From NCBI GenBank assembly GCA_030684475.1, contig JAUXWB010000526.1:1-52112 (forward strand): 52,112 bases of DNA, written 5' to 3'. The notes beneath the pieces are model-generated. The model was not told the origin of the DNA. It saw only the letters and a program-made list of their open reading frames with translations, and ran no database searches. A program made the position numbers and the translations under genes. Source of the DNA: Reyranella sp. GTDB lineage: Bacteria; Pseudomonadota; Alphaproteobacteria; Reyranellales; Reyranellaceae. Shown here piece by piece: positions 1 to 52,112 of the stretch (position 1 is its first letter; each line of letters starts with the position of its first letter).

Positions 1-308
1 TGGTACGTCACGCCAGGCCGTCTGAGTCCGGTTTGAGCCCGTCCCCACCGAGCACCGATAAGCCTCGGAACGGACGCATCGCGCTGCCTGTCACAGGGTG
101 CGCCGGGCTGTGACACGCGAAGAAGAAACGACGTCGTAAAAGCCCGTGATTCCGGGCTCGGCCCGGACTCCGGGCGCGTGCGTGTCACAACATTTGTCAC
201 AACTTGGTGGGACAGGCGGGGTGTGACACGCGGTCAGGACAACGGCTCTCCGGCGTGCGGAGAGCTGGATTTGGTCGGGACGACGGACCAACCTGGAGGC
301 AGCCCGCT
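1..308. other. non-coding interval with TGTGACA repeat cluster
   Basis: No open frame here has a convincing protein, so I treat the stretch as non-coding. Its main content is five copies of the heptamer TGTGACA or its complement within 140 bases, listed as a separate repeat feature. It lies downstream of the minus-strand uracil-DNA glycosylase gene. The window edge cuts whatever lies further left. Confidence 0.5.
89..232. repeat. cluster of TGTGACA / TGTCACA short repeats
   Basis: TGTCACA occurs at 89-95, 183-189 and 195-201, and its complement TGTGACA at 109-115 and 222-228. Two copies extend to the 11-mer TGTGACACGCG (109-119, 222-232), and the complement of its first ten bases lies at 180-189. 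The copies at 183 and 195 are 9-bp direct repeats (TGTCACAAC) with a 12-bp period. A heptamer this frequent is far above chance in 140 bases. It could be a regulator or recombinase binding array; nothing visible decides which. Confidence 0.6.
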
Positions 309-962
309 CTAGACCTCCGGCAGGACCCGCCGGATGCCGGCGAAGACCTCGTGGAACATCGCGGCCGTCAGCCGGCCAGTGTTCGTATTGTAGCGCGAGC
401 AATGATAGCTGTCGGCTAGCAAAAGGCCGTTCGGCAGTGTGTGCAGCCGGCCGTGGATGAAGGGATAGCCTCCGGCCGGCCGCACGGCGAGCGCGCGCAA
501 GGCTTGGTCGTGTGCGCCCTTGCCCAAAGCCAGTACGACGCGGGCCTTGGGCATGGCGGCGATCTCCGACTGCAGGAACGGCCGACAGGCCGTGAATTCG
601 GCCGGCACCGGCTTGTTCTCCGGCGGCAGGCAGCGCACGGCGTTGGCGATGCGGCAGTCGGCCAGGCGCAGCCCGTCGGCAGGATCCGCGCCATAGGTTC
701 CCAAGGCAAAGCCGAACTTCAGCAGGGTCGAGTAGAGGAGGTCGCCGGCGTAGTCGCCGGTGAACGGCCGGCCGGTGCGGTTGGCGCCGCGCATGCCGGG
801 CGCGAGGCCCACGATCAGGAGACGCGCGTCGAGCTCGCCGAACGAGCGGACCGGGGCGTTCTTCCAGTCGGGATGGAGCGTGCGAAGCTCGTGCAGGAAC
901 GCGACGAGCCTCGGGCAGCGCGGACAGTCGAGCGGCGGCTCCTCGAAACGTGGCGCGGCCAC
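309..962 (-). CDS. uracil-DNA glycosylase, family 5 (UDGb) type
   Basis: This 217-residue protein should remove uracil, and possibly other deaminated bases, from DNA in base-excision repair in the cytoplasm. The N-terminal Cys13-Pro-Arg-Cys16 plus two later cysteines (about residues 109 and 125) fit the Fe-S cluster of the Fe-S UDG superfamily. The segment GLAPGMRGANRTGRPFTGD (about 52-70) matches the family-5 nucleotide-pocket motif. The late motif YHCSRYNTNTGRLT (about 181-194) corresponds to the usual HPSxxNxxTG loop, with Cys where Pro is common. Family 4 is less likely because motif 1 has the long GANRTGRxFTGD form. It stands alone on the minus strand, 13 nt beyond the NYN gene. Confidence 0.85.
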   Translation of the reverse strand: MAAPRFEEPPLDCPRCPRLVAFLHELRTLHPDWKNAPVRSFGELDARLLIVGLAPGMRGANRTGRPFTGDYAGDLLYSTLLKFGFALGTYGADPADGLRLADCRIANAVRCLPPENKPVPAEFTACRPFLQSEIAAMPKARVVLALGKGAHDQALRALAVRPAGGYPFIHGRLHTLPNGLLLADSYHCSRYNTNTGRLTAAMFHEVFAGIRRVLPEV

Positions 963-975
963 AGGACCGCGCAGA

Positions 976-1614
976 CTAGGCCGACCGCATCAGTGCTTCG
1001 GATGGCGCATCGTCGAGATCGCCGTCCGCCTCGCGGCCGTTGAGCGGGGCAGCCACCGCCGGACGCGCGGTGCGCTCCGAGGGGTTGCGGGCGATCAACG
1101 GCGCCAGCTCGGAGAGCTCGACGAAATCGTCGGCTTGCCGGCGCAACTCGTCCGCCACCATCGGCGGCGAGGACTTGATGGTGCTGACCACGGAGACGCG
1201 CAGGCCACGGCGCTGCACGGCCTCGACCAGCCGGCGGAAGTCGCCGTCGCCGGAGAACAGGATCACGTGGTCGAGATGCTCGGCCATTTCGAGCACGTCG
1301 ATGGCGAGTTCGATGTCCATGTTGCCCTTGATCTTGCGGCGGCCCATGGCATCGGTGAATTCCTTGGTCGGCTTGGTGACCATGGTGTAGCCGTTGTAGT
1401 CCAGCCAATCGATCAGCGGACGAATCGGCGAGTATTCCTGATCTTCGACCAAGGCCGTGTAGTAGTAGGCGCGGACCAGCCGGCCCTTCTCGCGAAACAC
1501 CTTCAGCAAACGGCGGTAGTCGATGTCGAAGCCGAGGGCGCGGGCGGCGGAGTAGAGGTTGGCACCATCGATGAAGAGAGCGACGCGCTCATTGTCGTAA
1601 AAATTGCCTTTCAT
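976..1614 (-). CDS. NYN domain (LabA/DUF88-like) putative nuclease
   Basis: This 212-residue protein has a NYN/PIN-like fold, a family of metal-dependent RNA nucleases. The metal-site acidic motifs are visible: FIDGANLY near the N terminus and LFSGDGDFRRLVE about 100 residues later, followed by the RGLRVSVVS strand. The C-terminal 50 residues are Ala/Arg-rich and probably disordered. I chose the ATG at 1614 because the domain begins directly after it and AAAGGA lies about 8 nt upstream; a longer frame to 1692 adds 26 residues unrelated to the family. RNA processing is inferred from the family. No partner is evident nearby. Confidence 0.8.
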   Translation of the reverse strand: MKGNFYDNERVALFIDGANLYSAARALGFDIDYRRLLKVFREKGRLVRAYYYTALVEDQEYSPIRPLIDWLDYNGYTMVTKPTKEFTDAMGRRKIKGNMDIELAIDVLEMAEHLDHVILFSGDGDFRRLVEAVQRRGLRVSVVSTIKSSPPMVADELRRQADDFVELSELAPLIARNPSERTARPAVAAPLNGREADGDLDDAPSEALMRSA

Positions 1615-1759
1615 GGCGGTTATCCTTTTTGGAAGAATATGCGCAGAGGGAGCGAAAAATTTATGTAGCGGCGGGAGCAGCGTAACCCACACCTCTCCGA
1701 CCGTGCGTTAAGTCTAGGGCATTATCTCATAGATCACAAGGGGTTGGAGGTTATTGCTG

Positions 1760-2275
1760 GTGGCAAATGCCGGGAGACGATCAATTTTCATAGGTGCCGG
1801 CGCAAATTTGCCCCACCCCATATATGGACCTCCCCGCGAGACGCTGGAGGCGGCCTTCCGAGAATTGACGCGGCGAGGCGTCCAAATTTTGCAGGTATCG
1901 CCTTGGTATCGAACTGCGCCGGTGCCCGCGTCGGACCAGCCTTGGTACGTCAATGCCGTGAGTGAAGTGAGCACCGATCTGACGCCCGACAAGCTCCTGG
2001 GCACTCTTCATGAGGTCGAGCAGACATTCGGGCGGGTCCGAACCGTTGCCAATGCGGCCCGCCAGATCGATCTGGATTTACTGGATTTTTGTGGGGAAAT
2101 AGCCCAGGGCGGCCCGGGCCGGGCGACCCTGCCGCACCCCCGGTTGGCCGAGCGAGCCTTCGTGCTGAGGCCCCTGTCCGATCTCGCGCCCCAATGGCGC
2201 CATCCCGAGACCGATACGCCGATTCGAGCCCTTTTGGCGGCCTTGCCCGTCGATCAGGTGACGGAGCCCATGTAG
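1760..2275 (+). CDS. folK: 2-amino-4-hydroxy-6-hydroxymethyldihydropteridine pyrophosphokinase
   Basis: FolK transfers pyrophosphate from ATP to 6-hydroxymethyl-7,8-dihydropterin in folate synthesis. The HPPK signatures are present: SIFIGAGANL at the start, VSPWYRTAPV, the catalytic loop RQIDLDLLDF (about 100-109) and LPHPRLAERAFVLRPLSDLAP near the C terminus. I place the start at GTG 1760, about 9 nt after the GGAGG at 1746-1750; TTG at 1754 is in frame but only 3 nt from it. The gene stands upstream of rpoZ, as in many alphaproteobacteria, without folP or folB beside it. Confidence 0.9.
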   Translation: MANAGRRSIFIGAGANLPHPIYGPPRETLEAAFRELTRRGVQILQVSPWYRTAPVPASDQPWYVNAVSEVSTDLTPDKLLGTLHEVEQTFGRVRTVANAARQIDLDLLDFCGEIAQGGPGRATLPHPRLAERAFVLRPLSDLAPQWRHPETDTPIRALLAALPVDQVTEPM

Positions 2276-2301
2276 CGCTGCCGGCTTGCGCTTTGGCCCT
2301 C

Positions 2302-2329
2302 TTGCCTTTTGATGAGGGGCGCGTATAAC
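2302..2329 (+). promoter_or_regulatory. candidate sigma-70-type promoter for rpoZ
   Basis: TTGCCT (2302-2307) and TATAAC (2324-2329) are spaced by 16 nt, 30 nt before the rpoZ ATG. The match to the consensus is 4/6 and 5/6. It fits the gap between folK and rpoZ. The start site is inferred only. Confidence 0.5.
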
Positions 2330-2358
2330 CCGCCGCTCCCGGGAAATCAGAGGTCGCC

Positions 2359-2721
2359 ATGGCGCGCGTCACCGTCGAAGACTGCATCGTGCAGGTCCCC
2401 AACCGTTTTGAACTCGTCATGTTTGCCGCCCAGCGGGCGCGCGACATCTCGGCTGGCGCCCAGATCACTCTGGATCGCGACCGCGATAAGAACCCGGTCG
2501 TGGCGCTGCGTGAAATCGCCGAAACCAAGCTCGACCAGGCCGTGCTCAAGGATTCGCTGATCTCCGGCATGCAGAAGCACGCCGACATCGACAAGCCCGA
2601 AGAGGTCAACGAGATGGCCGAACTCGAGCAGGAGCTGGCGGCGGCCCTCGCCCAGGGCGGCGCCGAAGCCGCCCAGCCGAAGGCCCTGCCGATGGCCGAG
2701 GAAGACGACGTCACCGAATAA
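2359..2721 (+). CDS. rpoZ: DNA-directed RNA polymerase subunit omega
   Basis: This 120-residue omega subunit helps fold and assemble the beta-prime subunit of RNA polymerase. The MARVTVEDCI start, the NRFELVMFAAQRARDIS helix and DKNPVVALREIAE are the conserved core (residues 1-60). The remaining Glu/Ala-rich tail is typical of alphaproteobacterial omega. An AGAGG lies just upstream of the ATG. It sits directly before the (p)ppGpp synthetase gene, the common rpoZ-spoT order; omega is part of a ppGpp binding site in other proteobacteria. Confidence 0.95.
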   Translation: MARVTVEDCIVQVPNRFELVMFAAQRARDISAGAQITLDRDRDKNPVVALREIAETKLDQAVLKDSLISGMQKHADIDKPEEVNEMAELEQELAAALAQGGAEAAQPKALPMAEEDDVTE

Positions 2722-2735
2722 GGTCCCGCGAGGCC

Positions 2736-2762
2736 TAGCAGGGCTCAGCCCTGCTATTCGTG
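2736..2762 (+). terminator. stem-loop after rpoZ, possible weak terminator
   Basis: TAGCAGGG (2736-2743) pairs perfectly with CCCTGCTA (2749-2756) around a 5-nt loop, 14 nt after the rpoZ stop. Only TTC follows, so the U-tract is poor. It may attenuate read-through into the stringent-response gene instead of ending transcription. Confidence 0.4.
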
Positions 2763-2811
2763 CAATCTTCGTGGAGTAGACGCAATCGACGCCATATAGT
2801 GTGTGATTGCG

Positions 2812-5001
2812 ATGATTCGTCAGTTCGAACTCGTTGAGCGCGTGCAGTCCTACGATCCGGAAGCGGATGAGGATGCGCTGAATCGCGCCTATGTCTATGG
2901 ACTGAAGCGCCACGGCAACCAGCTCCGCGCCTCTGGCGACCCGTATTTCTCCCATCCCGTCGAGGTGGCCGGCATCCTGGCTGAGATGCGGCTGGATACG
3001 GCCTCGATCGTCACCGGCCTGCTGCATGACACGCTGGAAGACACCGACGCCACGCGCGACGAGATCGCCGGCCTGTTCGGCGAGAATATCGCCCGCCTGG
3101 TCGATGGCGTGACCAAGCTGTCGCGGCTCGAAATCCAGTCCGAGAGCACCAAGGAAGCCGAGAACCTGCGCAAGCTGGTGCTGGCGATGTCGTCGGACAT
3201 CCGCGTGCTGCTGGTGAAGCTCGCCGACCGTCTGCACAACATGCGGACCCTGCACCACATCAAGGAGCCGGCGCGGCGCAAGCGCATCGCTCGCGAGACC
3301 ATGGACCTCTATGCGCCGCTCGCCTCGCGCATCGGCATGGAGAAGGTGAAACGCGAACTGGAAGACCTCGCCTTCGCCGAACTCAATCCCGATGGTCGGG
3401 CCTCGGTCGAGGCGCGTCTGGGGTACTTGCGCGAACGCGGCGAGCGCCTGGTGCCGCAAATCGAGGCCGAGCTGGTCAAGACCCTGAAGGACGGTGGGCT
3501 CGACGCGCAGATCCAGGGCCGGGAAAAGACGCCCTATTCGATCTGGCGCAAGATGCAGACCAAGAACGTGTCGTTCGAGCAGCTCGCCGACATCATGGCC
3601 TTCCGCATCATCGTCGACGACATTGCGCAGTGCTATCAGGCACTCGGCCTGCTCCACGGTCGTTACCAGGTGCTGCCGCAACGCTTCAAAGATTACATTT
3701 CGGTTCCCAAGCCGAATGGCTACCGCTCACTGCATACCGGCGTCATCGGACCGCTCGGCCAGCGCATAGAAATCCAGATTCGCACGGCGGAGATGCAGGA
3801 CCAAGCCGAGCGCGGCGTCGCCGCCCACTGGATCTACAAGCAGGGCGGGCCGTCGACCGACGCGCCGCAATACGCCTGGCTGCGCAGCCTGATCGACATC
3901 CTCGACAAGGCGCCCAACGCCGAAGAGTTCCTCGAGCATACCAAGCTCGAGATGTTTCAGGATCAGGTCTTCTGTTTCACGCCCAAGGGCAAGCTGATCG
4001 CCCTGCCGCGCGGCGCGACGCCGATCGACTTTGCCTATGCCGTCCACAGCCAGGTCGGCGACACCTGTGTCGGCGCCAAGATCAACGGCCGCATGCTGCC
4101 GCTGCGCACGCAGCTCTCCAACGGCGATCAGGTCGACATCGTCACGTCGAAGGCACAGACGCCGTCGCCGACGTGGGAACGCTTCGTGGTCACCGGCAAG
4201 GCCAAGGCCGCCATCCGGCGCTTCATCCGCACGCGTCAGCGCGAGCAGTACATCCAGCTCGGCAAGTCCCTGCTCGACAAGACGTTCCACGAGGAAGGCT
4301 ACGAGGCCACCGAAAAGGGTCTCGACGGCGTGCGCGCCAACTTCAAGCAGACGACCACCGACGACCTGGTCGCCGCCGTCGGTGCGGGCCTGGTCGGCGC
4401 GCGCGAGGTGCTGACCGCCGTCTACCCGGGACTGAAGCAGCCGCGACCCGGCTCGAGAGGTGGCGGCGCCGACGTCGTGCCGATCTCGCGGGCGCGCAAC
4501 AAGTCCGCGAAGGCGGCCGAGGCCGGGCGGGCCAAAGGCGAGGCCGGCCAGATCGCGATCCGCGGCCTGATCCCCGGCATGGCGGTTCATTTCGCCCGCT
4601 GCTGCCACCCGCTGCCGGGAGATCGCATCGTCGGCATCATCACGACGGGCAAAGGCGTGACCATCCACACGATCGATTGCGCCACGCTCGAGAGCTTCTC
4701 CGAGGCACCGGAGCGCTGGATCGACGTCGGCTGGGATTCGGTCGGCGACGGCGCCGCCACCGCCTATACCGGCCGGCTCAAGATCACGGTCGCCAACCAG
4801 CCGGGCAGCCTGTCGAGCCTGTCGACGGTGATCGCCCGCCACGAAGGCAACATTTCGAATCTGCGCATCGTCAACCGCTCCATGGATTTCTTCGACATGG
4901 TGATTGACGTCGAGGTCGCCGATGTGAAGCATCTCGCCGACATCACCGCAGCGCTTCGTGCGACGCCGGCCATCAATGCCGTCGAGCGCGCCCGCAATTG
5001 A
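2812..5001 (+). CDS. relA/spoT: bifunctional (p)ppGpp synthase/hydrolase (Rsh/SpoT type)
   Basis: This stringent-response enzyme makes (p)ppGpp from ATP and GDP/GTP and also hydrolyses it. Domain order is HD hydrolase (about 25-180, with HPVEVAGI and LLHDTLEDT), synthetase (about 235-350, with GREKTPYSIWRKM and YISVPKPNGYRSLHT), TGS (about 390-450) and C-terminal ACT (about 655-730). The intact HD signature and the RFKD motif just before YISVPK mark the bifunctional class; monofunctional RelA has ExDD there. I prefer ATG 2812, which gives MIRQFELVERV as in relatives; GTG 2803 is in frame. A TATAGT at 2795-2800 lies so close that a very short leader is possible. Confidence 0.93.
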   Translation: MIRQFELVERVQSYDPEADEDALNRAYVYGLKRHGNQLRASGDPYFSHPVEVAGILAEMRLDTASIVTGLLHDTLEDTDATRDEIAGLFGENIARLVDGVTKLSRLEIQSESTKEAENLRKLVLAMSSDIRVLLVKLADRLHNMRTLHHIKEPARRKRIARETMDLYAPLASRIGMEKVKRELEDLAFAELNPDGRASVEARLGYLRERGERLVPQIEAELVKTLKDGGLDAQIQGREKTPYSIWRKMQTKNVSFEQLADIMAFRIIVDDIAQCYQALGLLHGRYQVLPQRFKDYISVPKPNGYRSLHTGVIGPLGQRIEIQIRTAEMQDQAERGVAAHWIYKQGGPSTDAPQYAWLRSLIDILDKAPNAEEFLEHTKLEMFQDQVFCFTPKGKLIALPRGATPIDFAYAVHSQVGDTCVGAKINGRMLPLRTQLSNGDQVDIVTSKAQTPSPTWERFVVTGKAKAAIRRFIRTRQREQYIQLGKSLLDKTFHEEGYEATEKGLDGVRANFKQTTTDDLVAAVGAGLVGAREVLTAVYPGLKQPRPGSRGGGADVVPISRARNKSAKAAEAGRAKGEAGQIAIRGLIPGMAVHFARCCHPLPGDRIVGIITTGKGVTIHTIDCATLESFSEAPERWIDVGWDSVGDGAATAYTGRLKITVANQPGSLSSLSTVIARHEGNISNLRIVNRSMDFFDMVIDVEVADVKHLADITAALRATPAINAVERARN

Positions 5002-5035
5002 CGTATTCCCGCCCACCCTCTTGCGAAAGTAGCGT

Positions 5036-5788
5036 ATGCCCGCGCCGTCCCGCTTGCGTCTTGGAGTGAACATCGATCACGTGGCGACGGTCCGCAATGC
5101 GCGCGGCGGCTATCTGCCCGATCCGCTGCGGGCGGCGCGCCTCGCCGAAGCTGCCGGTGCCGATGGCATCACCGCGCACCTGCGAGAAGACCGCCGGCAC
5201 ATCGTCGACGCCGACATCGACGGCCTGATGCGCGAACTCAAGGTGCCGCTCAATTTCGAGATGGCGGCAACGGCGGAGATGGTCGGCATTGCCTTGCGTC
5301 ATCGTCCGCATGCCGCCTGCATCGTCCCCGAAAAACGCGAGGAGCGTACGACTGAGGGTGGCCTCGATGCGGCCGGCCAGCACAACCACCTGAAGCCGAT
5401 GGTCGCGAGACTGCGCGACGCCGGCATTCGCGTGTCGCTGTTCATAGAGGCCGATCCCCGCCAGCTCGAGGCCGCTGTCGTGCTGGGCGCGCCGGTCGTG
5501 GAGTTGCATACCGGCCGCTACTGCGAACTGGACGGCGAACCCAAGCGGGCGGAACTGGCGCGGCTGCAGAAGGCGGCGGCGCTCTGCGCACGGCTTGGAC
5601 TGGAGTGTCACGCTGGCCACGGGCTGAGCTACGGCGATGTCGGACCGGTTGCCGCGATTCCCGAAGTGCGTGAACTCAACATCGGCCACTTCCTGATCGG
5701 CGAGGCGATCTTCGTCGGTCTCGAGCCCGCGATCCGCGAAATGCGCCGCATCATGGATGCGGCCCGGGCGCCGGAGACGGCGGCGTGA
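5036..5788 (+). CDS. pdxJ: pyridoxine 5'-phosphate synthase
   Basis: PdxJ condenses 1-deoxyxylulose 5-phosphate with 3-amino-2-oxopropyl phosphate to pyridoxine 5'-phosphate, the last ring-forming step of DXP-dependent vitamin B6 synthesis. The 250-residue TIM barrel is full length. Visible signatures are [17 protein letters not shown] at the N terminus, [37 protein letters not shown] and the late [14 protein letters not shown]. The gene overlaps acpS by 4 nt, so the two are translationally coupled, as in many proteobacteria. Confidence 0.95.
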
Positions 5789-6186
5789 TCATCGGCATCG
5801 GCAACGATCTCGTGGACATCAGGCGGATCGAGAAGTCGCTGGAGCGTTTCGGCGACCGGTTCGTGCAGCGAGTCTTCACAGAGGTCGAACAATCCCGGTC
5901 CGAAGGCCGGGCCACCCGGGCGGCCAGCTACGCCAAGCGGTTCGCGGCCAAGGAGGCATGTTCAAAGGCGTTGGGCACCGGGCTCCGGCGCGGCGTATTC
6001 TGGCGCGACATGGGCGTCGTCAATCAGCGCGGCGGCAAACCGACGATGGCATTGACCGGCGGCGCGCTGACCCGGTTGGAGGAAATCATGCCGGACGGCA
6101 TGTCGCCGCAGATCGACCTCACCCTGACCGACGAATTTCCCCTGGCCCAGGCGATCGTGATCATATCCGCTGTGGCCCGACCATGA
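5785..6186 (+). CDS. acpS: holo-[acyl-carrier-protein] synthase
   Basis: AcpS transfers 4'-phosphopantetheine from CoA to the serine of apo-ACP, activating fatty acid synthesis. The 133-residue protein has [14 protein letters not shown] with the metal-binding Asp8, and [17 protein letters not shown] with the catalytic Glu of the KEA motif. It starts with GTG in the overlap GTGA shared with the pdxJ stop. About 110 nt separate it from lepB. Confidence 0.93.
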
Positions 6187-6294
6187 TCGGGCATCGGGGT
6201 CCGACCCTTTGCAACGCTCCCATGCCGCGGCCGGGGCGGGAGACAGGCGCTCCGGGCCCTGCTATAGGCGCGGCTCGTTTGAACTGGAACGGCG

Positions 6295-7119
6295 ATGACG
6301 GACGTGGCTGAGCGGCGGAAACGTGGACAGGACAAGGCTGGCGGCTGGGGTGAAACCATCCGCACGGTGGTCTATGCCGTCTTGATTGCGTTGGTTGTCC
6401 GGACCTTCGCCATCGAGCCGTTCAACATCCCGAGCGGGTCGATGATCCCGACCCTGTTGGTCGGCGATTACCTGTTCGTCTCGAAGTACTCCTACGGCTA
6501 CAGCAAGCACTCGTTTCCGTTCTCGATGGGCTTGTTCCCGGGCCGCATCTTCGGCAGCCCGCCCGAGCGCGGCGACGTGGCCGTGTTCAAGTATCCCGGC
6601 GACCAGGGGCAGGGTGCGAACCGCACCGACTACATCAAGCGCATCGTCGGCATGCCGGGCGACCGCATCCAGATGACGAACGGCGTGCTCCAGATCAACG
6701 GCACGGCGGTCCCGCGTCTGCGCATCGGCGACTATGTTAGGGGCGCCAACGGTCATTACCAGAAGGGCACGCTCTACAGCGAGCTGCTGCCCAACGGCCG
6801 CCGCTACACGGTGCTCGAATACAACGACAGCGGACCGACCGACAACACGCCGGAATTCCTCGTTCCCGCCGGAAGCTATTTCGTCATGGGCGACAACCGC
6901 GACGATTCACTCGACAGCCGGACCCGGCTGATGCTGCGCGACTTCTCCGGATCCACCCGGGATCGCGACCAGCTTGGCTGGTACGTTCCCTCCGAGAATC
7001 TCGTCGGCCGTGCCGAGTTCATCTTCTTTTCGCACGACCCGGCCGTCGCCGGGTGGCTGGAGCCCTGGAAATGGCCGCAGGCCATCCGCTTCAACCGCTT
7101 CTTCATGGCGATCCACTGA
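6295..7119 (+). CDS. lepB: signal peptidase I
   Basis: LepB cleaves Sec and Tat signal peptides on the periplasmic face of the inner membrane. One N-terminal transmembrane segment (about 22-40) precedes the catalytic box NIPSGSMIPTLL with nucleophile Ser49. The general-base Lys lies in YIKRIVGMPGDRI (about 118-130), and the conserved MGDNRDDSLDSR follows near residue 200. Its 274-residue length suits the single-anchor alphaproteobacterial form. It is followed by overlapping rnc and then era, the classic lepB-rnc-era order. Confidence 0.95.
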   Translation: MTDVAERRKRGQDKAGGWGETIRTVVYAVLIALVVRTFAIEPFNIPSGSMIPTLLVGDYLFVSKYSYGYSKHSFPFSMGLFPGRIFGSPPERGDVAVFKYPGDQGQGANRTDYIKRIVGMPGDRIQMTNGVLQINGTAVPRLRIGDYVRGANGHYQKGTLYSELLPNGRRYTVLEYNDSGPTDNTPEFLVPAGSYFVMGDNRDDSLDSRTRLMLRDFSGSTRDRDQLGWYVPSENLVGRAEFIFFSHDPAVAGWLEPWKWPQAIRFNRFFMAIH

Positions 7120-7820
7120 ACGCGACCGACGTCGATCTCGAAGCCCTGGCCGGCAAGATCGGTCACACTTTCGGGCGCGCCGAACTGGCCGTGGAGGCGC
7201 TCACCCATCGCGGCGCGCTCGATCGCCGATCCGAGCTGAAGGCTGCTTTCCCGCACGGCAACGAGCGCCTGGAGTTCCTTGGCGACCGCGTGCTGTCCTT
7301 GGCCGTGGCCGACCTTCTGTTGCGTCGTTTCCCGCAAGAACACGAAGGCGAGCTGGCACGCCGTCACGCGGCACTTGTGCGTGCCGAGACCCTGGTGGAG
7401 ATCGCATCGGCGATCGGACTCGGCACCGCCATCCGGTTGGGCGACTCCGAGCGGGCACAAAGCGGGTCGGTGAGGCCGACCATTCTCGCCGACGCGCTGG
7501 AGGCCTTGCTGGGCGCCGTTTTTCTCGATGCGGGGTTTGCCGTGTCGGCGGCCTGCGTGGAGCGGTTGTGGGGCGACCGGCTCACCAGCCAGGCCGCGGC
7601 GCCGCGCGATCCCAAGACGGCGCTGCAGGAATGGGCGCAGGCGCGGCGCTTACCGTTGCCGGCCTATCGTGAAGTCGGCCGCGAGGGGCCCCCGCACGCG
7701 CCGCTGTTCGTCGTCGACGTTGCCATCAAGGGCCATGAACCCGCACAAGCGCGTGGCGGTAGCAAGCGCGAGGCCGAGCGCCTGGCCGCGATCGCACTCC
7801 TCGAACGGTTGGGCAAATGA
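7071..7820 (+). CDS. rnc: ribonuclease III
   Basis: RNase III cuts double-stranded RNA in rRNA processing and mRNA decay. The catalytic signature NERLEFLGDRVLS and the second acidic patch ILADALEALLGAVFLDAG are intact. A double-stranded-RNA-binding domain fills the C-terminal 70 residues, beginning DPKTALQEWAQ and including GGSKREAERLAA. No start lies downstream of lepB in this frame, so the gene must begin inside lepB at ATG 7071 or GTG 7053. The overlap is 49 or 67 nt, unusually long. The stop overlaps the era ATG by 4 nt. Confidence 0.92.
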   Translation: MAAGHPLQPLLHGDPLNATDVDLEALAGKIGHTFGRAELAVEALTHRGALDRRSELKAAFPHGNERLEFLGDRVLSLAVADLLLRRFPQEHEGELARRHAALVRAETLVEIASAIGLGTAIRLGDSERAQSGSVRPTILADALEALLGAVFLDAGFAVSAACVERLWGDRLTSQAAAPRDPKTALQEWAQARRLPLPAYREVGREGPPHAPLFVVDVAIKGHEPAQARGGSKREAERLAAIALLERLGK

Positions 7821-8740
7821 CGCCGCCGCCGAACACACGCGCCGGATTTGTCGCCATCGTCGGCGCGCCCAACGCCGGCAAGTCGACCCTGGTCAACGCC
7901 ATGGTCGGGTCGAAGGTGAGCATCGTGTCGCCCAAGGTGCAGACCACGCGCATGCGCGTGATCGGCATCGCCATGGCGGACCTTCCCGATGGTGCGAGGG
8001 CGCAGGTCGTGCTGGTCGACACGCCGGGAATCTTCCGCATCACCAAGCGTCGCCTGGAGCGCGCCATGGTCGCTGCCGCTTGGCGCGGTGCAGACGATGC
8101 CGACGTGGTCGCGCTCGTGGTCGATGCCGAACGCGGTGTCGGCCAGGAAACGCGCGCCATCGTCGAGCGGCTGAAGGAATCGCGAGCACCGCGCTTCCTG
8201 ATCCTGAACAAGATCGATGTCGTGCCGCGCGAGAACCTGCTGACCCTAACGTCGGAGCTGAATGTGCTGCTGCCGTTCGAGCGCACCTTTATGGTGAGTG
8301 CCCTCAAGCACGACGGCGTCGCTGATGTATTGGCGACCTTGGCGGCGGCGCTGCCTTCCGGGCCGTTTCTCTATCCCGAGGACCAGGCTGCCGACCTGCC
8401 GCTGCGCCTGCTGGCGGCCGAAGTCACGCGCGAGCAGGTCTTCCTGCAGCTTCACCAGGAGCTGCCCTACGAGGCGGCGGTGGAGACGGAAAAGTGGGAG
8501 GATCGCTCCGACGGCAGCGTGCGCATCGAGCAGACGATCCATGTGCAGCGCGACGGCCAGCGCGCTATCTTCCTCGGCAAAGGCGGCACCCGCATCAAGC
8601 AGATCGGCGCGCGCGCACGGCACGAACTCAGCCAGATGCTGGAACGGCCCGTCCACCTGTTCCTGCACGTCAAGGTGAGCGAACGCTGGGCCGATGATCC
8701 CGCCCACTACCGCGCCATCGGGCTCGACTACGAGCCCTAG
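7817..8740 (+). CDS. era: GTPase Era
   Basis: Era is a GTPase that binds 16S rRNA near its 3' end and helps mature the 30S subunit. G1 is GAPNAGKST (about 16-24), G3 is DTPGI and G4 is NKID. The C-terminal KH domain carries FLGKGGTRIKQIG and the family's amphipathic ends. Length (307) is normal. The ATGA overlap with rnc indicates translational coupling. Confidence 0.96.
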   Translation: MTPPPNTRAGFVAIVGAPNAGKSTLVNAMVGSKVSIVSPKVQTTRMRVIGIAMADLPDGARAQVVLVDTPGIFRITKRRLERAMVAAAWRGADDADVVALVVDAERGVGQETRAIVERLKESRAPRFLILNKIDVVPRENLLTLTSELNVLLPFERTFMVSALKHDGVADVLATLAAALPSGPFLYPEDQAADLPLRLLAAEVTREQVFLQLHQELPYEAAVETEKWEDRSDGSVRIEQTIHVQRDGQRAIFLGKGGTRIKQIGARARHELSQMLERPVHLFLHVKVSERWADDPAHYRAIGLDYEP

Positions 8741-8759
8741 CGCGGGCATACCCGAGTAC

Positions 8760-9476
8760 ATGGACTGGAGCGATGAAGGCATCGTGCTGTCGGCACGGCC
8801 CCATGGTGAAAGCGGTCTCATCGTGTCGCTTCTGACCCGGACTCATGGCCGTCACGCGGGTTTTGTGCCGGGCGGTGGATCGCGACGCGCCAGCCCGGTC
8901 TGGCAATCGGGCAATGTCGTCGAGGTCGGTTGGCGCGCCCGCCTGTCCGACCAGCTTGGCAACTATACCGGCGAGCTACGCGAACCGCATGCTGCCCGCG
9001 CGCTCGACGATGCGGTCGAGTTGGCCGGTCTTTCCGCGGCCTGCGCCGTAACCGACGCCGCGCTGCCCGAGCGCGAACCGCATCCCGCGATGTTCGACGG
9101 TTTCCGGGCCTTCCTGGGGGTGCTCGGCCATCCTGGCTGGCCGGGGATCTACGTCCGGCTGGAGCTGGGCCTGCTCCAGGAGCTGGGCTTCGGGCTCGAC
9201 CTGGAGAAATGTGCGGCGACCGGCACCACGGATGATCTGACCTATGTCTCGCCCAGGACCGGCCGGGCCGTGTCGCGGACGGCGGCCGGCCCCTACAAGG
9301 AGAAGCTGCTGCCCCTGCCGGCGTTTCTGTCCACCGGCGGGCTGCCATCCGACGACGAGCAATTGCGGCAAGGCCTCGATTTGACGGGCTATTTCCTCGA
9401 ACGGCACGTTTTTTGGCCACACAACAAGCCCTTGCCTCCCGCGCGGTCGAGATTTATGGAAACGCTACAGCGCTGA
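8760..9476 (+). CDS. recO: DNA repair protein RecO
   Basis: RecO acts with RecR (gene at 18167-18760) in loading RecA on gapped DNA. The protein of 238 residues begins MDWSDEGIVLSARPHGESG, the family's OB-fold start, and ends in the helical RecO C domain. Only one cysteine of the usual zinc region remains (KCAATGT), so zinc binding is doubtful. I chose ATG 8760 because upstream in-frame residues fall inside era and are unlike the family. It follows era by 19 nt, probably in the same operon. Confidence 0.9.
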   Translation: MDWSDEGIVLSARPHGESGLIVSLLTRTHGRHAGFVPGGGSRRASPVWQSGNVVEVGWRARLSDQLGNYTGELREPHAARALDDAVELAGLSAACAVTDAALPEREPHPAMFDGFRAFLGVLGHPGWPGIYVRLELGLLQELGFGLDLEKCAATGTTDDLTYVSPRTGRAVSRTAAGPYKEKLLPLPAFLSTGGLPSDDEQLRQGLDLTGYFLERHVFWPHNKPLPPARSRFMETLQR

Positions 9477-9529
9477 AATAACAATGGCCGCGGCTCGAAT
9501 CGCGGTCGGTCCCCTCATCAGTCTCGTCG

Positions 9530-11767
9530 ATGGCAAAACGCAACAACGTCGTTCCGCTCGCTGCGGTCAAGCCGGTGCAATTCGGTCAGGCGCTCCAGGA
9601 GCGCTACCTGTCCTATGCGCTGTCGACCATCATGGCGCGCTCGCTGCCCGATGTGCGCGACGGCCTCAAGCCCGTGCATCGTCGGCTGCTGTACGCCATG
9701 CGTCAGCTCAGGCTCGATCCCAACAGCGCCTTCAAAAAGAGTGCCCGCGTCGTCGGCGACGTGATCGGCCAGTATCACCCGCACGGCGACCAGTCGATCT
9801 ACGACGCGCTGGTGCGCCTGGCGCAGGAGTTTGCCGCGCGCTATCCGCTGATCGAGGGCCAGGGCAACTTCGGCAACATCGACGGCGATAATCCGGCGGC
9901 GATGCGCTACACCGAGGCGCGGCTCACCGAGGTTGCCGAGGCGCTGCTTGCCGGCATCGACGAGAACAGCGTCGATTTTCGGCCCAACTATGACGGCTCC
10001 ACCGAGGAGCCGGTCGTGCTGCCGGGCGGGTTCCCCAACCTGCTGGCCAACGGGGCGGCCGGCATCGCTGTCGGCATGGCTTGCTCGATCCCGCCGCACA
10101 ATGCCGGCGAGCTCTGCGACGCTCTGCTTCACCTGATTAAGACCCCCAACGCGCGCATCGACACATTGGTCGACCTGGTGAAGGGGCCGGATTTCCCGAC
10201 GGGCGGCGTGCTGGTCGAGCCGCGCGAGTCGATCGTCGAAGCCTACAAGACCGGCCGCGGCGCCTTTCGCCTGCGCGCGCGCTGGAAGGCGGAGCAGCTG
10301 CCGCGCGGCCAGTACCGCATCATCGTCACCGAGATCCCCTACCAGGTGCAGAAGGGCCGGCTGATCGAGCGCATTGCCGAGATCATCAACGCCAAGAAGC
10401 TGCCGATTCTCGACGACGTACGCGACGAATCGGCCGACGATGTCCGCATCGTGCTCGAGCCGCGCACCGGCAACGTGCCGGCCGAGCTGCTGATGGAGCA
10501 GCTCTTCAAGCTCACCGACCTAGAAATCCGCTTTCCGTTGAATCTCAACGTCCTCGACAAGGACAACACGCCCCGCGTCATGGACCTGCGCGAGGCGTTG
10601 CAGGCCTTCCTCGACCACCGGCGCGAAGTGCTGGTGCGGCGCTCGACCTTCCGGCTGGAAGCGATCGAACGGCGGCTGGAGATCCTCGAAGGCTACCTGA
10701 TCGCCTATCTCAATCTCGACAGGCTGATCAAGATCATCCGCGAGGAGGACGAACCCAAGCCCAAGATGATCAAGGCCTTCGGGCTCACCGACACGCAGGC
10801 CGAGGCGATCCTCAACATGCGCCTGCGCGCGTTGCGCCGCCTCGAGGAGTTCGAGATCAAAGGCGAGCACAAGAAGCTTTCCGCCGAGCGCAAGGAGCTG
10901 AAGGCGCTGCTCAAGGACGAGAAGCTGCAATGGCAGGCGATCGCCGCCGAGGTCCAGGAAACCAAACGCAAGTTCGGCGGCAAGACCAAGCTAGGTCAGC
11001 GCCGCACCGAACTCGCCGACGCACCGGCCGAAATCGAGCATGCCGTCGAAGATTTCGTCGAGCGCGAGCCGATCACTGTCGTGTGCTCGGACAAGGGCTG
11101 GATCCGCGCCGCCAAGGGCCATCTCGATGAGAAGCAGGCGGCGGACCTCAAGTTCAAGGAAGGTGACGGTCCGCGCTTCGCGATCCACGCCCAGTCGACT
11201 GACAAGGTCCTGGTGTTCGGCACCAACGGCCGTTTCTACACCCTGCCCTGCGACAAGCTGCCGAGTGCGCGCGGCCATGGCGAGCCGATCCGGCTGATGG
11301 TCGAACTCGGCAACGACCAGGACATCGTGCAGCTCGAAGTGTTCAAGGGAGGGCGCAAGTTCCTGGTCGCCTCCGATGCTGGACGTGGCTTCGTGGTGCC
11401 GGAGGACGATCTCGTCGCGCAGACCAAGAACGGCAAGCAGGTGCTCAACCTTGCCGACAAGGAGAAGGCGGTGGCCTTTTCGGTCCTGCCCGAGGGGGCC
11501 GATTCGGTCGCCGCGCTGAGTCGAGGATACAAACTGTTGATTTTCCCGCTGGAGCAGGTGCCCGAAATGGGGCGCGGACGCGGCGTGCTGCTGCAGAAAG
11601 CCAAGGGTGACCAGCTTCGGGATGTGCAGGCGTTCAAGTTTGCAGACGGCCTGCCTTGGGCGAACCGCGTTATCCCATCAGCAGAGTTGAAATTCTGGCG
11701 TGGCGAACGGGCCCAGTCAGGCCGTATGCGGGATGGGAAATGGCCGAAGAAATCCTTCAAGGGCTGA
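9530..11767 (+). CDS. parC: DNA topoisomerase IV subunit A
   Basis: ParC is the breaking-rejoining subunit of topoisomerase IV, which unlinks daughter chromosomes. The winged-helix core has [35 protein letters not shown] and the active-site Tyr in AMRYTEARL. The C-terminal beta-pinwheel is recognisable ([29 protein letters not shown]). Its 745-residue length and short pinwheel suit ParC rather than GyrA. Gln stands at the position equivalent to E. coli ParC Ser80, in HPHGDQ. No Shine-Dalgarno sequence is obvious. Confidence 0.93.
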
Positions 11768-11771
11768 CCTG

Positions 11772-12575
11772 ATGGACCTGACGCTGATGTGGAAGGCGGT
11801 GCTGATCGGCGTCGTTGAGGGCCTCACCGAGTTCCTGCCGGTCTCGTCGACAGGGCACATCATTCTTGTCGGGGAGTTGCTGCACTTTCAGGGGCCGCCC
11901 GGCAAGGTCTTCGAGATCGTCATACAGCTCGGGGCGATTCTCGCGGTGTGTCTCCTCTACCGCCAAAAGCTCTGGAATACCGCGGTCGGTGTCCTCAGGC
12001 GCGAGAAGCCTGCGGTGCGATTTGCGGCGGCGATCGTCGTGGCCTTCCTGCCGGCGGCCGTCGTCGGCGTAGCCGCCCACAAGTACATCAAGTCGGTGCT
12101 CTTCAATCCGATGGTCGTTGCGGTCGCGCTGATCGTGGGTGGCGTCGCCATTCTCATCATCGAACGCTTTGCCCAGCGTCCGCGCATCAAGTCGATCGAC
12201 GATGTCGATCTCAAGACAGCTCTTTTGATCGGCTTGTGCCAGATCCTCGCTCTGGTGCCGGGCGTGTCGCGCGCCGGCGCGACGATCATGGGCGCGCGCG
12301 TCTTTCGCGTCGACCGGGCGGCGGCAGCAGAGTTCTCGTTCTTTCTGGCCATTCCCACGATGCTCGGTGCGACTGTCTACGATCTCTACAAGAACTGGTC
12401 GATCCTGGACTGGGACAGCGGTGCGGTCATCGCCCTCGGCTTCATCGCGGCGTTCATTTCGGCAGCGGTCGTGGTCGGCGCCTTTGTGCGGTTCATCAGT
12501 CGACACGGCTTCGCGGTGTTCGCCTGGTACCGCATCGCAATCGGGGCGGCGGCGCTGATTTTTCTCTCGATTTAG
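11772..12575 (+). CDS. uppP: undecaprenyl-diphosphatase
   Basis: UppP (BacA) dephosphorylates undecaprenyl diphosphate to recycle the peptidoglycan lipid carrier at the inner membrane. The protein of 267 residues has about eight hydrophobic segments. Both catalytic motifs are present: GVVEGLTEFLPVSSTGH near residue 15, and PGVSRAGATIMGARVFRVDR near 165-185. ATG 11772 lies 4 nt after the parC stop and starts directly before the first motif. Confidence 0.95.
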   Translation: MDLTLMWKAVLIGVVEGLTEFLPVSSTGHIILVGELLHFQGPPGKVFEIVIQLGAILAVCLLYRQKLWNTAVGVLRREKPAVRFAAAIVVAFLPAAVVGVAAHKYIKSVLFNPMVVAVALIVGGVAILIIERFAQRPRIKSIDDVDLKTALLIGLCQILALVPGVSRAGATIMGARVFRVDRAAAAEFSFFLAIPTMLGATVYDLYKNWSILDWDSGAVIALGFIAAFISAAVVVGAFVRFISRHGFAVFAWYRIAIGAAALIFLSI

Positions 12576-12680
12576 CGGCCTTTCCAACCGCGAAGCGCTG
12601 TGCCATAAACCCGGCCGCTGCGGCAAGACCGCACATCAGAATCGCCCGGGATTTCAAAGGCATATTGGGAGGCTTGTTTC

Positions 12681-14193
<1,513 letters not shown>

Positions 14194-14220
14194 GCGCCGC
14201 CGCCACGAGGACACAAGAGG

Positions 14221-14247
14221 AAGGCCCCGCCTCAGGCGGGGCCTTTT
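14221..14247. terminator. hairpin between convergent dctP copy and dctM
   Basis: AAGGCCCCGCC (14221-14231) pairs with GGCGGGGCCTT (14235-14245) and runs into TT. It lies 27 nt after the pseudogene end and 7 nt from the dctM stop on the other strand. It terminates plus-strand transcription best; on the minus strand the U-tract is weak. Confidence 0.7.
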
Positions 14248-14253
14248 GCTTGG

Positions 14254-15990
14254 TCAGTTGCGCACCGGGGGCGGCGCAAAGATGATCGGCGGAGGATTGT
14301 CGTCCTGCAACGGAGCCTGAAGCTCGATCTTGACCTTGGAGGGATCGATCTTGGGATCCTTGTCGAGGCCAGCCAGGACCAGGCCCGGGAAGGTGATCAC
14401 GATCGCCACCATGATGCACTGTATGATGACGAAAGGAACGGCACCCCAGTAGATCTCGCCCGTCGTCACGCCATCGATCTCCCGGCCGGTCACCTTGTCG
14501 ATGTACTTGCCCTCTGGCGCAACGGATCTCAGGTAAAACAACGCGAACCCGAACGGTGGATGCATGAACGACGTCTGCATGTTGATGCCGAGCAGCACGC
14601 CGAACCAGATGAGGTCGACACCCAAGGCCACCGCCGGCGCCACCAGAAGCGGCACGATGATGAAAGCGAGCTCGAAGAAGTCGAGGAAGAATGCCAGCAG
14701 GAATACCAGGATATTGACGACGATCAGGAACCCGATCTGTCCACCCGGCAGCGCCAGCAAGAGATGTTCGACCCAGAGATCGCCGTTAACACCGTAGAAG
14801 GTGAGGCTGAACACCCGGGCGCCGACAAGAATGAAGATGACGAACGAGGTGAGCTTCGCCGTGCTGTCCATCGCCTGCTTCAGCAGGGTCCAGCTGAGCC
14901 GCCGGTAGCTGAGCGCCAGCAGAAGTGCCCCCGTCGCGCCCATGGCGCCGCCTTCAGTCGGGGTAGCCAGTCCGATGAATATCGTGCCGAGCACGAGAAA
15001 GATCAGCGCCAGCGGCGGCATCATGACGATGACGACCTGTTCGCCGAGGCGGCTGAGCATGCGGAGCTTGAGGTACCGGTTGGCCATCGCGAGGATGTAG
15101 GCCACGAGGCCGACGAACGCCGTCGCCCAGATCCCCTCCCAGCCGAGGAAGTGCGACAGGACGTAGCCTCCAACGACGCAGCCGACAACCACTACGAGCA
15201 GGGAAGGGTAACCGGCGCTGCCGTCATCCTCCTTGATCGTCCGCGCCTCGGGCGGCAGCGCGGGCGCACGGTCCGGACTGAAGATCGTGCGGCCCAGCAC
15301 GTAGCCGGCATACAGCGCAGTCAGGACGAGGCCCGGGAGGATCGCGCCCTTGTACATGTCGCCCACCGAGCGTCCCAGCTGGTCGGCCATGACGATCAGC
15401 ACCAGGCTTGGCGGTATGATTTGTGCCAAGGTGCCGGATGCGGCGATCACGCCGGTCGCCAGTCGCCGGTCGTAGCCGTAGCGCAGCATGATCGGCAGGG
15501 AGATCAAGCCCATTGAAATGACCGAGGCCGCCACCACACCCGTCGTTGCGGCGAGAAGGGCACCCACAAAAATCACTGCAAAAGCCAGACCGCCGCGCAG
15601 CGGGCCGAACAGCTGTCCGATCGTGTCGAGCAGGTCCTCCGCCATGCCCGACCGTTCGAGGATCAGGCCCATGAAGGTGAAGAATGGAATGGCGAGCAGT
15701 GTGTCGTTCTCGATGATGCCGAACAGCCGGTTCGGCAGAGCCTGGAAGAACGACGGCTTGAAGAGGCTGAGCTCGATGCCGATGAATCCGAACAGCAGGC
15801 CGAGAGCTGCAAGGGAGAAGGCGACCGGATAGCCGAGCAGCAGGAACACGACCAGCGAGAAGAACATGATGGGCGCCATCTCGGCCTTCACGAAGGTCGA
15901 GAACCCGCTATCCGGCAGGAACATAGAGGTTCCCAGGAGCACTACCAGGCAGACAAGGAACGCGAAAAATATGCCGCGAATAATCGCCAT
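14254..15990 (-). CDS. TRAP transporter large permease (DctM, FcbT3-like)
   Basis: DctM is the sodium-coupled channel subunit of a TRAP importer. At 578 residues it is longer than the usual 425, as in the mannitol/chloroaromatic-type branch. The extra length comes from a soluble stretch near the middle (about 250-270, ARTIKEDDGSAG) and a Pro-rich tail (PPPIIFAPPP). Characteristic segments include PFFTFMGLILERSGMAEDLL, GALLAATTGVVAASVISMG and PPSLVLIVMADQLG. The gene starts 9 nt after dctQ. Its binding protein is probably the convergent gene at 12681. Confidence 0.9.
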   Translation of the reverse strand: MAIIRGIFFAFLVCLVVLLGTSMFLPDSGFSTFVKAEMAPIMFFSLVVFLLLGYPVAFSLAALGLLFGFIGIELSLFKPSFFQALPNRLFGIIENDTLLAIPFFTFMGLILERSGMAEDLLDTIGQLFGPLRGGLAFAVIFVGALLAATTGVVAASVISMGLISLPIMLRYGYDRRLATGVIAASGTLAQIIPPSLVLIVMADQLGRSVGDMYKGAILPGLVLTALYAGYVLGRTIFSPDRAPALPPEARTIKEDDGSAGYPSLLVVVVGCVVGGYVLSHFLGWEGIWATAFVGLVAYILAMANRYLKLRMLSRLGEQVVIVMMPPLALIFLVLGTIFIGLATPTEGGAMGATGALLLALSYRRLSWTLLKQAMDSTAKLTSFVIFILVGARVFSLTFYGVNGDLWVEHLLLALPGGQIGFLIVVNILVFLLAFFLDFFELAFIIVPLLVAPAVALGVDLIWFGVLLGINMQTSFMHPPFGFALFYLRSVAPEGKYIDKVTGREIDGVTTGEIYWGAVPFVIIQCIMVAIVITFPGLVLAGLDKDPKIDPSKVKIELQAPLQDDNPPPIIFAPPPVRN

Positions 15991-15999
15991 GACCTGCTC

Positions 16000-16536
16000 T
16001 CAGTGCCCGGAGTTACGCTGGCGGGTGTCGACATAGACACCGCGCATGATGCCGATCTGCTTGATCGCTTCCGAGATGCCCTGAAGCAGCAACAGCGCAA
16101 AGCCCAGGACCGCAATGAGCTTGATTGGCCAACGGATCAGGCCGCCGGCATTGCTCGACAATTCGCCGATGCGAAAGGATTCGTAGAAGTAGGGCCAGCC
16201 TTCGACCAGCATGACGATGCACAACGGAATCAGGAAGAACAGATGCCCGAACAATGCAATCCGGTTGTTCGCCCTGGCAGACAGCCGGCTGGAAACGATG
16301 TCGATCCGTATGTGCTCCTGGCGCAGCAGGGTATAGCCGGCGCACATGAGGAAGATCACGCCGAACAGATACCATTGCCACTCGAGCCAGGCGTTGGAGC
16401 TCGAGTTGAACAGTTTGCGGATGATCGCGTTGACCGCGCTGATCAGCACGACCACGAGAATGAGCCAGTAGACGGTTCGTCCGACAAGTTCATTGAGGCG
16501 GTCGATGGCCGCGCTCAATTTGAGTAGCCCGGTCAC
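16000..16536 (-). CDS. TRAP transporter small permease (DctQ)
   Basis: DctQ is the four-helix membrane subunit that pairs with DctM. The 178-residue protein has four hydrophobic stretches, and the typical WLEWQWYLFGVIFLMCAGYTLL and EHIRIDIV, where residues near the first periplasmic loop contact DctM. Translation starts with GTG at 16536, about 8 nt after GGGAG. It is the first gene of the dctQ-dctM pair. Confidence 0.88.
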   Translation of the reverse strand: MTGLLKLSAAIDRLNELVGRTVYWLILVVVLISAVNAIIRKLFNSSSNAWLEWQWYLFGVIFLMCAGYTLLRQEHIRIDIVSSRLSARANNRIALFGHLFFLIPLCIVMLVEGWPYFYESFRIGELSSNAGGLIRWPIKLIAVLGFALLLLQGISEAIKQIGIMRGVYVDTRQRNSGH

Positions 16537-16733
16537 TAGGATGCTCCCCGATCCAGGGTTTTTTGATTGCCGTTCTTGACGCCACGCAAGCCCACACAGC
16601 CTGCACTTCGCAAGACGGAGACGAGACCATCTAGCAGAAAAAATCCGCGAGGAAACCCTTCATCGGCAGTACGCGATCCAAGTGCAGACGGCACCAGCCG
16701 GTCGCCGCACGAGACCTATCGTTGCTGGTTTTC

Positions 16734-17468
16734 TTAAGCTGCAGGCAGTTCGGTCCAGCCTTCCGGTCCGAAGAATTCCAGGGGCCGAAACGCCTGCTTG
16801 TAAGCCATCTTGCTCGAGTCGGCGATCCAGTAGCCGAGATAGACGTAGGGCAGGCCCCGTCGGGCGGCGGCATCGGCCAACCACAGGATCATTTGCGTCC
16901 CGAGGCCCCGCCGAGGATCCTGCGGATCGAAGAAGCTGTAGACGGCCGACACACCGCTCGACAGCCAGTCGACCAGACATGCGCCAACCAGGCGGCCCTC
17001 GGCGGAGTCATCGCGAAATTCGATGATCGCGGTCTCGACCGGACTCTCTTCGACCATGGCGCGATAGTCGTCGAAGTCCATGTCGGCCATGTCGCCGTCG
17101 CGATGACGGGTCAGCACGTAGCGTGAAAAAAGCGCGTACTGCTCACCAGTCGCGAGTGGCTGCGTCTCGATCGCATGGACGTGCTCGTTCCGCCTCAGAA
17201 TCCGGCGTTGGGCCCGGCTGGGATCGAAGTCGCGCACCCGGATGCGCACCGGCACGCAGGCGCGGCAGCCGTCGCACAGCGGCTTGTAGACGAAGTGGTG
17301 GGAGCGCCTAAAGCCCGCGTCGGTCAGCGTGTCGTGCTGCGTGATCGCATCCGGGCCACTCAGCTCGGTGACGAGCTTGGTCTCCAGCCGGTGCGGCAGA
17401 TACGGACAGCGCATCGCCGGCGTGGTGCGAAAGAATCGCAGGGTCTGGATGTTTTGGCGAATGAACAT
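16734..17468 (-). CDS. bpt: aspartate/glutamate leucyltransferase (Bpt)
   Basis: Bpt attaches leucine from Leu-tRNA to proteins with N-terminal Asp or Glu, marking them for ClpS-ClpAP degradation. The 244-residue protein contains the N-terminal CPYL, HFVYKPLCDGCRACVPVRI with its cysteine pair, and the C-terminal GNAT-like domain (SAVYSFFDPQDPRRGLGTQMI, YVYLGYWI, MAYKQAFRPLEFFGPEGW). Cys21, Cys65, Cys68 and Cys71 match the family's N-terminal cysteine set. It is monocistronic, between the TRAP genes and the DUF4126 gene. Confidence 0.9.
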   Translation of the reverse strand: MFIRQNIQTLRFFRTTPAMRCPYLPHRLETKLVTELSGPDAITQHDTLTDAGFRRSHHFVYKPLCDGCRACVPVRIRVRDFDPSRAQRRILRRNEHVHAIETQPLATGEQYALFSRYVLTRHRDGDMADMDFDDYRAMVEESPVETAIIEFRDDSAEGRLVGACLVDWLSSGVSAVYSFFDPQDPRRGLGTQMILWLADAAARRGLPYVYLGYWIADSSKMAYKQAFRPLEFFGPEGWTELPAA

Positions 17469-17553
17469 GGAATTAGGGAAACGAGTGTAACCCTCCCGGG
17501 CGCGAAGGAAAGCGGCCGTTCATCCGCCAAAGGTCGATAGCGGCACCTCGCCG

Positions 17554-18156
17554 TCAAGATCTACGCTGCCTGCCGGCCGCCCGGCGGAGCGGAATGAGGG
17601 CAAGTCGCACCAGCTTCGGCAGCAGCCATACCAGCAGGGCGACGAAGACCGCCAGCAGACACAAAAACGTGAGTGGATGGGCGATCGCCAGAGCCAGGCC
17701 GCCGATGACGGCGACGTCCTCGGTCAGCGAGGCGGCAATGTTGCTGAAGGGCTCGGGCGAAGTGTTGATGAGGGCCCGGGAGCCGGTCTTGGCGATATGC
17801 GTCCCCGCGGCGAGGGTTCCGCCCAGCAGGCCGGCGACGGCGGCGACCTCGGGACTGAGCCCGCCCGCCGCGCCGTAGGCCAGCAGGAAGCCCGCCGGGA
17901 TGCGCACGAAGGTCTGCAGCGCATCGTTGATGCTGTCGACATAGGGGATCTTGTCGGCAAAAAAATTGAGCGCGAACAGCAGCGCCGCCACGCCGAGGAC
18001 CCAGGGCGAGGCGAGCACCTGCAGATCGGAGGGCAGGCTGATCAGACCCAGCCGTTCGGCGCCCCCCAGTACCAGCACGGCGGCATAGGCGTTGAGGCCG
18101 CTCGCCCAACCGGCGGCGAGCGCGACGGCGATGGCGGCGAGGGTTTCGGGGCTCAT
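17554..18156 (-). CDS. DUF4126 domain membrane protein
   Basis: This 200-residue protein of unknown function has about four to five hydrophobic segments. Recognisable DUF4126 features are AAGWASGLNAYAAVLVLG near the N terminus, FADKIPYVDSINDALQTFVRIPAG, and GGTLAAGTHIAKTGSRALINTSPEPFSN in the middle. The ATG at 18156 begins just before the first helix; the frame extends to 18231 but those residues overlap recR and look unrelated. It follows recR by 10 nt, so it is probably the last gene of the dnaX-ybaB-recR unit. Confidence 0.8.
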   Translation of the reverse strand: MSPETLAAIAVALAAGWASGLNAYAAVLVLGGAERLGLISLPSDLQVLASPWVLGVAALLFALNFFADKIPYVDSINDALQTFVRIPAGFLLAYGAAGGLSPEVAAVAGLLGGTLAAGTHIAKTGSRALINTSPEPFSNIAASLTEDVAVIGGLALAIAHPLTFLCLLAVFVALLVWLLPKLVRLALIPLRRAAGRQRRS

Positions 18157-18166
18157 CGCGCGGGCC

Positions 18167-18760
18167 TCAGAGGGCGCGTCGGGCCTTGAGCGCGGTCGCC
18201 AGCGTGCCGTCGTCCAGCCAGTCGAGTTCACCGCCGACCGGAACGCCGTGGGCGAGGCGGGTCAGAGGCACGCTCAATTCGGCCAGGCGTTCGGCCAGAT
18301 AATGGGCTGTGGTCTGGCCATCGACGGTGGCGTTGGTCGCCATGATGACTTCGCGGATACCGCCGGCGCCCACGCGCTTCACGAGGGCTGCGATGTTGAG
18401 CTCGTCCGGGCCGATGCCGTCGAGCGCCGACAGCGAGCCGCCCAGGACGTGGTAGCGGCCGGGGAATATCTTGCCGCGTTCCATGGCCCAGAGATCGCCG
18501 ACGTCCTCGACGACGCAGAGCAGGCCTGGATCGCGCCTGGGGTCGGCGCAGATCGAGCAGGGAGCGACGGTATCGAGGTTGCCGCAGATCGAGCAGGCGC
18601 GGATTGCCCGCGCCGCATCGCCGAGCGCTGTGCCAAGCGGCTGCATCAGGGTTTCGCGCTTCTTCAGGAGGTGAAGCGCCACACGGCGGGCGGAGCGCGG
18701 GCCGAGGCCGGGCAGGCGGCTCAGCAACTGGATCAGCCGTTCGATCTCAGGCCCAATCAT
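18167..18760 (-). CDS. recR: recombination protein RecR
   Basis: RecR forms a ring-like clamp that works with RecO in gap repair. In 197 residues it has the HhH segment ([17 protein letters not shown]), a C4 zinc motif ([16 protein letters not shown]) and a Toprim domain ([33 protein letters not shown]). It follows ybaB closely. The AGGTG of its leader lies in the second copy of a 13-bp tandem repeat (18774-18799). Confidence 0.95.
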
Positions 18761-18773
18761 CTCGAGCTTTTCA

Positions 18774-18799
18774 CCTGGAGCTTGAACCTAGAGCTTGAA
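18774..18799. repeat. 13-bp tandem repeat at the ybaB-recR junction
   Basis: CCTGGAGCTTGAA (18774-18786) and CCTAGAGCTTGAA (18787-18799) are adjacent copies with one mismatch. On the coding strand the mismatch makes TAG, the ybaB stop, in one copy and CAG in the other. It looks like a small duplication of the ybaB 3' end. Confidence 0.75.
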
Positions 18800-19117
18800 G
18801 CCGGGTGGCAGCGGCAGGCCGCCGGTGATGGTCTTCATCTGCTCCTGGACCATCTGCTCGACCTTCCCCCGCGCATCGTTGGCGGCGGCCACGACCAGGT
18901 CCTCGACCACACCCTTGTCGGCTGGCACGAAGAGAGAGGCGTCGATCTCGACGCGGCGCGTCTCGTTCTTGCCGTTCACCGTCACCTTGACCAAACCGGC
19001 GCCCGAGGTGCCGACGATCTCTAGCCGCTCGAGCGTCGCCTGCAACTCCTGCATCTTCTGCTGCATGGCCTGGGCCTGCTGCATCAGGCCACCGAGATCC
19101 TTGAGCTTGTCGAACAT
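18788..19117 (-). CDS. ybaB: YbaB/EbfC nucleoid-associated protein
   Basis: This small DNA-binding protein of 109 residues belongs to the YbaB/EbfC family, whose dimers bind DNA and influence nucleoid state. It has the N-terminal Gln-rich helix (LMQQAQAMQQKMQELQATLE), then GLVKVTVNGKNETRRVEIDASL and a C-terminal helix ending in GLPLPPGFKL. Its start overlaps the dnaX end by 1 nt and recR follows, the conserved dnaX-ybaB-recR order. Confidence 0.93.
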   Translation of the reverse strand: MFDKLKDLGGLMQQAQAMQQKMQELQATLERLEIVGTSGAGLVKVTVNGKNETRRVEIDASLFVPADKGVVEDLVVAAANDARGKVEQMVQEQMKTITGGLPLPPGFKL

Positions 19118-20880
19118 CAGAACTCACTTTCGGGAATGTCGTCGTCCACGGGATAATCTTCGGCCGGTGGCGGTTCCTCGCCGGGCGGGCCCGTGAGGCC
19201 CGCGACCAGCGAGGTCTGCTCGCCCTTGCGGCGAACGGCATCGAGCTTGGCGCCCGGAAAGGTCTTCATTATGGCCTGCACCAGAAGATTGTCTTCGGCC
19301 TGGCTGCGCAGGCCGTCGGCCTTGGTCGCTTTCTGGGCGACCAGTGTCGGCTTGCCGGCGTCGCTCGAGACGGAGGCGATCCAGCGCCGGCCGGTCCAGC
19401 GGCTCAGGCACTCGCTCAGGCGCGACGCGAGGTCGGGCGGCGCCTGCGGCTCGGGGCGGAACTCGATCAGGCCGGGCTCGCAGCGCACCTCGTGGACATG
19501 ATGCATCAGGTAGTTGACCAGTCGCGCCTCGCGCTTGGTCTCGAACAGCGCCACGACCTCAGTGAAGCTCCTGGGTGCCGGCAGCGCTTCGGCCGGCTGG
19601 CCCACGGCACTGACGGGCTGCGACGCCAGGCGAGCCGCGGCGCCGCCGCCGCCATTGCCGCCGCGCGGTGGCGCCGCAGACGGCGTGCTGGCCGTGGACC
19701 CGGTGCCGGTCTGCAGCGCCTTGATCGCATCGGCGGGCGAGGGCAGGTCGGCCACGTAGCAAAGACGGATCAGGGCCATTTCGGCGGCCCGTAGCGGCGA
19801 GGGCGCGGCCAGCGTCTCCTGCAGTCCCTTCATCAGCAGCGTCCAGGCCCGCGTGAGCGAGGCCATGGAAAGCTTGCCCGCCATGGCGAGCCCCTGCGCC
19901 CGCTCGCTGTCGGCCGAGCTCGCCGCGGCCTCGGGCGCCACTTTCAGCCTCGTCACCCAGTGCGTCAGTTCGAGCATGTCCTGCAGGACGACCACCGGGT
20001 CGGCACCCGAATCGTGCATCTCGCCCAGTGCCGCCACCACGGCCGGGGCGTCGCCGCGCATGGTCTTCTCGAACAGCTCGAGCATGCGGCTGCGGTCGGC
20101 CAAACCGAGCATGTCGCGTACCTGGGCTGCGTCGACCACGCCGCCGCCATGCGCGATCGCCTGATCGAGCATGGAGAGGCCGTCGCGCACCGAGCCGTCG
20201 GCGGCGCGGGCGATCAGGGCCAAAGCCTCGGGTGATATCTCGACCTTTTCGTTGGCCGAGATCTTGCCGAAATGTTCGACCAGCACGTCCAGCGGTACGC
20301 GCTTGAGGTCAAAGCGCTGGCAGCGGCTCAGCACCGTCACCGGCACCTTGCGGATCTCGGTGGTGGCGAACAGGAACTTCACGTGCGGCGGCGGCTCTTC
20401 CAGGGTCTTGAGAAGGGCATTGAAGGCCTTCTCCGACAGCATGTGCACTTCGTCGATGATGTAGACTTTGTAGCGCGCCGACACCGGCCGGTAGCGCACG
20501 CCCTCGATCAACTCGCGCACGTCGTCGATGCCGGTGCGCGAGGCCGCGTCCATCTCGATCACGTCGACGTGGCGGTCCTCGGTGATGGCCTTGCAGTTGT
20601 CGCAGACGCCGCACGGATCGACCGTCGGTCCGCCCTTGCCGTCGGCGCCGACGCAGTTCAGCGCCCGGGCGATGATGCGGGCGGTCGTGGTCTTGCCGAC
20701 GCCGCGGACGCCCGTGAGCATGAAGGCATGTGCGATGCGGCCGGTCGCGATGGCGTTGCGCAGGGTGCGCACCATCGCCTCCTGGCCGACCAGGGTGGTG
20801 AAATCGGTGGGTCGGTACTTGCGGGCGAGCACCCGATAGGGGAGCGCTGCGTCCCCGGTGCCTTTGGTGGCTTGCGCCAT
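19117..20880 (-). CDS. dnaX: DNA polymerase III subunit gamma/tau
   Basis: DnaX is the ATPase core of the clamp loader. The AAA+ domain has Walker A GVRGVGKTTTA (about 55-65), a zinc-binding set beginning CGVCDNC, Walker B YIIDEVHMLS and the SRC motif TVLSRCQRFDLKRV. The tau extension (about residues 390-587) has a Gly/Ala-rich linker followed by the region that contacts the polymerase. I place the start at ATG 20880; GTG 20889 is in frame. No clear slippery A-run for a gamma frameshift was seen. Confidence 0.93.
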   Translation of the reverse strand: MAQATKGTGDAALPYRVLARKYRPTDFTTLVGQEAMVRTLRNAIATGRIAHAFMLTGVRGVGKTTTARIIARALNCVGADGKGGPTVDPCGVCDNCKAITEDRHVDVIEMDAASRTGIDDVRELIEGVRYRPVSARYKVYIIDEVHMLSEKAFNALLKTLEEPPPHVKFLFATTEIRKVPVTVLSRCQRFDLKRVPLDVLVEHFGKISANEKVEISPEALALIARAADGSVRDGLSMLDQAIAHGGGVVDAAQVRDMLGLADRSRMLELFEKTMRGDAPAVVAALGEMHDSGADPVVVLQDMLELTHWVTRLKVAPEAAASSADSERAQGLAMAGKLSMASLTRAWTLLMKGLQETLAAPSPLRAAEMALIRLCYVADLPSPADAIKALQTGTGSTASTPSAAPPRGGNGGGGAAARLASQPVSAVGQPAEALPAPRSFTEVVALFETKREARLVNYLMHHVHEVRCEPGLIEFRPEPQAPPDLASRLSECLSRWTGRRWIASVSSDAGKPTLVAQKATKADGLRSQAEDNLLVQAIMKTFPGAKLDAVRRKGEQTSLVAGLTGPPGEEPPPAEDYPVDDDIPESEF

Positions 20881-20976
20881 GGCGATCACCCGCTCAAACG
20901 CCGCGGCCCCTCAAGCCCGGCGGTCGTCGCGCCTAGGCTGCCTACCCCTTGCGACGGCGTGCGCAAGGAAACAGGT

Positions 20977-21068
20977 GAGGGACCAGCATGACCCGAAGCG
21001 AATTCGTTACGGCTGCTTCCTTCCGGATCTGACCGGGTTGGCGACTGCTCCGCCCACACCGGCCCCTC
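20977..21068 (-). ncRNA. ffs: signal recognition particle RNA, small bacterial type
   Basis: On the minus strand GGTCAGATCCGGAAGGAAGC (about 21041-21022) is the universal SRP apical core, followed by AGCCGTAACGA. The ends GAGGGGCCGGTGTG (21068-21055) and CATGCTGGTCCCTC (20990-20977) form a continuous 14-bp helix including G-U pairs. This defines the roughly 92-nt hairpin. The RNA binds Ffh and guides ribosomes to FtsY and the membrane. It precedes dnaX by about 100 nt on the same strand, as in many alphaproteobacteria. The exact ends may differ by a few bases. Confidence 0.95.
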
Positions 21069-21074
21069 GGAGGC

Positions 21075-21105
21075 GTTATATCAGGAGTCCGGGGCCCCGG
21101 CACAA
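21075..21105 (-). promoter_or_regulatory. candidate promoter of the SRP RNA
   Basis: On the minus strand TATAAC (21080-21075) stands 6 nt before the inferred RNA 5' end at 21068. TTGTGC (21105-21100) is a possible -35, but the 19-nt spacer is long. The -10 hexamer equals the one proposed for rpoZ. Confidence 0.5.
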
Positions 21106-21113
21106 GGGATGAA

Positions 21114-21298
21114 GTGGACCATTCCGAGCCTCGCCTGAAAGGGTGTCGCTTGATCGCGATGGGGGTCCGATTTGCCGGCCAAGGCCTTGATTCGACGCCG
21201 GAAACGCCGCGGCGCGTGCCACGGACTTTCAGGCCAAGGTTTTCACAATGCGTGTGCCGTAGCGGTCGGCCCCCGTGGACCATTCCGTGGACCATTCC
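21114..21298. repeat. three copies of the 12-mer GTGGACCATTCC
   Basis: GTGGACCATTCC is found at 21114-21125 and twice in direct tandem at 21275-21286 and 21287-21298. The tandem pair lies within the 3' part of the small HTH gene and encodes its repeated Asn-Gly-Pro-Arg tail. The first copy sits just upstream of the SRP RNA promoter. No mobile-element ends were recognised around them. Confidence 0.65.
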
Positions 21299-21596
21299 AG
21301 GAACCGCCCGTTCGGCGGCCGATGGTCGAGATGCGTCGGCGGCCCTGGCCCGGGATTTCGATCCATTCGGGCGGCGGGGCCGGCGCCTTCGGCGGGCGAG
21401 GCGGAGGAGCCCGCCGGCCCGGCACGGCGCGCCACGCTGCGGCGAACTCGGGCAGGGTCTTGCGCCACTTGTAGAGGCTCGACCGCGGCACGCCTGCGGC
21501 GTCGGCCGCGGCACGGACCGAACCGCGCTTTTGCAGCTGTTTCAGGAAGCGGGTGAGCGCGCGCCCGGATGCACGGCGCCAGGGGGCGTCGGTCAT
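21243..21596 (-). CDS. small protein with helix-turn-helix domain
   Basis: This 117-residue protein has an HTH-like segment at about residues 25-55 (RGSVRAAADAAGVPRSSLYKW), like those in transposase and terminase-small-subunit N termini. A Pro-rich linker and a low-complexity basic tail follow, the tail partly encoded by the GTGGACCATTCC repeat. GAGGG lies about 4 nt before the ATG, which supports translation. It is flanked by the SRP RNA and a hairpin-rich interval, with no phage or transposase genes nearby. It may be a domesticated or remnant mobile-element protein, or a small regulator; the target is unknown. Confidence 0.6.
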   Translation of the reverse strand: MTDAPWRRASGRALTRFLKQLQKRGSVRAAADAAGVPRSSLYKWRKTLPEFAAAWRAVPGRRAPPPRPPKAPAPPPEWIEIPGQGRRRISTIGRRTGGSWNGPRNGPRGPTATAHAL

Positions 21597-21625
21597 TTTC
21601 CCTCTCTCGGGTTGGAATAAAGAAG

Positions 21626-21653
21626 ACGCCCGGTCGGAAAAACCGCCGGGCGT
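21626..21653. other. GC-rich hairpin upstream of the OmpA-type lipoprotein gene
   Basis: ACGCCCGGTCGG (21626-21637) pairs with CCGCCGGGCGT (21643-21653) across a 5-A loop, with one bulge. It is shaped like a terminator, but no T-run follows on either side. A second stem, GCTGGA/TCCAGC, and a third, TCCGGGA/TCCCGGA (21783-21800), follow before the next gene. Confidence 0.5.
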
Positions 21654-21782
21654 TCAGGGCTGGAACAGCAAACTCCAGCTTATAGAAAAATCTACCTCAA
21701 ATTGGCTGAACTTGCAAATTTAAGTTAATAGGCAGGTGACGGAACCTTTTCGACCGTCGGTCGTTTCCATAGTGGCGGCCCC

Positions 21783-21800
21783 TCCGGGATCCGTCCCGGA
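21783..21800. other. hairpin in the leader of the OmpA-type lipoprotein gene
   Basis: TCCGGGA (21783-21789) and TCCCGGA (21794-21800) form a perfect 7-bp stem with a 4-nt loop, 44 nt before the ATG at 21845. If the transcript starts upstream, this would be a structured 5' leader element. Its role is unknown. Confidence 0.45.
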
Positions 21801-21844
21801 ATGGCACTCCGCCATCCCGAACTCTCTCTATTTTGGGGTGACTA

Positions 21845-22519
21845 ATGCTCAGGAAACTACTGGCTGTCGTTGCGGCCTCATACCTCTTGGGCGCTTGCGC
21901 CTCTGAACCGCCGCCTCCGCCCCCGCCACCTCCGCCCCCGCAGGCCCAATCGCAGGCCTTCATGGTGTTCTTCGACTGGGATCGCTCGAACCTGTCGCAG
22001 CAAGCGTTGAACACGGTCCAGCAGGCGGCCAACGCCTTCAAGACCCGCGGTAGCACCCGCATTACCACGACGGGCCACACCGACACGTCGGGCCCGGAAG
22101 CCTACAACATGGCGCTGTCTCTGCGTCGTGCGAACACGGTCAAGGACGCGCTGGTCCGCGAAGGCGTGCCGGCAACGGCCATCAGTGTGGTCGGCCGCGG
22201 TGAAGCCGGCCTGCTGGTGCAAACCGGCGACGGCGTGCGCGAGCCGCAGAACCGTCGTGTCGAGATCGTGGTCGACGGCATGGCTCAAGTGCCTGCCATC
22301 TTCAGGGACCCTGCGTCGTACTGTAAGGCCTTGAGCGACAAGTGGCGCGAGTTCCGCACTGCCCGGACAGATACCCGCGCATCGGCAGCCATCGCCAGAT
22401 GCGAGGCGGGCGACTACCAGGCCGGCATCCCGGTGCTCGAGGATGCGCTGATCAGGGCCGACATCCCGCTCCCCGCGCCCGGCTTCCGCTGGCCCGGTCA
22501 GCCGATATCTCCGCGCTGA
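21845..22519 (+). CDS. OmpA-family outer-membrane lipoprotein (Pal-like)
   Basis: This 224-residue protein should be anchored in the outer membrane by a lipid on Cys18 (lipobox LLGAC) and bind peptidoglycan non-covalently. A run of 11 prolines (about 22-32) gives a rigid stalk. The OmpA-C domain follows (MVFFDWDRSNLSQQA, TTTGHTDTSGP, ALSLRRANTVKDALV, NRRVEIVV). Unlike Pal, about 75 further residues follow, with two cysteines (YCKALSDKW, ARCEAGDYQAG) that may form a disulfide. GGGGTG precedes the ATG. It is not beside tol genes, so the Pal role itself is unlikely. Confidence 0.85.
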   Translation: MLRKLLAVVAASYLLGACASEPPPPPPPPPPPQAQSQAFMVFFDWDRSNLSQQALNTVQQAANAFKTRGSTRITTTGHTDTSGPEAYNMALSLRRANTVKDALVREGVPATAISVVGRGEAGLLVQTGDGVREPQNRRVEIVVDGMAQVPAIFRDPASYCKALSDKWREFRTARTDTRASAAIARCEAGDYQAGIPVLEDALIRADIPLPAPGFRWPGQPISPR

Positions 22520-22541
22520 GTGACTTCACTTGAAACCGACG

Positions 22542-22573
22542 AGGCGGCCCTCCGAAAGGGGGGCCGCCTTTTC
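22542..22573 (+). terminator. rho-independent terminator after the OmpA-type gene
   Basis: AGGCGGCCCTCC (22542-22553) pairs with GGGGGGCCGCCT (22558-22569) around GAAA, with one G-U pair, and is followed by TTTT. It also lies just beyond the end of the convergent oxidoreductase gene, whose stop is at 22610. Confidence 0.85.
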
Positions 22574-22609
22574 GTTGCCGGCAGCACGGAAAAAACGCGG
22601 CCCAATCCT

Positions 22610-23617
22610 CTAGCGGACGGTATTGATCTCGACCGCGCCGCCTTCGTCGAGGGCGCGTCGGGTGGCAGCCGAGAGCGTCAGCGCCTCGATGGCGCGTTCG
22701 GCGTCGAGCAGTGCGGGATCGGCGCGGTCGCGGATGCAATCGACGAAGCGTTGCAGCTCAGCCTCGTAGGGATTGCGGACCGCCACTGGAACAGGCCGGC
22801 GCGGACCGCTCTCACCGACCATCGTGAAAGTGCTTTTTGGCGGGTCGTCCTCGAACACGGTCGACAGTTCGAAGGCCGCGCGCTCGAACAGGGCGCGGAA
22901 GCCAACGGTGAAGGGGAACCCGGAAGGCATCAGGCCGCTGGCGGCGATCGTGGCGTGGCAGCCGTCGTCGTAGCTGAGCAGCGCCGAAATCTCTCCCGGT
23001 GCCCCACCATCGGTCCGTGTTGCGCTGGCCGACAGGCGCGCCGGGCGGCCCATCAGCCAAAGCACAATGTCGAAATCGAACGTCATCAGCTCGGTCGAGG
23101 GATCGCCGTAGTGTGCCTTATGGTCGGGCCTGCCGGACCGCAGGTACGAGCCCAGGCGATGCGCCACGAAGCTGAGCAGGCGGCCGTGTTCGCCGGTCTC
23201 GGTGGCCGTCTTGAGGTGCGCATAGGCGCCGACCGAGCGCATGAGCAGGCCGACCTGGAGCAGGCGGTCGGCGCGCCGCGCCGCGTCGCGCATCTGCCGT
23301 GCCTCATCCAATCGAGGCGCGAGAGGGCTCTCGCAGAACACGTGCTTGCCCTGTTCGAGAGCAGGGATGACGAAGGCGGCGTGAACTGCGCTCGGCAGGC
23401 AGACGTCGATGGCGTCCACCGCCATGTCCTGGATCAACGTCGCGACATCCGTGACGGGCACGGCACCGCAGAGGGCGGCAACCGAACGCACCCGTTCCGG
23501 GTTGCGGCCGAATATGCCGGCGATCTCCACGTTCGTGACGGTTGCATAGGCCGCGGCGTGTGTGGCGCCCATGGCGCCAGCACCAAGGATGCCGATCCGG
23601 ATCTTTTTGTCGCCCAT
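22610..23617 (-). CDS. Gfo/Idh/MocA-family oxidoreductase
   Basis: This NAD(P)-dependent dehydrogenase of 335 residues belongs to the family of inositol, glucose-fructose and related sugar oxidoreductases. The Rossmann motif is IGILGAGAMGATHAAAY (about 8-24). The family's catalytic-lysine region appears as GKHVFCESPLA, where the usual Glu-Lys-Pro is Glu-Ser-Pro. The catalytic Lys is therefore replaced here, which casts doubt on normal sugar oxidation. ATG 23617 starts immediately before the Rossmann fold with GGAG upstream; the open frame extends much further into AT-richer DNA but unconvincingly. Confidence 0.85.
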   Translation of the reverse strand: MGDKKIRIGILGAGAMGATHAAAYATVTNVEIAGIFGRNPERVRSVAALCGAVPVTDVATLIQDMAVDAIDVCLPSAVHAAFVIPALEQGKHVFCESPLAPRLDEARQMRDAARRADRLLQVGLLMRSVGAYAHLKTATETGEHGRLLSFVAHRLGSYLRSGRPDHKAHYGDPSTELMTFDFDIVLWLMGRPARLSASATRTDGGAPGEISALLSYDDGCHATIAASGLMPSGFPFTVGFRALFERAAFELSTVFEDDPPKSTFTMVGESGPRRPVPVAVRNPYEAELQRFVDCIRDRADPALLDAERAIEALTLSAATRRALDEGGAVEINTVR

Positions 23618-24523
23618 GCGCTCCGCGCTGTTGATGCGGGCATCATAGGCCTTGCCGAATTCTACACCAAGGCGTGGTGGCCCATGGGCCGTGTGGGGCC
23701 CAGGTGGTCGCGCAAGGTCGTGGAGCCGGTGACTGCCTACACGCCGACGAGTGTGGTGTTCACGACCAGTGTCGACAAGAGCGCCAGCAGTTCGAAATGG
23801 CCGATGGTCGACGGATGCTCGCCGTGGCCGGCGGCGAAGCCGCTTTCGACGGAGCGGCGATTCAAATCCTTGTTTCCTGGGTGCAGCGAGATAGTGCAAG
23901 TAGAGCAAACTAGATGCTCCGCAGTTTGTGCCGACATTTTCATCCAAATCACGGAATGCCGATTGCCGTGGATCGGCCTTCGATTATCGTCACTACGTTG
24001 GGAGTTTTCACGCTTACTCGTAAGTTCACGAGCGCCTCATTGACATTGAAGCAACTTCAGAAGCATCAGCCAGCACTGGGAATCGGACGAGCATCGAATC
24101 TTTCATGTGAGTGATTTCCAGACTACGATGCTTCGTTCTTGGCCGACCGATCAATCCTGTGGCAAGCAACCTCGTCCTTTGCCGGATCGTCACGAACGGC
24201 AGCACCATCAATGAGCATGTCTCGCGGGATTTCCAGGTGCCCAACCATGTATGCCCAAACACGATGGAGCGGCGAACGTATCGTCCGCCCTCCGGCTCGT
24301 CGAAATACCAGATTGGGATGTTGCGTTCGACGAAGGTCCGGAGCACTGGTCGGTTGATGGCCGGATGCCGTTACCTTGGCGACCTTCTGCGGGATGCCGA
24401 AGTACGGGTGACGTGCGGTGTTTCACCGAGGCGACGACCGATATCAGGTCCCATGCCGCGTCAATCAGCTGACCTCCGCGTCACCATGCATCCAATCGCG
24501 CCGACCGGCGTTGTCTCGTCATT
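23618..24523. other. AT-richer interval without a supported gene
   Basis: About 900 bases between the oxidoreductase and tamA have visibly lower GC than the surroundings. The longest frames (24026-24346 minus, 106 residues; 23737-23952 minus; 24251-24472 plus) lack ribosome sites, family motifs or matching codon bias. The plus and minus frames compete over the same bases. It may hold the decayed remains of a transferred gene. I see no hairpin terminator, RNA gene or inverted-repeat ends. Confidence 0.5.
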
Positions 24524-26413
24524 GTGAGGGTCAACTGCCGAACAGAGCGTGAGGCGCGGGCTGGTGGCTTGGCGCGTGTGCGGCGCGCCATTCCGGTGTT
24601 TTTTTTGCTCGTGGCCGTGCTCTTTTCGGGGCCCCTTCACGCCCGGACGGCGAAAATCGCCTTGTCCGTGACGGGGGACGAGAGGATGGGCACGGACCTC
24701 CGGGAACTCGTCGAGACCTTCGAAAAGCAGCAGCCGCTCACGGGCGACGGCCTGTCGTTGCTTCAGGGCGCGCAGGCCGTGCTGTCGCGGGCTAATGCGG
24801 CGCTCCGGTCCCGCGGCTTCTACGATGCGGAAGTCCGGGCCAGCGTCGACGGCCGGCCGATCGCCGAGGCCGCGGCGCTGGACGCCATCGAGGCGCAGCC
24901 GGACGCCGCGCAGATTTCCATCGCGATGACCATCGACACCGGGCCGAGGTACCGGATCGGCACGGTGGCGATCCGCCCGCCCGGCGCGATGGTGTCCCTG
25001 CCCGATGTCGATCGCGGCAAGATCGGCCTTGCCCCAGGTGATCCCGCCGACGCCGCCGCGATCATCGCGGCCCAGGGCGAGATCATCGTCGAACTTCGCA
25101 AGCAGGGATATGCACTGGCGACCGCCAAGCGCGAGGTGGTGGTCGACCATGCCACGCAGGAGGCGGAGGTCACTTATGTCGTCGAGGCCGGCCCCACGGC
25201 GAAGATGGGCAAGGTGCATTTCTCGGGCACCGAGAAGGTCGACACCACCTATCTGCAGCGCCGGGTGCCGTTCACCGAGGGCGAGCCGTACGATCCCGCG
25301 AAGGTCGAGTTGCTGCGCGGCAAGCTCACGTCGCTCGGCGTCTTCAATGCCGTGCGCATCAAGCCCGCGACCGCGCTCGATGCCAACGGCGAGCTGCCGA
25401 TCGACGTCGAACTCACCGACCGGCTGCAGCGCTCCTTCGGGTTCGGCGTGAGCTACGAGACCCAGCTCGGCTTTGCCGTTGACGGCTTCTGGGTGCACCG
25501 CAATCTGTTCGGCCAGGCCGAGAGCCTGCGCCTGTCGGCCGAGGTCAACCATATCGGCCAGGGCCTGGCGATCGTTGACACCGGTTTCGCCTTCCGGGCC
25601 GCCTTTCGCAAGCCCGACTGGTGGCTGGCGGGACAGGACGCACGACTGGAGGCCGCGGCACTGCGCGAAGTGCTGGATGCCTACACGCGCAAGGCCGTCA
25701 CCTTCTACGGCGGGTTCGACCGCACTTTCTCGCCCCGCTGGCAGGCACGCGCGGGCCTCGCCATCGAGGTCGCCGACATCCTGCGCAACGGCATCACGAA
25801 GAACTACCGGATGCTCGGACTGCAGACGGCGGTGCTCTACAACAGGGCGAACAGCGATCTCGACCCGACGCGCGGCTATCGCCTGCAGCTCGATGTCACG
25901 CCTTGGCTCGACACCGGACCGGGTGGAGACTTCTTTACCGTCATGCGCCTGACCGGCCGCAACTACTTCGATCTCGCCGAGCCCGGGCGAACCGTGCTGG
26001 CAACCCGTGCCTCGGTCGGCACCGAGCCTGCGATCAGCATCGGCGGCATCCCGCCCGACAAGCTCTTCTATGCCGGCGGTGGCGGCTCGGTGCGCGGCTT
26101 CGTCTATCAAAGCGCCGGCCCGCGCGACGCCTTCAACAACCCGCTGGGCGGCGCCAGCGTCGTCGAGGCGAGCGTCGAGCTTCGCCAGCGCATCGGCCAG
26201 TCGTTCGGCGCCGTGGCCTTCGTCGACGCCGGCAGCGCCTATCCCGATTACCTGCCCAACTTCTCGCTGTTCGCGCCACGGGTCGGCGCCGGCACCGGCA
26301 TCCGCTACTACACCGACTTCGGCCCGATACGGCTCGATGTCGGCTTTCCGCTCAACCGGCGTGAAGGCGACCCGCCGTTCGGCGTGTACGTCAGCCTCGG
26401 GCAGTCCTTCTGA
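24524..26413 (+). CDS. tamA: TamA-type outer-membrane assembly protein (BamA superfamily)
   Basis: TamA is an outer-membrane barrel of the Omp85 family that works with TamB in envelope assembly. After a signal peptide (hydrophobic segment about 23-35, ending HARTAKI) come POTRA domains (about 45-310; GPRYRIGTVAIRPPG, GPTAKMGKVHFSGTEKV). A C-terminal 16-strand barrel follows with the hallmark GGGGSVRGFVYQSAGPRD and PLGGASVVEASVELRQRI, and a final Phe. The frame begins with GTG 24524; GTG 24578 is an alternative start just before the signal peptide. The stop overlaps the tamB ATG by 1 nt. Confidence 0.92.
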   Translation: MRVNCRTEREARAGGLARVRRAIPVFFLLVAVLFSGPLHARTAKIALSVTGDERMGTDLRELVETFEKQQPLTGDGLSLLQGAQAVLSRANAALRSRGFYDAEVRASVDGRPIAEAAALDAIEAQPDAAQISIAMTIDTGPRYRIGTVAIRPPGAMVSLPDVDRGKIGLAPGDPADAAAIIAAQGEIIVELRKQGYALATAKREVVVDHATQEAEVTYVVEAGPTAKMGKVHFSGTEKVDTTYLQRRVPFTEGEPYDPAKVELLRGKLTSLGVFNAVRIKPATALDANGELPIDVELTDRLQRSFGFGVSYETQLGFAVDGFWVHRNLFGQAESLRLSAEVNHIGQGLAIVDTGFAFRAAFRKPDWWLAGQDARLEAAALREVLDAYTRKAVTFYGGFDRTFSPRWQARAGLAIEVADILRNGITKNYRMLGLQTAVLYNRANSDLDPTRGYRLQLDVTPWLDTGPGGDFFTVMRLTGRNYFDLAEPGRTVLATRASVGTEPAISIGGIPPDKLFYAGGGGSVRGFVYQSAGPRDAFNNPLGGASVVEASVELRQRIGQSFGAVAFVDAGSAYPDYLPNFSLFAPRVGAGTGIRYYTDFGPIRLDVGFPLNRREGDPPFGVYVSLGQSF

Positions 26414-29400
26414 TGCGCGGGCGCCGCATCCTCCTTTTCACGACAGGCACCGTGGCAGCGCTGCTGGCACTTGTGTTCGGCGTGCTCCAGACGCCACCCG
26501 GTCAGCGCATCCTGGCGTCGGCCCTGTCGGCGGCCGCCTCGACACAGGAACGCCGCGTCGAGCTGAGCGGCCTCACGGGATTCTTCCCGACCGATCTTCG
26601 CCTGGCGCGGATCGAGTTCGCCGATCGGGGTGGCCCGTGGCTCACCGTTGCCGACGCGCGCCTTCGCTGGTCGTTCGCGTCGCTGTTGTCGGGCCGCCTG
26701 CGTATCGAGACTCTTTCGGCGGCCCGCATCGATCTCCTGCGCGTGCCCGAGCCGGCGAAGACGCCCGATGCGGTGCCGGCCGAGAGCGGGCCGCTGCGGT
26801 TGCCGGTGGGCATCGACCTGCAGGCGCTGGCGGTCGACGATCTGCATCTCGCCGCCGCGCTGGCGGGCGTCGAGGCGCGTTGGCGGCTTGGGGGCAGCGC
26901 ATTCCTGCCGGCCGATCTGGCGGAGGGCAGGCTGCGGCTTTCCGGCGATCGCACGGACGGGCGCTCCGGTCACCTCAGCGCGGACATCCGCTTCGACGCC
27001 GGCCAGCGCACGGTCGACGGCGAGATCGCGCTCGACGAAGGGCCAGGCGGCGTGGTGGCGGCGCTGCTGAAAAGGCCCGAGCTCGACCGCGTCGGCGTGC
27101 GGCTTGCGGCGCGGGGCGATGCGACGGCGGGCAGCGCCGAATTGACTCTTTCGGCAGGCGATGCCGCCACGGCGAACGGTAAAGCGAAATGGGAGCCGCA
27201 AGGAACGGCAACGGCCGTCTCGGTCCGGCTCGATGTCGCCGGGCCAGGCTTGCCGCCCGGCCCGCTGGCCGACGCCGCGCGGGGACCTGCCTCGCTCACT
27301 GTCGACGCGATCGTCGACGACAGGCTGGTGACCTTAAACGAGGCCAGGCTCACGGCCGGTCCGCTCGGCCTCGTCGCCTCGGGGCGCTACGACCGCGCCG
27401 CCGACCGGCTCGCGGCCACGGCCACGCTGGACGCCGCCGAGCCGGGCGCTTTCGCCGCGCTGCTGGACGGCGTCGGCTGGCGCGACCTCCGCCTGCAGGC
27501 AACGGCCGATCTGCGCACGCTCGCGACACGGCCTGCGGGCACGATCGTGCTGGAGGGCGGCGCCGATGATCTCGCGCTGGCGGCGATCGATCCGCGCCTG
27601 CCGCCGCCCGGCAAGCTGACGCTCGCCTCGCGGCTCGCGCTGCGCGACGGGGCGATCGTCGTCGAATCGCTCGAACTCGGCTCGCCGCTCGCGTCGGCGA
27701 AGGGCTCCGGCACCTACGTCGTCGCGACGAAGACCGGTGAGGTCAAAGCCAACGTGGCACTGCCGAGCCTCGCGCCACTGTCGGCATTTGCAGAACAACC
27801 GCTGACAGGTAGCGCCGCGATCGACCTCACGGCGCGCATCGAGGCCGGCGATCTGACGCTGGGCTGGCAGGGCACGCTCGGCGACTTCGGCGTTCCGGGA
27901 GTGCCGCACGATCTCGTGGCGCCCACCGTCAGCCTCGCCGGTTCGGCGTCGTTGAAGCGCGACGACTCGTGGTCTCTGGCCGGCGTGCGTATCGCCAGCG
28001 AAGGCGGCGCGCTTGCCGTGACAGGTCATGGCCGCGGCCCCGCCGGCACGCTCGACCTTGCGCTCGACCTGCCCAAACTGGGCATCCTGCAGCCCGAGGT
28101 CGAAGGCGCCCTCACGGCAAATGCCACCGTCGGCTTCGGCCAGGAGACCGAGCTCAAGCTGAAGGCGGAGTTGCGCGACCTCAGGCACGGCCAACTTGCG
28201 TCACGACGACTATCGCTTGCCGCCACGACGACCCTCGACGCGACAGGCGCGGCGCGCGGCACGGTCGAGGCGAGCGGTGATCTCGCGGGCCAGCCCTTGT
28301 CGCTCGGCGGACGGTTTGCGCGCGATGCGGCGGGCGGCATCGTGGTGCCGAATTTCCAGGGTCGCTGGGCGAGTGCGGTGCTGGACGTCGCGGACCTTGC
28401 CGTCACCGAGGCTCGGACGTCAGGCCACGCGCGGCTGCGGATGGCGCGCCTGCAGGAAATCGCGGATCTGCTCGGCACCGACGTGGCGGGATCGCTCGAC
28501 ACGGAGGTGACGGCCGATCCCGGCGCACCGGCCGGCCGGCTCGACGTGCGGGTGCAGGGCACCGATCTGTTGAGCGGCGGCGTGGCGATCGGCGCGCTGG
28601 ACCTCGCCGGCACGGTCGACGATCCCACCGGCATCGCCAGGACGGACGCCACGCTCAGGACCAGCCGCGTCGCCGGTGCTGCCGGCCTGAACGGCGTCAA
28701 CGGGACCCTCAAAGGCGACCGGAACGGCCTGGATATTGCCCTGCAAGCCACCGGTGTGCAGACGAATGGAAGCGTCGCCGCCAGGGTCGAGCTGGCGGGT
28801 GAGCAGATCCGCATCGCCCTGTCACGCCTGGAAGGCCGCCATGAAGGCATTCCCATCGCGCTCACCGCACCCGCTCGCGTGACGATCGCCGGTGCGCGCA
28901 TCACCATCGAGCCTGCGACGCTTCGGCTGGGCGGCGGCCGGCTCAGCGTGCGCGGCACGGTCGATCCGGTGGCCAGCGACCTGCGGCTCGAGCTGGCGGC
29001 GCTGCCGTTGTCGCTGATCGATGCCTTCGCGCCGGGGACGGGCCTCGACGGCACGTTGCAGGCCAAGTTGCATGTGCAGGGGCCGAGCGATGCGCCGCGG
29101 ATCGATGCCACCTACACCGCGTCGAACCTCAGGCTGCGCCGGCCCGATGCCGCGCTGCTGCCGGTGCTTTCGCTGCAGGGCACGGGCTCGCTGGTCGGGC
29201 GCCGGGCCACCGTCGATGCGCGCCTCGGTGCGGGCGGTGCGACGCGGCTTGCGTTGAAGGGGAGCGCCACGTTGCCCCAGGGGACGGCGCCGCTCTCGGC
29301 CACGGCCGCACTCTCCGGCACGCTCGACGTCGCGCCTTTCGCGCCGCTGCTGGGCGACGACATCCGCGGCATCGCCGGCACGCTGCGGCCCAATCTGACG

Positions 29401-30630
29401 CTCGACATCCGCGATGGAAAGGTTTCCGGCAGCGGCACCATCGATCTTGCGGGCGGCGTCATTGCCCTTCCGGAGTCGGGCCTGCGGCTGAGCGGCGGCG
29501 AGGGCCGCCTGGTGATGCAAGGCGAGACGCTGCAGGTGCAGCGGCTGGCGTTCCAGACGGCAGGCAACGGCAGCGTCACGGTGGGTGGCAGCCTGCGGAT
29601 CGACGCGGCACAAGGGCTGGGGCTCGACCTTACCGTCGCCAGCCGTCGTGCGCTGCTGGTCAGCCGTGCGGATCTCGTCGCTACGGTGTCGAGCGATCTG
29701 AAAGTCACCGGGTCGACCACAGGCGGCATCGATATCGCCGGGCCGATCACCATCGACCGTGCCGAGATCGCGGTCGGGACGACGCAGTCGGTGGACTATC
29801 CCGTGCTCGAGGTGCGCGAGATCAACAAGCGCGGCGCGCCCGCGCCCGTCGCGGCCGCTCCACCGCCGGGGCAGAAGCGCCGGCCGCCGCCGTCTCCCAC
29901 TGCCACGCCGATCCGGCTCGCGCTCACGATCGACGCGCCGCGGGCCGTCTTCGTGCGCGGCCGCGGGCTCGATGCAGAGATGGGCGGGCGCCTGCAGGTC
30001 GGCGGCACGCCAGCCGCACCCTCGGTCGTCGGCGGCCTGACACTGCGGCGCGGCGACTTCACGCTGGGCGGCCGCCGTCTCACCTTCAGCCGCGGCATCG
30101 TCACCCTCGACAACCTCGACACGATCGATCCACAGCTCGACTTCCTGGCGAGCACCACCGTGCGGTCGACCACGGTCGGCATCGCCATCACCGGCACGGC
30201 CCGTGCGCCCGTCCTCGCCATCAATTCGGCGCTGCCGCCCGACGAGGCGATGGCGCTGCTGATCTTCGGCAAGCCTGCTTCGGGTCTCAGCGCGAGCGAA
30301 CTGGTGCAGGTCGCCCAGGCGATCGCCGAACTCACCGGCAACTCGCTCGGCGACAGCGTGGTCGGCCGGTTGCGCCGCGGTCTGCGGCTCGACCGGCTGA
30401 GCGTCGGCTCGTCAGGCAAGGCCACCCAGGACACAAGCGCCAGCTCGGTTTCCGTCGAAGCCGGCCGCTACGTGGCGCCAGGCGTCTATGTCGGGGCGCG
30501 CCAAGGCGCCTCCGGCACCTCCAGCCGCGGCGTCGTGCAGGTCGAGGTCTTCGACAACGTGAAGGTCGAGGGTGACATCGGCGCCGACTCCAACGGTCGC
30601 GTCGGCGTCAAGATGGAATGGGACTACTAG
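26413..30630 (+). CDS. tamB: TamB translocation and assembly module protein
   Basis: TamB is a very large AsmA-like inner-membrane-anchored protein that bridges the periplasm with a lipid-carrying beta groove and cooperates with TamA. The 1405-residue protein starts with a signal anchor (about 4-25), followed by a long repetitive beta-rich, Ala/Gly/Leu-rich body. The conserved DUF490 domain occupies roughly the last 350 residues (GGLTLRRGDFTLGGRRLTFS, ALPPDEAMALLIFGKPASGLS, and the terminal GVKMEWDY). Linkage to tamA by a TGATG overlap supports the pairing. Confidence 0.92.
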   Translation: MRGRRILLFTTGTVAALLALVFGVLQTPPGQRILASALSAAASTQERRVELSGLTGFFPTDLRLARIEFADRGGPWLTVADARLRWSFASLLSGRLRIETLSAARIDLLRVPEPAKTPDAVPAESGPLRLPVGIDLQALAVDDLHLAAALAGVEARWRLGGSAFLPADLAEGRLRLSGDRTDGRSGHLSADIRFDAGQRTVDGEIALDEGPGGVVAALLKRPELDRVGVRLAARGDATAGSAELTLSAGDAATANGKAKWEPQGTATAVSVRLDVAGPGLPPGPLADAARGPASLTVDAIVDDRLVTLNEARLTAGPLGLVASGRYDRAADRLAATATLDAAEPGAFAALLDGVGWRDLRLQATADLRTLATRPAGTIVLEGGADDLALAAIDPRLPPPGKLTLASRLALRDGAIVVESLELGSPLASAKGSGTYVVATKTGEVKANVALPSLAPLSAFAEQPLTGSAAIDLTARIEAGDLTLGWQGTLGDFGVPGVPHDLVAPTVSLAGSASLKRDDSWSLAGVRIASEGGALAVTGHGRGPAGTLDLALDLPKLGILQPEVEGALTANATVGFGQETELKLKAELRDLRHGQLASRRLSLAATTTLDATGAARGTVEASGDLAGQPLSLGGRFARDAAGGIVVPNFQGRWASAVLDVADLAVTEARTSGHARLRMARLQEIADLLGTDVAGSLDTEVTADPGAPAGRLDVRVQGTDLLSGGVAIGALDLAGTVDDPTGIARTDATLRTSRVAGAAGLNGVNGTLKGDRNGLDIALQATGVQTNGSVAARVELAGEQIRIALSRLEGRHEGIPIALTAPARVTIAGARITIEPATLRLGGGRLSVRGTVDPVASDLRLELAALPLSLIDAFAPGTGLDGTLQAKLHVQGPSDAPRIDATYTASNLRLRRPDAALLPVLSLQGTGSLVGRRATVDARLGAGGATRLALKGSATLPQGTAPLSATAALSGTLDVAPFAPLLGDDIRGIAGTLRPNLTLDIRDGKVSGSGTIDLAGGVIALPESGLRLSGGEGRLVMQGETLQVQRLAFQTAGNGSVTVGGSLRIDAAQGLGLDLTVASRRALLVSRADLVATVSSDLKVTGSTTGGIDIAGPITIDRAEIAVGTTQSVDYPVLEVREINKRGAPAPVAAAPPPGQKRRPPPSPTATPIRLALTIDAPRAVFVRGRGLDAEMGGRLQVGGTPAAPSVVGGLTLRRGDFTLGGRRLTFSRGIVTLDNLDTIDPQLDFLASTTVRSTTVGIAITGTARAPVLAINSALPPDEAMALLIFGKPASGLSASELVQVAQAIAELTGNSLGDSVVGRLRRGLRLDRLSVGSSGKATQDTSASSVSVEAGRYVAPGVYVGARQGASGTSSRGVVQVEVFDNVKVEGDIGADSNGRVGVKMEWDY

Positions 30631-30688
30631 GGGCGATCCAGTCACCCCAGTCGAAGCAGTGGCACGGCGGCCGCGGCCAGCAGGACGG

Positions 30689-32482
30689 TCATTGCCGGGC
30701 GCGGGCCTTGGCCGTTGCGGCCTGATCCACGACGCCCTTGGCCGAGACGACGACGCCATAGTCCCGGAGCGCCGTCTCGACCGAGATCATCTCGTCCATC
30801 ACGTCGTTGGCCACCTTGGCCGGATCGCGCTCTAGCGGGTTGCCGTAGCCACCGCCGGCCGGGCCGTAGCAGACGAAGCGGCCGCCGGTGGCGATGTTCA
30901 TGTGCGGCACCTTGGAGGGCAGCGCGCGGTCGGGCTTGCCGGGTGTCACAAGATCGAGCTTGGCCGGCATACCTTCGCTGCCACCCAGGAACCCCCACGG
31001 CCGGTAGCGATGGCCTTCGCCTTCGATCGACGCGCCGCCGTCGCTCAGGAAGGTGAACTCGCGGATCGAGCCCAGGCCGCCCCGCCACTTGCCGGCGCCG
31101 CTCACGTCCTCGCGCAATTCATAGCGCAGCACGCGGAGCGGCAGATGGGTTTCGATGTCCTCGATCGGGTTGTTGCGCGTGTTGGCGTAGAGCGTGTCGA
31201 CGGCGTCCATGCCGTCCTTGCCCAGACGTCCGCCGTAGGAACCCTCGAAGATCTCCATATGCACCCAGTGGGTCTCGTCCTTGAGGCCGGAGAAGGCGAT
31301 GACTTTCAGATTGCCGATGCCGGCCGAGACGTTGCCCGGCATGGCTTGCGACAGAGCCTTCATCACCGTGTCGGCGAGCTGGTTGCCGGGACAGAAGCGC
31401 GCGATCGTGGGCGCCGGGAAGGTCGGGTTGGCGAGGCAACCCTTGGGCGCCACGATGGTGATCGGCCGGATCAGGCCTGCGTTCACCGGGATGTGGCCGT
31501 GGATCTCGGTGTCGAGCAGCACGGAGCGGATGGTGAGCCAGATCGCGATGTCGGCGGTGCCTTCCAGCGGCATGTTGATCGGCCGGTCGGGCACCTGCGG
31601 CGCCGTGCCGGTGAGGTCGACGACGAGAGAGTCGTCCTTCTTGGTGATGGTGACGACGATCGGCAGTTCCTTCTTGGTCGGATCGTCGCTGTCGAGATAG
31701 CCGTCGATCGCCGTCTCGGCGCGATAGACCCCGTCGGGCAGCTTGGCGATGGCCTGACGCATCAGTCGTTCGGCGTGGTCCATCAGGGCGCTGCAGGCGA
31801 GTTCGAAGGTTTCGAGGCCGTAGCGCTCGATCAGCTCGACCATGCGTTCGGCGCCGATGCGGGCGGCGGCCACCTGGGCGTCCATGTCGCCCACCACAAG
31901 GTCGGAGGCGCGGATATTGTCGCGCACGATCTGCCAGACCATGTCGTTCTTGACGCCACGATCGTAGACCTTGATCGCCTTGAACTGCAGGCCCTCGGCA
32001 TAGGCGTCGATCGCCTCGACGATGCCGCAGGACCCGGGCGAGAGCGCGCCGATGTCGAGATGGTGCGCCGTGGTGGCGGCGAAGGCGATCAGCCGGCCTT
32101 CTACGAACACCGGCACGATGAAGGCGACGTCGGGCCCATGGCTGGCGCCCGAGTAGGCGTCGTTGTGCATGATGACGTCGCCCGGGCGGATGACATCGCC
32201 GCGAGCCGCCAGGATCTTCTGGATGCCGCGCACGTAGCCCGGGATCGGACCGGACTGCAGCGGCGTCGACTGAGCTGATTCGGCGAGGCCTCTTCCTTCC
32301 GCGTCGACCAGAGCTGCGCCAAAATCCTCCGACTCGCGGATGATCGAGGAGTAGCTCATGCGCATCAGCTTATAACCCATCTCGACCGCGATGTACTCGA
32401 GCGCGCCCTGGATCACGCTGGTGGTGATCGGATCGATGCGGTCGGGCTTCAGGGCAGGCTGGCGGCGGGGCGCGGTGCTCAT
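30689..32482 (-). CDS. hyuB: hydantoinase B/oxoprolinase family protein
   Basis: HyuB-type subunits act with HyuA in ATP-dependent opening of 5-membered cyclic amides such as N-methylhydantoin, or of 5-oxoproline; acetone-carboxylase and acetophenone-carboxylase subunits are related. The 597-residue protein shows the family features ITTSVIQGALEYIAVEMGYKLMR, DVIMHNDAYSGASHGPDVAF, HHLDIGALSPGSCGI and the late WRGGLGSIREFTFL. ATG 32482 follows GAGGAG and lies 10 nt after the hyuA stop. A frame start at 32500 would overlap hyuA. The substrate is open. Confidence 0.9.
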   Translation of the reverse strand: MSTAPRRQPALKPDRIDPITTSVIQGALEYIAVEMGYKLMRMSYSSIIRESEDFGAALVDAEGRGLAESAQSTPLQSGPIPGYVRGIQKILAARGDVIRPGDVIMHNDAYSGASHGPDVAFIVPVFVEGRLIAFAATTAHHLDIGALSPGSCGIVEAIDAYAEGLQFKAIKVYDRGVKNDMVWQIVRDNIRASDLVVGDMDAQVAAARIGAERMVELIERYGLETFELACSALMDHAERLMRQAIAKLPDGVYRAETAIDGYLDSDDPTKKELPIVVTITKKDDSLVVDLTGTAPQVPDRPINMPLEGTADIAIWLTIRSVLLDTEIHGHIPVNAGLIRPITIVAPKGCLANPTFPAPTIARFCPGNQLADTVMKALSQAMPGNVSAGIGNLKVIAFSGLKDETHWVHMEIFEGSYGGRLGKDGMDAVDTLYANTRNNPIEDIETHLPLRVLRYELREDVSGAGKWRGGLGSIREFTFLSDGGASIEGEGHRYRPWGFLGGSEGMPAKLDLVTPGKPDRALPSKVPHMNIATGGRFVCYGPAGGGYGNPLERDPAKVANDVMDEMISVETALRDYGVVVSAKGVVDQAATAKARARQ

Positions 32483-32492
32483 GACGATCTCC

Positions 32493-34568
32493 TCAGGCAT
32501 CGGCGCGGCGGATGATCAGATTGCCGGCGGCGTCGGCTTCGAAACTGTGCTGCGGCGGCACGACGGTCGTCGAATCCATCTGCAGGATGATGGCGGGTCC
32601 GGAGATGCGTTCGCCGACCGGCAGCAGGTCGCGGCGGTAGAAACCGGTGGAATAGTCGGCGAGCTTGCCCGCAACGCGGAAGGTGCAGGTGCCGCTGCGC
32701 ACGAGGGCGGCTGCCGTCGATCTCGCCGCGCCGGCCGTCGGCTTGGCGATCTTGGCAGCACTGGCCGCACCGACCAGCCGCAGGTTCACGATCTCGATGA
32801 CCGAATCGGCAAAATGGTGGCCGTACTCGCGCTTGTGGATCTCGTGAAAGGCCTCGAAGGCCTTGGCGAGCGAGGCTTCGTCGAGCGCGCCATCGGGGAA
32901 GGGCACGCGCAGCTCATAGCCCTGGCCGACGTACCGAAGATCGCCGCGGCGCTCGAAGGCGACCTTGGCAAGGTCGATGCCGTCCGTAGTGAAGCGCTCC
33001 GCCAGTTCCCTGGCCATCGCCGCGAAGTCGGCGTTGATCCGCCCGAGGTCGGCAGCGCCCGAGACCTGGAACGAGGTGCGGATGGCGTCGTAGCGCAGGT
33101 CGCTTATCAGCAGGCCCACCGCCGAGGTAATGCCGGGATGCGGCGGCACGATGACCTCGGTGACGCCCAGCATCTCGGCCACTTCGGCGCCGTGCAGCGG
33201 CCCCGCGCCGCCGAACGCCACCAGCGTGTAGTGGCGCGGGTCGATGCCCTTCTGGACGGTCCTGGACCGGATGGCGTTGGCCATGTTGGCGTTGATCACG
33301 GTGATCACGCCCTCGGCCGCCTCGCGGTCGGAGAGGCCGAGTTCGCGGGCCAGCTCACCGATGACGCGACGGGCCGCCACTTCGTCGAGCGACATGCCGC
33401 CGCCCAAAAAGTTGCCACCGTCGAGACGGCCCAGCACGACGTTGGCGTCGGTGACGGTGGCGCGGGCGCCGCCGCGGCCGTAGGCAGCGGGGCCCGGCAC
33501 GGCGCCGGCCGAACGCGGGCCGACCTTGAAGGCCCCGGCCTGGTCGACATGGGCAATCGATCCGCCGCCGGCGCCGATGGTGTGGACGTCGATCATCGGC
33601 ACCAGCACCGGGAAGCCCGCGATCCAGGTGTCGCGCGCCGTCGCCTCGCCGAAGCCGCCTTCCGTCACGATGCCGATGTCGGCTGAGGTGCCGCCGACGT
33701 CGAAAGTGATGAGATTGCGCCGGCCCGACAGGCCGCCCGCCCAGTCGCCGCCGATCACGCCCGCCGCCGGCCCCGAGAGCAGGGTGAGGACCGGCCGCTC
33801 GGCCACCATGGCAGGTGTCGCCACGCCGCCGTTCGAGGCCATGATGCGGAGATCGGCCTTGAAGCCCGAGGCCTCGATCTCGAATTCGAGCCGCGTCACG
33901 TAGTTGCGCACCTTGGGCCCGACGAAGGCGTTCATCGCCGTCGTGGTGAAGCGCTCGAACTCGCGGAACTGCGGCGACACCGACGAGGAGGTGGTGGCGA
34001 AGCACGCGGGATATTCCTCGCGCACGATTTCCATGGCGCGCGCCTCGTGGGCCGGGTCGAGATACGAGAACAGGAAGCAGATGGCGATCGCTTCGACGCC
34101 GGCCTCCTTCAGCTCGCGCACGGCCTGGCGCACGCCCTCCTCGTCGAGCGCCTCCAGCACCTCGCCCTTGGGCGGCACCAGCCGTTCCGTCACCGTCTTG
34201 CGGTGGCGGCGCTTGACCAGCGGCCGGTCTTGCCAGGGGATGTCCTGCATGATCGAGTAGTGCTGCGGCCGCTGGTGGCGGCCGATGTGCAGGATGTCGC
34301 GATAGCCGCCGGTGGTGATCATGCCGGTGACGGCGCCGTCGTGCTCGAGGATGGCGTTGGTGGCGATGGTCGTGCCGTGGAACACCGTGTCGATCGTCTC
34401 GCGCGCGATTTCGTACTTGTCGCAGAGCGCCATGAGGCCCTGCACGACGCCGCGCGAGGGGTCGTCCGGTGTGGTCGAGATCTTGTGCACGGCGGTCCGG
34501 CCGGCCTCGGTGTCGGCATAGACCAGGTCGGTAAACGTTCCGCCGACATCGACGCCGATCAATCGCAT
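32493..34568 (-). CDS. hyuA: hydantoinase A/oxoprolinase family protein
   Basis: The HyuA subunit belongs to the ASKHA ATPase fold. The 691-residue protein has the phosphate-binding LIGVDVGGTFTDLVY at the N terminus, LLSGPAAGVIGGDWAG and TFDVGGTSADIGIV in the middle, and FGGAGPLHGAEVAEMLGV later, all typical. ATG 34568 is preceded by GGGAG; the frame to 34622 enters the divergent promoter region. The arrangement hyuA-hyuB, divergent from an ABC importer at 34687, suggests that the pair acts on an imported cyclic amide or a product of its cleavage. Confidence 0.9.
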   Translation of the reverse strand: MRLIGVDVGGTFTDLVYADTEAGRTAVHKISTTPDDPSRGVVQGLMALCDKYEIARETIDTVFHGTTIATNAILEHDGAVTGMITTGGYRDILHIGRHQRPQHYSIMQDIPWQDRPLVKRRHRKTVTERLVPPKGEVLEALDEEGVRQAVRELKEAGVEAIAICFLFSYLDPAHEARAMEIVREEYPACFATTSSSVSPQFREFERFTTTAMNAFVGPKVRNYVTRLEFEIEASGFKADLRIMASNGGVATPAMVAERPVLTLLSGPAAGVIGGDWAGGLSGRRNLITFDVGGTSADIGIVTEGGFGEATARDTWIAGFPVLVPMIDVHTIGAGGGSIAHVDQAGAFKVGPRSAGAVPGPAAYGRGGARATVTDANVVLGRLDGGNFLGGGMSLDEVAARRVIGELARELGLSDREAAEGVITVINANMANAIRSRTVQKGIDPRHYTLVAFGGAGPLHGAEVAEMLGVTEVIVPPHPGITSAVGLLISDLRYDAIRTSFQVSGAADLGRINADFAAMARELAERFTTDGIDLAKVAFERRGDLRYVGQGYELRVPFPDGALDEASLAKAFEAFHEIHKREYGHHFADSVIEIVNLRLVGAASAAKIAKPTAGAARSTAAALVRSGTCTFRVAGKLADYSTGFYRRDLLPVGERISGPAIILQMDSTTVVPPQHSFEADAAGNLIIRRADA

Positions 34569-34593
34569 GCGCTTCGCTCCCTGGGAAATCCCA

Positions 34594-34651
34594 CTGGCCA
34601 AGGTCAGCAAGACTTGCGCCATTGGCCAGAGCTTTTTTCCCCAGATATTTT
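34594..34651. promoter_or_regulatory. inverted repeat and candidate promoter in the divergent region
   Basis: CTGGCCAA (34594-34601) and TTGGCCAG (34622-34629) are perfect 8-bp inverted repeats 28 bp apart centre to centre. They lie between hyuA and the ABC operon. TTGGCC of the right half (34622-34627) could be a -35 with TATTTT (34646-34651) after 18 nt, so a bound regulator would cover the promoter of the plus-strand operon. No regulator gene adjoins it, and the protein that binds is unknown. Confidence 0.45.
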
Positions 34652-34686
34652 ACAGTGCTGGCATGGGGCTTGCTTCCGAGGTGACT

Positions 34687-35706
34687 ATGGCGACCAAGCC
34701 GGACATTGAACTCGTTGCCCTGACCAAGCGCTATGGTGAGGCGGTCGCGGTCGACCGCATCAATCTGCGCATTCCGGCAGGCACCTATTGCTGCCTGTTG
34801 GGCCCCTCCGGCTGCGGCAAGACCACGACCTTGCGCATGATGGCGGGCCACGAGGAGGCGAGCGAGGGCGACGTCATCCTGGGAACCGAGAACATCACGC
34901 GCCTGCCGCCAGCGGCGCGCGGCACGGCCATGATGTTCCAGAGCTACGCCCTGTTTCCGCATCTCGACTGCACCGATAACGTCGCCTTCAGCCTGAAAAT
35001 GCGCGGCGTCGACAAGGATTCCCGCCGGGCGCGTGCACGGGAGATGTTGGGGCGGGTCCAGATGGAACCCTACGCCGGCCGTTTGCCGGCCCAGCTTTCG
35101 GGCGGCCAGCAGCAGCGGGTGGCGCTGGCCCGCGCATTGATCACCGATCCGCAGGTCTTGCTGCTCGACGAGCCGCTGTCGGCACTCGATCCGTTTCTGC
35201 GCGTGAGGATGCGCGAGGAACTGAAGACGCTGCAGACCCGGCTGGGCATCAGCTTCATCCACGTGACGCACAGCCAGGACGAGGCGATGGCGCTGGCCGA
35301 CCTTGTCGTCGTGATGAATCGCGGCAGGATCGAGCAGGCCGGCACGGCACGCGAGGTCTTCAATCGGCCGGCCTCTTCGTTCGTCGCGAAATTCATCGGC
35401 GGCCACAACGTGCTGCCGGCCGCCGTGGCACGCGCCAGGGGAGATGCGCCGTTGGTCGCCATCCGCGCCGATCGCATGACCGTGCAGGCGGGCGTCACGA
35501 CGGAGGCAGGTGCTTCGTCGCTCCAGGGCGTGGCGCGGTCGGTCGAGTACCTCGGCGCGACCGTGCAGGTTGGCGTCGACGTGGCCGGACTCGAGACGCT
35601 GTCGGCCGTGGTGTCGGAGGCGCATTTCGATGCGGCGCCGGTCAGCCCTGGCCAGCCGGTGGTTCTGTCGTGGAGGCCCGAGGACATGCACGTCCTCGGA
35701 CATTGA
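34687..35706 (+). CDS. ABC transporter ATP-binding protein (PotA-like)
   Basis: This cytoplasmic ATPase energises an importer of the spermidine/putrescine/iron-type family. The 339-residue protein has Walker A GPSGCGKTTTLRM, the Q-loop QSYALFPH, the signature LSGGQQQR, Walker B VLLLDEPLSALD and the switch His in HVTHSQDEAMALAD. A C-terminal TOBE domain (about 275-335) is present. ATG 34687 follows GAGGTG; an in-frame ATG at 34663 lacks a ribosome site. It leads the operon ATPase, binding protein, permease, permease. Confidence 0.9.
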   Translation: MATKPDIELVALTKRYGEAVAVDRINLRIPAGTYCCLLGPSGCGKTTTLRMMAGHEEASEGDVILGTENITRLPPAARGTAMMFQSYALFPHLDCTDNVAFSLKMRGVDKDSRRARAREMLGRVQMEPYAGRLPAQLSGGQQQRVALARALITDPQVLLLDEPLSALDPFLRVRMREELKTLQTRLGISFIHVTHSQDEAMALADLVVVMNRGRIEQAGTAREVFNRPASSFVAKFIGGHNVLPAAVARARGDAPLVAIRADRMTVQAGVTTEAGASSLQGVARSVEYLGATVQVGVDVAGLETLSAVVSEAHFDAAPVSPGQPVVLSWRPEDMHVLGH

Positions 35707-35751
35707 GGGGAGGCGGCCCCGCGCCGTCACTGAGTGAAGGAGAACGACGAG

Positions 35752-37041
35752 ATGGCTCCGAAATCGAACGGCGGTGTAGGCCGCCGCAGGATGCTGAAGG
35801 GCGCGGCTGGTGTTGCCGGCGCAGCACTGGGAAGCGGCGTGATCACCGGCTTCCCCGTGATCTGGGCGCAGAACATCAAGAACATCACGCTGCGCCAGTG
35901 CGGCACCGGCGTGTCGGCCATCAACGAGATCGCCGAGAAGTGCAAAGCCGACCTTGGCTTCACCCTGCAGATGACGGCGCTCGATTCGGATGCCGTCGTG
36001 CAGCGCGTGGTGACGCAGCCGAACTCGTTTGACATCGGCGATATCGAATACTGGATGTGCAAGAAGGTCTTCCCGGCCAACACGCTGCAGGCGATGGACG
36101 TCAAGAAGATCAAGTACTTCGACAAGATCGTTCCGATCTTCACCACCGGCAAGCTGAAGCCCGACAGCGTCATTGCCCAAGGCACGGCGCCGAACACGGT
36201 GAGTTTCGTCGAGGGGGCGGGCTCGACCAAGTTCGCCAAGGGCCAGACCGGCTGGTTCACGATGATCCCCACGATCTACAACGCCGACACGCTGGGCATC
36301 CGCCCCGACCTGGTCGGCCGCAAGATCGAGAACTGGAAGGACATCCTCGATCCGAAGTTCAAGGGCAAGACCTCGATCCTGAACATCCCGTCGATCGGCA
36401 TCATGGATGCCGCGATGATCTGCGAGTCGGCGGGCATCGTGAAGTACGGCGACAAGGGCAACATGACCAAGGCGGAAATCGACAAGACCATCGATTTCCT
36501 GATCAAGACCAAGATGGACGGCCAGTTCCGCGCCTTCTGGAAGACTTTCGACGAGTCGGTCAACCTGATGACCTCGGGCGAGGTCGTGATCCAGTCGATG
36601 TGGTCGCCGGCGGTGTCGGCAGTGCGCGCCAAGGGCGTGCCCTGCGTCTATCAGCCACTCAAGGAAGGCTATCGCGCCTGGGGGGGCGGTCTGTCGCTGG
36701 CCAAGCACCTGCAGGGCGCGCAACTCGATGCCGCCTACGAGTACATCAACTGGTACCTGTCGGGCTGGGTCGGCGCGTTCCTGAACCGCCAAGGTTACTA
36801 CTCGGCGGTGCTCGATACGGCCAAGGCCAATATGAGCGCCGACGAGTGGGGCTTCTGGATGGAAGGCAAGCCCGCTCAGGGCGACATCAAGAACCCACAG
36901 GGCGTGGTGGTGGAAAAGAAGGGTGCCGTGCGTGACGGTGGTTCGTTCTACGACCGCATGGGCGCTGTCGCCTGCTGGAACGCCGTGATGGATGAGGACC
37001 GTTACATGGTCCAGAAGTGGAATCAGTTCATCGCCGCCTGA
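35752..37041 (+). CDS. ABC transporter substrate-binding protein (PotD-like)
   Basis: This 429-residue periplasmic binding protein belongs to the extracellular solute-binding family 1/polyamine-like group. It has a Tat signal (GRRRMLKGAAGVAGAALGSG) before the mature NIKNITLRQCG. A PotD-like core follows (FDIGDIEYWMCKKV, SVIAQGTAPNTVSFVEG, PKFKGKTSIL, YEYINWYLSGWVGAFLNRQGYYS). ATG 35752 has AGGAG 8 nt upstream; GTG 35734 is in frame. Polyamine itself is unproven, because the ligand site was not resolved and the neighbours are cyclic-amide enzymes. Confidence 0.88.
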   Translation: MAPKSNGGVGRRRMLKGAAGVAGAALGSGVITGFPVIWAQNIKNITLRQCGTGVSAINEIAEKCKADLGFTLQMTALDSDAVVQRVVTQPNSFDIGDIEYWMCKKVFPANTLQAMDVKKIKYFDKIVPIFTTGKLKPDSVIAQGTAPNTVSFVEGAGSTKFAKGQTGWFTMIPTIYNADTLGIRPDLVGRKIENWKDILDPKFKGKTSILNIPSIGIMDAAMICESAGIVKYGDKGNMTKAEIDKTIDFLIKTKMDGQFRAFWKTFDESVNLMTSGEVVIQSMWSPAVSAVRAKGVPCVYQPLKEGYRAWGGGLSLAKHLQGAQLDAAYEYINWYLSGWVGAFLNRQGYYSAVLDTAKANMSADEWGFWMEGKPAQGDIKNPQGVVVEKKGAVRDGGSFYDRMGAVACWNAVMDEDRYMVQKWNQFIAA

Positions 37042-37092
37042 TCGAAGCAAAGCGTAGAGGAGGGGTGCCGCCGTCGCGGCACCCCGTCTGCG

Positions 37093-37947
37093 ATGTCGCG
37101 CGCCAAAACCTGGATCAGCTACCTGCAGGTCGCACCGCTTGCGTTGGTGTTCCTGCTCTTTCTCGTCGTGCCGATCGCCACGATCGTGGTGGTGAGCTTC
37201 TTCGACTACAACACGACCCAGATCATCCCGGCCTTCATTCTGCAGAATTACGATGAACTGCTGACCTCGCCGGTCACCTGGCGCACCTATCTGCAGACGA
37301 TCGAGTTCGCAGCCATCACCTGGGTGCTGACGCTGGCGATCGGCTTCACGGTCGCCTACTTCCTCGCTTTCCATGTCCGTTCGCCGACGTGGCAGACCGT
37401 CCTGTTTCTGGTGTGCACTATCCCGTTCTGGACATCCAACGTCATCCGCATGATTTCGTGGATCCCGTTCCTCGGGCGCAACGGGCTCGCCAACACGACG
37501 CTCCTGAACCTGGGCTTGATCGATCAGCCGCTGGAGTTCCTGCTCTATTCGGATTTTGCGGTCGTGCTGGCTTACGTCCACCTCTACACGCTGTTCATGG
37601 TGGTGCCGATCTTCAACTCCATGATGCGCATCGACCGCAGCCTGCTCGAGGCGGCGCGCGATGCCGGTGCGTCGGGCTGGCAAACGCTGGTGAACGTCAT
37701 CCTGCCGCTCTGCAAGCCGGGTATTGCCATCGGCTCGATCTTCATCGTCACCATCGTCATGGGCGACTTCGTCACCGTGCGCATGATGAGCGGGGGGCTT
37801 AGTGCCTCGGTGGGCCTGATGATGATGAATGCCATGTCGCTGCTGCAGTATCCCGCTGCGGCCGCCAATGCCGTCGTGCTGCTGCTGGTGGTGCTGTTCA
37901 TCGTTGCGGCCATGATGCGCATGGTCGACATCCGCAAGGAGCTGTGA
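37093..37947 (+). CDS. ABC transporter permease (PotB-like)
   Basis: This 284-residue inner-membrane permease is one half of the importer channel. It has six hydrophobic segments. The cytoplasmic EAA loop reads EAARDAGASGWQTLVNVILPLCKPGI (about 195-220), the docking site for the ATPase. An N-terminal segment enters the membrane at about residues 11-35. It follows the binding-protein gene by about 50 nt and precedes the second permease by 1 nt. Confidence 0.9.
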   Translation: MSRAKTWISYLQVAPLALVFLLFLVVPIATIVVVSFFDYNTTQIIPAFILQNYDELLTSPVTWRTYLQTIEFAAITWVLTLAIGFTVAYFLAFHVRSPTWQTVLFLVCTIPFWTSNVIRMISWIPFLGRNGLANTTLLNLGLIDQPLEFLLYSDFAVVLAYVHLYTLFMVVPIFNSMMRIDRSLLEAARDAGASGWQTLVNVILPLCKPGIAIGSIFIVTIVMGDFVTVRMMSGGLSASVGLMMMNAMSLLQYPAAAANAVVLLLVVLFIVAAMMRMVDIRKEL

Positions 37948-37948
37948 C

Positions 37949-38791
37949 GTGCAGCACGGCAAGCGCGGTCTCGCCTTCTGGCTGCTCGCCGCCTTCTTCG
38001 GCCTGTTCGTGCTGTTCCTCTACGGCCCGACTCTGACCATCCTCGTGCTGTCGTTCCAGGGACCCGCGGGCGGGCTCACCTTCCCGATGAACGGCGTCTC
38101 GGTGCACTGGTTCAAGAACCTGTTCGAGAAACAGATGGTCGGCGACTTTGCCGGTTCCTTCCAGCGCTCGATGATCCTGGGCGTCGCGGTCATGCTGGTG
38201 ACGGTGGTCGTCTCCCTCTCCGCCGGTCTCGCCTTCCGCACGCGTTTCCGTGGCTCCGGTGTCGTCTTCTATCTCGCCATCGCCAGCCTGATCGTGCCGT
38301 CGATCCTGATCAGCCTCGGCATCGGTCTGCTGTTTCGCGTACTGGGCTGGGATCCCGCCTGGTATAGCTCGGCCTTCGGCGCCCACCTGACCTGGACCCT
38401 GCCGTTCGGCCTGCTGATCATGTTCGCGGTCTTCAACCGCTTCGATCGGCGCTACGAAGAGGCAGCGCGCGACCTCGGCGCCACCTCGTGGCAGACGATC
38501 CGGCATGTGGTGATTCCCATCCTGCTGCCGAGCCTCATTGGCGTGGGTCTGTTCGGCTTCACGCTTTCGTATGACGAGTTCGCGCGTAGCCTCTACACGT
38601 CGGGCACCTTCAACACCCTGCCGCTGGAGATCTATGGCATGACCACCAACGTCACGACGCCGGTGCTGTATGCGCTCGGCACCGTGACCACGGGCGTCTC
38701 CTTCGCCGTGATCGCCATTGCCCTGGTGTCGGTGACGTGGCTGCGTCGTCGCCGGGCGCGCCATGGCAGCGACGCCGGCAAGGCGGCCTGA
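37949..38791 (+). CDS. ABC transporter permease (PotC-like)
   Basis: The second channel half, of 280 residues, has six hydrophobic stretches. Its EAA loop is [24 protein letters not shown] (about 170-195). Translation starts with GTG 37949, one base after the preceding stop. Its last 29 nt overlap the next gene, a ring-opening amidohydrolase, so importer and enzyme are almost certainly one transcript. Confidence 0.9.
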
Positions 38792-39854
38792 CGTGGTCCG
38801 TCGGACGCGGCTGCTGCGCCTGCCGACGGCCAGTCCGGGCGACACGGCTGCACTCGCCGCGGCGATCGATGCCGGCGAGGTCGATCCCGCGACCATCGTG
38901 GCCATCATTGGCAAGACCGAGGGCAATGGCTGCGTCAACGATTTCACCCGCGGCTACGCCACGCTCGCCCTGAAGCTGCTGCTGGCCGATAGGCTGAGAT
39001 GCTCGCGGGCGGACATCGAGAAGCGGGTCGCGATCGTGATGTCGGGCGGCACGGAAGGCGGGCTGTCACCACATCTGCTTGTGTTCAGCCGCGAGGCTGC
39101 AACACTGGCGGCGTCCGGGCCGCGGCTGGCCATCGGCGTCGGACTGACACGGCCCTTCGCACCCGAGGAGATCGGCCGCGCGCCACAAGTCGAGGAGACC
39201 GCGGCGGCGGTTGCGCTGGCGATGAAGGATGCCGGTATCGTCCAACCGGCAGATGTTCATTTCGTCCAGATCAAGTGCCCGTTGCTCACCAAGGAGAGGA
39301 TCGAGGAGTCGGCTCGGCGTCGCGCCGTCACGGCGACCGACGACACCTATCATTCGATGGCGTTGTCGCGCGGTGCATCGGCGCTCGGCGTCGCCCTGGC
39401 GCTGGGCGAGGTGAACGGCGCGCCGGAGCAGGCGATCTGCCGCGACTGGTCGCTTTTCTCCAGGGTTGCCAGCACCTCGGCTGGAGTCGAGCTGCTGCGC
39501 AACGAGATCGTGGTGCTGGGCAATGCGCCCGGCTGGGCCAGCGATCTCGTGATCGGTCACGACGTGATGAAGGACGCGATCGATGCCGAGGCTGCCCGTC
39601 GCGTGCTGGCCGGGATCGGCGGCGAGACCGTTGCGGTGCTCGCCAAGGCCGAGGCATCGCCCTCGGGCGAGATTCGTGGCCGGCGGCACACCATGCTGGA
39701 CGACAGCGACATCCACTCGACCCGGCATGTCCGTGCCCTGGTGGGTGGCGTACTGGCCGGCGTGATCGGCGACACGATGCTCTACGTTTCCGGCGGCGCC
39801 GAGCACCAGGGTCCGGCGGGCGGGGGCCCGATCGCGATCATTGGGCGGGTTTGA
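38763..39854 (+). CDS. ring-opening amidohydrolase (cyanuric acid amidohydrolase/barbiturase family)
   Basis: Family enzymes hydrolyse a ring amide in cyanuric acid or barbituric acid using three symmetric Ser-Lys pairs in a Toblerone fold. All three repeats are visible in 363 residues. Lys51 is in IIGKTEGNG and Ser94 in VMSGGTEGG; Lys171 is in QIKCPLLT and the Ser of the second repeat in [13 protein letters not shown] (about 237-239). Lys295 is in [10 protein letters not shown] and Ser343 in [16 protein letters not shown]. The active site therefore looks intact. It overlaps the permease gene by 29 nt. Cyanurate, barbiturate or a related cyclic ureide are all possible substrates. Confidence 0.88.
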
Positions 39855-39876
39855 CCGGCTGGGCTAAGCTCGTCCG

Positions 39877-41073
39877 ATGAGCCCATCGGATCCCTACGAA
39901 AGTCTCGGCGTTCGTCGCCGCATCAATGCCGCCGGCGCGCTGACGCGGTTGGGCGGCGCCGTGATGGCGCCTGAAGTGATGGCGGCGATGGCCGCGGCCT
40001 CGCGTGCCTCGGTCGATATCGGCGAACTGCAGGACGCGGCAAGCAATCGTATCGCCGAGGCCACCGGCGCTGAAGCCGGGCTCGTGACCACGGGCGCTGC
40101 GGCGGCGCTCACCCTGGCCGCTGCTGCCTCGATCGCGCGCTGGGACGTGGCCAAGATGGCGGCCCTGCCGCATGCCGACGCGTTCCCGCGCGACATCCTG
40201 ATCCCGCGCACGCACCGCACGGGTTACGCCCACGCCCTGGCGGCTTCCGGCGCCCGGCTGGTCGACATCGGCCACAACGACCGCGGCACCGGCGCCGGCG
40301 TGCGTGGCCTCGAGGCCTGGGAAATCGAGACGGCGCTCACGCCGTCTGTCGTCGCCGTGACCTTCTCGGTCAACGCGACCAGCATCGTCGACCTGCCCAC
40401 CGTCATCGCCGTGTGCCGGGCGAGCGGCGTGCCGTTGATTGTCGATGCCGCCGCTCAACTGCCGCCCAAGGAGAACTTGCGCCGCTTCATCGCCATGGGC
40501 GCGGACCTCGTGGCCTTTTCCGGAGGCAAGGCGCTCGGCGGGCCACAGGCCTCGGGCATTCTCGCTGGTCGCCGCGATCTCGTGGCGTCCGCTCTGTTGC
40601 AGCAACTCGACATGGACGTCGCGCCCGAGACCTGGACGCCGCCCAAGCTGATCGACCGCACCAACCTGCGCGGCGTCCCGCATCACGGCATCGGGCGTGG
40701 CTTCAAGGCGGGCAAGGAGGAGATCGTGGGCCTGCTGACGGCCCTCGATCGCTTCATGAAGGCCGACGATGTGGCGGACAATGCCGCTCTCGAAACCCGT
40801 TTGAAGGCGATCGCCGGGACGCTGGCCGGCATCGATGTCGCCCTGATCCCGGCGCAACGGACCGGGCGCGTGCCGGTGCTCGAAATCGCCGTGCCCGATG
40901 CGCTGGCCATGAGCGCGCGCCTGCAGCGCAACGACCCGCCGGTGCATCTGTCCGAGCGCCACGCCGCGCGCGGCGTGCTGACGCTCGATCCGCAGGTCCT
41001 GCTGCCCGAGCACGACGCGCCGCTCGCGGCGGCGATCCGTGCCGCGCTGCGGGGTGCTACGGTGAAGCCATGA
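39877..41073 (+). CDS. SelA-like PLP-dependent enzyme
   Basis: This 398-residue fold-type I PLP enzyme belongs to the SelA-like branch. The branch also includes lyases of amino acids or amino sugars, such as the D-glucosaminate-6-phosphate ammonia-lyase type. Family features are RRRINAAGALTRLGG near the N terminus, GAEAGLVTTGAAAALTLAAAA, LIVDAAAQLPPKENL and the PLP lysine in LVAFSGGKALGGPQASG (about residue 214). No selB, selD or selenocysteine tRNA is nearby, so true selenocysteine synthesis is unlikely. It overlaps the next gene by 4 nt (ATGA). The reaction is unknown, perhaps an elimination on the ring-opened product. Confidence 0.8.
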   Translation: MSPSDPYESLGVRRRINAAGALTRLGGAVMAPEVMAAMAAASRASVDIGELQDAASNRIAEATGAEAGLVTTGAAAALTLAAAASIARWDVAKMAALPHADAFPRDILIPRTHRTGYAHALAASGARLVDIGHNDRGTGAGVRGLEAWEIETALTPSVVAVTFSVNATSIVDLPTVIAVCRASGVPLIVDAAAQLPPKENLRRFIAMGADLVAFSGGKALGGPQASGILAGRRDLVASALLQQLDMDVAPETWTPPKLIDRTNLRGVPHHGIGRGFKAGKEEIVGLLTALDRFMKADDVADNAALETRLKAIAGTLAGIDVALIPAQRTGRVPVLEIAVPDALAMSARLQRNDPPVHLSERHAARGVLTLDPQVLLPEHDAPLAAAIRAALRGATVKP

Positions 41074-41960
41074 AGCTCGCGAACCATGACCGCTACGACT
41101 ACGTTCCGTTACGCGGCCGGCCCGACTATTCGTGGCCGGGAGGCAAGAAGCTTGCCGTCTACTTCGCCCTCAATCTGGAGCACTTTGCATTCGGCGAGGG
41201 GTTGGGGGCGGAACTGGCACCCGGCGGGCCGCAACCGGACGTGCTGAACTTTGCCTGGCGCGACTGGGGCAACCGGGTGGGCGCCTGGTACCTGCTCGAC
41301 GCGTTCGACGGGCTGCGGCTGCCTATGGCTGCTCTGGTGAACAGCGCGATGTACGACTATGCGCCGCAACTCGTGGCGGCCTGCCGCGCGCGCGGCGACG
41401 AGATCGTCGGCCACGGCCGAACCAACGCGGAGCGGCAGGGCGTTCTCGATGAGGCCGCGGAAGGCGCACTGATCGCCGAAGCAACGGCGAGGGTGGCGAA
41501 GGAGGAGGGGCATCCGCCGCAGGGCTGGCTCGGACCGTGGATTTCGCAGAGCCACTGCACGCCGGACCTGCTGGCCGAAGCCGGCTACGACTATTTGCTC
41601 GACTGGTGCATGGACGACCAGCCGGTCTGGTTCCGCTGCCGGGGCGGCCGGCGGATCCTGGCGGTGCCCTATCCGCAGGAAGCCAACGACATCCCGTCGG
41701 TGGTCGGGCGCAAGGACGGCGCCACGCAGTTCGCCGACATCGTCGTCGACCAGTTCGACGAGATGCTGGAGCTGTCGAAGGCACGTCCGCTCGTCATGGG
41801 CGTGGCGTTGCACGCCTATATCGTTGGCCAACCGCATCGCCTCAAGCATCTCAAGCGCGCTCTGCGCCACATTGCGGCGCATCGCGATGCGATATGGCTG
41901 ACGACACCGGGCGCCATCGCCCGGCATTGCGCAGGCTTGCCGGCACGGATTGTGCCCTAG
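41070..41960 (+). CDS. polysaccharide deacetylase/PuuE-like protein
   Basis: This 296-residue NodB-homology protein resembles the PuuE allantoinase and cyclic-imidase-like group. It has the characteristic N-terminal RYDYVPLRGRPDYSWPGGKKLAVYFALN with the WPGG turn, EIVGHGRTNAE, GWLGPWISQSHCTPDLLAEAGYDYLLDW and a late GVALHAYIVGQPHRLKHL. That layout fits intracellular amide-ring or amidine hydrolysis better than wall-sugar deacetylation. No signal peptide is present. It is translationally coupled to the SelA-like gene (ATGA), so the two enzymes probably serve one pathway. The substrate is inferred only from context. Confidence 0.8.
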   Translation: MKLANHDRYDYVPLRGRPDYSWPGGKKLAVYFALNLEHFAFGEGLGAELAPGGPQPDVLNFAWRDWGNRVGAWYLLDAFDGLRLPMAALVNSAMYDYAPQLVAACRARGDEIVGHGRTNAERQGVLDEAAEGALIAEATARVAKEEGHPPQGWLGPWISQSHCTPDLLAEAGYDYLLDWCMDDQPVWFRCRGGRRILAVPYPQEANDIPSVVGRKDGATQFADIVVDQFDEMLELSKARPLVMGVALHAYIVGQPHRLKHLKRALRHIAAHRDAIWLTTPGAIARHCAGLPARIVP

Positions 41961-41967
41961 GTATGAT
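41937..41967 (+). promoter_or_regulatory. weak promoter candidate before the dpp-type operon
   Basis: TTGCCG (41937-41942) and TATGAT (41962-41967) are spaced by 19 nt, overlapping the 3' end of the deacetylase gene. The -10 matches 5/6; the long spacer lowers confidence. It would allow the downstream importer its own transcription. Confidence 0.3.
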
Positions 41968-42044
41968 GCCGGCGCGCGGCTGTGCTGGACAAGCGTGAGT
42001 GGCGGTCAGCATACTCGCTGCGAAGAGGCTAAGGAGACGTTCGC

Positions 42045-43625
42045 ATGTTGAAGCGCATTTTCGCTGGCGCGTTGGCGCTGGCCGTACCGTTCACGCCAGT
42101 ACAGGCGCAGGAGAAGGTCCTGAAGGCGGTGATGCACGCGGACGTGCGCGTCATCGATCCGGTGTGGACGACGCAAACGATCGCCAACATCCACGGCATG
42201 CTTGTATACGACACGCTGTTCGGCAACGACGCACAAATGAAACCGCAGCCGCAGATGGTCGGCAAGTACGACATCAGCCCGGACAAGCTCACCTACACAT
42301 TCACCCTGCGCGACGGGCTGAAGTTCGGCGACGGCTCGCCGGTTACCACCAAGGACGTCATCGCCTCGCTCAAGCGCTGGGGCCGCAAGGACGGTGTCGG
42401 CATTCGGCTGATGTCGTTCGTCGACAAGCTCGAGGCGGTCGACGACAAGACATTCCGAATGGTCCTTACCAAGCCCTACGGCATGGTGCTGGAGTCGCTC
42501 GGCAAGACCAACTCGTCGGTCGCGGTCATCATGCGTGAGCAGGAAGCGATGACCGATCCCCAACAGCAGGTGAAAGAATCGATCGGCTCCGGGCCGTTCA
42601 ACTTCGCCAAGGACCAGTGGGTGCCGGGCAGCAAGGCGGTCTACGTCAAGAACCCGCACTACGTGCCGCGGCCGGGCAACGAGCCGCCGTCGTCCTTCGC
42701 CGGCACCAAGTTCGCCGGCGTCGACCGGATCGAGCTGCAGTGGATTTCCGATCCGCAGACCGCGATGTCGGCCCTGATCAACGGCGAGATCGACTTCTTC
42801 GAGGCACCCAGCATCGACTTCCTGCCCATCCTCGAGAAGGCGAAGGGCGTCAAGCTGATGAAGACCGGCACGCTCGACAGCACCCACGGCATGATCCGGC
42901 TCAACCATCTCCATCCGCCGTTCGACAATCCCAAGGCACGCCAGGCGATGTACCACCTGATCAACCAGGAGGACTTCCTGCGCGCCATCGTCGGCAATCC
43001 GGCCTACTACCGTGTCTGCCACGGGCTCATCACCTGCGGTTCGCCGCTCGCCAACGACGGCGGCAGCGCCATGCTGAAGGACTACAATCCGAAGAAGGCG
43101 CTGCAGCTCCTGAAGGAGGCCGGCTACAAGGGCGAGCCGATCACCATCCTGCAGGCCACAGATCACGTCACCATCACGCCGGCGACGCAGGTGCTGATCC
43201 AGGCGATGCGCGAGGCGGGCATCAACGTCGATGCCCAGGCGATGGATTGGGGCTCGGTCGTGTCACGGCGTTCCAAGAAGGATCCGCCGGCGCAAGGCGG
43301 CTGGAACATCTTCGTCACCACGACGGGTGGCGTCGGCTCGGCCAATCCGGTGCTCCACACCTGGATCGGCGCGGCCTGCGAAAAGGGCCTGTTCGGCTGG
43401 CCGTGCGATGCCAAGATCGAGGAGCTGCGCAACGCCTTCGCGTTCGCCCAGAGCGACGAGGAGCGCAAGAAGATCGCGACGGAACTGCAGACCCGCGCCA
43501 TCGAGCAGGTGGTCTACATCCCGTTCGGCCAGTGGACGGTGCCGCTCGCCTACCGGGCCGACCGCATCGAGGGCATCGTCCCCAACACCGGCCTCGCGGT
43601 GCTGTGGAACATCAAGAAGAAGTAG
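42045..43625 (+). CDS. dipeptide/oligopeptide-type ABC substrate-binding protein
   Basis: This family-5 periplasmic binding protein of 526 residues has a Sec signal (hydrophobic core to PVQAQ, about residue 22). The typical core is LRDGLKFGDGSPVTTKDVIASLKRW, GSGPFNF and LMKTGTLDSTHGMIRLNHLHPPFDNPKARQAMYHLI, ending with VYIPFGQWTVPLAYR. AAGGAG stands about 8 nt before the ATG. Members carry peptides, opines, nickel, glutathione or other amino compounds, so the ligand is open. It opens a five-gene importer set. Confidence 0.88.
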   Translation: MLKRIFAGALALAVPFTPVQAQEKVLKAVMHADVRVIDPVWTTQTIANIHGMLVYDTLFGNDAQMKPQPQMVGKYDISPDKLTYTFTLRDGLKFGDGSPVTTKDVIASLKRWGRKDGVGIRLMSFVDKLEAVDDKTFRMVLTKPYGMVLESLGKTNSSVAVIMREQEAMTDPQQQVKESIGSGPFNFAKDQWVPGSKAVYVKNPHYVPRPGNEPPSSFAGTKFAGVDRIELQWISDPQTAMSALINGEIDFFEAPSIDFLPILEKAKGVKLMKTGTLDSTHGMIRLNHLHPPFDNPKARQAMYHLINQEDFLRAIVGNPAYYRVCHGLITCGSPLANDGGSAMLKDYNPKKALQLLKEAGYKGEPITILQATDHVTITPATQVLIQAMREAGINVDAQAMDWGSVVSRRSKKDPPAQGGWNIFVTTTGGVGSANPVLHTWIGAACEKGLFGWPCDAKIEELRNAFAFAQSDEERKKIATELQTRAIEQVVYIPFGQWTVPLAYRADRIEGIVPNTGLAVLWNIKKK

Positions 43626-43660
43626 ATGCGTAAACCCGGGCCGGGCGCCGCGCTGACCGC

Positions 43661-44602
43661 ATGACCGCCTACATCGTGCGGCGCCTGTTTGCCACCCTGC
43701 CGGTGATGGCGGTGGTGGCGATCTTCGTCTTTTTCCTGATCCGCTTTGCGCCGGGCGATCCCGCGGCAATCATCGCCGGCGAGGACGCCACGGCGGAGGC
43801 GATCGCCCAGGTGCGCGCCAAGCTCGGCCTCGACCGGCCGTTCATGGAGCAGTTCGTCATCTGGATCCTGCAGATGATGCAGGGCGATCTGGGCGTTTCG
43901 ATCTTCTCCAACCTGCCGGTGAGCCGGCTGATCGTGCAGCGCCTCGAACCCACGGTGGCGCTCACACTCTCGACCCTGTTCGTGGCCGTGGCGCTCGCCA
44001 TTCCGACCGGAGTGCTGGCAGCGTGGAAGGCGCGTAAGCTGGTCGATCGTCTGGTCATGGGCTTTGCCGTGCTGGGCTTCGCCATGCCGGTGTTCGTGCT
44101 GGCCTATATCCTGATCTACTTCTTCGCCGTGCAGTGGCAGCTCCTGCCGGTGCAGGGCTACCGGCCCATTGCCGAGGGTCTTTGGCCGTTCGTCGAGAGC
44201 CTGATCCTGCCCTCGGTGGCGCTGGGCGTCACCTATATGGCGCTGATCGCCCGCATCACCCGGGCCTCGATGCTGGAAGTGCTGGCGCAGGACTACATCC
44301 GCACTGCCAACGCCAAGGGACTCGCCACCGACCGCGTGCTGTTGCTGCATGCGCTGAAGAATGCCGCCGTGCCGATCGTCACCGTGATCGGCATCGGCAT
44401 TGCGCTGCTGATCTCGGGCGTGGTGATCACCGAGACCGTGTTCAATATTCCGGGCCTCGGGCGGCTCACCGTCGACGCCGTCCTGAAGCGCGACTATCCG
44501 GTGGTGCAGGGTCTGATCCTGGTGTTTGCCGCCGCCAAGGTGTTGGTGAACCTGATCATCGACATCTCCTACGCCTTCCTCGATCCGCGCATCCGGTACT
44601 GA
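43661..44602 (+). CDS. dipeptide-type ABC permease (DppB-like)
   Basis: This 313-residue inner-membrane permease starts MTAYIVRRLFATLPVMAVVAIFVFFLIR and continues with the conserved PGDPA segment typical of DppB. The EAA-like loop includes RASMLEVLAQDYIRTANAKGLA, and the C-terminal part reads GVVITETVFNIPGLGRLTVDAV. It is separated from the next permease by 1 nt. Confidence 0.92.
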   Translation: MTAYIVRRLFATLPVMAVVAIFVFFLIRFAPGDPAAIIAGEDATAEAIAQVRAKLGLDRPFMEQFVIWILQMMQGDLGVSIFSNLPVSRLIVQRLEPTVALTLSTLFVAVALAIPTGVLAAWKARKLVDRLVMGFAVLGFAMPVFVLAYILIYFFAVQWQLLPVQGYRPIAEGLWPFVESLILPSVALGVTYMALIARITRASMLEVLAQDYIRTANAKGLATDRVLLLHALKNAAVPIVTVIGIGIALLISGVVITETVFNIPGLGRLTVDAVLKRDYPVVQGLILVFAAAKVLVNLIIDISYAFLDPRIRY

Positions 44603-44603
44603 C

Positions 44604-45469
44604 ATGGCCGTTATCACCGACGACCTCGTCCTGTCGCCGCGCCGCTTCTCGCTGTGGACCGCCATCCGGCGCAACCCCACGATCGCCTTCGGTGGCATCC
44701 TTCTCTTGGCATTGATCGCCGTCGCCGTCGTGGGACCGTCCTTCGTTGGCGACCCGTTCAAGCTCTCGCCGGTCAATCGGCTGAGGCCGCCGTCGGAGCG
44801 CTGGTGGTTCGGCACCGACCAGTTCGGACGCGACGTGTTCACCCGCACCGTTTACGGCGCCCGCGTGTCGCTGTTCGTCGGCCTCTCGGTCGCAGCCTTT
44901 TCCAGCCTGCTCGGGCTCGCCCTCGGCCTGTTGTGCGGCTACTTCCGCCGGGTTGACGCCATCGTCATGCGCATCATGGACGGGCTGATGGCGATTCCCT
45001 CGATCCTGCTCGCCATCGCCCTGATCACGCTGACGCGGCCCGGTCTTGGCATCGTGATCGTGGCCATCGTCATTCCCGAGGTGCCGCGCATCGTGCGCGT
45101 GGTGCGCGCCGTTGTGCTGTCGATCCGCAGCCAGCCCTACATCGAAAGCGCCATCGCCGGCGGCACCAAGAACACCAAGCTGCTGCTACGCCATGTCCTG
45201 CCCAATGCCCTGGCACCGTTGATCGTGCAGTCGACCTACGTTTGTGCCTCGGCAATGCTGATCGAAGCCGGCCTGAGCTTTCTCGGCGCCGGCGTGCCGC
45301 CGGAAGTGCCGAGCTGGGGCAACATCATCGCCCAGGGCCGCACCTTCTTTCAGATCGCGCCGTGGACGATCCTGATTCCCGGCACCTTCCTCGCCATCAC
45401 CGTGCTGGCCGTGAACCTGCTGGGCGATGGCCTGCGCGACCGGCTCGATCCGCGGCTGGCGAGGCGGCT

Positions 45470-45473
<4 letters not shown>
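44604..45473 (+). CDS. dipeptide-type ABC permease (DppC-like)
   Basis: The second permease, of 289 residues, has the DppC N-terminal cytoplasmic part ([14 protein letters not shown]) and the conserved [25 protein letters not shown] loop of [29 protein letters not shown] and [19 protein letters not shown] follow. Its stop overlaps the ATG of the following ATPase by 4 nt. Confidence 0.92.
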
Positions 45474-46482
<1,009 letters not shown>

Positions 46483-46486
<4 letters not shown>

Positions 46487-47496
46487 CGACGGAACGCCCG
46501 GTCCTCGAGGTTGAAGGCCTCGTCAAGCATTTCCCCATCCACGGCGGCCTGTTGCAGCGGCGTGTCGGCGAGGTGAGGGCGGTCGATGGCGTTTCCTTCT
46601 CGATCGCCCGCGGTGAGACGCTGGGCCTGGTGGGCGAATCGGGTTGCGGCAAGTCGACCATCGGCAAGACGGTGCTGAAACTGGTCGAGCCCACCGCCGG
46701 GCGCATCGTGCTGGCGGGCGAGGACATCTCTTCACTCAAGCCCGGTGCCATGTGGCCGCACCGCCGCCGCATCCAGACGATCTTCCAGGATCCCTACTCG
46801 TCGATGAACCCGCGCCTGCCCTCGGGCACGATCGTGGGCGAGCCGCTGGAGAATTTCGGCCTCTCGAGCGGCCGCGACACCGACGAGCGCGTCGCTCGCC
46901 TGTTCGAGCGCGTCGGGCTGCGGCCTGATGCGATGCGCAAGTACGCCCACGAGTTCTCCGGCGGCCAGCGCCAGCGGCTGGGCATCGCCAAGGCCCTGGC
47001 GGTCAATCCCGACGTGATCGTGGCCGACGAGCCGGTCTCGGCGCTCGACGTCTCGGTGCAGGCGCAGGTGCTGAACCTGCTGATCGACCTGCAGGAGGAA
47101 TTCCGGCTCGCCTATCTCTTCATCAGCCACGATCTCGCGGTGATGCGCCACATCAGCCACCGCATCGCGGTGATGTATCTCGGCCGCATCGTCGAACTCA
47201 CGACCAAGCGCACGTTGTTCACGCAGCCGCTGCATCCCTACACCGAGGCGCTGCTGTCGGCCGCCACCGCGCCCGATCCCAGGCGCCGCCGCCAGAAGAA
47301 GCGCATCGTCCAGGGCGACGTGCCGAGCCCGGCCAATCCGCCGCCGGGCTGTCACTTCCACACGCGCTGCCCCTACGCGATGCCCGAATGCAAGGCCACG
47401 GCACCGCCGCTGATCGAGGTGGCCGAAGGCCATCACGTCGCCTGCCTGCGCCGTCCCGTCGGTGGTGACCCGGGGCCGCTGTCGATCCTGGGTTAG
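46483..47496 (+). CDS. dipeptide-type ABC ATP-binding protein (DppF-like)
   Basis: The second ATPase of the importer, of 337 residues, has Walker [14 protein letters not shown]-loop [12 protein letters not shown], signature [12 protein letters not shown] and Walker [13 protein letters not shown]. It carries the Cys-rich C-terminal domain [15 protein letters not shown]. It is the last gene of the set and ends 7 nt before the stop of the convergent GST-like gene. No terminator hairpin was clear. Confidence 0.92.
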
Positions 47497-47502
47497 CCGC
47501 TG

Positions 47503-48135
47503 CTACGCCTGCGGCGTTTCCGCCGGCTGGGTGGTCCGCAGCGACGGCCGAGGCGATACAGCATCAAACCAGGCAGCCAGCTTGGGCGCGACGTCGCGCC
47601 AATCGCTTCCGTATCGCCAATCGTCGTAGCCGCAGGCGACGGCGGTCGTTATCTGCGCCAGATCGAATTCGGCGCCGAAAGCCGATACTTGCTTCTCCAG
47701 TGCCTCGTAGCACCTGAGCTGCCGATCCCGCATCTTGTCGATGAAGTCGTTCGACCGTTCGTGCTCTGAGCGAAGCAGCTCAGCGCGCCTGGAGATCTGA
47801 GCTTCAATGATGGCGTTGGCGATGGAGATCGTTGCGAGCGCACGCCATCGGGCGGCACCATCGCGTGCGAGCAGGCGAAAGTTGCCGAACTCGCCGTTCA
47901 GGTAGTCACAGATCGAATGTGAGTCCGCGAGCGTGAAGTCGGCTGTGACAAGCGTGGGTATCCTAGCGACCGGAGTATCGCCCATGAACTCCGGATGGGG
48001 CACGACTGTCCGCGTGCCCCATGCGTGCGGCCACTTCGTCTGCACGAATTCGAAACGGTCCCGAATGCCCAACTCCAGGATCGTGACCATGACCCGCCTC
48101 ACCCAGGGAGAGGCCGGCGTAACGTAGAGGCGCAC
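47503..48135 (-). CDS. glutathione S-transferase family protein
   Basis: This 210-residue protein has an N-terminal thioredoxin-like domain (MRLYVTPASPWVRRVMVTILELG, then RIPTLVTADFTLADSHSICDYL, with the family's cis-Pro region and Asp-Ser glutathione contact). An all-helical C-terminal domain follows. GTG 48135 is the family-like start, 2 nt after the aminotransferase stop; the frame to 48447 runs inside that gene. Glutathione conjugation or isomerisation is possible. Its position at the end of an aminotransferase operon suggests, but does not prove, a role in that pathway. Confidence 0.75.
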   Translation of the reverse strand: MRLYVTPASPWVRRVMVTILELGIRDRFEFVQTKWPHAWGTRTVVPHPEFMGDTPVARIPTLVTADFTLADSHSICDYLNGEFGNFRLLARDGAARWRALATISIANAIIEAQISRRAELLRSEHERSNDFIDKMRDRQLRCYEALEKQVSAFGAEFDLAQITTAVACGYDDWRYGSDWRDVAPKLAAWFDAVSPRPSLRTTQPAETPQA

Positions 48136-48137
48136 TT

Positions 48138-49334
48138 CTAGGACCGCCGCGCGCCGGGCGCCGTGTCGCGGAGATAGCTCAGCGCCGCCTGCACGCCGCC
48201 CACCTTGTGCGGCACCTTGGCGAGGCCCAGCGCCATCTCGACGCCCGAGAGCGCCCCCATCAGCATCAGGTCGTTGAAATCGCCGAGATGGCCGATGCGG
48301 AACACCTTGCCCGCGACCTTGCTGAGGCCCTGGCCCAGCGACAGGTTGAAGTTCTCCAGCGCCACCTTGCGGAAGGCGTCGGCGTCGTGACCCTCCGGCA
48401 TCATGATCGCCGTCAACGATCCAGAGTAGGCTTTGGTGTCGCTGCACAGGATTTCGAGGCCCCAGGCGGTGACGGCGGCGCGCGTCGCTTCGGCGTGGCG
48501 CGTGTGGCGGGCGAAGACGGAGTTGAGTCCTTCCTCCAGCAGCATGTCGCAGGCCTCGCTGAGCCCATAGATCAGGTTGGTGGCGGGCGTGTAGGGGAAC
48601 CAGCCGTTGGCGTTGGCCGCGAGCATCTCCTCCCAGTTCCAGAAGGCGCGCGGCGTGTTGGCGCTCTTCGAGGCGGCCAACGCCTTCTCGCTGATGGCGT
48701 TGAAGGAAAGACCGGGCGGCAGCATCAGGCCTTTCTGCGAGCCTGCGACCGTGACGTCGACGCCCCAGGCGTCATGGCGATAGTCGATCGAGCCCAGCGA
48801 CGAGATCGTGTCGACCAGCAGCAGGGCAGGGTGCTTGGCGGCATCGATGGCCTGGCGCACCGCGCTCACATCGGTCACGACGCCGGTCGAGGTCTCGTTG
48901 TGGACGATGCACACGGCCTTGATGGCGTGGGCCTTGTCCTCCTTGAGGCGCTTCTCGATCGCCGCGGGATCCGCGGGCTGGCGCCAGTCGCCGCCCAGGA
49001 ACTCCGACTTGATGCCGAGCTTGTCGGCCATCTTCTTCCACAGCGAGGCGAAGTGGCCGGTCTCCCACATCAGCACCGTGTCGCCGGCCGACAGCGTATT
49101 CACGAGGGCTGCCTCCCACGCGCCGGTGCCGGAGGCGGGGTAGATGATGACCGGCTGCTTGGTCTGGAAGACCTGGCGGACGCTGCGCAGCACCTTCTTG
49201 GCCAGCGCGTTGAACTCGGGCCCGCGATGATCGATCGTCGGGTGATCCATCGCCCGCAGGATCCGGTCGGGGACGTTGGTTGGGCCGGGGATTTGCAGGA
49301 AGTGCCGTCCGCTGGGATGGGAGTTCAGGCGCAT
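48138..49334 (-). CDS. serine-glyoxylate-type aminotransferase
   Basis: This class V PLP aminotransferase of 398 residues resembles serine-glyoxylate and alanine-glyoxylate aminotransferases, which make glycine from glyoxylate. Visible features are the N-terminal FLQIPGPTNVPDRILRAM and HRGPEF, VIIYPASGTGAWEAALVNTL (cofactor phosphate region), the PLP lysine in VAGSQKGLMLPPG (about 200) and the C-terminal FRIGHLGDFNDLML. ATG 49334 follows AAAGGG; upstream frame residues overlap the regulator region. A palindrome at 49367 lies in its promoter region, shared with the divergent GntR gene. Confidence 0.85.
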   Translation of the reverse strand: MRLNSHPSGRHFLQIPGPTNVPDRILRAMDHPTIDHRGPEFNALAKKVLRSVRQVFQTKQPVIIYPASGTGAWEAALVNTLSAGDTVLMWETGHFASLWKKMADKLGIKSEFLGGDWRQPADPAAIEKRLKEDKAHAIKAVCIVHNETSTGVVTDVSAVRQAIDAAKHPALLLVDTISSLGSIDYRHDAWGVDVTVAGSQKGLMLPPGLSFNAISEKALAASKSANTPRAFWNWEEMLAANANGWFPYTPATNLIYGLSEACDMLLEEGLNSVFARHTRHAEATRAAVTAWGLEILCSDTKAYSGSLTAIMMPEGHDADAFRKVALENFNLSLGQGLSKVAGKVFRIGHLGDFNDLMLMGALSGVEMALGLAKVPHKVGGVQAALSYLRDTAPGARRS

Positions 49335-49366
49335 ATCACTAGCCCTTTCGATTGCTGTCTTGAATT

Positions 49367-49376
49367 TTGTATACAA
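49367..49376. promoter_or_regulatory. palindromic operator candidate TTGTATACAA
   Basis: TTGTATACAA is a perfect 10-bp palindrome, with T-rich flanks, in the intergenic region between the aminotransferase (minus, start 49334) and the GntR gene (plus, start 49400). Sites of this shape, TTGTA-TACAA, are typical for FadR-type GntR regulators. The neighbour is of this type, so autoregulation and control of the aminotransferase are likely. Confidence 0.7.
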
Positions 49377-49399
49377 TATGCCAAAATGAGTCCAGACCA

Positions 49400-50095
49400 A
49401 TGGACGGCTCAAATCTCCCTATCGCGCGCCTGACCCTGCCCGAAGCGGCGGCGGAGCGGCTGCGCACCCTGATCATCGAAGGCGTGCTGGTGCCGGGCGC
49501 CAAGCTGAACGAACGCGAACTCTGCGAGCGGCTGGGCGTGTCGCGCACGCCGCTGCGCGAGGCCTTCCGCATGCTGGCGGGCGACGGGCTGCTGGTCCAG
49601 TTGCCCAACCGCGGCGCCCAGGTCGTGGCGTTGTCGCGCGACGACGTTCGCCACGCCTTCGAGCTGATGGCCGCCCTCGAGGGGCTGGCAGGTGAACTCG
49701 CTGTCCAGCGCGTGACGGACCGCGACATTGCGGACCTCGGCGGCCTGCAGATCGAGATGGAAGCCGCGCACACGCGCCACGACCTGCCGGCCTATTATGC
49801 GATCAATCGCACGATTCACGATCGCCTCAATGCCATTGCCGCCAACCCGATCCTCACCCACGCTTTTCGCACGCTCAACGCGCGCCTGCATGCGCTCAGG
49901 TTCCGCTCGAACCTCAACCGCGCCAAATGGGACCAGGCCGTGGCCGAACATCGCGACATGATCGCGGCCCTTGCCGCGCGCGACGGTGCCGCGCTACGTG
50001 ATCTGCTGGTTCGCCATCTGCGCGCCAAGCAGCAGGCGGTCCTCGAGACGATGGACAACGAGGAAGCTCCGGATAGAGCAAGCACAAGCACATGA
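49400..50095 (+). CDS. GntR-family transcriptional regulator (FadR/FCD type)
   Basis: This 231-residue regulator has an N-terminal winged helix (about 15-80: AAAERLRTLIIEGVLVPGAKLNERELCERLGVSRTPLREA, LLVQLPNRGAQVV). The C-terminal FCD ligand domain carries typical metal-site residues (YAINRTIHDRL, AEHRDMIAALAARD). Start ATG 49400 is the likely one, since the frame begins earlier inside the operator. It overlaps the next gene by 4 nt. Members often sense organic acids such as glycolate, lactate or their derivatives, which suits the FAD dehydrogenase and the aminotransferase. Confidence 0.88.
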   Translation: MDGSNLPIARLTLPEAAAERLRTLIIEGVLVPGAKLNERELCERLGVSRTPLREAFRMLAGDGLLVQLPNRGAQVVALSRDDVRHAFELMAALEGLAGELAVQRVTDRDIADLGGLQIEMEAAHTRHDLPAYYAINRTIHDRLNAIAANPILTHAFRTLNARLHALRFRSNLNRAKWDQAVAEHRDMIAALAARDGAALRDLLVRHLRAKQQAVLETMDNEEAPDRASTST

Positions 50096-52112
50096 ATAGC
50101 AGGTCCAACGGTTCGTCTCTCGAGCAGAATCTGCGCCGCACGATCAAGGGCGAGGTCCTTTTCGACAAGGCCTCGCGCGGACGCTACTCGACCGACGCCT
50201 CGATCTACCAGGTCGAGCCGGTGGGCGTGGTCGTGCCGCGCGACGAGACCGATCTCGGCCTCGTCGTCGATGTGGCGCGCGACGCCAAGGCGGCCATCCT
50301 GCCGCGCGGCGCCGGCACGTCGCAGTGCGGCCAGACCGTGGGCGAGGCGCTGGTCGTCGATGTCTCCAAATACCTGCGCGAGGTTGTGGGCTTCGACAAG
50401 GGCAAGGCCGAAGTGACGGTGCAGCCCGGCGTCGTGCTCGACCAGCTCAACGCCTGGCTCAGGCCGCACGGCCTCTGGTATCCCGTCGACGTCTCGACCT
50501 CGGCGCAATGCACCCTGGGCGGCATGGCGGGCAACAATTCCTGTGGCTCGCGGTCGATCCGCTACGGCAACATGGTCCATAACGTGGCGTCGATCGACGC
50601 CATCCTGGCCAACGGCCAGCGCGCGCGCTTCGGCTCGGCCCGGCCCGAGGACATGCCGGCGGGGGTGCGCGAGATCGCCGACAAGGTGGCGGCACTCGCT
50701 TTCGCCGAGAAGGCCGAGATCGAACGCATGTATCCCAAGGTGTTGCGCCGGGTCGGCGGCTACAACCTCGACATTTTCTTCCCGCAGTCGGAGCGGGCCT
50801 ACACGACCGACAATTCGGTGAACCTGGCGCACCTGCTGGTCGGCAGCGAAGGCACGCTTGCGGTGACTGAGCGGCTCACGCTGAAGCTGGCGCCAGTCCC
50901 GAAGCACAAGACCCTGGGCGTGGTGAACTTCGCGAGCTTCCACAAGGCGATGGATAGCGCCCAGCACATCGTGAAGCTGAAGCCCACCGCCGTCGAGCTG
51001 GTCGACCGCACCATGATCGAGCTGGCGCGCGCCAATCCGGCGTTCCGGCCGGTGATCGAGCGGGCGCTGATCGGCGCTCCCGAAGCAATCCTGCTGGTCG
51101 AGTTCGCGGGCGAGACGCGCGAGGATCAGCTTCGCGATCTTGCGCGTCTGGTCGAACTGATGGGCGATCTCGGCCTGCCCGGCAGCGTCGTCGAGATGCC
51201 CGAGCCCGCGCCGCAGTCGGCATTGTGGGAGGTCCGCAAGGCCGGTCTCAACATCATGATGTCGATGAAGGGTGACGGAAAGCCCGTGTCCTTCATCGAG
51301 GACTGCGCCGTGCCGCTCGAACATCTCGCGGATTACACGCAACGCCTCACCGACGTCTTCACCAAGCACGGCACGCGCGGCACCTGGTACGCGCACGCCA
51401 GCGTCGGCACGCTGCATGTGCGGCCGATCCTCGATATGCGCCGCGAGGGGGCGGCCAAGATGCGGGCGATCGCCGAGGAAGCCTCGGCGCTGGTGCGCGA
51501 ATACAAAGGTGCCTTCTCGGGCGAGCACGGCGACGGCCTGGTGCGCTCGGAATGGGTGGGCTGGCAGTTCGGGCCGCGCCTCACCAAGGCTTTCGAGGCG
51601 GTCAAGGACCTGTTCGATCCGGCGGGCATTCTCAATCCGGGCAAGATCGTGCGGCCCTCGCGCATGGACGACCGCTCGCTGTTCCGCTTCAAGCCGGATT
51701 ATGCCGGCATCGATTACAAGCCGGCGCTCGACTGGTCGGCATGGGACGTCCAGATCGATCCGATGACAGAGCGCACGTCGGCGCCGGGCGGCGGCGGCGA
51801 TCCGACCGGCGGCTTCGCGAAAGCCGCCGAGATGTGCAACAACAACGGCCATTGCCGGAAGTTCGACGCCGGCACCATGTGCCCGAGCTTCCGCGTCACA
51901 CGTGACGAGAAGCATCTCACGAGGGGGCGTGCCAATACCTTGCGCCTTGCGCTCTCGGGTCAGCTCGGCCCGGCCGCGCTTAGCTCCGATACCGTGGCGG
52001 CGGCGATGGATCTTTGCGTGAGCTGCAAGGGTTGCAAGCGCGACTGCCCGACCGGCGTCGACATGGCGCGCATGAAGATCGAGGCCAAGTCGGCGCGCCG
52101 CATGGCCAAGGG
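50092..52112 (+). CDS. FAD-linked oxidase/Fe-S oxidoreductase, partial at the window end
   Basis: The visible 673 residues start a fused 2-hydroxyacid dehydrogenase like GlcD-GlcF or YdiJ. The FAD_binding_4 domain (about 40-215) has AILPRGAGTSQCGQTVGEALVVD and STSAQCTLGGMAGNNSCGSRSIRYG. The oxidase C domain ends in EHGDGLVRSEWVGW and DPAGILNPGKIV. After residue 580 come two 4Fe-4S motifs, CNNNGHC...C and CVSCKGCKRDC, the start of the Fe-S region. The 3' end is cut by the window. It is coupled to the GntR gene (ATGA). Glycolate, D-lactate or D-2-hydroxyglutarate are candidate substrates, reduced quinone the likely product. Confidence 0.88.
   Translation, partial: MNSRSNGSSLEQNLRRTIKGEVLFDKASRGRYSTDASIYQVEPVGVVVPRDETDLGLVVDVARDAKAAILPRGAGTSQCGQTVGEALVVDVSKYLREVVGFDKGKAEVTVQPGVVLDQLNAWLRPHGLWYPVDVSTSAQCTLGGMAGNNSCGSRSIRYGNMVHNVASIDAILANGQRARFGSARPEDMPAGVREIADKVAALAFAEKAEIERMYPKVLRRVGGYNLDIFFPQSERAYTTDNSVNLAHLLVGSEGTLAVTERLTLKLAPVPKHKTLGVVNFASFHKAMDSAQHIVKLKPTAVELVDRTMIELARANPAFRPVIERALIGAPEAILLVEFAGETREDQLRDLARLVELMGDLGLPGSVVEMPEPAPQSALWEVRKAGLNIMMSMKGDGKPVSFIEDCAVPLEHLADYTQRLTDVFTKHGTRGTWYAHASVGTLHVRPILDMRREGAAKMRAIAEEASALVREYKGAFSGEHGDGLVRSEWVGWQFGPRLTKAFEAVKDLFDPAGILNPGKIVRPSRMDDRSLFRFKPDYAGIDYKPALDWSAWDVQIDPMTERTSAPGGGGDPTGGFAKAAEMCNNNGHCRKFDAGTMCPSFRVTRDEKHLTRGRANTLRLALSGQLGPAALSSDTVAAAMDLCVSCKGCKRDCPTGVDMARMKIEAKSARRMAK

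Follow-up and report, generated by a model that had tools for sequence, protein, structure and literature searches.

The locus considered here raises the question of what joins a SelA-like PLP enzyme to a PuuE-like hydrolase encoded in an overlapping gene, and whether the two would act on one compound. The window, by which we mean the whole stretch of 52,112 nucleotides analysed, comes from a Reyranella MAG of 5.6 Mb in 550 contigs (85% complete, 6.6% contamination). The first gene (39877..41073, + strand) has an ATG start and encodes a 398 aa PLP enzyme of the SelA/DgaE/Cap15 fold, from an uncharacterised clade, with the PLP lysine Lys218 and residues Asp190, Arg232, Arg274, Lys277 and Lys280; the second (41070..41960, + strand), also starting with ATG, encodes a 296 aa PuuE-like NodB-fold hydrolase. 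The 4 nt overlap reported in the preliminary description is confirmed, ATGA being common to the end of the SelA-like ORF and the start of the PuuE-like ORF (junction GTGAAGCCATGAAGCTC), and the PuuE-like N-terminus, MKLANHDRYDYVPLRGRPDYSW, agrees with the claim made there that this protein has no signal peptide, as judged by eye only. Because the proteins are conserved across the order, with orthologues at 68–92% identity for the SelA-like gene (counted without the truncated copies and a partial one at 62%) and 73–96% for the PuuE-like gene, we regard both ORFs as real genes. Upstream, the genes of a Pot-like ABC importer (ATPase, binding protein and two permeases; 34687..38791, + strand) lead into a gene for a cyanuric acid amidohydrolase of the AtzD/TrzD family (38763..39854, + strand; alternative start 38793), the end of which lies 22 nt before the start of the SelA-like gene. 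Divergent and further upstream are HyuB and HyuA (N-methylhydantoinase/caprolactamase-like; 30689..34622, − strand), with HyuA close to N-methylhydantoinase (E 5.8e-201), while five genes of a Dpp/Opp-type peptide ABC importer (42045..47496, + strand) follow the PuuE-like gene; all the products of both importers score below the equivalog cut-offs. A scan of viral contigs returned no relative.

In the analyses presented here the PLP enzyme groups with DgaE and Cap15 rather than with SelA, both by sequence and by fold. Its best PDB sequence matches are DgaE (7lc0, 1.8e-35) and Cap15 (8t7j, 5.1e-31), followed by SelA (8uzw, 2.6e-8), and its model (mean pLDDT 80.9; residues 1–28 unreliable) matches Cap15 at Z 35.6, DgaE at Z 34.9 and SelA at Z about 25, with the threonine aldolases coming next (Z about 22). 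SelA in the strict sense is rejected, the TIGR00474 score being 46.8 bits against a cut-off of 267.9, and a genuine SelA is encoded elsewhere in both relatives tested (G013, 556 bits; G053, 561 bits); the role outside selenium metabolism suggested earlier is thereby upheld. A DgaE ammonia-lyase is likewise rejected by family score (NF047797, 159.7 versus 600; TIGR01437, 152 versus 385.3). In a tree of 80 rows, obtained after Reyranella had been thinned and four loci duplicating named ones removed, the PLP enzyme lies within a separate clade of 62 (SH-aLRT 87; 99 for a 42-row core), DgaE and Cap15 stand together (89) inside a group of 10 (94), and SelA is separate (100), the exact placement being unsure with a quick method and the long branches of DgaE, Cap15 and others. 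Neither the PDB sequence search nor the openly licensed literature searched yielded a close homologue with a demonstrated reaction.

The residues of the active site were surveyed in 92 of the 96 clade members (those of 360–520 aa), many of them near-identical Reyranella copies or duplicates, so that the counts are not independent. Lys218, Asp190, Arg274, Lys277 and Lys280 are kept in 92/92 sequences, and position 232, which corresponds to the carboxylate site Arg226 of DgaE, is Arg in 82/92 and Lys in 9/92. Since the PLP site and the carboxylate Arg/Lys position are conserved in the clade, an alpha-amino-acid substrate appears likely, and we expect from these residues, which do not fix the reaction type, that the enzyme probably binds an alpha-amino acid that is not phosphorylated. 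In DgaE, according to the published account (PMC9529869), His-163 is the proton donor, Arg226 binds the carboxylate and Arg301/332/346 form the phosphate cluster. The loop bearing His-162/163 is deleted in 91/92 clade sequences, the window enzyme included, and in the latter the three phosphate arginines are replaced by V334, S359 and Q373; with both the proton-donor loop and the phosphate arginines missing, identity with DgaE is rejected by residues as well. The clade has near-invariant residues of its own, namely Arg24, Asp135, Arg143, Leu195-Pro196-Pro197, Gln224, Asp245 and Asp247.

These patterns also bear on whether the enzyme could be a Cap15-like oxygenase, which would convert an alpha-amino acid and O2 to a carboxamide and CO2 and leave the amide to be cleaved by the partner hydrolases, a part that amide hydrolases would fit. 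Two reports (PMC6384614, PMC6411801) describe Cap15 as a decarboxylase that forms an amide and depends on PLP and O2, and its Lys262 and Lys265 as residues whose Ala mutants had no detectable activity. Although Cap15 and DgaE share first place among the structural matches, and these activity-essential lysines align with Lys277 and Lys280, both are present in DgaE too and consequently do not discriminate between the two; moreover, the window enzyme lacks the loop His and the three arginines common to DgaE and Cap15, Cap15 groups with DgaE and not with the PLP clade (on branches that are long for both), and a diaminopropionate ammonia-lyase found beside one clade member fits deamination better. 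We consider an oxygenase quite improbable. We think it rather improbable that the enzyme works on a freed amino acid as a racemase, epimerase or aldolase. A quinonoid with another fate would be in keeping with the deleted proton-donor loop of DgaE, and the threonine aldolases follow SelA in the structural ranking, but by sequence the closest relatives are one lyase and one oxygenase.

The second protein has PDB sequence matches to PuuE, and its model (mean pLDDT 75) has a PuuE-type NodB fold, the best structural match being allantoinase 3cl6 (Z 27.5, rmsd 2.7, 276 residues aligned, 25% identity). Allantoinase, that is PuuE proper, is nevertheless rejected, the TIGR03212 score of 115.8 bits lying below the curated equivalog-domain cut-off of 424.6. 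No Pfam family was matched at E 0.01. Neither TFDD nor FDDG, strings that metal-binding NodB enzymes typically contain, occurs in the protein. These genomes hold many PuuE-like proteins, G000 alone giving 10 matches.

The neighbourhoods of the PLP clade outside Reyranella suggest what kind of partner such a hydrolase may be. A genome scan found at least 565 relatives, and the best 80 loci, not a random sample, were used; the hits include alpha- and betaproteobacteria, MAGs labelled Bryobacterales and Latescibacterota and one Nitrososphaerales archaeon, with misbinning possible. From 67 loci outside Reyranella by number range, removal of L181, L184 and L204 (Reyranella) and merging of duplicates left 56, of which L171, L172, L173 and L180 may represent other genera of the same family; L130, L132, L198 and L210 were left out, the home-made gene caller having made no SelA-like call there. 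Among the labelled neighbours of the clade at these loci, Dpp-type genes come first in frequency (DppD/F at 17, DppC at 16, DppB at 14 and DppA at 12), with a Dpp gene in the same-strand run at 18/56. A labelled hydrolase occurs in the run at 27/56 loci and anywhere in the fetched locus at 30/56, and the loci without one (29/56 and 26/56, respectively) include some at which the locus ends or the gene is unlabelled. The hydrolases in the run are M81 (14 loci), a deacetylase-type amidohydrolase (10), DoeB-like (7), C-N hydrolase (4), PuuE-like (3) and gamma-glutamyltransferase (2); the other neighbours comprise RidA-superfamily (4), UxuA-like (4) and DgaE-family (3) genes, the one diaminopropionate ammonia-lyase and, at 4/56 loci, a short-chain dehydrogenase named by eye.

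For most kinds of neighbour, one or two members were compared with families or structures, and the others were labelled by clustering. The M81 neighbour matches microcystinase C (E 3e-115). The amidohydrolase of L186 scores 381.5 against the NF006689 cut-off of 371 and that of L182 matches 2ogj (1e-53); this deacetylase type may belong to cog3964, a group whose mis-annotated dihydroorotases are reportedly the subject of a paper. The DoeB-like neighbour, at 286.9, falls below the DoeB cut-off of 402.7, and the C-N hydrolase of L123 matches structures of N-carbamoyl-D-amino-acid hydrolase (5.4e-123). The Pfam families hit by the RidA-like genes are PF14588 and PF01042; because no NCBIfam model matches these genes, an enamine-deaminase role is unsure.

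Considering that one clade pairs with several alternative C-N hydrolases, some of them in overlapping genes, we suggest that the hydrolase may unmask the substrate of the PLP enzyme. The proposal of consecutive steps made in the preliminary description thus gains plausibility as a pairing with a C-N hydrolase, the same PLP clade overlapping or abutting unrelated hydrolase folds. The junction from SelA to the amidohydrolase is −4 nt in 8/10 cases, that from M81 to SelA is −4 nt in 2/4, and those from SelA to PuuE are −8, −8 and +80 in L178, L179 and L177, respectively. All eight amidohydrolase overlaps belong to one betaproteobacterial subclade (11 tree rows, support 100) and both M81 overlaps to two genomes of one genus, so that the −4 overlaps stand for few independent events, and the eight may derive from a single one. 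In L177–L179, all from MAGs, HyuA and HyuB are again divergent, PuuE is ~31% and HyuA/B 36–38% identical to those of the window, and a PuuE-type hydrolase may have become paired with the PLP enzyme on more than one occasion. The openly licensed literature searched held nothing on the SelA–PuuE pair.

Co-occurrence was followed in an order sample of 76 genomes, with the SelA-like gene in 50, the PuuE-like gene in 63 and AtzD in 47. Dropped before counting were AtzD fragments in G015 and G042 and a 45% copy in G034, SelA fragments in G041 and a 62% partial second copy in G034, PuuE copies below 73% identity and M81 copies below 79%; truncated SelA copies in G025, G026, G048 and G056 were counted as present. 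Within the 65 genus genomes, SelA and PuuE occur together in 42, SelA only in 1, PuuE only in 14 and neither in 8 (Fisher p 4e-4), and SelA with an M81 orthologue gives 39/4/9/13 (both/first/second/neither; p 3.5e-5); for the 48 genus genomes with a completeness of 90% or more, the respective values are 31/0/11/6 (p 0.001) and 30/1/7/10 (p 2.7e-5), in tests that ignore phylogeny and with absences inflated by incomplete MAGs. M81 is absent from the cluster in the window, and the best copy elsewhere in this incomplete genome is 46% identical. The genus-mate G013 carries SelA-like, PuuE-like and M81 genes and gave no match to AtzD.

The comparison of gene neighbourhoods proposed in the preliminary description bore out the linkage of the pair in presence, a PuuE orthologue accompanying 42/43 SelA-positive versus 14/22 SelA-negative genus genomes, but not in position: on the same contig, across the order, the gap is below 20 nt in only 3/32 cases (G000, G071 and G044) and 987–7986 nt in 29/32, and another ABC importer, on the opposite strand, lies in between at the non-adjacent loci inspected. 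Separation of the two genes in most relatives, which that description named as counting against its proposal, is thus borne out by half. All three adjacent cases, from three genomes of two genera, show the −4 nt overlap. At E 1e-60, a search of 369 genomes (class of G457) and 399 genomes (order of G457) for further SelA–PuuE pairs returned only G457 itself. In the close sister G017, AtzD and PuuE are present and no SelA match was found; because adjacency is uncommon and G017 keeps AtzD and PuuE without SelA, the pair is separable. The gap between AtzD and PuuE in G017 measures 73 nt, and its end resembles the end of the window SelA gene. It is conceivable, then, that operons drifted, that the overlap is incidental and that the two enzymes belong to unrelated pathways, as the rarity of adjacency, the loss of SelA in G017 and the expansion of the PuuE-like family would allow. 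We regard this as unlikely, given that SelA is nearly nested in the PuuE-positive genomes, that the same −4 overlap recurs across two genera and that three MAGs have a second PuuE type, 31% identical, next to a member of this PLP clade.

The AtzD-family gene scores 518.7 bits against the cyanuric acid amidohydrolase equivalog cut-off of 360, and its product is closest to 6bum (E 3.4e-134), in alignment with which the Ser-Lys-Arg motifs of the family were found, including S239/K171/R203, the third-domain Arg being judged from the motif alone. Gln rather than Arg at the Arg188 position marks a barbiturase, according to PMC4051656; the gene has Arg there, and barbiturase is rejected. AtzD lies within 90 nt upstream of the SelA-like gene in 24/33 genomes with both on the same contig. 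Its presence is only weakly linked to that of the SelA-like gene, with both in 34, SelA only in 9, AtzD only in 11 and neither in 11 of the 65 genus genomes (p 0.02), 24/7/8/9 in the 48 at least 90% complete (p 0.054) and an order-wide p of 0.14. That AtzD, the PLP enzyme and the PuuE-like protein form one ring-degradation pathway of the cyanuric-acid or barbiturate type would accord with this close placement, with the kept motifs, with the divergent HyuA/HyuB and with an allophanate hydrolase (755.5 bits) in the genome. We hold it to be decidedly improbable and have marked it down, the genes being gained and lost separately: either gene occurs without the other in the genus, AtzD is not among the labelled neighbours at the 56 outside loci, and the allophanate hydrolase gene sits on a different contig, where no adjacent biuret gene could be made out by eye. 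The AtzD gene is probably a loosely linked module, with cyanuric acid ring opening as a separate nitrogen-scavenging function. A ureide substrate for the overlapping pair would fit the neighbouring AtzD and HyuA/HyuB, though cyanuric acid and biuret are themselves not alpha-amino acids.

From the computed genes, overlap, fold, clade, residue patterns and neighbourhoods, we infer a substrate, its D-configuration, an elimination chemistry, an order of steps and a transport route, and tentatively propose, at somewhat less than an even chance, a two-step catabolic pair in which the hydrolase frees an amino acid, perhaps of D-configuration, and the PLP enzyme deaminates it. The Dpp-type importer would supply a modified amino acid, and the PuuE-like hydrolase, probably cytoplasmic, would cleave its C–N bond (ureido or acyl amide). 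The PLP enzyme would then take the freed alpha-amino acid, perhaps D, form the external aldimine at Lys218 and most likely release ammonia and a 2-oxo acid through a deaminating alpha,beta-elimination like that of DgaE, here without a phosphorylated substrate. In other bacteria the place of the hydrolase would be filled by M81, by the deacetylase-type amidohydrolase, by another PuuE subfamily or by N-carbamoyl-D-amino-acid hydrolase. The DgaE precedent and the carbamoylase neighbours at a few loci suggest the D-configuration; DgaE and, more weakly, the RidA-superfamily and diaminopropionate-lyase neighbours suggest elimination, which is not directly supported because the His-163 loop is deleted in almost the whole clade.

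Going further, it is possible, if doubtful, that the clade as a whole is an unrecognised family of PLP enzymes processing (D-)amino acids by a reaction unlike those of DgaE and Cap15, in which interchangeable amide and ureide hydrolases (PuuE-like, deacetylase-type amidohydrolase, M81, N-carbamoyl-D-amino-acid hydrolase and HyuAB) and Dpp or TRAP importers would combine as modules of a pathway acting on N-masked non-protein amino acids. The folds and the enzyme types are already known; the openly licensed literature searched did not reveal this clade, which has invariant residues of its own and varies in its hydrolase partners. Members of the clade could be mistaken for selenium enzymes by their SelA-type fold. 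That one type of PLP enzyme is coupled now to one hydrolase and now to another indicates a class of substrates that can be tested, N-masked and perhaps D-amino acids. Next to DgaE and Cap15, the clade adds one more branch on which the control of PLP chemistry by a single fold can be studied.

Finally, the parts of the locus may be set against the systems that they most resemble. The AtzD-family gene is above its equivalog cut-off and keeps the motifs of AtzD/TrzD (6bum), but it stands between an ABC importer and the SelA-like/PuuE-like genes, and the usual atzDGEHF-type order is not seen around it. The PuuE-like protein shares with PuuE allantoinase the NodB fold and the aligned stretches NxE, HG, DDxP, PY...ND and LH...GxPxR, yet differs from it in the family score and in the low identity of the structural alignment. 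Selenocysteine synthase SelA is a distant relative in fold of the PLP enzyme, which stands on a separate branch (support 100). Cap15, a PLP-dependent monooxygenase-decarboxylase, resembles the enzyme in fold, in the PLP Lys and in the Lys262/Lys265 positions, whereas the loop His and the arginines of Cap15 and DgaE are missing from the latter, which is found beside importers and hydrolases and not beside antibiotic genes. The likeness to DgaE, whose substrate D-glucosaminate-6-phosphate is a D-amino acid, extends over the fold, the PLP Lys, the Asp and the positions of Arg226, Arg242, Lys245 and Lys248; the PLP enzyme nonetheless scores far below the DgaE family cut-off, differs at the His162/163 loop and at the phosphate arginines, and carries the Arg24, Arg143, Leu195-Pro196-Pro197, Gln224, Asp245 and Asp247 of its own clade.

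The cyanuric acid amidohydrolase gene (38763-39854) overlaps or abuts the final gene of the Pot-like ABC importer in the window, and across the order, orthologs of it occur in 47 of 76 genomes under a rule that dropped fragments and one 45% copy before counting. An allophanate hydrolase (755.5 bits) is encoded on C8, another contig of the same genome.

In the relatives' loci examined, L074 and L086, an M81 (MlrC-like) hydrolase gene (15333-16805 and 5841-7313, respectively) is flanked by PuuE and DppA. No M81 gene lies between PuuE and DppA in the window (41960 to 42045) or in the close sister genome G017. In the latter (locus L078) the PuuE start is directly preceded by bases (5599-5673) that, judged by eye, look like the 3' end of a SelA gene since lost.

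Adjoining the gene cluster in the window are a BhcA-like class V aminotransferase (48138-49334, minus strand; 472.8 bits, under the BhcA cut-off of 650), a GntR-type regulator (49400-50095, plus) and a GlcD/YdiJ-like FAD-FeS oxidoreductase (50092-52110, plus), a trio that could possibly provide an outlet for glyoxylate or a hydroxy-acid.

Finally, in four relatives' loci (L182, L187, L189 and L190) the cluster with the SelA-like gene also carries, at the locus start and 5' of the Dpp genes, a second PLP gene resembling the DgaE ammonia-lyase family, the L187 copy scoring 304.2 bits against a cut-off of 385.3.
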